IMG/VR virus record: IMGVR_UViG_3300030419_007641 | Span: 1-24,981 of that record | Reading direction: 5' to 3' (one strand) | Origin: a virus | Length of the DNA stretch: 24,981 nucleotides | Part shown: piece by piece, positions 1 through 24,981 of the stretch | How positions within the stretch are numbered: position 1 is the stretch's first letter | Layout of the letters: every line of letters starts with the position of its first letter | Notes under the pieces: model-generated | Databases searched by the model: none | Told to the model about the DNA's origin: nothing | What the model saw: the letters and a program-made list of their open reading frames with translations, nothing else | Position numbers and translations under genes: made by a program

Positions 1-359
1 TCTTGATATGTTTTACCTTGTACGACTCCTATCTTTAATCCAGGTAGATCCGGATAATTTAAAGTAAACTTATTAAATGAAGAACAAGTTTGTTGACTGT
101 CTTCTAATACATCAGGTACAACGTAATATGTAGGTTTTAACTCTTCAATATACTCAGCAAATTTTTTAGGTTCAAATGCATGACCTAGCTCAAAAATAGA
201 ATTATCTAAAAGAACTTCTCTACCAAGAGTTTTAGATACTTTAAAGAAGTTATAATATTCCGGCTCTTTTTCAAACAAATGCACTAAAGCATAATCATAA
301 TCATTATAATTACGAGATTCATCTAGCATTGATATAGGAGATTCGTGACTTACAAGCAT
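1..359 (-). CDS. TGT/DpdA-like protein, 3' part cut off by window edge
   Basis: The reading frame starts at ATG 359 and runs off the window after about 119 codons. Residues resembling the tRNA-guanine transglycosylase TIM barrel are visible: LLDNSIFELG (compare the DSGGFQ substrate loop), VVPDVLEDS, and GVVQGKTYQ near the cut end (compare GxVQGxxYxxLR of TGT). In bacteria TGT exchanges guanine for a 7-deazaguanine base in tRNA. Phage relatives of the DpdA type do this in DNA to resist restriction. The fragment is divergent from canonical TGT and lacks the C-terminal zinc site because of truncation, so tRNA or DNA cannot be chosen as substrate. A TATAAT element lies 5 bases before the start, so the gene is probably early. 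The neighbouring baseplate gene is divergent. Confidence 0.5.
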   Translation of the reverse strand, partial: MLVSHESPISMLDESRNYNDYDYALVHLFEKEPEYYNFFKVSKTLGREVLLDNSIFELGHAFEPKKFAEYIEELKPTYYVVPDVLEDSQQTCSSFNKFTLNYPDLPGLKIGVVQGKTYQ

Positions 360-364
360 ACCTT

Positions 365-370
365 ATTATA
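365..370 (-). promoter_or_regulatory. TATAAT -10-like element for the TGT-like gene
   Basis: TATAAT on the minus strand ends 5 bases before the ATG at 359. No clear -35 box. The spacing predicts a leaderless transcript. Confidence 0.45.
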
Positions 371-394
371 GGTACTTGAGTTAAAGATTCAACG

Positions 395-402
395 ATTAAA
401 TA
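395..402 (+). promoter_or_regulatory. late promoter-like ATTAAATA
   Basis: ATTAAATA lies 5 bases before the ATG at 408 of the baseplate gene. It matches the T4-type late consensus TATAAATA at 6 of 8 positions and has the same spacing as better copies elsewhere in the window. Confidence 0.4.
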
Positions 403-407
403 TAAAC

Positions 408-1505
408 ATGTACGCAAAAGGCTCCATTAGCAATACTGAGTATAAAAATCCAGATCATTCGTTTTATAGGGGTATTGTTTTAGATGATAAAGATCCAAAT
501 AAGCTTATGCGCCTTAAAGTTTTTATTCCAGAGTTATCTAATCAACCTTACGAAAGCTGGTTTGACGAATATTCTAATGGTACACAGGAAATGAGACAGC
601 CTGGCAAAATAGGCCCGTTACAATTACATGAAGTAGATACACTTAAGGAGTTATTACCGTGGGCTGAGCAGATGGCTCCGTTAATGGGAGAATCTGGACT
701 ATCACATTACTTCGCTCCAAAAGGCGAACAGCGATCTAAGGCTACGTATGTTAAAGACGGAACAAAAGATACACCACCGTCCGCAGAAACAGGCGGCCTT
801 CCTCCTAGAGATACTATAGCTGGTGAAGGAGCAGACTGTGCAGACGAATGGGTATCCGGAAAGTATGGTAAAAGTAATCCACACGGTGGTGCGTTTGCTC
901 CAAAGAATTCAGGGTCTATAGCATCTGGAGTCTACGGTGTACCACCAGTAGGTTCACACGTGTGGGTTTTTCATTATAGAGGAGACTTAAATTTTCCTGT
1001 ATATTTCGGTACATCAACAAGCTATAGAGAAACCGGGTTAGTTTGGGGAAATGATGAACAGACATATCCGTTCTCCTACGAAAGCAACGGTGGTGAAGAA
1101 GGTGTTGAAGACACACCTCCGGACCCATCTGCTGAACAAGCTGACGGGTTAGATCCAAGATGGGACGCGTTAATAAGTAGAGCAAGAGAGCTAGGAGCAA
1201 AATTTCGAATTACAGATGGATTTCGATCTGTAGCAAGACAAAATCAATTGTATGCTCAGGGACGAACTCGTCCTGGAAAAATTGTAACAAATGCACGGGG
1301 CGGGCAATCAAAACATAATAAAGGACTTGCTATTGATGTTGTATGGACCGGTGGTGCAAATAATTTAAATGCATTATATAATGCAGCTGAGCTAGAAAAA
1401 ATAGCTAGAATTTTTCAACAAGCAGGTAGAGAGCAGGGTGTAGATGTCAGGTGGGGCGGTGATTGGAGTAGTTTTAAGGATACACCGCATCTCGAAATAC
1501 GATAA
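408..1505 (+). CDS. gp5-like baseplate hub/spike protein with M15 peptidase domain
   Basis: A 365-residue protein. Residues about 16-205 resemble the gp5 OB-fold of T4-like baseplate spikes, with FYRGIVLDDKDPNKLMRLKV at the front and a GVPPVGSHVWVFHYRGD segment later. Residues about 248-365 are a VanY-like M15 D,D- or L,D-peptidase domain: SKHNKGLAID (301-310) gives the SxHxxGxAxD zinc motif, and GDW..F.DTPHLE (351-363) gives the second His (361) and Glu (363). T4 gp5 carries a glycoside-cleaving lysozyme at this place. Here the peptidoglycan cut would be in the peptide stem instead. The protein should sit at the tail tip and open the cell wall during injection. The next gene follows 6 bases later and probably supplies the beta-helical needle. 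Confidence 0.8.
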   Translation: MYAKGSISNTEYKNPDHSFYRGIVLDDKDPNKLMRLKVFIPELSNQPYESWFDEYSNGTQEMRQPGKIGPLQLHEVDTLKELLPWAEQMAPLMGESGLSHYFAPKGEQRSKATYVKDGTKDTPPSAETGGLPPRDTIAGEGADCADEWVSGKYGKSNPHGGAFAPKNSGSIASGVYGVPPVGSHVWVFHYRGDLNFPVYFGTSTSYRETGLVWGNDEQTYPFSYESNGGEEGVEDTPPDPSAEQADGLDPRWDALISRARELGAKFRITDGFRSVARQNQLYAQGRTRPGKIVTNARGGQSKHNKGLAIDVVWTGGANNLNALYNAAELEKIARIFQQAGREQGVDVRWGGDWSSFKDTPHLEIR

Positions 1506-1511
1506 AATAAA

Positions 1512-3380
1512 ATGACTAACCAACAAAATTCAGCAGCTAACGAGCAGTATAGAAACAAATTCGTTTTTAATCAACGGGGTGGCTCTATTGAGATAGATAA
1601 CACAACGGGCCAAGAAGGGATGTATTTTACGCAATATAACGGAAATAACATTAAAATTACACCTGATGTTATTTCGCAATATGCGACAAATAATAAACAA
1701 ACATTAGTTGCAAACGATAGTTTTGAAACTGTTAGAAATGATAAATGTATATTTGTTGGAGGGGATTATATTTACCGTGTTATAGGTAATCATTCAGTTC
1801 AAAGTGGATATACTGATGATAGTCAACTGGAGGCCCTATCTGCATGGAAAGAAGAATTTAGAGCAGTCGCGGAAAGAAACTCATTAGGCGAAATACAACG
1901 AGGTGGAGAAAGCTTTCCCAACGGTGTTGTTACTCCGGAAGTAGGTGAAAGATCACCAAATCCGTCTAAAAATCAAGAGAAATATATTATAGATGATGTA
2001 TACGGAACAATCGAACAATCATCGTTTGCTAGCGGTAAGCCTGCTGCGGTAAGTGAGGAGGTCGATGAAGTAACAGACTATAGTACAATTAACATGCCAA
2101 GTAGCAATGGACTGCTTGTTGTTAATCCAAACACTGACGATTTTGGTGAAGATATTAACCCGGCTACAGAGGGCGGGTTATTTGACAAGACACCGGGAAG
2201 ACAGCCAGAAGATTTTTTAGAAGATATTCCAAGATTACAGCGAGAAAAATTGACAGAGTTAGAAGGAAAGTTTGGTGGTGGTGTCTCTAATAAAGGTGGT
2301 GACGATAGTGATTTTGTTTTTCGTAATAAAGCAATAATGATTGGTGGTGAAGTTAATGATTATCCTTCTATAAGAACATTTCCAGATGGTCGCGCCACCC
2401 CTAGTCGTGTTATTGTTGGACCGCAAGCAGGAGCGTTTGTTGAAATTGATGCTGTACCACATGTAGAAGAAGTAAACAATAGTTATTTTCCTGTTGGAAA
2501 CTATTCAGTTCATGCAGGGAACCGTTACAATCTTAATGCTGGTTCAGGTGGAGTTGACATTAAAACTACCGGTCCAGTTGAAATTGGTGCTACTACATAT
2601 AAATTAGCTGCTAATAAAGTAAATATCCAATCTTCAGCTGGTGTTAATATTACCAGTGAAAACTTGGTTGAGCTAACTTCGTTAAATAATATTTCATTAA
2701 GATCTAATAAACAGGTTCTAGTTGAACCTGGGTTGGGGGTTAAAAATAATGTTATTATCGGAGGATCAACATATACGGAAGGTGAAACGTATTTACATCA
2801 TGTCACTGCACCGACGGAGATACAACAAACAGAAGAGACTACTTTATTTGGTAAATTACTCGAGGGACTAGAACTTGATGTGGAAATCGTCGGAAGTGGG
2901 TTTGTAGGAAATTTAGGCAACCCGATCACCGGTGAAGCCACTTTAAAGTTAAGACAAGATTCGAATCCAGATAAAGTTGAATGTGCTCCTCATAGTCATC
3001 ACTTTAAAAATTTACCACTTAGGTTAACTGATTCCTCTAAAAGCGTGCGTACTATTGCAATTGGTGAAAATATTAATACTGATGGATTTCAGACACCAGC
3101 ACAAAATATTGTACACGAGTTAAAGCAACCCACTAATGAACCTACTCCACCACGAGAGTTAAAACCAACAGAAGACACACTATTACCACATGATAGAGAG
3201 CGTGTTGAAATAGATGGTACTATAAAACCCGAATTTAAGCAATTAGAGAAATCCGGATTTTTCGCTAAAGATGCGCCGGTCAGCGAAGAAGGTGAAGATG
3301 TTCTTGAAGGTGAAGCGGTTCTTGATGAAGAAGTTGAAGGAGTAGGGATGGTTGGGAATGAACAACAACCAATCGCTTAA
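1512..3380 (+). CDS. baseplate spike / beta-helix needle protein
   Basis: A 622-residue protein. The N-terminus is rich in short beta strands (GGSIEIDNTTGQEGMYFTQY, then NDKCIFVGGDYIYRVIGNH). Residues about 330-420 contain repeating strand motifs (YSVHAGNRYNLNAGSGGVDI, later NVIIGGSTYTEGETYLHH) like the triple beta-helices of gp5 C-termini and VgrG needles. The C-terminal 120 residues are proline- and acid-rich and probably disordered. CAPHSHHF near residue 495 could bind a metal ion. It follows the gp5-like gene in the same unit after the junction TAA-AATAAA-ATG. The likely role is the needle part of the spike that T4 encodes as one gp5 chain. The tail end overlaps the convergent clpP-like gene by 4 bases. 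Confidence 0.65.
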   Translation: MTNQQNSAANEQYRNKFVFNQRGGSIEIDNTTGQEGMYFTQYNGNNIKITPDVISQYATNNKQTLVANDSFETVRNDKCIFVGGDYIYRVIGNHSVQSGYTDDSQLEALSAWKEEFRAVAERNSLGEIQRGGESFPNGVVTPEVGERSPNPSKNQEKYIIDDVYGTIEQSSFASGKPAAVSEEVDEVTDYSTINMPSSNGLLVVNPNTDDFGEDINPATEGGLFDKTPGRQPEDFLEDIPRLQREKLTELEGKFGGGVSNKGGDDSDFVFRNKAIMIGGEVNDYPSIRTFPDGRATPSRVIVGPQAGAFVEIDAVPHVEEVNNSYFPVGNYSVHAGNRYNLNAGSGGVDIKTTGPVEIGATTYKLAANKVNIQSSAGVNITSENLVELTSLNNISLRSNKQVLVEPGLGVKNNVIIGGSTYTEGETYLHHVTAPTEIQQTEETTLFGKLLEGLELDVEIVGSGFVGNLGNPITGEATLKLRQDSNPDKVECAPHSHHFKNLPLRLTDSSKSVRTIAIGENINTDGFQTPAQNIVHELKQPTNEPTPPRELKPTEDTLLPHDRERVEIDGTIKPEFKQLEKSGFFAKDAPVSEEGEDVLEGEAVLDEEVEGVGMVGNEQQPIA

Positions 3381-3994
3381 TTTATTTCATCAACAAGACC
3401 GTACTCTAAGCAAGTTTTACTATCAAACCAAAGATCATGCTTTAAAATCTCATCAAGTTTTTTCATGGGTATCGTAGTGTACCGTTTATAGATAGACTTA
3501 ATTGTAGACATTAAATGCTTATTATTTTCCATATCATCTTCAAGCTCATTATACTTTCCGTAGAGACCTGAACTTAATTGATGGATTAACATCTTAGAAT
3601 ACTTACCAATAAAACGTTTCGTGCATGATACAGAAATAATAGTTGCTGCTGAAGCTGCTGCACCTTCGACATAAGAATGTACTTCACTGTTTAAATTTCT
3701 TAAAACATCTACCGTTGCTAGACCGGCAAACAATGACCCACCGTAAGAATTAATATGAAGATTAATAATAGGTCGAATATCCAGAAACACATTTGTTACA
3801 GATAGCTTTTTATCTAGTTCATGGAGAGTTGCATTTAGCTCTAGTATATTAGCCTCTGTTATATCACCGTAAAAATATAAATTATTTTCAATTACCTTTG
3901 TTACTGAACCACCGGAAGAGGGCGACGCGTTAATAATATATTGTGGTGAGCTTTGTTCTTCCTCTTCTTCCTTATTAGTATATTTCCAGTTCAT
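3377..3994 (-). CDS. clpP: ClpP-like serine protease (S14)
   Basis: With the start at ATG 3994 (4 bases after the nrdA stop) the protein has 205 residues. It shows the ClpP fold signatures: YFYGDIT (40-46), INLHINSYGGSLFAGLA (77-93), the nucleophile Ser115 in EGAAASAA, His138 in MLIHQLSSG, and an Asp near 187 in HDLWFDSKTCLEYGLVDEI. The first 25 residues are a very acidic tail (KEEEEEQSS). An upstream ATG at 4018 lies inside nrdA and is less likely. ClpP-like proteins in phages act either as auxiliary proteolytic subunits or as head maturation proteases. Its place at the end of the nucleotide-metabolism unit, not beside a capsid gene, favours the first role. Confidence 0.8.
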   Translation of the reverse strand: MNWKYTNKEEEEEQSSPQYIINASPSSGGSVTKVIENNLYFYGDITEANILELNATLHELDKKLSVTNVFLDIRPIINLHINSYGGSLFAGLATVDVLRNLNSEVHSYVEGAAASAATIISVSCTKRFIGKYSKMLIHQLSSGLYGKYNELEDDMENNKHLMSTIKSIYKRYTTIPMKKLDEILKHDLWFDSKTCLEYGLVDEIN

Positions 3995-3998
3995 AATA

Positions 3999-5645
3999 TT
4001 AGCCTTGACAAGAAGCACAATTGAGAATATTTCTCGCTAGCTCTTGAGCTGGATTAGCGCTTCTCTGATAGTATAGTGACTTAATTCCGCTTTGCCAGGC
4101 GTAAATTAAAAGTTCATTAACTTCTCTCGGCTTTGTTTCTGGTGGAATCATTAAATTTAAAGATTGACCTTGATCAATATACTTTTGCCGCATTGCAGCT
4201 TGAATAATAATTTCTTTTTGTGATATCTCTCCGAAGGTTTTAAAAATATCTTTTTCTTCATCAGATAAAAATTTTAGATGTTGTACACTGCCTCCATGAT
4301 TTAAAATACTTTTCCAAGTAGTTGCATTATCTTTTTCTTTTTCTTTTAGTAGCGTTACAAGGTGCGGGTTACGATACGTAAACTTACCCTTAGCTAAATC
4401 TTTAGTAAAGTAATTTGAATTTAAAGGTTCTATAGAAGGTGATACTTGACCAAGAATAAATGAACTACTGGTAGTAGGAGCTATAGCTAAAGTGGTAGCA
4501 TTCCGTATACCATACCCTTTACATAGTTCTGGTTCACCAAACAACTGCGCTAATTCTCTAGTAGCGTTATCACACCTCTCCTTTATTAAAACAAATATTT
4601 CTTGATTGATACCTTTAGCCATTAAAGACTCAAAGGCAATCATTTTTGATTGAAGATATGTATGCCACCCTAAAACACCAACACCCAATGCTCTTTGTCT
4701 TACAGCAAAGTTATGAGGTGCTTCCATATACTTTACACCTTCAGTCTTCTTAATAAAATCAGACATTACAGCATCTAAAAAATAAACTAAAGTTTCGATA
4801 GCATCTGTCTCTTTAATTTCATCCCATAATACTAAATTTAGAGAAGATAAATCACAAACAAACGACTCATCTTCAGAGGAAGATAAAAATATTTCTGTAC
4901 ATAAATTACTAGCGTGTATCTTTTTATCTTTATCTTTGTAAACCTGTGGTGCATTATTATTAGCAGTATCTGTCCAAAAGATATAAGGATACCCTGTTTC
5001 ATATCTCTTCTTAATTATTTTTGCCCACAATTTACGCTTTTCCTTATTACCATCAACAACAGCTTGCATCCATTCATCCGTTATGCATACACCAAAAGAT
5101 AGATCTTGTACGGGGTCTCCTTCTGATCTTATCCTCATAAACTCCTCAATGTCAGGATGTTCAACAGGCAAATAAGCTGCAAAAGAGCCTCTACGTACAT
5201 TACTCTGTGAAACATAATTTATAAGAGCGTCAAATACAGTAAGTTGATGATGTACACCTGTTGCAGCCCCTCCGGAGGATATTGGAGCACCACGGTGCCT
5301 TACTGCACCAAAATAGCCAGAGGTACCACCACCCACTTTAGACATTGTACCAACTTCAGCAACCTTAGTAAGAATTTTTTCCATATCATCTGGAATAAAG
5401 CTACCAAAGCAAGAAATTGGTAACCCTCTTTCTTTACCAAAATTTGACCAAATAGGAGAAGACAGAGAATAAAAGCCTCGAGCCATATAGTCGGTAAACT
5501 TGTCTGCGAATCCTTTTATTTTAAGATATTTTTCAGCGGTTTTAGCAATAGTTTCAATTCTTTCTTCAGGTGTCTCTCCTTCTTCTAGATAACCTCTTTT
5601 AAGAAACTTTTTAGAATCTGCATTTAACCAACTATAATTTTTCAT
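3999..5645 (-). CDS. nrdA: ribonucleotide reductase, large subunit (class Ia-like, no ATP cone)
   Basis: A 548-residue catalytic subunit that reduces ribonucleoside diphosphates to deoxy forms. Visible active-site parts are Cys79 (PISCFGSF), Cys249 and Glu251 (ASNLCTEIFL, the thiyl radical and acid/base residues), Cys264 (FVCDLSSLNL), the radical-path tyrosines Tyr525-Tyr526 (SLYYQRSANPAQ) and the C-terminal redox pair CASC (543-546). The N-terminal ATP cone of cellular NrdA (about 100 residues) is absent, so dATP feedback inhibition through that domain is not expected. It follows nrdB with only 2 bases between stop and ATG and is presumably cotranscribed. The clpP-like gene follows. Confidence 0.95.
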   Translation of the reverse strand: MKNYSWLNADSKKFLKRGYLEEGETPEERIETIAKTAEKYLKIKGFADKFTDYMARGFYSLSSPIWSNFGKERGLPISCFGSFIPDDMEKILTKVAEVGTMSKVGGGTSGYFGAVRHRGAPISSGGAATGVHHQLTVFDALINYVSQSNVRRGSFAAYLPVEHPDIEEFMRIRSEGDPVQDLSFGVCITDEWMQAVVDGNKEKRKLWAKIIKKRYETGYPYIFWTDTANNNAPQVYKDKDKKIHASNLCTEIFLSSSEDESFVCDLSSLNLVLWDEIKETDAIETLVYFLDAVMSDFIKKTEGVKYMEAPHNFAVRQRALGVGVLGWHTYLQSKMIAFESLMAKGINQEIFVLIKERCDNATRELAQLFGEPELCKGYGIRNATTLAIAPTTSSSFILGQVSPSIEPLNSNYFTKDLAKGKFTYRNPHLVTLLKEKEKDNATTWKSILNHGGSVQHLKFLSDEEKDIFKTFGEISQKEIIIQAAMRQKYIDQGQSLNLMIPPETKPREVNELLIYAWQSGIKSLYYQRSANPAQELARNILNCASCQG

Positions 5646-5647
5646 AC

Positions 5648-6634
5648 TTAAAATAAATCCTCTTCATCAAATGATTGATTTTTCTTAGAATATTCTGTAG
5701 GTCTTGTATGGAAAAAATCAGCCATATTATTACCCATTAATTCTTCTTCAAACCACATTGTAGCCTCAAGTGCATCATTATCCATATCAAATGGCGCTTT
5801 AAACCCAATTTGATCTAGAGAAGATATAATTCTATTTTTAATAAAACCTTTAAGCAGCTCAGCATTTAACCCATCTTCTTTGTATCCATTTACCATCCAA
5901 TCAACAATTTTACTTTCTGCTTTTAATGCTTCTTCAGCTTCATGTAAAATTCTTTTCTCTAATTCTTCATCAAATAACTCTGGATACTCTTCTCTAATAG
6001 TGTTTATAATTTTAATACCAACGAGAGCATGAATGTTTTCTTCATTTCGAGTATATTTTACTTGTTGGTCTGTATCCTTAAGAACATTTTTATTTCTAGC
6101 AAACCAATTAATAATATAGAATTGTGAAAACAACGAAACGTTTTCAACGAAAAGAGTAAACAGTATTAATGCATAAAGATATTGTTTTTTACTATCTTTA
6201 TAAAACTTATGTGTATACTTACGTAAATATTTTACTCTACCTTCTATCCATTCTAACTTTAAATTTTCTTCAAATATTTTCTCGAGTCCAAGTATTTGCA
6301 ACAATCTTTCATATGCATTGTTATGTATAACCTCAACGTTTGCCATAACGTATCCGAGATCACATAAAGAAGGGTGAGGTAAATTTTCACCCAGCTTAGC
6401 CCAAAACGTTTTTACCGCAACTTCAATTTGACCAATAGCAGATAACGTCCGAACAATAATTTCTCTCTCCTGATCAGATAGCTCAACCTTAAATTGCTGA
6501 ATGTCTGATTTAAAAGAAAACTCTTTATCAGTCCAAAACCCATTATGCATCGCCTCAATGAACTGATCTGTCCATGGATACCTATTAGGTTTTCTAGATA
6601 CTTGCTCTGTGAATATAGTACTCTCGTTATCCAT
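5648..6634 (-). CDS. nrdB: ribonucleotide reductase, small (radical) subunit
   Basis: A 328-residue ferritin-like subunit that holds the di-metal/tyrosyl radical cofactor for NrdA. Metal ligands and radical residue are recognisable: probably Glu71 (GQIEVAVKTF), Glu101 and His104 with Tyr108 at the usual +4 position (EVIHNNAYERLL), Glu164 (FVENVSLF), and Glu199/His202 (RNEENIHALVG). The C-terminus FDEEDLF is the acidic tail by which small subunits dock to the large one. The radical tyrosine is retained. A TATATA element 6 bases before ATG 6634 may start an nrdB-nrdA-clpP transcript, but readthrough from the small genes upstream is also possible because the gap is only 18 bases. Confidence 0.95.
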   Translation of the reverse strand: MDNESTIFTEQVSRKPNRYPWTDQFIEAMHNGFWTDKEFSFKSDIQQFKVELSDQEREIIVRTLSAIGQIEVAVKTFWAKLGENLPHPSLCDLGYVMANVEVIHNNAYERLLQILGLEKIFEENLKLEWIEGRVKYLRKYTHKFYKDSKKQYLYALILFTLFVENVSLFSQFYIINWFARNKNVLKDTDQQVKYTRNEENIHALVGIKIINTIREEYPELFDEELEKRILHEAEEALKAESKIVDWMVNGYKEDGLNAELLKGFIKNRIISSLDQIGFKAPFDMDNDALEATMWFEEELMGNNMADFFHTRPTEYSKKNQSFDEEDLF

Positions 6635-6640
6635 TCTTTA

Positions 6641-6646
6641 TATATA
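6641..6646 (-). promoter_or_regulatory. TATATA -10-like element before nrdB
   Basis: TATATA ends 6 bases before the nrdB ATG within an AT-only stretch. Weak, because the region is low complexity, but spacing matches the other early-type elements. Confidence 0.3.
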
Positions 6647-6652
6647 TAAAGT

Positions 6653-6886
6653 TTAAAGTGGGAGAGTACTTTTAAGTCCACCATGTGGTAACGAAAACGT
6701 CTTGACATGCTTTTTACCACCTGGACCTTCAACTGTGACAGTCATGAGGTGACCGGACGCATATGGAGCAGAAACTATATTACCCCCAACTGCAATAACT
6801 TTATATAATTGACCCGTACCAGCTTCAAATATCTTAACTGTGTTACTCGACCCCTGTTGTGCAATAAATTGTCTCTGTTTACTCAT
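6653..6886 (-). CDS. small conserved-looking phage protein, function unknown
   Basis: A 77-residue protein that I do not recognise by name. It is beta-rich and glycine-rich (KIFEAGTGQLYKVIAVGGN, later TVTVEGPGGKKHVKTFSLP), which suggests a small barrel of SH3 or OB type. There is no signal peptide or membrane segment. Its ATG overlaps the stop of the upstream gene by 8 bases (ATGAGTAA), so the two are probably translationally coupled. nrdB follows after 18 bases. Position in the metabolic unit suggests early or middle expression. Confidence 0.65.
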   Translation of the reverse strand: MSKQRQFIAQQGSSNTVKIFEAGTGQLYKVIAVGGNIVSAPYASGHLMTVTVEGPGGKKHVKTFSLPHGGLKSTLPL

Positions 6887-7241
6887 AATCTCTGATAGTA
6901 TTTATAAACTCTGCTACTTTAGAGTCTGATTTATGTGTAGCGAAATTTAAAGTATTTGATATTTTTTTCGCAGTATGCGCCCCCTGAATCTTATGAAACT
7001 CAATAAGATCTTGTATAGTTTGAGAATCTACCCCCGGTAAATTTTCATCATCTACATTTAGTATATTTCTTATTTCCTGTACAGAATATCCCTTATTAAG
7101 ATAATTTTTAGCTTTTTTAGTAATAAAATATCTTTTTAAATTAGATTCATCAATATATTCTTTAACTTTCTTATCAAAATAATCTTTACCAAATGTATAG
7201 CTCTTACCGGTAATTGTACATGTTATCTTTCTTGTCGACAT
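6879..7241 (-). CDS. basic, helical phage protein, function unknown
   Basis: A 120-residue lysine-rich protein. The first 20 residues (MSTRKITCTITGKSYTFGKD) look like a short beta hairpin. The rest is helical with repeated aromatic/basic segments (LKRYFITKKAKNYLNKGYSV, then EIRNILNV). The composition would suit nucleic-acid binding, but no named domain is evident. Start ATG 7241 is preceded by a run of A and T with TAATAT about 6 bases upstream. It begins 17 bases after the PRTase stop and overlaps the next gene by 8 bases. Confidence 0.65.
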   Translation of the reverse strand: MSTRKITCTITGKSYTFGKDYFDKKVKEYIDESNLKRYFITKKAKNYLNKGYSVQEIRNILNVDDENLPGVDSQTIQDLIEFHKIQGAHTAKKISNTLNFATHKSDSKVAEFINTIRDYE

Positions 7242-7257
7242 AATATTATATTATATA

Positions 7258-7695
7258 TTATTCCCATGGAAAAACAATCCATTTATTATCTGGTACAACA
7301 CTTGCGTAAAAATCTAGATATTCGGTATGCTTAGGTTTAGTAAAAATGCATGTTATTGAATTTTTAATACGCGCTTGTGATAATTTACTACTCACCCATC
7401 CCATTGTTTCCCCTGTATCACATATATCATCTACAATAAGTATATTACTATTTTCATCTAAAGTGTCTATATTAAAATCTTGAATAACTTTAAACTCGCT
7501 CTTCTCTTTTTTATTATAAGAACTTACCGCTATAGTAAGTAGAGGTATATCTAGCTCATAACTAATAATAGCAGCAGGTATTAGGCCACCACGCGCTATA
7601 CCTACAACATTAGTAAAATTATGTTTTTTAGCTGTAGAAGCTAAAGAACGCGACATAGCACTAATTTCATCAAAAGAATATTTGATTACATCCAT
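7258..7695 (-). CDS. purine-type phosphoribosyltransferase
   Basis: A 145-residue type I PRTase. The PRPP-binding loop is ILIVDDICDTGET (85-97), preceded by the NVVGIARGGLIPA segment (29-41) typical of this fold. The C-terminal WIVFPWE resembles the closing segment of the Gpt/HGPRT group, where an aromatic residue stacks on a purine. It probably salvages hypoxanthine, guanine or xanthine to the nucleotide monophosphate, feeding the phage dNTP supply together with nrdA/nrdB. Substrate choice is inferred from the family only. A TATAAT lies 6 bases before the ATG, and the gene is divergent from the 7751 gene. Confidence 0.85.
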   Translation of the reverse strand: MDVIKYSFDEISAMSRSLASTAKKHNFTNVVGIARGGLIPAAIISYELDIPLLTIAVSSYNKKEKSEFKVIQDFNIDTLDENSNILIVDDICDTGETMGWVSSKLSQARIKNSITCIFTKPKHTEYLDFYASVVPDNKWIVFPWE

Positions 7696-7701
7696 GCATT
7701 A

Positions 7702-7707
7702 ATTATA
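7702..7707 (-). promoter_or_regulatory. TATAAT -10-like element before the PRTase gene
   Basis: TATAAT ends 6 bases before ATG 7695. It lies back to back with the late-type element at 7738, so this 55-base intergenic space holds one early-type and one late-type promoter. Confidence 0.45.
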
Positions 7708-7737
7708 CATCTATTGTGTTACTTTTCAATAGTTAAC

Positions 7738-7745
7738 AATAAATA
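7738..7745 (+). promoter_or_regulatory. late promoter-like AATAAATA
   Basis: AATAAATA, 7 of 8 matches to TATAAATA, ends 5 bases before the GTG start at 7751. Confidence 0.55.
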
Positions 7746-7750
7746 TATAC

Positions 7751-8134
7751 GTGAACGATTATGAAAAAATGCAGCAACTGTATGAAGAGGGGGTAGGACA
7801 GGCACCATTTCCATATAACAATGTCGGTGGAGACTTGAGAGGGTTACGTACTAGTAATAGAAGTCAGAATATGCAATATTCTAAAGGGCTTAATGCAGCT
7901 GCATCTCCTATATCCTATGGTAAGGATGAGATACCTACCGTTAGCCCAGGGTCTACGGGTAAAATGCTAACCAGGCGCATTCCACACGCCGGGGACGAAG
8001 AAGAACGGACACTGTCAGTTGCTGAAGTTAGGGCTGCTATTGTAGAAGAGTTAGAAGATGCCAATCCGGATTGCACGTTTGCATTGGATACATTAGCTAA
8101 AAAATTAGGTATTAAAATAGAATATACTAGTTAG
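7751..8134 (+). CDS. small late protein, possibly head-associated
   Basis: A 127-residue protein starting at GTG 7751. That start is chosen because a late-type AATAAATA sits exactly 5 bases before it. The N-terminus MNDYEKMQQLYEEGVGQAPF is a short charged helix ending in an L-x-E motif, loosely like the capsid-targeting leaders of the 17-23 kb genes. The middle is polar and probably disordered. The last 45 residues (AEVRAAIVEELEDANPDC, then TLAKKLGIKIEYTS) form a likely two-helix acidic domain. Function is unknown. The stop overlaps the convergent gene by 8 bases. Confidence 0.65.
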   Translation: MNDYEKMQQLYEEGVGQAPFPYNNVGGDLRGLRTSNRSQNMQYSKGLNAAASPISYGKDEIPTVSPGSTGKMLTRRIPHAGDEEERTLSVAEVRAAIVEELEDANPDCTFALDTLAKKLGIKIEYTS

Positions 8135-8402
8135 GATATACTTTATCGAGTAGTATTCTATTTACAAGGTAAATAAGATAGCAGCAAGCGCTACTATAAA
8201 ATCCAAATATAACAAAATTATAAGGGGAGTAGTATCCAATACCTAATCCAGTCCAGAACCCTGTACATAGGGAGCATGCCAATAGATCCTTAAAGAAGTT
8301 TATTTTGGTGAGTTTATCTCTAAAATAATTAAAGATTTTACCCTCCATTAGGGTATAGCAAAGTCCGTAAGAAGCTAGAGTATATAAAATTAATTCAGCC
8401 AC
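8127..8402 (-). CDS. small membrane protein, DUF1360-like
   Basis: A 91-residue protein with about three hydrophobic segments (ELILYTLASYGLCYTLM, the segment around CSLCTGFWTGLGIGYYS, and NFVIFGFYSSACCYLIYL). The LLACSLCTGFWTG segment resembles the LxCpxCxGFW signature of DUF1360 membrane proteins. Start is GTG 8402, within GTGGCTGA, so it overlaps the stop of the upstream gene by 8 bases. Its place downstream of the endolysin and on the same strand makes a lysis-related (holin-like) role possible, but nothing in the sequence proves it. Confidence 0.65.
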   Translation of the reverse strand: MAELILYTLASYGLCYTLMEGKIFNYFRDKLTKINFFKDLLACSLCTGFWTGLGIGYYSPYNFVIFGFYSSACCYLIYLVNRILLDKVYPN

Positions 8403-8595
8403 AAATTAATTGGTCATCTCCATCAATGGTAGTAACCGCGTCGCCCATAAGTTTGAGCTCTTCTTTTTTGACAACAATTTTATTACCATCGTCATCTGTA
8501 ACTTGATAGTGATCATCATCAATTTTTTCTACCACTGGGCATCCATTATTACCGCAGCACACCTTAACACTGTTATCTGATAGTCTGGTTATCAT
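8395..8595 (-). CDS. small cysteine-containing phage protein, function unknown
   Basis: A 66-residue acidic protein. VKVCCGNNGCPVVE (11-24) gives three cysteines near the N-terminus, possibly a metal site. The middle is a beta-hairpin-like DDDHYQVTDDDGNKIVVKK. No membrane segment. A GATAAATA late-type element overlaps the end of the endolysin gene and ends 5 bases before ATG 8595, so the gene can be expressed independently of the endolysin. Confidence 0.65.
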   Translation of the reverse strand: MITRLSDNSVKVCCGNNGCPVVEKIDDDHYQVTDDDGNKIVVKKEELKLMGDAVTTIDGDDQLICG

Positions 8596-8599
8596 AATA

Positions 8600-9337
8600 T
8601 TATTTATCTAGAGCTGCGCGTAATGCATCTTTTATTTTTACTTCTGCACGAGAATCTACATCATCTTTTCTACCAGGTGAAATCTCTCTATGCGTCGTTA
8701 CTGTGGATAAATCCTTAGGCCATCCCCATTTTTCAAATCTAGGAACCAGCCACTCGATAGCAGATGCTACTTCATCATCAGTAAGCTCTCTAGTATTTGT
8801 ATTACCGCTAAATGCTAACCCTAAAAGAAATCCATTACAGTTAGTTCTACCATTAAAGCTAGATTTACCGGCATGCCAACATCTTCTATCATCATCTGCA
8901 AATGATGTCCTCTCGCCGTTAGTATCTATAATACAATGATAGGACACTTGTGACTTTGATTGACAGATCCAACTTACCGATCCCCCATAAGACCCAGAAG
9001 AGTGATGTAGCACAACACCTTCAGGTCGAATTCTCGACGAAGATATATTAGGCGAGGGCTTATTTATTTCTTGGTATGGAAACTGTGAATCGCTTGGCGT
9101 TACAGTAACCTTTTCTTCTTCCCCAAGACCAAGACTTTCTAAAATACCTTTAGCCGTATTAGGACCGTATGCACCATCAGGTAATCTATCTGTTTTCTTT
9201 TGAATAATTTTTGTCAGGTCTTCTTTCGAAAAATCTAACTTACTTATAATTTTTAGAGCCGTATTCTTACCATAAATTCCATCTGAGGTAGCTCCTACTG
9301 CTTCTTGTATCTTCTTTGTATCGTCTTTAAGGGCCAT
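8600..9337 (-). CDS. endolysin: N-acetylmuramoyl-L-alanine amidase with peptidoglycan-binding-like repeats
   Basis: A 245-residue protein when started at ATG 9337. Residues about 5-72 contain two repeats resembling peptidoglycan-binding type 1 domains (TSDGIYGKNTALKIISKL, then PDGAYGPNTAKGILESLG). Residues about 103-245 are an Amidase_2 (T7 lysozyme-like) domain: zinc His in VVLHHSSG (111/112), VSYHCIIDTNGE, CWHAG (153-157), and THREISPGRKDD (215-226) with the second His and a probable Asp ligand. It cleaves the bond between muramic acid and L-alanine. There is no signal peptide, so it needs a holin. The frame is open to 9565, but that upstream part covers the divergent gene. The promoter-like element 6 bases before 9337 supports the shorter form. 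Confidence 0.88.
   Translation of the reverse strand: MALKDDTKKIQEAVGATSDGIYGKNTALKIISKLDFSKEDLTKIIQKKTDRLPDGAYGPNTAKGILESLGLGEEEKVTVTPSDSQFPYQEINKPSPNISSSRIRPEGVVLHHSSGSYGGSVSWICQSKSQVSYHCIIDTNGERTSFADDDRRCWHAGKSSFNGRTNCNGFLLGLAFSGNTNTRELTDDEVASAIEWLVPRFEKWGWPKDLSTVTTHREISPGRKDDVDSRAEVKIKDALRAALDK
8601..8608 (-). promoter_or_regulatory. late promoter-like GATAAATA
   Basis: GATAAATA ends 5 bases before ATG 8595 and is formed by the last codons (Asp-Lys-stop) of the endolysin gene. Confidence 0.5.
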
Positions 9338-9343
9338 AATAAA

Positions 9344-9351
9344 TTTATTTA
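9344..9351 (-). promoter_or_regulatory. weak late promoter-like TAAATAAA
   Basis: TAAATAAA ends 6 bases before the endolysin ATG. It fits the consensus poorly but has the right spacing and faces a better copy on the other strand. Confidence 0.3.
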
Positions 9352-9379
9352 GTTGGGAGCATAAAAAAGTACATCCGGG

Positions 9380-9387
9380 AATAAATA
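9380..9387 (+). promoter_or_regulatory. late promoter-like AATAAATA
   Basis: AATAAATA ends 5 bases before ATG 9393, at the head of the membrane protein-spanin unit. Confidence 0.55.
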
Positions 9388-9392
9388 TTTTT

Positions 9393-9596
9393 ATGGAAAC
9401 AGTACTTAACTTTATTAGTGATAAGCCATGGTTTGGTCTTATAGCTGCAGTAATTGCTGGAGCAGCAGCCTTTTGCGCCGCTACTCCAACACCTGAAAAA
9501 GGTTCTTGGAAAGCAAAAATATACGGAGTAGTAGAATTTCTCGCTCTTAATATTGGAAAAGCCAAGGATAAAAAAGAAGCAGCTACAAAGAAGTAA
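9393..9596 (+). CDS. small membrane protein, holin candidate
   Basis: A 67-residue protein with one clear transmembrane segment (PWFGLIAAVIAGAAAFCAATP, about 12-32), a short amphipathic part (KIYGVVEFLALNIG) and a lysine-rich tail (KAKDKKEAATKK). Small proteins with this build are common next to phage lysis genes. Here it is divergent from the endolysin and directly followed by the spanin pair (TAA then ATG with no gap), so a holin or antiholin role is a reasonable inference. A single transmembrane segment would make it a class III-like holin. This is not proven. Confidence 0.65.
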   Translation: METVLNFISDKPWFGLIAAVIAGAAAFCAATPTPEKGSWKAKIYGVVEFLALNIGKAKDKKEAATKK

Positions 9597-9872
9597 ATGG
9601 GAATCTTGGGACTGATTAAAGGTGCTCTAAGCGCCTTAACTGCATACTTGGAATTGAGAAATAAAACTCATTATCACCGAGTTGTCACAGAATCACGCGA
9701 CAAGCAAAAAAATCTAATAAATGAAATCGAAACATTACGCACTTCTGGCACTAATGATGGCAATGATAGGGCTGACCTCTTGCGAGACGAACTCCTCGAC
9801 GAAAAGCGGCACCTTGAACATCTATCAGCCTTCTACCTTAAATCTTGCGGCGGGGATTCCGATTCAGAGTAA
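9597..9872 (+). CDS. i-spanin candidate (Rz-like)
   Basis: A 91-residue protein with a hydrophobic N-terminus (MGILGLIKGALSALTAYLEL) followed by a charged, helical, probably coiled-coil region (about 33-80) and a short acidic tail. Inner-membrane spanins have this order: N-terminal anchor, periplasmic coiled coil. The anchor is short and contains a lysine, so membrane insertion is not certain. The identification rests mainly on the overlap with a typical lipoprotein gene in another frame (9721-9975), the classic Rz/Rz1 arrangement. It starts immediately after the stop of the upstream membrane protein. Confidence 0.65.
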   Translation: MGILGLIKGALSALTAYLELRNKTHYHRVVTESRDKQKNLINEIETLRTSGTNDGNDRADLLRDELLDEKRHLEHLSAFYLKSCGGDSDSE

Positions 9873-9975
9873 AGCAGGAGTTTACACTCCGCAAACTGAT
9901 GAGGTGTGGCATTCTGATGCACGCTTCCGGAAGCTAGAACGAGAAGTATACTTCAATCCTGCCAATAACAAATAG
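9721..9975 (+). CDS. o-spanin (Rz1-like outer-membrane lipoprotein)
   Basis: An 84-residue lipoprotein. The signal peptide MKSKHYALLALMMAMIGLTSC ends in a lipobox (LTSC), so Cys21 should be acylated and the protein placed in the outer membrane. The mature part is short, with EVWHSDARFRKLEREVYF near the end, a segment I recall from phage o-spanins. It begins inside the i-spanin gene in the +1 frame, overlaps it by 152 bases and extends 103 bases beyond. With the i-spanin it should fuse inner and outer membranes in the last lysis step. Its presence implies a host with an outer membrane. Confidence 0.8.
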   Translation: MKSKHYALLALMMAMIGLTSCETNSSTKSGTLNIYQPSTLNLAAGIPIQSKAGVYTPQTDEVWHSDARFRKLEREVYFNPANNK

Positions 9976-9987
9976 CCGCTGGACTTT

Positions 9988-10015
9988 TTTGTATTATTTG
10001 CGATAATAATACAAA
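9988..10015. promoter_or_regulatory. perfect inverted repeat ending on the start codon of the 10015 gene
   Basis: Arms 9988-9997 (TTTGTATTAT) and 10006-10015 are perfect reverse complements with an 8-base loop. The last base of the right arm is the A of ATG 10015. The stem is AT-rich with no GC clamp, so an intrinsic terminator is unlikely. A hairpin that hides the start codon, or a protein-binding palindrome, fits better. Confidence 0.4.
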
Positions 10016-10239
10016 TGACCAAAAACACAGCAGCATTTGCAAACACAGCAGCAACAGCAGCGGCAGCGTTTGCACTTTTTTCAGCATGGGGCATCTGTAT
10101 GCTTTTTAATATGTATGGTACACCTAAGCGGGTACCTCCTATTAACGCTCCAGCATATCCCTATGAAATTAAAGTGTATGATAATGTGAGAGGGCCGACT
10201 GATATTAATAGCTATATAAAATTAACTTGTATTGTATAA
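10015..10239 (+). CDS. small single-pass membrane protein, function unknown
   Basis: A 74-residue protein. The N-terminus is alanine-rich and runs into a transmembrane segment (about 12-34, with AAAAFALFSAWGICMLFNMY). The rest is a small polar domain with several prolines (KRVPPINAPAYPYEIKVYDN). It follows the spanin genes after 39 bases, so it may belong to the lysis unit. The start codon sits at the edge of a perfect inverted repeat. The stop shares one base with the next start (TAATG). Confidence 0.6.
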   Translation: MTKNTAAFANTAATAAAAFALFSAWGICMLFNMYGTPKRVPPINAPAYPYEIKVYDNVRGPTDINSYIKLTCIV

Positions 10240-10388
10240 TGGCCGGTAAAGGAGATAAACGGAGACCACTTTCTGTGAGCTATGAAAAGTATGCAGAAAG
10301 ATATGATGCTATTTTTGGTAAAAGATCAGCAAAGGAGCAAGATGAAGAAGAAAGTGTCGAAGATGAAACCGATCCAGAAGCTAACTGA
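10239..10388 (+). CDS. 49-residue phage protein, function unknown
   Basis: The frame from ATG 10239 to TGA 10388 gives a small charged protein beginning MAGKGDKRRPLSVSYEKYAE and ending in an acidic tail (DEEESVEDETDPEAN). The start overlaps the upstream stop by one base (TAATG). Short proteins with an MAGKGDKRRP-type start occur in several groups of marine phages as far as I recall. Their function is not known to me. The 3' part overlaps the next gene by 47 bases in a different frame. Confidence 0.6.
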   Translation: MAGKGDKRRPLSVSYEKYAERYDAIFGKRSAKEQDEEESVEDETDPEAN

Positions 10389-10578
10389 AGAGTATATTTT
10401 TCCGCAAGATCTAAAAATGTGGGCAAAATCAGCTGGTGGTAAATTTAAAAAAGCATATGACAGAGTAGTAGCTCTAAAAAAGAAAGATATTGACACCACT
10501 GCATATTGGGGTCCTAATGGTAGTATAATTATTAGAACACCAGATAATACTATTAACGAAAAATTTAAAAATGGCTAA
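10342..10578 (+). CDS. 78-residue basic phage protein, function unknown
   Basis: I chose ATG 10342 because AAAGGAG lies 4 bases upstream, one of the few clear Shine-Dalgarno sites in the window. The frame is open further 5', to 10282, and an ATG at 10363 is also possible. The protein is lysine-rich at the start, then has LTEEYIFPQDLKMWAKSAGG, a helical KKAYDRVVALKKKD and a beta-like YWGPNGSIIIRTPDN end. No known domain recognised. The stop overlaps the next gene's start by 8 bases (ATGGCTAA). Confidence 0.55.
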   Translation: MKKKVSKMKPIQKLTEEYIFPQDLKMWAKSAGGKFKKAYDRVVALKKKDIDTTAYWGPNGSIIIRTPDNTINEKFKNG

Positions 10579-10702
10579 ACAACGAGTAACAAACAAAGAA
10601 TATAGAGGCAAAAAAACAACGCAAGGTATTGGTAAGCTTTCCAAGGGACATAAAAAATATCGTGGTCAAGGCGGTAGAAAAAAGCGCTATAAAGCGCAAT
10701 AA
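10571..10702 (+). CDS. 43-residue very basic protein, function unknown
   Basis: The frame from ATG 10571 to TAA 10702 encodes a protein beginning MAKQRVTNKEYRGKKTTQG and ending RGQGGRKKRYKAQ. More than a third of residues are Lys or Arg, with many Gly and no acidic residue except one Glu. This resembles small ribosomal or nucleoid proteins and suggests RNA or DNA binding. It is short, but the 8-base overlap with the preceding gene and the compositional bias support it as real. Confidence 0.5.
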   Translation: MAKQRVTNKEYRGKKTTQGIGKLSKGHKKYRGQGGRKKRYKAQ

Positions 10703-10747
10703 TTTATAAAAGCTACTATTATACCCAGTTTATTTGGATAAATTCGC

Positions 10748-10755
10748 CATAAATA
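10748..10755 (+). promoter_or_regulatory. late promoter-like CATAAATA
   Basis: CATAAATA (7 of 8 to consensus) ends 5 bases before ATG 10761 and decides the start of the DUF1549 gene. Confidence 0.6.
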
Positions 10756-10760
10756 CTTAT

Positions 10761-12581
10761 ATGGTTAAGTATTTATGTATGGGTGTTTTAGCCTTTTCTA
10801 CCTTAATTTGTAAGGGCGAACTTGCACCTGAGACAATTGTTAAGCATGCAAATCAGATTGATATTATTGTAGCAGGGGAGCTTCGTAATAAGAGGCTGAA
10901 AATGCCCGCTGCAGCTAATGATACTGTACTATGTCGGAGATTATATTTAGATATTGTAGGTCGACCCCCTACATCGGATGAGATACGGCAATTCTTAGAA
11001 ACAAAAGATAGACCCGCTCTAATAAAAAAATTAGTAAATAGCGAAGGCTATGTTCATCACATGTATAGTTTCTGGGCAGATTTACTCAGAGTTAAGCGCA
11101 ACCTAAATGATAATGTCGGTCAGCTATATGGAGATGCATATATTGAGTGGTTAAAAGAGCAGATCAGAGCTAATACTCCTTATAATAAATTAACAAAAAG
11201 TTTATTAGGAGCTAATGGAAATATATGGGAAAATCCAGCCACCGGGTATCTTTTACGAGACCTAGGCATGCCCTTAGATAACCTGTCTAATACAACGCAA
11301 ATTTTTCTAGGTATTGATATGGCGTGTGCACAGTGCCACGACCATCCTTTTGATGAATGGACCCAGATGGATTTTTATAAGTCCGCAGCATTTTTTGCTC
11401 AGGTAGCTACTAAAAATTCACAAGATGGGGTTAAAGAGCATATTAAGGGGCTACGCGAAGAAGCTAAAGAAATGCAAACCAATGGTAAGAGAGGAATAGA
11501 AAATAAGCTCAATAATTACCTTAGAACAATATACGAATATGGTGTAGATTCTAAACCAAATGGCCGAGTTAGATTACCTGATGATTATGCATATCGAGAT
11601 GCAGAGCCTAAGAGCATTGTATATGCCTCTACTCCATATGGGGAGCGTGTTAAAGAGTCTCGCAATAAACATAAGAGGGAAAAGGATCCTCATAATTTAA
11701 GAAGAAGTTTTGTTGATTGGGTTATTAATGATACTAATCCAACATTTGCACTTAACATAACAAATCGGTTATGGAACCATGCTATGGGCGCCCCAATTAT
11801 ATCTCCTATGAACAATGTAATGGAAGATGGGGAAATAAGTGTTGGAAAAAATAGACGCTTAATGGAATATTTACCGAAAATGTTTGTTAGTATTAACTAT
11901 GATGTAAAGGGATTTTTAGAAATAATTTATAATACGAAAACATATCAACGCGTAAGTTGGCAGGGGTATCAAGATGACTATGTATTCCAAGGGCCTATTT
12001 CTAGAAGACTTACCGCTAGTCAGCTCTGGGATAGTTTCATAACTTTATATCTAGATGATCCAGATTCTGTAACTCCTAATTATGCTAATTCACAATACAA
12101 AGAAATGGCACAAAAAGACATATCTGAAGTAACTTTGCAAGATGCTATTGATGGTCTAGAAAAGTTTAACTCCCTACAGAGAGGTACATATAACCAGCTC
12201 CCAAAAATGGGTCCATGGTATGCTGTTAGAGCATCACATGTTAATCGCCCTAGTAATAATTTAAACGTCTTAATTGAATTCGGTCGCAGTGATAGGCGGC
12301 TAGTCGATAACGGATCTACAGAAGGTTCTATTACACAGCTCTTATTATTAATGAATAGCCCTCTTGTTTCTGCTCTATCTAGCAATAATAGTGCATTAAT
12401 TAGAAAATTAAATAGTTGTAAAGATGATACTACACGAATGTATACATTGTTTTATTCTATTGTTGGGAGGTCACCTACTCCTGAAAACTTTACCAAATTT
12501 AAACCATATATTGAAAAAAGACAGTACCAAGATGTAATATGGGCACTTGTTAATTCACATGAAGCAAAATTTATAAATTGA
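10761..12581 (+). CDS. secreted DUF1549/DUF1553 protein of PVC-bacterium type
   Basis: A 606-residue protein from ATG 10761; the frame is open a little further (TTG 10734), but that would cover the promoter. Residues 1-19 (MVKYLCMGVLAFSTLICKG) look like a signal peptide. A DUF1549 (PSCyt2) domain follows: LCRRLYLDIVGRPPTSDEI near the start, then MACAQCHDHPFDEWTQMDFY with the family's C-x-x-C-H. The second half is DUF1553 (PSD1): SFVDWVINDTNPTFALNITN, RLWNHAMG and TYQRVSW. These domains are expanded in Planctomycetota and Verrucomicrobiota, where they are almost always next to a DUF1501 gene, as here. Biochemical role is unknown; a link to extracellular sulfated polysaccharides has been proposed for the families. 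It is short compared with cellular versions and lacks an extra cytochrome module. Confidence 0.88.
   Translation: MVKYLCMGVLAFSTLICKGELAPETIVKHANQIDIIVAGELRNKRLKMPAAANDTVLCRRLYLDIVGRPPTSDEIRQFLETKDRPALIKKLVNSEGYVHHMYSFWADLLRVKRNLNDNVGQLYGDAYIEWLKEQIRANTPYNKLTKSLLGANGNIWENPATGYLLRDLGMPLDNLSNTTQIFLGIDMACAQCHDHPFDEWTQMDFYKSAAFFAQVATKNSQDGVKEHIKGLREEAKEMQTNGKRGIENKLNNYLRTIYEYGVDSKPNGRVRLPDDYAYRDAEPKSIVYASTPYGERVKESRNKHKREKDPHNLRRSFVDWVINDTNPTFALNITNRLWNHAMGAPIISPMNNVMEDGEISVGKNRRLMEYLPKMFVSINYDVKGFLEIIYNTKTYQRVSWQGYQDDYVFQGPISRRLTASQLWDSFITLYLDDPDSVTPNYANSQYKEMAQKDISEVTLQDAIDGLEKFNSLQRGTYNQLPKMGPWYAVRASHVNRPSNNLNVLIEFGRSDRRLVDNGSTEGSITQLLLLMNSPLVSALSSNNSALIRKLNSCKDDTTRMYTLFYSIVGRSPTPENFTKFKPYIEKRQYQDVIWALVNSHEAKFIN
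12572..12579 (+). promoter_or_regulatory. possible late promoter TATAAATT inside the end of the DUF1549 gene
   Basis: TATAAATT (7 of 8) lies 3 bases before ATG 12583. The spacing is shorter than elsewhere, so chance is possible. Confidence 0.25.
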
Positions 12582-12582
12582 T

Positions 12583-13806
12583 ATGAAAAGAAAGGACTTT
12601 ATAAGAAATACGGCATACTCTTTATTTGGTGTATCAGCACTAGGAGAAGGTATGGGAAAATCGATTAAGCCAGATCCTAACAATAAGGTTAAATCTGTTA
12701 TTTACATTTATTTACAAGGGGGAATGAGTCACTTAGATTCTTTTGATCCTAAGGAAAATGAAGAAGTAAAAGGTACAACAAATGCTATTGGGACAAATGT
12801 AGATGGAATTCAAATTAGTGAACATTTACCTAAACTAGCAGCGATAATGGACAAAATTGCAATAGTTAGAAGTATATCTTCTACGGCTGGTGCACATAAA
12901 CAGGGTCAGTATATTGCTAGAACTTCTTACCAGCTTAGAGGGTCTATTATACATCCATCTCTCGGTGCATGGGCTGCCAGTGAGATTAAAAGAGAGACAG
13001 AGCTTCCTGGTTATGTACTAATTAGCGGGCCATCTAATCACCCTGGATCCGGCTACTTACCGAAAAAATTCTCCCCGTTAACTATTGTTGATCCAAATCG
13101 TGGATTAGCCAACGCTAAAACTGATCCTAAATTAACTGAACGACTTGAACTATTAGGATCGGTTAATAAAACTGCAAATGTTAAACAACCTAAAATAGCA
13201 GAATATGTACAATTTTATGATGAGACATTAAAGCTATTGAACAGTAGCGAACTAAATGTATTTGATCTTAATAAGGTAGGTAGTAAAAAAAGAGCTGACT
13301 ATGGTATGAATAAAATTGGTCAAGGGTGCTTATTAGCAAAGCAGTTAGTACAGCAAGGGATTACGTTTGTCGAAGTAGAAAATGGTGGTTGGGATACCCA
13401 CGTTAATAATTTTGATAAACTAACTGAAAAGCTTCCAGAAGTTGATAATGCCGTTTCTGCATTAGTTGCTGATTTAGAATCGGAAGGTCTGTTGGACAGT
13501 ACCTTAATTGCAATTGCTACTGAATTTGGTCGTACTCCTAAAATTAATACAAACACCGGCAGGGACCATCACCCGGCAGCTTATAGTTCTGTATTAATTG
13601 GTGGTGGTATTAAAGGCGGGGTAGTATATGGTGAAACAGATGATAAGGGACAAAAGGTCAAGAAAAACAAAGTAACGCCACAGGACTTTAATGCTACAAT
13701 AGGGTCAGCGTTAGGTCTCCCAATAGAGAAAGAGTTTTTCTCTCCGACCGGTAGACCATTTCATATAACCGGTAAAGGTACCCCTATTAAAGATATCTTA
13801 ACCTGA
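12583..13806 (+). CDS. DUF1501 protein (alkaline phosphatase/sulfatase-like fold)
   Basis: A 407-residue protein. The N-terminus KRKDFIRNTAYSLFGVSAL resembles a degenerate twin-arginine signal, usual in this family. DUF1501 landmarks follow: YLQGGMSHLDSFDPKEN (about 43-59), VEVENGGWDTHVNNFDKL (about 266-283), IAIATEFGRTPKIN (about 308-321), and GRDHHPAAYSSVLIGGGIKG (about 326-345). The acidic and histidine residues in these motifs form a metal site like that of the sulfatase/phosphatase superfamily. The gene starts one base after the DUF1549 stop, the standard cellular pairing. Codon use is AT-rich like the other phage genes, so the pair is not a recent capture. The 3' end overlaps a convergent small gene by 9 bases. 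Confidence 0.88.
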   Translation: MKRKDFIRNTAYSLFGVSALGEGMGKSIKPDPNNKVKSVIYIYLQGGMSHLDSFDPKENEEVKGTTNAIGTNVDGIQISEHLPKLAAIMDKIAIVRSISSTAGAHKQGQYIARTSYQLRGSIIHPSLGAWAASEIKRETELPGYVLISGPSNHPGSGYLPKKFSPLTIVDPNRGLANAKTDPKLTERLELLGSVNKTANVKQPKIAEYVQFYDETLKLLNSSELNVFDLNKVGSKKRADYGMNKIGQGCLLAKQLVQQGITFVEVENGGWDTHVNNFDKLTEKLPEVDNAVSALVADLESEGLLDSTLIAIATEFGRTPKINTNTGRDHHPAAYSSVLIGGGIKGGVVYGETDDKGQKVKKNKVTPQDFNATIGSALGLPIEKEFFSPTGRPFHITGKGTPIKDILT

Positions 13807-13971
13807 TAGCCATTCTAGCAAAGACGAATACCAGGGGTACTTAGATAAATAGTCAATTTCAATCCACGTGTGATCACCGGACGCTTCTAATATCATACGT
13901 ACATGCGTACTATCGCATTTTTGTATACGCCATACTATATTATCCTTATCAGGCGGTGTTATAAAGTCCAT
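13798..13971 (-). CDS. 57-residue protein of unknown function
   Basis: The frame from ATG 13971 to TAA 13798 gives a 57-residue protein: MDFITPPDKDNIVWRIQKCD at the start, then a beta-like HVRMILEASGDHTWIEIDYL and an aromatic end (YPWYSSLLEWLSG). Three Trp in the last 22 residues and no rare bias suggest a real gene, but it has no recognised relatives. The ATG directly follows the T-run of a strong terminator, so expression would need readthrough or an internal start. It is convergent with, and overlaps, the DUF1501 gene by 9 bases. Confidence 0.45.
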   Translation of the reverse strand: MDFITPPDKDNIVWRIQKCDSTHVRMILEASGDHTWIEIDYLSKYPWYSSLLEWLSG

Positions 13972-14000
13972 AAAAAAAGCGCCCCCGGTGAGGGGGCGCT
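13972..14000 (-). terminator. strong rho-independent terminator of the outer-membrane protein gene
   Basis: Perfect 9-bp GC-rich stem (13978-13986 with 13992-14000, AGCGCCCCC), 5-base loop, and on the minus strand a run of seven T (13972-13978). It lies 27 bases after the stop of the 14028 gene. Confidence 0.9.
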
Positions 14001-14027
14001 GTGAGTTTATTTTATCTTTAAGTTAAA

Positions 14028-14504
14028 TTAGAACTTAAAGGAGACACCAACACGAAACTGCTCATCAGTATCTTCGGTCTCGAAATCGTAACCAAAGGTA
14101 TAGGTTGCAAAGATAGACTTGCTTTCGCTTAATGCATAAGCAATACCAGGTCCGACGCGTACGTCCCACCCGAGAGTATCTGTTTCAAGCCAATTTAGTC
14201 CAACACCGCCGGTTGCAAAAACCGTAGCGCCACCGAAGCTAAACACATCATATGTTACGTTAACATCGGTGAGGACATCATCCCCGTTTACTCCCAGAGC
14301 TAGCTCAAGGCCAAGATCTACACCAGCAAGTGAGACAGGAGTAGTTGCGCCAATCGTAAGGGCTGGATCTTCACCATTTGTGGTGGTAATACCAGTCTTA
14401 AGATCAGCAACGTCAACACCAGCTACTGTTGCTGCAGTAGCCGGTCCAGCAAATGCAACACTGGCAAGAGCAAGTGCAGCAAGTAATGTAGTTACTTTTT
14501 TCAT
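14028..14504 (-). CDS. small outer-membrane beta-barrel protein
   Basis: A 158-residue protein from ATG 14504 (an ATG at 14510 is only 2 bases from the promoter element). The signal peptide MKKVTTLLAALALASVAFA ends in an A-x-A type cleavage site. The mature part shows alternating beta strands (LGLELALGV, VNVTYDVFSFGGATVFATGG, DVRVGPGIAYALS, SIFATYTFGYDFE) and ends in FRVGVSFKF with the C-terminal Phe needed by outer-membrane assembly. Length suits an 8-stranded OmpA/OmpX-like barrel. It has its own late-type promoter and a strong terminator, so it is a single-gene unit made late in infection. A role in host-surface change is inference. Confidence 0.75.
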   Translation of the reverse strand: MKKVTTLLAALALASVAFAGPATAATVAGVDVADLKTGITTTNGEDPALTIGATTPVSLAGVDLGLELALGVNGDDVLTDVNVTYDVFSFGGATVFATGGVGLNWLETDTLGWDVRVGPGIAYALSESKSIFATYTFGYDFETEDTDEQFRVGVSFKF

Positions 14505-14512
14505 ATACATAT

Positions 14513-14520
14513 TATTTATT
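14513..14520 (-). promoter_or_regulatory. late promoter-like AATAAATA
   Basis: AATAAATA ends 8 bases before ATG 14504 (2 before the ATG at 14510). Confidence 0.5.
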
Positions 14521-14591
14521 ATAATCTGTGGTTAATCAATGGCAATACTTTTATTTTTATTTTTAAGAAATTCTTATTTAATAGACCTTAA

Positions 14592-15398
14592 TTATTTACT
14601 AGACTTAACTACGTCTGGCTTTTTAGTGCGAAAAGGGTTATCACTCGACTCTAAAAGATTTCTGAGTGCGTCAATATCCCGTTCTTTAATTTCGTCTGTA
14701 AAGCCACGTTTTATTGGCTCAATAGGTTGATCCGCGGAATCCCAAGCTACTTTATCCATTCTTATACCAGGAGATCTCCACTCCTCTATTATTTTATCTC
14801 CAGGACCATAAATTCTGAGAATTACACCTAACAAACTTTCTTTATAACTATACCCATAATACCGTCGACTACTAACATTGTATAGTGTCGATGGGGTAGT
14901 ATTAAATGTTATTCTATCATTATATCTTATTGGACCCTTTATTGATTCGCTACCCTGTTGAAACTGGAGCTCTTTTGACTGTACTTGAGATACCGTACGG
15001 TAATCAACGCGTAAATCACTGACCGGTTCTCTAGTTAAATTAGTTATAGTAACTTCATAAACATATACCTCTGTTCCATTACTTGAATAATATGTTCTCT
15101 CACCCCTATCTTCTGATTGCTTTTTCTTTGCTGTTTCTATTCTAAAAGCGTAATCTAGAGTTGGCGGTGTACTTTTCATCCAGCTGCGGATAAACTCCTG
15201 ATCTTTCTTACTAAACACATCTACTTTAACATTCATTTCTTTACCACCTTTATTAATCTTTATACGGTCTGCAGCAGGACCTGAATGCGAAACTAACTGA
15301 GCGTTTATTATTCTACCATATTTATCCTCAAATACTCTCGCAGCAGTTGAAGCTATTAATATAATAGTAATACCAATTATACAAACAAAAAATTTCAT
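14592..15398 (-). CDS. secreted protein with SLA1-homology-like (SHD1-like) domain
   Basis: A 268-residue protein. Residues 1-20 (MKFFVCIIGITIILIASTAA) are a signal peptide or anchor. Residues 21-72 (RVFEDKYGRIINAQLVSHSG, then MNVKVDVFSKKDQEFIRSW) match the pattern R-x-W/F-x-D-x-x-G-x-x-I-x-A-x-L of SHD1-like repeats that are common in Verrucomicrobiota and Planctomycetota secreted proteins. Residues about 85-235 are beta-rich with a conserved-looking YVYEVTITNLTREPVSDLRV and may be an Ig-like domain. The charged C-terminus is probably disordered. A late-type promoter lies 9 bases upstream. Function in the phage is unknown; an envelope location is likely. Confidence 0.65.
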   Translation of the reverse strand: MKFFVCIIGITIILIASTAARVFEDKYGRIINAQLVSHSGPAADRIKINKGGKEMNVKVDVFSKKDQEFIRSWMKSTPPTLDYAFRIETAKKKQSEDRGERTYYSSNGTEVYVYEVTITNLTREPVSDLRVDYRTVSQVQSKELQFQQGSESIKGPIRYNDRITFNTTPSTLYNVSSRRYYGYSYKESLLGVILRIYGPGDKIIEEWRSPGIRMDKVAWDSADQPIEPIKRGFTDEIKERDIDALRNLLESSDNPFRTKKPDVVKSSK

Positions 15399-15407
15399 GT
15401 TAAAATA

Positions 15408-15415
15408 TATTTATT
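15408..15415 (-). promoter_or_regulatory. late promoter-like AATAAATA
   Basis: AATAAATA ends 9 bases before ATG 15398, the longest spacing in the set; it lies just past the cupin stop. Confidence 0.45.
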
Positions 15416-15418
15416 AAA

Positions 15419-15772
15419 TCAACTTTGATCATTCCTATTATAATCATCTTCTAGTCGAATAATATCATCCTCTCCAAAGTATGTTCCTGTTTGAACTTCT
15501 ATAAAAATTAGGTCTTGAGATTTTTTATTTTCAACTCTATGCTTTGTACCGACAGGAATTTTAATTAACTGCTCTGGTCTAATTACATGCTCTTTATCAT
15601 TAATAGTAACCGTTGCCTCTCCCTTAACTACAGTCCATACTTCACTTCTTTTTTTATGGTACTGGTAGCTAAGCCGTTGGCCCGGTTTTACTATAATTCG
15701 CTTTACTTTGCAGTATTCACAATCTAACAAATTCTCAAAATTGCCCCAGGGTCGTTCTTCAATATAGTTCAT
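15419..15772 (-). CDS. cupin of the mannose-6-phosphate isomerase type II (ManC C-terminal) kind
   Basis: A 117-residue single-domain cupin. RPWGNFENLL, then PGQRLSYQYHKKRSEVWTVV (metal His and Glu), EQLIKIPVGTKHRVENK and FIEVQTGTYFGEDDIIRLED match the phosphomannose isomerase domain at the end of bacterial ManC. No nucleotidyltransferase part is present. It would interconvert fructose-6-P and mannose-6-P, or use a related sugar, which suggests sugar supply for glycosylation or surface polysaccharide. The start is ATG 15772, 4 bases after the CCA end of the tmRNA. The open frame further upstream is the tmRNA itself and is not coding. Confidence 0.8.
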   Translation of the reverse strand: MNYIEERPWGNFENLLDCEYCKVKRIIVKPGQRLSYQYHKKRSEVWTVVKGEATVTINDKEHVIRPEQLIKIPVGTKHRVENKKSQDLIFIEVQTGTYFGEDDIIRLEDDYNRNDQS

Positions 15773-15776
15773 AAAT

Positions 15777-16193
15777 TGGTGGAGGTGAGGGGAGTCGAAC
15801 CCCTGTCCTAGAGTACTTTTCACAATAACTCGTTACATACATGGCTTGCTAATTTAATCAAAATAAGGGCTAACAAGCTAACTATCTTATTTTGTTTGAA
15901 GTTATATTTTTGGTACCCTATCAACTTCTTACTTTAGATACTATATCCTCTATCGAGCACTCTTCCTACTAGAGGAGTCATAAGTCGAGCGTCACAGCTT
16001 ATGCTGCGAGAGCGAACTGAGGCTCAGCCTGTGGAAGAACAAAGTCAACCACTTTGTTGGCTGCGCTTGAGATCGCCTTTTTAGTTTTAGCGATAACTTT
16101 TGCAGTTATAACTTGATCGGGTTTTACGAGGCCATCGATCAACCTCGGTATGCATTACTATTTCCAGATGTCTAGTCGAAACCAGGCACCCCC
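15777..16193 (-). ncRNA. ssrA: transfer-messenger RNA (tmRNA) with a 34-residue tag
   Basis: A complete one-piece tmRNA of 417 bases. The 5' end GGGGGUG pairs with 3' CACCUCC followed by ACCA, forming a 7-bp acceptor stem with encoded CCA. The T arm AGGGG-UUCGACU-CCCCU is perfect. A pseudoknot like PK1 is visible near the 5' side (GAGG..GAUCG with CCUC..CGAUC). The tag frame is 16103-15999: after UAUAACU the resume codon GCA begins AKVIAKTKKA, and the tag ends EPQFALAA followed by UAA. The final ALAA is the usual degradation signal. It rescues stalled ribosomes. A perfect TATAAATA lies 6 bases before the 5' end. Confidence 0.93.
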
Positions 16194-16199
16194 AAATTG

Positions 16200-16207
16200 T
16201 ATTTATA
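16200..16207 (-). promoter_or_regulatory. late promoter TATAAATA of the tmRNA
   Basis: Perfect TATAAATA, ending 6 bases before the first base of mature tmRNA. It sets the expected distance between this element and the transcript start. Confidence 0.7.
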
Positions 16208-16229
16208 TTTTAACTGTGTTCCTTTTAAA

Positions 16230-16703
16230 TTAACACAGACCACATGTACATGGTAAGTTACTATTAGCACCTACCTTTTTTCTAGGTTGTGGCTTTTTAT
16301 GACCAGGGCGTCCTCCTTCTGGCTTTTTATGACCACGATGTGGCTTACGATTCTCAGGCTTTTCGCGGTCTGGACCAGGCTTTCCGCCTCCCGGGCGTTT
16401 GTCTCGTCGGCGATCACCGAATCTCTTTTTCATTTCTTCAGCAGCTGCTTTTTTCTCCTCAGGGCTAATTTTACCATCACCGTCCTTGTCAAATCTCTTT
16501 AAGAACTGAGCTTTACGAGCTTCACCGGCTGCCTTACGCTCTTCAGCATTTAGCTTACCGTCTCCATCTTTATCAAATTTTTCAATTAATTGTTTAATAC
16601 CTGGGTGCCCGCGGTGCTTACGACCTTCTTCTTTTTCAGGAGTTGCGCCTGCTGCAGCAAGCCCGACAATTGCTGCAAGAGCAGCGATTAATGTAAGTTT
16701 CAT
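16230..16703 (-). CDS. secreted EF-hand protein with basic tail
   Basis: A 157-residue protein. Signal peptide MKLTLIAALAAIVGLAAAGA. Two EF-hand loops, DKDGDGKLNAEE (44-55) and DKDGDGKISPEE (72-83), carry all calcium ligands (positions 1, 3, 5, 12). From about 97 the chain is rich in Gly, Pro, Lys, Arg and His with repeated HRGHKKPEGGRPGHKKP, and it ends in CTCGLC, a possible metal or disulfide site. Such secreted EF-hand proteins are frequent in Verrucomicrobiota and Planctomycetota. A perfect TATAAATA lies 6 bases upstream, so it is a late gene. A role in the envelope or in binding polyanions is inference. Confidence 0.78.
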   Translation of the reverse strand: MKLTLIAALAAIVGLAAAGATPEKEEGRKHRGHPGIKQLIEKFDKDGDGKLNAEERKAAGEARKAQFLKRFDKDGDGKISPEEKKAAAEEMKKRFGDRRRDKRPGGGKPGPDREKPENRKPHRGHKKPEGGRPGHKKPQPRKKVGANSNLPCTCGLC

Positions 16704-16709
16704 ATAATA

Positions 16710-16717
16710 TATTTATA
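16710..16717 (-). promoter_or_regulatory. late promoter TATAAATA
   Basis: Perfect TATAAATA ending 6 bases before ATG 16703 of the EF-hand gene. Confidence 0.65.
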
Positions 16718-16742
16718 TTAGGATAATGTTTTAATAATGCAA

Positions 16743-17270
16743 CTACTTAAAGACTGGATCTAATAATAAATCAACAAACTTCTTTATTGTGCGATATGTT
16801 TTTGATCTCGTAGAAAATCCCCATCTCTTAGGAGCCTGTACCCGAATAAAGGAGCGAAAATCTGTCCCCATTTCTGATTGCCTCGCATACCAATCACATA
16901 CCATTTCTGCTATCTGAGCATCATTCATTGCAGTAATACCGTCAACATGATACTCTGGATGATGATCATTTGTTTGTTGATGCTGATGAATTGCTAACTT
17001 TAATGCTTGCTCTTCTTCGTCTCTATGTAATGTATCCCATTCAATACCTTGAAACTTTGACAGGTCATGCTTACTACATCGTTGCAGTAAGCGTCTAGCT
17101 AAATCTAGATCATTTTCCGATTCAGCATTATCTATAAGGCGTGTTGCTAATTTAAGAGCTGCTGAACGAACAGCTTGGGTATGCTCCCATACTGATAATA
17201 GACGGCGTCGATAGTCTTCCCTTATATGTAGAGGTAGTGTAGAAGGACCATCACTGTCATCTTTATCCAT
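16743..17270 (-). CDS. HD-like protein of the DUF5662 kind
   Basis: A 175-residue, mostly helical protein. The pattern SKHDLSKFQGIEWDT (66-80), then HQHQQTNDHHPEYHVDGI (95-112) and AEMVCDWYARQSEMG (121-135) matches DUF5662-type phage and bacterial proteins with HDxSKF, NxHHPEY and EMxCDW motifs, arranged like the metal ligands of HD phosphohydrolases. The last residues are aromatic and basic. Hydrolysis of a nucleotide or other phosphate is possible, but no substrate is known to me. It follows the 17282 gene after 11 bases in the same unit. Confidence 0.7.
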   Translation of the reverse strand: MDKDDSDGPSTLPLHIREDYRRRLLSVWEHTQAVRSAALKLATRLIDNAESENDLDLARRLLQRCSKHDLSKFQGIEWDTLHRDEEEQALKLAIHQHQQTNDHHPEYHVDGITAMNDAQIAEMVCDWYARQSEMGTDFRSFIRVQAPKRWGFSTRSKTYRTIKKFVDLLLDPVFK

Positions 17271-17281
17271 GACATGTTACC

Positions 17282-17623
17282 TTAACTCCCGGGCAATACC
17301 TTAGGTATTTGATTTAACGGAAAAGGAAGTTTCTTTAGAGCATCTGCACCTGTACCTGACTTTTTAATGGTACCTGGATCCTTAACATCCTTAACAGCCG
17401 GTTGATCGTCGGGTACTTCCTGACCGCGACCTGCCTCATATCCAGCATTAAATGCATTCTGGAGCCTAGGAATTTCAACTTCTAATTTTATTTCACCAGC
17501 TTCATCCTCTACACTTTTTATGTATTCATCAAATAGAGATTCTACATCTTCTATAGCAACTTGCTCATTAAGTGTTTTAAGAATAGAATTAGCTGTCTCT
17601 GTAAATAGTGGAGTAGGTTTCAT
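17282..17623 (-). CDS. small putative head-associated protein
   Basis: A 113-residue protein. The start ATG 17623 was chosen because it lies one base after the upstream stop (TAA-A-ATG). The N-terminus MKPTPLFTETANSILKTLNE contains an L-F-T-E that loosely matches the (L/I)-x-E cleavage pattern of T4-type head proteases. A helical acidic region follows (DVESLFDEYIKSVEDEAGE), and the C-terminal third is Pro/Gly/Lys-rich and flexible. It belongs to the run of small proteins with targeting-like leaders, although its leader is the least typical. Function unknown. Confidence 0.6.
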   Translation of the reverse strand: MKPTPLFTETANSILKTLNEQVAIEDVESLFDEYIKSVEDEAGEIKLEVEIPRLQNAFNAGYEAGRGQEVPDDQPAVKDVKDPGTIKKSGTGADALKKLPFPLNQIPKVLPGS

Positions 17624-17624
17624 T

Positions 17625-18281
17625 TTAATAATCATCAACGTTTACAGCAGCAAGGACTCTAGCAGGTATACGTGCAAATACTTCTCCTGTTGCTTGATCA
17701 ACAACCTGAAGTTCTGTTTCACCGGGCTCAGATGCAGCTACTTGAGCAACTTCAGCTACAACCTCATCACTAAAAAGTACATTAGGAGATATATGCTCTG
17801 TTAATTCTAAAAATTCGTCCGTGGTATCTGCAAGAACTACCTTCCTAATGTAGTGTGCTGCTTCTTCTAAAATGTCTCTATATGTGGCTCTAATATCAGC
17901 AGTAATACCAGTATCAACAACTTCATTAATACCCTTTGTATAATCCTCCCAACAACCATAAGCATCTTCTAAAAAGGTACCATCGTAATGAACAAATGCT
18001 AATAACGAACATGGAAGATATCCACAATCATCTCCTGGATCCACTAAATTAAACCCTAGATGATCTCTAATATCTGAATTATAACTAGTCCTAACATTTT
18101 GAATAATTTCCTGTTTTTCAACATTAATTTTATTAGTTTGTTTTTCTTGAACCTCAATATCAACCTCTACGTTGTCCTCGACATCGAGTACTTCTTCTTG
18201 ATCCTCCGGAGGCGATGTTAATACACCTCTATATGCTTCAGCTAGAAGATTAATATCATTTTTAAAATTGTTGTGTTGCAT
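17625..18281 (-). CDS. putative internal head protein with LLAEAY leader
   Basis: A 218-residue protein beginning MQHNNFKNDINLLAEAYRGV. The leader ending in L-A-E-A-Y is shared with the genes at 19292, 19773, 20254, 20657 and 21891 and resembles T4 capsid-targeting sequences, with cleavage expected after Glu15. Residues 25-50 are very acidic. The region around 85-180 (LGFNLVDPGDDCGYLPCSLL, later TYRDILEEAAHYIRKVVL) looks folded and has three cysteines. The end is beta-like (ELQVVDQATGEVFARIPARV). It has its own AATAAATA promoter and is followed by two cotranscribed genes. Enzymatic function not recognised. Confidence 0.7.
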   Translation of the reverse strand: MQHNNFKNDINLLAEAYRGVLTSPPEDQEEVLDVEDNVEVDIEVQEKQTNKINVEKQEIIQNVRTSYNSDIRDHLGFNLVDPGDDCGYLPCSLLAFVHYDGTFLEDAYGCWEDYTKGINEVVDTGITADIRATYRDILEEAAHYIRKVVLADTTDEFLELTEHISPNVLFSDEVVAEVAQVAASEPGETELQVVDQATGEVFARIPARVLAAVNVDDY

Positions 18282-18286
18282 ATCAT

Positions 18287-18294
18287 TATTTATT
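18287..18294 (-). promoter_or_regulatory. late promoter-like AATAAATA
   Basis: AATAAATA ending 5 bases before ATG 18281. Confidence 0.55.
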
Positions 18295-18330
18295 CAACAC
18301 AATTTAAAAAGATGTTACTTACCTCATTTA

Positions 18331-18426
18331 TTATTTCAACAACCACCAACCAACAATTATCCAAAAAATGAGAAGCCAGAAAATTGCAGCGAAGATATAA
18401 AAATCATCCGGATCTTGTTGATACAT
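18331..18426 (-). CDS. 31-residue tryptophan-rich membrane peptide
   Basis: The frame from ATG 18426 to TAA 18331 begins MYQQDPDDFYIFAAIFWLLI and continues FWIIVGWWLLK. It has a short acidic head and one very hydrophobic helix with four Trp. The start shares one base with the stop of the preceding 26-residue frame (TAATG), which itself overlaps the 18499 gene. The tight overlaps and membrane-type composition suggest a real tiny membrane protein. Function unknown; a holin, antiholin or toxin-like role is possible. Confidence 0.45.
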   Translation of the reverse strand: MYQQDPDDFYIFAAIFWLLIFWIIVGWWLLK

Positions 18427-18506
18427 TAGCTTTGCTTCTTTTGTACGTATAGTACAAGAAGACATAAACATGCTACTATAGTTACTGTTATTATTTGTTC
18501 AGTCAT
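18426..18506 (-). CDS. 26-residue membrane peptide
   Basis: The frame from ATG 18506 to TAA 18426 encodes MTEQIITVTIVACLCLLVLY followed by VQKKQS: one hydrophobic helix with a basic C-terminal anchor. The ATG overlaps the stop of the 18499 gene by 8 bases (ATGACTGA), a junction form used by other gene pairs here, and the stop overlaps the next start. Too short to identify. Confidence 0.4.
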   Translation of the reverse strand: MTEQIITVTIVACLCLLVLYVQKKQS

Positions 18507-18834
18507 TGCGTTCTACTGCTGATGCTTTAGTAATAGGGTCTAAATTATCCGGCTCTTCCATTGCCGGTATACCATTGAATATTAATTCGACTATACCTCT
18601 AGGTCCTATAATTGTTAATAGTAAGCCGAATCCGGTAGCAATAATTAATGTAAATGCTGCAAAACTCAACGGTACTATAATAAGCGAAGGAACTAAAAGT
18701 AATACTGTATAAAAACATCGCAATAATATTCGTTCCTTTTCTGGTGCAAAGAGAGCAGCGAAGATTGACGATGTTAATAATGATGTAATACCCCAAACTG
18801 TACCTATAACTATCTTAGTAATTAACAAAAGCAT
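18499..18834 (-). CDS. multi-pass membrane protein, function unknown
   Basis: With the start at ATG 18834 the protein has 111 residues and about three transmembrane segments (MLLLITKIVIGTVWGITSLL, then FYTVLLLVPSLIIVPLSFAA and FTLIIATGFGLLLTIIG), followed by a short polar tail (AMEEPDNLDPITKASAVERN). The open frame begins 33 bases earlier, but a TATACT element 5 bases before 18834 favours the short form. The next two tiny membrane frames are coupled to it by overlaps. The early-type promoter sets this unit apart from its late-type neighbours. Possible roles are superinfection exclusion or lysis control; neither is shown. Confidence 0.65.
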   Translation of the reverse strand: MLLLITKIVIGTVWGITSLLTSSIFAALFAPEKERILLRCFYTVLLLVPSLIIVPLSFAAFTLIIATGFGLLLTIIGPRGIVELIFNGIPAMEEPDNLDPITKASAVERND

Positions 18835-18839
18835 AATAT

Positions 18840-18845
18840 AGTATA
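18840..18845 (-). promoter_or_regulatory. TATACT -10-like element
   Basis: TATACT ends 5 bases before ATG 18834. The surrounding ACTATACTATA also occurs before the ATPase gene at 24382. Confidence 0.4.
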
Positions 18846-18893
18846 GTGTAAAGGAACAAATAATCAACTCAGTTCCGAAACCTTTTTATGGAA

Positions 18894-19292
18894 CTAGCCT
18901 TTAAATTCCCCTTCAGTCTTTTCAGGCGGAGGGAGATCAGCCGGTTTGCTCTTAAATTGTGGAGCTATTTCAGCAGCTACATCAGCTGGTGCCTTACCAG
19001 ACATTGTTCTTATTTCGAAAGGAGAAGGAACCGGTTGTGTTCCTACATGTACATCATCTTGAGCTATAATAACACCTGGTTGGCTATTACCATTAACAAC
19101 TGGAGCATGATGACCATTGCCAATCTTAACCTTTGCAGCAGTGTGAGCGCCTACATTACCACCGACATATATACCAAATATCCATTTCATCATATCAGAC
19201 CACCCTTCAAAATCTGTATGATTACTAAAAACAAAGGCTGTAGCTGCAACAAACAGTGCTAAAGCAGCTATAAACTTACGAGACTTTATCAT
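18894..19292 (-). CDS. membrane-anchored protein with Pro-rich tail
   Basis: A 132-residue protein with an N-terminal hydrophobic segment (IAALALFVAATAFVFS, 8-23) and a second one (MMKWIFGIYVGGNVGAHTAA, about 34-53), then a soluble His/Gly/Val part and a Pro- and Lys-rich C-terminus (PQFKSKPADLPPPEKTEG). ATG 19292 overlaps the stop of the upstream LSEAY protein (TAATG), so they are coupled. I do not recognise a family. It lies inside the run of putative internal head proteins but lacks their leader. Confidence 0.6.
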   Translation of the reverse strand: MIKSRKFIAALALFVAATAFVFSNHTDFEGWSDMMKWIFGIYVGGNVGAHTAAKVKIGNGHHAPVVNGNSQPGVIIAQDDVHVGTQPVPSPFEIRTMSGKAPADVAAEIAPQFKSKPADLPPPEKTEGEFKG

Positions 19293-19768
19293 TAATACTC
19301 CCCGGCTTCGCGTCTATCTTGAGGGCTCATACCAGCATCAACGGTAAGATCTATATCGTCATCTTCTTCTGCATCTTCTTGACCAGCTCTGTAATTAATT
19401 ACTTCCTCTTCAGCAGCCCTGTGTAGAAAATCTGATAGTATATTTTGTTGATTACGGTCATTCACACTAAACGGCTCATTTATGTATTCATACTCTTCAT
19501 CAGTAAGCTCTCGGTCACCGTCTCGTGTTTGAATAAAGGCTTTTGTAATATATGCATCAGCTTGTTCATGTTCTCTTGGATCAAGGCCTCCTACTTCTAC
19601 TACTTTAATTTGACCGTTTTTAATAGCTTGTATAATATAATTGTCGCCACCATAACTTGGGTTTTCTAATCCCGCCGCAAAATCGCTTTCGTTATATATA
19701 CTCCCGTATGCTTCTGAAAGCATTACTTGATCTTCTCTAAAACCTTTTCTATGCTTATGTTTATTCAT
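19292..19768 (-). CDS. putative internal head protein with LSEAY leader
   Basis: A 158-residue acidic protein beginning MNKHKHRKGFREDQVMLSEA. Its first 22 residues closely match the upstream gene (KHRKGFRED then L-x-E-A-Y), so the two leaders are paralogous while the rest differs. Cleavage would be expected after Glu19. The body is acidic (EEYEYINEPFSVNDR, later QEDAEEDDDIDLTVDAGMSP) with little predicted hydrophobic core. The C-terminus ends EAGEY. It is coupled to the 18894 gene by TAATG, with GGGGAG just before the stop as a likely ribosome-binding site. Confidence 0.7.
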   Translation of the reverse strand: MNKHKHRKGFREDQVMLSEAYGSIYNESDFAAGLENPSYGGDNYIIQAIKNGQIKVVEVGGLDPREHEQADAYITKAFIQTRDGDRELTDEEYEYINEPFSVNDRNQQNILSDFLHRAAEEEVINYRAGQEDAEEDDDIDLTVDAGMSPQDRREAGEY

Positions 19769-19772
19769 GGTT

Positions 19773-20252
19773 CTAATACTCTTCGTCAGAAGGAAATTCC
19801 ATAGAGGTAAATTGTTCTTGTGAATCTAGCTCCAATTCACTCTGGGGTCTAATAAGACTTATATCTTTACCACCTTTACCACCGTACTGAACACCATATG
19901 CATCATCTGTTATAGGTACGGTATTAACTACACCGTCATCATTAACCTGTAAAACGACCTCTAGATGATCCGCTTCGTCATTCGGGCCCCATGGGCCTAC
20001 CTCAATAATTTCACCTGGTTGAAAATCATGTGGATCACCTCTGTAGTTCGGATTTGTATAATCATCTGAAAGCTCTTCATCAGAATCGCGAATATCCCGG
20101 TCATGAAGCCCGCGCGTCGCTTTGTGTGCAAGGCCTGCAACTAGTGGTACCATTTCGTCTAACTGCTCTCTGTTATCATATATGTTCTCATATGCTTCAG
20201 CTAATATCTGAGCATCTTCTCTAAATCCTTTTCTATGTTTAAACTCACTCAT
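19773..20252 (-). CDS. putative internal head protein with LAEAY leader
   Basis: A 159-residue protein from ATG 20252, one base after the upstream stop. The open frame extends to 20348, but that part overlaps the neighbour and lacks the leader motif. The N-terminus MSEFKHRKGFREDAQILAEA shares KHRKGFRED and L-x-E-A-Y with the 19292 gene. Cleavage would be expected after Glu19. Residues about 60-110 (SDDYTNPNYRGDPHDFQPGE, then IIEVGPWGPNDEADHLEVVL) look like a small beta domain. It ends SDEEY, the same last five residues as its upstream neighbour. Function unknown. Confidence 0.7.
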   Translation of the reverse strand: MSEFKHRKGFREDAQILAEAYENIYDNREQLDEMVPLVAGLAHKATRGLHDRDIRDSDEELSDDYTNPNYRGDPHDFQPGEIIEVGPWGPNDEADHLEVVLQVNDDGVVNTVPITDDAYGVQYGGKGGKDISLIRPQSELELDSQEQFTSMEFPSDEEY

Positions 20253-20253
20253 T

Positions 20254-20607
20254 TTAATACTCCTCGTCAGAATCTTCTGCTTTATCATGGGCAATGTCTT
20301 TTTCAGCATGACCATATGCATCTCTTGCAAGAGCATCCCGCTCCGCATCTGTAAGCCCTCTTTTTGGATCCTTTTTTAACCGCTCCTCAGCTGCATCAAT
20401 TAAACGATCACCAGCTGTACCCATACCTTTAACTTTATCTAAGAGCTCTTTATCACCTAAATGACCTGTCTTGTCATGCTCTTCATTTTCTCCTGGCAAC
20501 CCACCCATTCCCATCATCGGCATATGCTGCCCGTTAAATACTTCATTAACCGCCCCATATGCCTCAGCAAGGTTAATAAGATCCTTCTTATGTTGATTTC
20601 TGGCCAT
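20254..20607 (-). CDS. putative internal head protein with LAEAY leader
   Basis: A 117-residue protein beginning MARNQHKKDLINLAEAYGAV, almost the same leader as the 20657 gene (NQHKKDLINLAE). Cleavage expected after Glu15. The mature part has a Met/Gly-rich stretch (QHMPMMGMGGLPGENEE) and then charged helices (LIDAAEERLKKDPKRGLTDA) ending DSDEEY. A perfect TATAAATA lies 5 bases before the ATG. The final codons GAG-GAG-TAT-TAA also serve as a probable ribosome-binding site for the next gene. Function unknown. Confidence 0.72.
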   Translation of the reverse strand: MARNQHKKDLINLAEAYGAVNEVFNGQHMPMMGMGGLPGENEEHDKTGHLGDKELLDKVKGMGTAGDRLIDAAEERLKKDPKRGLTDAERDALARDAYGHAEKDIAHDKAEDSDEEY

Positions 20608-20612
20608 GTAAT

Positions 20613-20620
20613 TATTTATA
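20613..20620 (-). promoter_or_regulatory. late promoter TATAAATA
   Basis: Perfect TATAAATA ending 5 bases before ATG 20607. The 14 bases around it are the same as before ATG 21124. Confidence 0.68.
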
Positions 20621-20656
20621 CTAACCAGCTAAATTATCCGCAAAGGCTCATCTAGA

Positions 20657-21124
20657 TCAATTCCTCATGAACTCCTTCGGATGGCTTGTTATTGCACCTT
20701 TCGTTTCAGATGGAGAATTCCTCATGAACTCCTTCGGATGGCTTGTTATTGCACCTTTCGTTTCAGATGGGGAATTCCTCATGAACTCCTTTGGATGGCT
20801 TGTTATTGCACCTTTCGGCTCAGCAGCAGGTTCCGCCTTATTATACATAGCAATAAGAGCATCACGTACTTCTGGTTTAAGAGTAGGTGGACCTTTCCGG
20901 CCAGAGAGGATAAGAGCATGCTGACCATAATCGCGATCGTAATTGGCTGTACTAGCCATTGCCCATTTAATTAGCTCATGATCAGCTACATCGGCCGTCT
21001 GAGAAGCTTCTTCTTTACCTCTAACTTGATCAGGTGTAGCGCGCCCAAGGTTCATTTCGTTTAGAATCTTATCGTATGATTCAGCAAGGTTAATTAAATC
21101 TTTTTTGTGTTGATTTTTGGCCAT
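20657..21124 (-). CDS. putative internal head protein with LAESY leader and C-terminal 19-residue repeats
   Basis: A 155-residue protein from ATG 21124; an ATG at 21160 in the same frame would cover the promoter. The N-terminus MAKNQHKKDLINLAESYDKI is paralogous to the 20254 leader, with cleavage expected after Glu15. The C-terminal 55 residues are nearly three copies of the unit KGAITSHPKEFMRNSPSET. The copies differ only at silent third positions, so the amino acids have been kept while the DNA changed. The middle (SQTADVADHELIKWAMASTA) is helical. Function unknown; repeats may bind DNA or another head component. Confidence 0.72.
   Translation of the reverse strand: MAKNQHKKDLINLAESYDKILNEMNLGRATPDQVRGKEEASQTADVADHELIKWAMASTANYDRDYGQHALILSGRKGPPTLKPEVRDALIAMYNKAEPAAEPKGAITSHPKEFMRNSPSETKGAITSHPKEFMRNSPSETKGAITSHPKEFMRN
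20661..20818 (-). repeat. 57-bp tandem repeat, about 2.8 copies, inside the 20657 gene
   Basis: Copies start at 20661, 20718 and 20775. The period is 57 bases, or 19 codons. Differences between copies are single bases (for example TTCGGA/TTTGGA and GGAGAA/GGGGAA). Confidence 0.95.
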
Positions 21125-21129
21125 GTAAT

Positions 21130-21137
21130 TATTTATA
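21130..21137 (-). promoter_or_regulatory. late promoter TATAAATA
   Basis: Perfect TATAAATA ending 5 bases before ATG 21124. Confidence 0.68.
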
Positions 21138-21162
21138 CTAGATACATTAATTTTTCGCAAAG

Positions 21163-21176
21163 TATCTTCGAAGATA
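21163..21176. promoter_or_regulatory. 14-base perfect palindrome in the intergenic space
   Basis: TATCTTCGAAGATA lies between the 21199 stop and the late promoter of the 20657 gene. No T-run follows on the minus strand, so it is not a typical terminator. It could be a protein-binding site or a weak RNA end signal. Confidence 0.35.
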
Positions 21177-21198
21177 GCGCGGCAAAAAGTTGAAAACC

Positions 21199-21555
21199 TT
21201 ATGGTCTTAAATGACGAAACCGATCGTTAGTAGTATTACCTAATCTTACCTCTTCTTGATCTTCTACCTCTTCACCATAAGAAAACTTATCAAGTAGTCT
21301 AGATATCTTCTTACGCCAAACCTCAAAGCGCTCTATATCACTACCTTGCAGCCCTCCACTAGCTGGTGGATGTTGACTCGCTCTTAAAAGCTCTTCTACA
21401 GCTTTCTGTGACTGTAACATCTTAATAGTCCAATCAGATTCTTCTTCATCTACCGGAGGAGGTTCTTCAGCACCTACTGTACCTTTTAAACGTACCGGAG
21501 GTACCACAGCACCCCTAGTTATTTTAGAACCAAAAGCTTCTTTAAAGGTTTTCAT
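21199..21555 (-). CDS. putative internal head protein with MKTFKEAF leader
   Basis: A 118-residue protein beginning MKTFKEAFGSKITRGAVVPP. The first eight residues resemble the leaders of T4 internal head proteins, which begin MKTYQEF-. No clear L-x-E follows at the expected place, so cleavage is uncertain. The middle is Pro/Glu-rich (AEEPPPVDEEESDW), followed by helices (IKMLQSQKAVEELLRASQ and FEVWRKKISRLLDKFSYG). It follows the 21557 gene through a TAA-A-ATG junction. Function unknown. Confidence 0.65.
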   Translation of the reverse strand: MKTFKEAFGSKITRGAVVPPVRLKGTVGAEEPPPVDEEESDWTIKMLQSQKAVEELLRASQHPPASGGLQGSDIERFEVWRKKISRLLDKFSYGEEVEDQEEVRLGNTTNDRFRHLRP

Positions 21556-21556
21556 T

Positions 21557-21889
21557 TTATTCTATATCAAGATTAAATTCCCCGGTAAATTCATCTACCC
21601 CAATTGCTTGAATTACAGCAGGTAACTCTTCCTTAACAATCTTTAAAGCTTCCTCTACGCTCAATCCACTCTCATCTACAATGTCTTTAACTTCTTTTTG
21701 GACATATGCTACTAAATCAGGATGTGCGTCTCCTGGATCGGATGAGAGGTACTGAGATTGTATACCTTCATATGCACTAGATACATCTAGATCAGGATCA
21801 TAAGCCGGCGGAATCGGCGCTGGAATAGGATCATCCGGTACATTATATTCATTAAGGAGTCGCTGATAGTATTTGTTAAATGTTGTCAT
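21557..21889 (-). CDS. putative internal head protein with LLNEY leader
   Basis: A 110-residue acidic protein from ATG 21889, one base after the upstream stop (TAA-A-ATG). The N-terminus MTTFNKYYQRLLNEYNVPDD has an L-x-E-Y variant of the leader motif. A Pro-rich linker (DPIPAPIPPAYDPDLD) leads to a helical C-terminal domain (LVAYVQKEVKDIVDESGL, then SVEEALKIVKEELPAVIQAI). Calculated charge is strongly negative, unlike the basic internal proteins of T4. Function unknown. Confidence 0.65.
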   Translation of the reverse strand: MTTFNKYYQRLLNEYNVPDDPIPAPIPPAYDPDLDVSSAYEGIQSQYLSSDPGDAHPDLVAYVQKEVKDIVDESGLSVEEALKIVKEELPAVIQAIGVDEFTGEFNLDIE

Positions 21890-21890
21890 T

Positions 21891-22700
21891 TTAATTATCT
21901 GGAAACTCATGCATGAGGAATGGGCGTACCTTTTTGTCCCACACTATATCATAATCTTTTGAATATTTACTTGGTAGCGACTGTTTAAACTGTTTATGAA
22001 CCTTCTTCATTATATCATCAACACCTGTTTTAGGGTTGTTTTCAATATGGTCTCTCCACTTACTTAAATCAATTTTTTTAAGTCTAGCCATTTCCTCGCG
22101 GTGAGCGATGATCATTGGATCTGGCTTATACTCGTAACCAGATATACCTACTTTAGGCTGCAAAGCTCCTCCTTCATTATCTTCAATTGGCCCTTCTGAC
22201 CATTCGTCTGACCATTTCAGATACTTTGCAAGAAGTCTTTTCTGATTAGCAGGATGAATACCCATTCCTTCCATTGACTCTTTAGCAGTCATACCATTCA
22301 TAATGTCTCTCTGCATCTCTTTAAGAGTATGCGTATCATCGCGATCTTTGTCTCCGGGCATCGTTAACCGACCCTGTGGCGCCGGCTTTTGTTTCTTGAT
22401 CCTTTCCAATTCCTCAGGTGATACCTTCTTAGGCTCCATCTCCATTTGCTTCCTCCACAGTGCTGCATCACTGTCGTCATAACCTTCTTTTAAAAGCTTA
22501 TCTGTGAAGTCCTTATTCTTCATGGCTTTGTGTATCATGAAACAATTACAATGCGGACAATCTTTACCACATGTACATTCCACTACCGGTGCACCGCAGC
22601 AGGCCTCCGGACACATTAATTTACCATCTACTATGCGCTCTAATATAAGCTTGGTATCATAGGCTTCTGCTAAAAATCTGAATTCGTTCTTTGCTCGCAT
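21891..22700 (-). CDS. putative internal head protein with LAEAY leader and eight-cysteine cluster
   Basis: A 269-residue protein beginning MRAKNEFRFLAEAYDTKLIL, with cleavage expected after Glu12. Residues 30-53 hold eight cysteines (MCPEACCGAPVVECTCGKDC, then PHCNC), a likely zinc or metal cluster. The rest is charged and helical, with a possible small helix-turn-helix-like piece (DIMNGMTAKESMEGMGI) and a C-terminal domain rich in Trp, Lys and Asp (WRDHIENNPKTGVDDIMKKV, later YDIVWDKKVRPFLMHEFPDN). It is the largest member of the leader family and heads a unit from a CATAAATA promoter. If delivered into the cell it could act on nucleic acid; this is inference. Confidence 0.7.
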   Translation of the reverse strand: MRAKNEFRFLAEAYDTKLILERIVDGKLMCPEACCGAPVVECTCGKDCPHCNCFMIHKAMKNKDFTDKLLKEGYDDSDAALWRKQMEMEPKKVSPEELERIKKQKPAPQGRLTMPGDKDRDDTHTLKEMQRDIMNGMTAKESMEGMGIHPANQKRLLAKYLKWSDEWSEGPIEDNEGGALQPKVGISGYEYKPDPMIIAHREEMARLKKIDLSKWRDHIENNPKTGVDDIMKKVHKQFKQSLPSKYSKDYDIVWDKKVRPFLMHEFPDN

Positions 22701-22707
22701 ACATGTA

Positions 22708-22715
22708 TATTTATG
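22708..22715 (-). promoter_or_regulatory. late promoter-like CATAAATA
   Basis: CATAAATA ending 7 bases before ATG 22700. Confidence 0.55.
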
Positions 22716-22759
22716 TTATAGTGTATCAGAATGTCAGCTTTTCTGATTACCTGACTACA

Positions 22760-23209
22760 CTATATTATAGGCTTGTTCCTAGTATAATAATGCTCTTTGA
22801 AACTTGGAAGCTTGTTCGATGGTACTTCAAGTGTATCTGGAGATTTATCGCCCTTTACATTTACTGTGTATTTTCTTCTATCTTTAAATGTTAGTTTGTT
22901 TGTGTCATCATCTACCTCTTCAATATCTATCTTTAACTTTGGACCCTTACCGGACTTTATTCTGTGAATTTGAACATCACCTAGATACTCTCCTTGCGTA
23001 ATGTTGTTTAGCTCTTTCTTTTCCCGGTCTTTCTTAGACCCATCAACCCAATCGTTTCTAATACCTAGTACCTCGCAGTCACCCCCAACAGTTGCAGATA
23101 TATTATCATCATTATACTGACCGCCGGATTTTTTGCATGCACATTGTCTCCATTTTGTATGCACTAATCTGACGATATCATTACAGCTCTTACATCTGAT
23201 TAACTTCAC
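22760..23209 (-). CDS. zinc-finger-like protein, function unknown
   Basis: A 149-residue protein with a GTG start at 23209. The frame is open to an ATG at 23284, but a CATAAATA element lies exactly 5 bases before the GTG and the extra residues would cover it. The N-terminus VKLIRCKSCNDIVRLVHTKW continues RQCACKK, giving C6-x2-C9 and C23-x-C25, a small zinc ribbon. A beta-rich acidic part follows (KGPKLKIDIEEVDDDTNKLT), and the end is basic and aromatic (SFKEHYYTRNKPII). This class of zinc ribbon is common in phage proteins that bind DNA or RNA. No leader motif. Confidence 0.62.
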   Translation of the reverse strand: MKLIRCKSCNDIVRLVHTKWRQCACKKSGGQYNDDNISATVGGDCEVLGIRNDWVDGSKKDREKKELNNITQGEYLGDVQIHRIKSGKGPKLKIDIEEVDDDTNKLTFKDRRKYTVNVKGDKSPDTLEVPSNKLPSFKEHYYTRNKPII

Positions 23210-23214
23210 AAATA

Positions 23215-23222
23215 TATTTATG
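23215..23222 (-). promoter_or_regulatory. late promoter-like CATAAATA
   Basis: CATAAATA ending 5 bases before GTG 23209; it decides this start. Confidence 0.55.
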
Positions 23223-23322
23223 TCCCCCGCGCGATATAAGGGCAGGGATTTTTGCGACAAAAAATTTTGCAAAGACATGTGCATTTCGATTTTCGAATTT
23301 CGAATCGATATAATAACAATTC

Positions 23323-23372
23323 AGAGCGCTGGTGTCTCTAGAGCGGGTCTCTCAGAGAGCGGGGGTGTCTCG
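23323..23372. repeat. three imperfect GC-rich direct repeats
   Basis: Units AGAGCGCTGGTGTCTCT (23323-23339), AGAGCGGGTCTCTC (23340-23353) and AGAGAGCGGGGGTGTCTCG (23354-23372) sit in the 243-base gap between genes. Such iterons may bind a protein. The rest of the gap holds an AT-rich part with TTTCGAAT repeated (about 23291-23306) and the hairpin at 23379. Confidence 0.5.
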
Positions 23373-23420
23373 AAAAGGGGGCGCCCCTCTCGCTCAGAAC
23401 TGTCTACGAGAAGGGCGCCC
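23373..23420 (-). terminator. GC-rich hairpin terminator of the ATPase gene
   Basis: Arms 23379-23392 and 23407-23420 pair over 14 bp with one mismatch, loop 14 bases. On the minus strand the stem is followed by CC and TTTT (23373-23376). It lies 32 bases beyond the ATPase stop. Confidence 0.7.
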
Positions 23421-23452
23421 TATGCCGATGATGAGATTTATCTACTGATTGT

Positions 23453-24382
23453 TCATGATGCTTTGCTTCCTTTAGGTGTCTTTTTCCAGACGGCATTGGC
23501 ACCCCTACCGTACTTCTTCAGTAGCTTGTCATCGACAAGTGACTTGAGTACCAAGTAAGTCTGGCCTTTAGTAAGTTGAAAACTATTCATTACCAGTTTT
23601 TCGGTAATGTTCGGGGGGTCAAGCTGAAGGATGTTCTTCTTAAGTTCAGCCTTCCGATCCTTCTTCGACTTAGCCTTCTTGCCAGTCGTTACCTTCTCAC
23701 CGATGTGGAAGCCTTTATGACCTAAGATCGCCTGCACGTCGATCGACTGACCGAATCGATTCTTCGTTACTGAGATGATACGAGCTGTATCATCATCGTT
23801 CTCCAAATCGTGACTGATCATCATATTGACATCCACTGAGTGTGGCACCAACGTCGAACCTTTCAACTGACCTGACTTAGTCAAGTGCATGATGAAGATC
23901 AACACACACTCGCTGTCCTTCGCTTTGTTGCAGAGAGTTGATACTGCATACTGCTCGAGCGCTCGACTGTTCATCTTAGTCTTAGTTGACAGCGCTTGGA
24001 AGGAGTCGACTACAATCACATCGTTCTTATCCATCGCCTCTGCGATCGTATCGATGTCAGTGACATTGGCGATCTTCACTCCCTTGACGTTAAGTCGCTG
24101 GCAGGTAAAGGCCAATTGGAATTGGTTCTCCTCCCCTGAAGCGTAAGCAACGTCGTAACCAGCCAGATTGAGGTGCTCAAGAAGCTGTAAAGCAAAAGTG
24201 GTCTTCCCGCATCCTGCTTGGGCTGTTAACGTTATCGCCGCTCCGGGGAGGAGACCCTCGCCGAAAAGTTTATCGAAGTCCTGTACTCCGGACTTGAGAC
24301 GGTTGTAGAAGATGTCAGGGATGACAATATCCTTGACTGCGGTAAATGCTGTTTGTGTAATTCCTAGATTCATCGGTGGCAT
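23453..24382 (-). CDS. RadA/RecA-like ATPase with C-terminal basic and winged-helix-like region
   Basis: A 309-residue protein. RecA-fold landmarks: GVQDFDKLFGEGLLPGAAIT (32-51), Walker A TAQAGCGKTTF (53-63), VAYASGEENQFQ (79-90, like the SGEES sensor of RadA/Sms), and Walker B DVIVVDSFQAL (119-129). Residues about 190-225 form the end of the core (ARIISVTKNRFGQ). A Lys-rich linker (TTGKKAKSKKDRKAELKK) and about 60 residues like a winged helix (NITEKLVMNSFQLTKGQTYL) follow. RadA's N-terminal zinc finger and Lon-like end are missing. It could be a recombinase mediator or helicase-loader-type ATPase. Base composition is clearly richer in G+C than in genes to the left. TATAAT lies 6 bases before the ATG. 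Confidence 0.8.
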   Translation of the reverse strand: MPPMNLGITQTAFTAVKDIVIPDIFYNRLKSGVQDFDKLFGEGLLPGAAITLTAQAGCGKTTFALQLLEHLNLAGYDVAYASGEENQFQLAFTCQRLNVKGVKIANVTDIDTIAEAMDKNDVIVVDSFQALSTKTKMNSRALEQYAVSTLCNKAKDSECVLIFIMHLTKSGQLKGSTLVPHSVDVNMMISHDLENDDDTARIISVTKNRFGQSIDVQAILGHKGFHIGEKVTTGKKAKSKKDRKAELKKNILQLDPPNITEKLVMNSFQLTKGQTYLVLKSLVDDKLLKKYGRGANAVWKKTPKGSKAS

Positions 24383-24388
24383 AACAAT

Positions 24389-24394
24389 ATTATA
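24389..24394 (-). promoter_or_regulatory. TATAAT -10-like element before the ATPase gene
   Basis: TATAAT ends 6 bases before ATG 24382, inside ACTATACTATAAT. Confidence 0.45.
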
Positions 24395-24415
24395 GTATAG
24401 TTCCTTTTAGTTAAA

Positions 24416-24850
24416 TTATCCGAAGGCAGGCATTGTGCATGCGCTGATGGTCCCTCCGGGCTTCCTATCTACTGAGATGTCTTTGCCGGCTTTGGCTTTG
24501 GCTTTGACCCTCTTCTGCAACTCGAAGTACTCTTCGATGTCGATGTAGAACGGCGCGCGGAAGAACTCCTCCTGCCCCTCTACGATCAGATCCTCTTCGA
24601 CCCAGCCAAATGGCAAGAACTCCCAGCTGGTGATGATCTCCTTGCCCCTGCAATTGTCATTCTCCTTCTGCAGGTAAGCAGACAAGAACGCGACTGCGTT
24701 CGCCTCACGATGTGAGTCAGTGGAGATGACATACTGCTCACCTCCCTTGAATTTCCAGTGGGCATTTCCATCCTCGAACTTTCCGTTCTCGGAATGGGCT
24801 CCGTAATTTTCGAGATATTGTGTAGTTATTAATGTTCTGTATTTACTCAT
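24416..24850 (-). CDS. phage protein of unknown function
   Basis: A 144-residue protein beginning MSKYRTLITTQYLENYGAHS, with AHWKFKGGEQYVISTDSHRE next and a hydrophobic/aromatic middle (SWEFLPFGWVEEDL). The C-terminus is Lys/Ala-rich (KRVKAKAKAGKDI) and ends in CTMPAFG. Proteins with a TQYLENYGAH start occur in various phages as far as I recall, without known function. Its G+C-rich codon use matches the ATPase gene. It has an own TATATT element 6 bases upstream, and the ATPase promoter lies in the 33-base gap after it. Confidence 0.7.
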   Translation of the reverse strand: MSKYRTLITTQYLENYGAHSENGKFEDGNAHWKFKGGEQYVISTDSHREANAVAFLSAYLQKENDNCRGKEIITSWEFLPFGWVEEDLIVEGQEEFFRAPFYIDIEEYFELQKRVKAKAKAGKDISVDRKPGGTISACTMPAFG

Positions 24851-24856
24851 CGGCTT

Positions 24857-24862
24857 AATATA
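24857..24862 (-). promoter_or_regulatory. TATATT -10-like element
   Basis: TATATT ends 6 bases before ATG 24850. Weak match, consistent spacing. Confidence 0.3.
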
Positions 24863-24916
24863 ATGTCGTTTGAAACTCTGATCAACTGCTTTGTCCTATT
24901 ATTATAGGCGAGTTCC

Positions 24917-24981
24917 TTACCCGTTGCCCTTTACGTGCTTGTGTTCTCTTCGGCGGACAATGTTTGCAATCCTCCCGCCGT
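24917..24981 (-). CDS. possible 3' end of another gene (window edge)
   Basis: One frame entering from the right edge reads GGRIANIVRRREHKHVKGNG and stops at 24917-24919. It looks protein-like and fits the strand of its neighbours, but 20 codons are too few to be sure, and a second minus-strand frame is also open here and stops near 24886. Confidence 0.3.
   Translation of the reverse strand, partial: GGRIANIVRRREHKHVKGNG

Follow-up and report, generated by a model that had tools for sequence, protein, structure and literature searches.

The window analyzed here, i.e., the whole stretch of 24,981 bp, opens a virus record of 196,877 bp (bases 1-24981). Searches against PHROGs recognized core genes of T4-like phages on this record, namely those for the portal (4e-104), major head protein (7e-84), prohead protease, and tail sheath stabilizer, with further matches to a DnaB-like helicase, SSB, primase, and ribonucleotide reductase. 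Judged from its sequence, the record is that of a large T4-like (Pantevenvirales-type) virus. On the plus strand of the window, a gene for a 606-aa protein with DUF1549 (PSCyt2) and DUF1553 (PSD1) domains (10761..12581) was followed by a gene for a 407-aa DUF1501 protein (12583..13806). A mannose-6-phosphate isomerase-type gene was also present in the window, and an SHD1 domain expected by eye in the protein encoded at 14592-15398 gave no match in Pfam.

Within the open reading frame at 10734-12581, Pfam recognized PSCyt2/DUF1549 at 1e-43 (150.2 bits against a curated cut-off of 29.8) and PSD1/DUF1553 at 5.2e-24 (85.4 bits against 28.5), both in one protein. The ATG at 10761 is the likely start of the gene, as a Sec-like signal peptide opens there and a late-type promoter lies 13 nt before it. 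The N-terminus from this ATG (MVKYLCMGVLAFSTLICKG) appeared Sec-like, as did, judged by eye, the N-termini of the listed phage DUF1553 homologues. A lipoprotein signal was rejected, as STLIC-K offers no proper lipobox. Residues 189-193 of the DUF1549 part (CAQCH; 11325..11339, plus strand) formed a CxxCH motif that was invariant in 48/48 aligned proteins. On an exported protein, CxxCH is the signature of c-type heme attachment. The combination looked for in a PSCyt protein, CxxCH together with export (here a predicted Sec-like signal), was found, and the motif is a candidate c-type heme or metal site. The structure model of the protein (pLDDT 89.9) had no match in the PDB at E<=0.001, and its fold therefore offered no clue to function.

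The DUF1501 profile (PF07394) was matched over positions 2-390 of 390 (2.4e-102; 343.5 bits against a cut-off of 27). The structure model of this protein (pLDDT 91.2) had 203 PDB matches at E<=0.001, including sulfatases, sulfamidase, and LtaS, and the 50 best all belonged to the alkaline phosphatase/sulfatase superfamily; a profile search gave weak matches only, all to the same superfamily. The protein models as an alkaline-phosphatase/sulfatase-superfamily fold, a likeness that was drawn from the best Foldseek matches and the weak profile matches, at ~8-14% identity and TM 0.3-0.46. It shares with arylsulfatases, sulfamidase, and LtaS a C-terminal metal-type D-H motif, and H105, D271, D328, and H329, invariant in 64 proteins, together with H273 (62/64), are candidate metal ligands. 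However, the C/S-x-P-x-R (CxPxR) nucleophile of formylglycine sulfatases was absent among the conserved DUF1501 columns, and the name “sulfatase” is therefore unsuitable. The N-terminus resembled the twin-arginine type; it was RRxF-type in nearly all viral relatives, while the window has KRKDF (R-K) against the Tat pattern S/T-R-R-x-F.

The stop codon of the first gene (12581) and the ATG of the second (12583) were one base apart, and in phages the two genes were mostly separated by 1-10 nt, compared with mostly 14-160 nt in cells. A late-promoter-like element, CATAAATA (10748..10755, plus strand), has its first base 13 nt before the ATG of the DUF1553 gene. The sequence NATAAATA was strongly enriched before G000 genes, the portal gene included, often at -13 from the ATG. 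It preceded the pair in 24/40 phage loci, at -13 in nearly all of the window's subclade, against a background of 2.2% per 85-nt stretch. Since NATAAATA was mostly absent or degenerate before the pair in the other T4-like subclade, predicted late expression is well supported in the window's subclade only. The GC3 of the pair (0.257/0.243) was close to that of the phage portal gene (0.25) and far from the median of cellular DUF1501 homologues (0.685). An earlier note on this DNA had ascribed to the pair a secretion signal, a late-type promoter, the AT-rich codon use of the phage, and an exact cellular pairing. The first three were recovered, the signal as a predicted Sec-like one on the DUF1553 protein and a Tat-type one on the DUF1501 protein, the promoter as CATAAATA at -13, recurring in most of the window's subclade, and the codon use as GC3 near that of the portal gene. 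Of the pairing, the gene order and the one-base gap in the window stood, but such a gap is not cellular.

Neither protein was matched by tblastn in INPHARED (GenBank phages), and PHROGs contained no family for either. Three scans of IMG/VR found DUF1501 or DUF1553 relatives on >100 contigs, and both partners lay side by side on >40 of those. The pair is not peculiar to the window's phage. Genes for T4-type major head proteins were found on 14/50 of the pair or homologue records searched, all 14 in the group closest to the window; many of the remaining records are short pieces or come from other viruses. In the L143 group, phages carried DUF1501 without DUF1553, and some of their contigs had terminase matches.

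In the window's subclade, the flanking genes were identical in kind across independent assemblies. Nucleotide alignment of the window with L188 and L217 indicated that a segment at ~10687..13800 is missing from the relatives L188/L189 and L217, which share the lysis cassette and the outer-membrane gene with the window but lack the pair. The sequence of L188 matched the window at 10610-10686, continued for ~144 bp, and matched again at 14008-14581. Because these sites were cleanly empty, the pair is, as far as the alignments go, a discrete accessory cassette of ~3.1 kb that is gained or lost as a unit. Chimerism with host DNA or contamination was rejected, as independent assemblies share the junction genes and empty-site relatives exist.

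In a 49-row maximum-likelihood tree, the DUF1501 proteins of T4-like phages were monophyletic (bootstrap 99, SH-aLRT 93) and lay inside the Verrucomicrobiota proteins. A 128-row DUF1501 tree agreed with this and contained several further separate transfers between cells and viral contigs, and the phage DUF1553 proteins fell on one side of a branch with SH-aLRT 87. The MCP, DUF1501, and DUF1553 trees had the same deep split into two phage groups but differed in detail, so ancient co-inheritance of the pair with the phages, with some later exchange, is likely. Median dN/dS was 0.079 for DUF1501 and 0.087 for DUF1553, and to judge by such ratios purifying selection acts on the phage pair. The trees, dN/dS, and GC3 argue that the pair is an old, adapted, and selected possession of the phages. 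It is host-derived and kept under selection (nested in Verrucomicrobiota, dN/dS ~0.08), as is asked of auxiliary metabolic genes.

The host of the window's virus is probably a member of the Verrucomicrobiota, as suggested by the DUF1501/DUF1553 trees and the ends of the phage tmRNA. The tmRNA ends closely matched those of many Verrucomicrobiota genomes; this was the one phylum compared, and the match is therefore supporting and short of decisive. When 388 genomes of the phylum were searched for CRISPR spacers and shared DNA, no spacer was recognized among the matches listed, and the shared-DNA matches listed lay in the tmRNA, in coding motifs of the pair, or near 15.4 and 16.5 kb. These analyses included two checks that the earlier note had proposed: the pair was indeed found in viral databases (IMG/VR, with INPHARED and PHROGs lacking it), and trees with cellular and viral homologues placed phage DUF1501 as monophyletic inside Verrucomicrobiota. 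The claim that a phage carries the pair was upheld, with Pfam confirming the domains and the residence in a phage being genuine. An assembly chimera, which the note held would overturn it, did not agree with the shared junction genes and the empty-site relatives, and the PVC host group to which the pair was said to point was narrowed to Verrucomicrobiota by the trees and tmRNA.

Upstream of the pair, the window contains a lysis locus. An N-acetylmuramoyl-L-alanine amidase endolysin is encoded on the minus strand at 8603..9436 (PF01510, 1.8e-17; PHROG endolysins), and a small hydrophobic protein at 9393..9596 (plus strand), found beside the amidase and the pair at 14 loci, may be a holin from its sequence and position. 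The adjacent gene (9597..9872, plus strand) encodes an Rz-like, inner spanin-like protein with a weak N-terminal hydrophobic segment, which would act as a spanin; nested out of frame inside it is a gene for an Rz1-like outer spanin lipoprotein with the lipobox LTSC (9721..9975, plus strand). The Rz-like protein occurred with a nested lipoprotein at 13 loci, and both the nesting and LTSC were kept in 13/13. Two small genes separate the nested Rz/Rz1 from the pair in the window. The cassette is flanked on its other side by a gene for a secreted outer-membrane beta-barrel-like protein (14028..14510, minus strand; PF13505 weak, below cut-off), found at 9 loci.

Linkage of the pair to lysis genes was found in several genomes, in the window's subclade and in two other arrangements. 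Holin-like, Rz, and Rz1 genes preceded the pair in the window, L116, L118-L122, and L130; a lysozyme gene came directly before it in L117, L134, L125, L126, and L129; the order Rz/Rz1, pair, amidase was found in L131 and L132; and an amidase preceded the pair on another backbone in L033 and L133. In the other subclade, an NlpC/P60 enzyme was encoded directly upstream of the pair in L032, rIIA/rIIB-type genes were nearby in L011-L013, and an RmlD-type sugar-nucleotide gene adjoined the pair in L014. A spanin-based search returned 22 loci, of which 15 carried the pair or its start and several were clearly without it. The linkage was frequent and not universal, as many phages of the second subclade had the pair beside replication genes or tail/portal genes with no lysis genes, and L123, in the window's own subclade, had no recognizable lysis neighbors. 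Other, unrelated inserts occupied the same place at the lysis locus, and the locus could simply be an insertion hot spot.

The cellular DUF1501 module of Planctomycetota and Verrucomicrobiota agrees with the phage pair in its domains, in the order of the genes, and in export signals and conserved motifs; the nearest cellular relatives of the phage pair are Verrucomicrobiota at ~45% identity. The phage pair differs in its nearly abutting genes, its own phage late promoter, and its AT-richness, and complete phage DUF1553 proteins are 576-615 aa long, whereas the nearest Verrucomicrobiota homologues are mostly ~690-880 aa. A Pfam scan of 112 neighbors of the nearest cellular pairs found sulfatases in 2, with no dominant partner and no clear substrate. 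The pair adjoins, and has a late promoter like, phage lysis cassettes of endolysin, holin, and nested Rz/Rz1. It is dispensable in relatives, and since these have the same lysis cassette without it, the pair is not essential for lysis. To our knowledge, no described phage lysis cassette contains DUF1501/DUF1553 proteins. DUF1800-DUF1501 pairs near bacterial chitin synthases (PMC5122149) likewise combine a DUF1501 protein bearing a Tat motif with a second protein of unassigned function, but that partner is DUF1800 and not DUF1549/DUF1553, and the pairs are cellular with no phage context. The single earlier viral DUF1501 record, A0A6J5M742 from an uncultured Caudovirales phage, was an automatic annotation and is distant from the window's protein (16% identity in structural alignment), and the sources searched describe no role for it. 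Literature on these families (PMC4452313, PMC5615132, PMC5122149) reported no function, and searches with DUF1501 and DUF1549/DUF1553-type terms found no phages carrying the pair and no phage function; the only phage mention was a weak match in a 61-aa protein. The statement in the earlier note that these families have no established phage role agrees with INPHARED, PHROGs, and the literature searched. The protein families themselves are known, and no source searched describes phages using them as a conserved late cassette next to lysis genes.

We tentatively propose that the late, exported pair modifies the envelope or a surface glycan of Verrucomicrobiota and thereby aids release. Export and timing of the pair are supported by the predicted signals and promoter; we infer the catalysis, the substrate, the partnership, and release as the benefit. 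The two genes would be a stable cassette of the phage, organized as an operon and expressed late in infection from a phage late promoter of its own. Sec would export the DUF1549/DUF1553 protein, and Tat would export the DUF1501 protein, probably folded and metal-loaded. Outside the inner membrane, the DUF1501 metalloenzyme and its CxxCH-bearing partner would modify an envelope or surface glycan that bears sulfate or phosphate esters, complementing the amidase, holin, and spanins and letting the progeny escape from the envelope and its polysaccharide. A role in release was favored because the pair is repeatedly placed beside lysis genes, and by this placement one of the roles suggested in the earlier note, help with release, gained support, while surface remodeling and receptor removal became a rival. 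In a doubtful, more specific version of the proposal, a sulfatase-superfamily hydrolase and a c-type-heme redox partner would attack a surface polymer of Verrucomicrobiota and so add a separate step to lysis and release.

Somewhat unlikely is the rival just mentioned, in which the exported pair alters a glycan receptor, and superinfection exclusion or receptor removal then keeps free progeny or competing phages from adsorbing to infected cells or cell debris. The same late, exported, hydrolase-type anatomy fits it, as do the sugar-nucleotide genes near some members (the RmlD-type gene of L014 and the mannose-6-phosphate isomerase-type gene of the window) and the gain and loss of the pair as an accessory. 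However, it does not specifically predict the repeated linkage to lysis genes, and no receptor-binding or superinfection-immunity signature was found. An auxiliary metabolic cassette, boosting the metabolism of the infected host by scavenging sulfate, phosphate, or sugars or by a redox function of CxxCH, as the numerous cellular paralogues might, is unlikely. PSCyt proteins have been linked to carbohydrate use (PMC5615132), three Verrucomicrobiota genomes tested had 51-91 DUF1501 matches each, and replication genes adjoin the pair in some phages, but the late promoter and lysis-locus position in the window's clade suit late nutrition less, and no metabolic partner genes were seen traveling with the pair. 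It is highly improbable that the proteins are virion components, such as a capsule depolymerase-like enzyme on the particle; late expression would agree with this, as would the tail-sheath stabilizer and portal genes that adjoin the pair in part of one subclade, but conserved Sec and Tat signals are unexpected on proteins that join virions in the cytoplasm, and Pfam found neither tail nor baseplate domains in the two proteins. That the pair is host DNA brought in by chimerism or contamination of the contig, or is a neutral passenger, can practically be dismissed, as the domain families are otherwise typical of PVC cells but the pair lies on >40 contigs with the same neighbors in independent assemblies, forms phage-only clades, and has phage base composition, dN/dS of ~0.08, and fixed promoter spacing.

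Each of the Verrucomicrobiota genomes tested had 51-91 copies of DUF1501 proteins. These frequently come with a DUF1549/DUF1553 partner, and no function has been assigned to them. The streamlined phage pair, with strong selection, a fixed late promoter, and lysis neighbors, offers a one-copy system for testing that function. The pair is also a marker of a large T4-like phage group whose hosts are probably Verrucomicrobiota and which the phage records searched do not contain, and it suggests that these bacteria have an envelope or glycan chemistry of their own that phages must overcome as a barrier. If the two-part system of hydrolase and heme protein is real, it would be an envelope-disruption factor of a previously undescribed kind, and a gene family without known function that is among the most expanded in PVC bacteria would gain its first function. 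Retention of the pair by dozens of related viruses suggests that it is used on the host envelope late in infection.

Several further genes accompanied the DUF1549/DUF1553 and DUF1501 pair in the window. Positions 408-3380 contained a baseplate/spike-like gene (Phage_base_V) carrying a D-Ala-D-Ala carboxypeptidase domain (Peptidase_M15) and, after it, the gene of a large protein without a match; a ClpP/head-maturation-protease-like serine protease (3377-4018, minus strand) adjoined the ribonucleotide reductase gene. The nested Rz/Rz1-like spanin genes (9597-9975), with the lipobox LTSC, were arranged in this way in 13 loci. Also on the minus strand, the gene at 16230-16703 encoded a protein that starts with a signal-like segment, contains two EF-hand motifs and has a basic, repetitive tail, and the product of 20657-21160 ended in near-identical repeats (GAITSHPKEFMRNSPSETK).

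A complete tmRNA gene (15777-16193, minus strand; Rfam RF00023, 132.5 bits) encoded the tag AANKVVDFVLPQAEPQFALAA, and many genomes of the Verrucomicrobiota, the phylum compared, held a close match to both of its ends. The true start of the cupin/mannose-6-phosphate isomerase-type ORF, given from 15823, probably lies just past the tmRNA.

The promoter-like element NATAAATA preceded about 45 genes of the virus record; examples in the window are the copy at 10748 and those ahead of the EF-hand protein gene and the gene at 14028-14510. Because the element stands so near the ATG, often at -13, late transcripts from it may be leaderless.

A second DUF1501, diverged to about 35% identity, was present in many T4-like relatives (among L015-L032, L117 and L135), and in L117 an additional DUF1501 lay immediately downstream of the pair. 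Other viral contigs (L143-L170), up to 178 kb and some with a terminase, encoded DUF1501 without DUF1553, in some cases as tandem copies. These are separate acquisitions of DUF1501 by other phage lineages.

Follow-up and report, generated by a model that had tools for sequence, protein, structure and literature searches.

Leader genes in the window

Six genes of a viral genome begin with a similar short leader and continue into different proteins, which raises the question of what this leader is for. The window analysed comprises bases 1-24981 of a virus record of 196,877 bp (G000); we inferred the start codons, and the record may lack part of the genome. The source is an uncultured T4-related phage, with Verrucomicrobia as the probable host group. 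No DNA relative was found in the phage collection searched. The head genes of the record are of the T4 type and follow the order portal (PHROG match, 4e-104), head-tail adaptor, head closure, prohead protease, scaffold-position gene and gp23-type major head protein (PHROG match, 7e-84). We regard it as likely that the leader genes encode precursors of internal head proteins, which would be tagged, cut, packaged and delivered into the next host.

All six genes for which the initial annotation had claimed a leader ending in -E-(A/S)-Y were found on the minus strand, each with an N-terminal leader of 12-19 residues ending in L(A/S)E↓(A/S)Y, where the arrow marks the putative cut. The genes start at 18281, 19768, 20252, 20607, 21124 and 22700 and are named here by their low ends:

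17625-18281, minus strand: leader protein 17625, leader MQHNNFKNDINLLAE↓AY (18237-18281), body strongly acidic (net -31)
18287-18294, minus strand: late-type box AATAAATA upstream of 17625, with a 5-base gap to the start codon
19292-19768, minus strand: leader protein 19292, leader MNKHKHRKGFREDQVMLSE↓AY (19712-19768), acidic body (net -23)
19773-20252, minus strand: leader protein 19773, leader MSEFKHRKGFREDAQILAE↓AY (20196-20252), acidic body (net -25)
20254-20607, minus strand: leader protein 20254, leader MARNQHKKDLINLAE↓AY (20563-20607), body family also in relatives with other leaders
20613-20620, minus strand: late promoter box TATAAATA upstream of 20254, with a 5-base gap to the start codon
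20657-21124, minus strand: leader protein 20657, leader MAKNQHKKDLINLAE↓SY (21080-21124)
21130-21137, minus strand: late promoter box TATAAATA upstream of 20657, with a 5-base gap to the start codon, inside a promoter-plus-leader cassette in common with 20254
21891-22700, minus strand: leader protein 21891, leader MRAKNEFRFLAE↓AY (22665-22700), followed by a Cys-rich module (MCPEACCG...)
22708-22715, minus strand: late-type box CATAAATA upstream of 21891, with a 7-base gap to the start codon
17282-17620, minus strand: weak candidate 17282, MKPTPLFTE↓TAN or ..TLNE↓QV
21557-21892, minus strand: weak candidate 21557, acidic, lacking any (L/I)xE↓small site, read as MTTFNKYYQRLLNE↓YN when started at an internal ATG
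21199-21555, minus strand: 21199, not counted as a member, T4-tag-like start MKTFKEAF, no (L/I)xE↓small site

A TTG at 21160 was rejected as the start of 20657 in favour of the ATG at 21124. The leaders had been described as basic; with net charges of -1 to +2 they are weakly so. The bodies of 17625, 19292, 19773, 20254, 20657 and 21891 have net charges of -31, -23, -25, -11, +1 and 0, respectively, and the first four rank among the 15 most acidic of the 208 proteins of the phage. The weaker leader versions proposed in addition were mostly unconvincing: 21199 has no site, and 21557 (LLNE↓Y), 17282 (FTE or LNE) and 7751 are weak, with 7751 not convincing as a candidate. The orthologue of 17282 in the syntenic relative L094 has the N-terminus MTDPRYVNDLSNVYTE↓M.

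The bodies of the six proteins gave no match at a meaningful score against Pfam and PHROG. A hit of 19292 to the DNA mimic ocr (E=0.03, 15.2 bits against a cut-off of 25 bits) was rejected as too weak. Relatives of 17625 and 19773 were not found on viral contigs, and the Cys-rich module of 21891 as well as the outside-window proteins 139430 and 75754 were without match in cultured phages. Fold searches were not usable for 17625 (pLDDT 39) and 20254 (pLDDT 57) because the AlphaFold models were too poor.

Prohead protease and putative cleavage sites

In T4, internal proteins reach the prohead core by means of propeptides of 10-19 residues, which gp21 then cuts off after L/I-x-E (PMC9026906). The initial annotation had proposed a search for a gp21-like protease and for (L/I/M)-x-E sites in capsid and scaffold proteins, and all sequence tests suggested there turned out positive. 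A prohead protease of the gp21 type is encoded at 170701-171366 (S77, E=2e-34; PHROG 207, 1e-56), and its N-terminus MALKLNLVVE↓K is much like that of T4 gp21, MNEPQLLIE↓T. The major head protein carries IEE↓GS near residue 58. This region is kept in 72 relatives, as [LIVMF]xE in 57 and as C[FMV]E in 15, and the residue after the Glu is mostly Ala, Ser or Gly, with E↓AYG in two relatives. The scaffold candidate, assigned by gene position and without a PHROG match, contains six (L/I)xE↓small sites, including LKE↓AY. To our knowledge, a Tyr this close behind the cut, as conserved here, is no known requirement of gp21.

In four of the six window proteins the leader site is the only (L/I)xE↓small site, while 17625 and 21891 have one extra site each; the average density predicts only a few. 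Among the T4 controls, ipII and ipIII start with MKTYQEFIAE↓A, ipI carries TITE↓A, and all three have a single (L/I)xE↓small site. The core proteins of T4 have more (L/I)xE sites (gp22, 12; gp68, 4; gp67, 2). These counts bear on the reading that the leader proteins are prohead core proteins like T4 gp22, gp67 and gp68, which would use the same tag for head building and then be degraded or remain structural instead of being delivered as effectors. The four strongly acidic bodies resemble gp22 and gp67 in this respect, and the leader genes are late genes, as would be expected of such proteins. However, T4 core proteins have several (L/I)xE sites and the window bodies none or one, a depletion that is modest relative to the proteome average, and the gene set varies between phages: L094 lacks counterparts of 17625, 19292, 19773 and 20657, four of the six leader genes. 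We judge a core-protein role unlikely.

The leaders might also be assembly tags for tail or neck, or an uncut docking helix, in both cases unrelated to the prohead protease. Two outside-window members, 75206 and 75754, adjoin tail genes, late promoters serve virion genes in general, and conservation extends beyond the Glu to AY and often to I/V/L two or three residues later. Against this, the leader motif equals the known gp21 cleavage motif (PMC9026906), and E↓AY recurs at the capsid site of the two relatives and, as LKE↓AY, in the scaffold candidate. An assembly tag of this kind is very improbable, and processing by the prohead protease is preferred.

Late promoters

Late promoters had been part of the initial annotation. 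About 55 genes of the record are directly preceded by a box of the T4 late type (NATAAATA), and for 27 of them box and start codon are exactly 5 bases apart. The gap is 5 bases for the protease, 17625, 20254 and 20657 and 7 bases for the portal and 21891. Thus four of the six leader genes have their own T4-type late promoter. The other two, 19773 and 19292, have no late box of their own and follow close behind 20254 in an operon; the last codons of 20254 (GACGAGGAGTAT) resemble a ribosome-binding site for 19773. A C-terminal DEEY in 20254 and 19773 was considered as a second tag and rejected, since its codons (GACGAGGAGTAT and GACGAAGAGTAT) resemble the ribosome-binding site of the next gene. 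In T4, TATAAATA occupies positions -13 to -6 (PMC1524935), so a gap of 5 bases places the start codon at +1. Late mRNAs with this gap are probably leaderless. In the record and six related records, the N-terminal motif defined below occurred in 18 of 183 genes with a late promoter and in 16 of 871 other genes (Fisher P=1.6e-6).

Exchange of leaders and bodies

The bodies are as divergent as initially claimed: no pair among the six was significantly similar (shuffle P >= 0.06; BLASTP E >= 0.2). A short NPxYxGD..VEVG match between 19292 and 19773 was not significant (P=0.11), and the two bodies were rejected as distant paralogues. The proposed leader pairs are real. 20254 and 20657 are identical in 68 of 85 bases from -40 to +45 (80%), a cassette of promoter plus leader. 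Of the following 15 bases 8 are identical, and past +60 the identity is about a third; the likeness stops shortly behind the cut site, and the bodies that follow are unrelated. Since the upstream and leader DNA are still alike, the two bodies did not simply drift apart, and one was presumably joined to a copied tag. 19773 and 19292 have the leader in common (42 of 60 bases, +1 to +60) and differ in their upstream DNA.

Recent copying of promoter and translation-start DNA could in principle account for the likeness of the leaders and leave the peptide without function. The promoter and leader DNA common to 20254 and 20657 would fit, and for leaderless mRNAs the DNA of the start region can matter. 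Yet L-x-E-A-Y is kept across lineages despite quite different DNA and preceding residues, and the 19773/19292 pair retained the leader on different upstream DNA. We give this explanation hardly any probability and prefer a functional leader peptide.

Two observations support leader duplication followed by replacement of the body, as the initial annotation suggested. One is the 20254/20657 cassette. The other is a body family that stands under three leaders: the body of 20254 occurs behind its own leader and, in relatives, behind MGKQHISFKKDMDLLSE↓AY and MFDKDTSLIFE↓AY. The same module is also found inside quite different proteins of other contigs. In L094 the counterpart of 21891 retains its leader. 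Related uncultured phages have, as judged by pattern, leader families of their own; MNxDxxLIFE↓AY-like leaders are carried by six or more genes in G004 and by four in G003.

Size of the leader family

Three further members were identified outside the window:

75206-75736: leader MNKRDQQLLAE↓AY
75754-76353: leader MAGKKFVKLHE↓SY
139430-139837: leader MRDQKRREQALMEE↓AY

The phage is thus predicted to encode at least nine mostly unrelated proteins with a head-loading tag of the T4 kind. Because leaders were recognised by sequence pattern, the exact membership of the family is uncertain. For the enrichment, the motif [LIMF]xE[AS][YFWH] starting at residue 4-24 was counted with one simple gene caller. 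The record had 9 called genes with this motif versus 0.9 expected from the motif density in the rest of its proteins, an excess of about 10-fold (Poisson P=5e-7). Of the nine, the match in 48009, an enzyme with a nucleotide-binding fold, is probably fortuitous, and the count lacks 19773, for which the gene caller placed the start too far upstream. The excess was also significant in the related records G001, G003 and G004. Cultured T4, KVP40, P-SSM2, Syn9 and HTVC008M had no significant excess (1-5 matches versus 0.7-2.5 expected).

T4-style leaders were also observed on proteins with recognisable domains. A superoxide dismutase (51153-51776; Pfam, 8e-36) starts with MSFKSQVNLILE↓K, a PcfJ-like protein (41115; match 1.6e-9) with MVSFKVYYE↓A and a Zn-protease-like protein (139862; match 1e-4, under the Pfam cut-off) with MKKFKQFFVE↓K. 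Three viral relatives keep the dismutase leader NLILE↓K, which is not covered by the alignment with dismutases of solved structure; a packaged superoxide dismutase is plausible.

Proposed function

Leaders, protease, cut-site motifs, late promoters and leader swapping, all read from the DNA, are consistent with the following scheme. The N-terminal leader of 12-19 residues would bind the scaffold core, and the protein would be drawn into the prohead. The gp21-type protease of the phage would cut behind the Glu of L-x-E during the maturation step in which capsid and scaffold are trimmed as well. The leader peptide would exit, and the mature body would remain beside the packaged DNA and be delivered into the next host cell, where it may act against first-response defences. 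The leader would be a reusable address tag, its version specific to each phage lineage, and promoter-plus-leader cassettes would be duplicated and joined to unrelated bodies. The phage probably brings a large, interchangeable set of proteins into the host together with its DNA. In a wider form, for which we see about an even chance, the lineage-specific tag (L[AF]E↓AY) of this uncultured T4-like clade would be a plug-in address recombined with changing cargo, related leaders would sit on folded enzymes such as the superoxide dismutase, the PcfJ-like and the Zn-protease-like protein, and each phage would deliver a dozen or more proteins before making its own.

Bacterial defences first encounter those phage proteins that are injected, and these evolve too fast for detection by homology. 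In T4, IPI and IPIII are injected anti-defence proteins; the former inhibits the restriction enzyme GmrSD, and the latter is active in the cytoplasm of a natural E. coli host (PMC9391042). A recognisable tag may make such proteins findable in genomes without cultured relatives. Here it marks specific proteins as likely delivered cargo, possibly including the superoxide dismutase. The leaders may also represent natural tags for the loading of proteins into phage heads.

Comparison with known systems

In giant phages of the phiKZ and SPN3US type, a diverged relative of gp21 cleaves many head proteins behind a Glu, and these proteins are delivered with the DNA (PMC7411985, PMC5694885, PMC9026906). 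These phages belong to another group and have another cut motif, whereas the head genes here are of the T4 type. Cultured T4-like phages have the same leader style on single genes, e.g., MKSFKQFLEE↓AY in P-SSM2 and MTRYTKTMAE↓AY in HTVC008M. An S77 protease was present in all those compared, but in contrast to the present phage they had no significant genome-wide excess of E-(A/S)-aromatic leaders.

The leader genes differ from those of T4 in several respects. Before L-x-E the leaders are unlike MKTYQEF/MKTFKEF, and only 21199 starts with MKTFKE, without an (L/I)xE↓small site. Ala/Ser-Tyr follows the cut, there are at least nine genes, with late promoters of their own, and the bodies are not homologous to the T4 internal proteins. 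Several bodies are strongly acidic, whereas whole T4 ipI, ipII and ipIII are basic (net +2, +4 and +9). Nothing but the L-x-E↓A end is common to the six leaders, so the likeness to the T4 system would lie in the way of working, and we do not claim homology of the leaders to the T4 tag. As in the T4 internal proteins (PMC9026906), a short N-terminal leader ends in (L/I)xE↓A, unrelated bodies stand under one tag (IPII and IPIII in T4), a gp21-type protease is present and the genes turn over fast; further sites of this kind may likewise be rare, four of the six bodies having none. The leader genes most likely represent a variant of the T4 capsid-targeting system that comprises multiple genes, extends across the clade and has tags and bodies that are interchangeable.

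Modules of the leader proteins

The minus-strand genes 20254, 20657 and 21891, named by their lower coordinates, encode proteins with a short N-terminal tag, the leader. The module DKTG..LSD..GTAGD..ERDALARD of 20254 was also found within other long proteins on other contigs (L323, L324, L320-L322), e.g., inserted into a relative of G000:58890 of the 196,877-bp record G000, in the manner of a mobile domain. A Cys-rich module, MCPEACCGxPVxECxCGPDCxHCxC, occurred in over 90 viral contigs, often directly after a short leader or deep within multi-module proteins; comparison with cultured phages yielded no match. Another module, CWKGYxxxGTKxKGGxxVxNCV, recurred in leader proteins as well as in further modular proteins encoded on contigs from marine phages. 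The C-terminus of 20657 was encoded by an in-frame tandem repeat of 57 bases in 2.8 copies, each unit corresponding to 19 residues.

Window 21891-22700, minus strand: leader gene with Cys-rich module (also L094-L173)
G004:8086-8949 and G004:215683-216441 (related virus record), L098, L103, L162: CWKGY module
Window 20659-20817: tandem repeat of 20657

Other genes and the host

Window 15777-16193, minus strand: complete phage-borne tmRNA gene (ARAGORN; Rfam 132.5 bits)
Window 10734-13806: two paired late-promoter genes
G000:51153-51776 (= L004:13153-13776): phage superoxide dismutase, late promoter upstream

The tmRNA gene encodes the tag AANKVVDFVLPQAEPQFALAA. The gene pair presumably resembles a DUF1549/DUF1501 pair. 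Among the genomes matched, relatives of its second gene were confined to Verrucomicrobiota and Planctomycetota, the best (43-45 % identity) being from Verrucomicrobia, pointing to a verrucomicrobial host. The dismutase carries a conserved N-terminal extension, NLILE|K (bar, predicted cut site), beyond the portion aligning with solved dismutases. A 3.9-kb stretch, which we take to contain a ClpP-like gene and both ribonucleotide reductase genes, was present twice (window 3374-7290 and G000:192737-196648; 84 % DNA identity), close to opposite ends of the record.

Late promoters

In the whole record, T4-type late boxes (NATAAATA) were located 5-9 bases upstream of the start codon of about 48 genes; the gap was exactly 5 bases in 27 genes. 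Examples precede three leader genes:

Window 18287-18294: late box of 17625
Window 20613-20620: late box of 20254
Window 21130-21137: late box of 20657

The late mRNAs are probably leaderless. Among the cultured phages compared, this spacing was absent from T4, P-SSM2, Syn9 and KVP40, while pelagiphage HTVC008M and several relatives share it.
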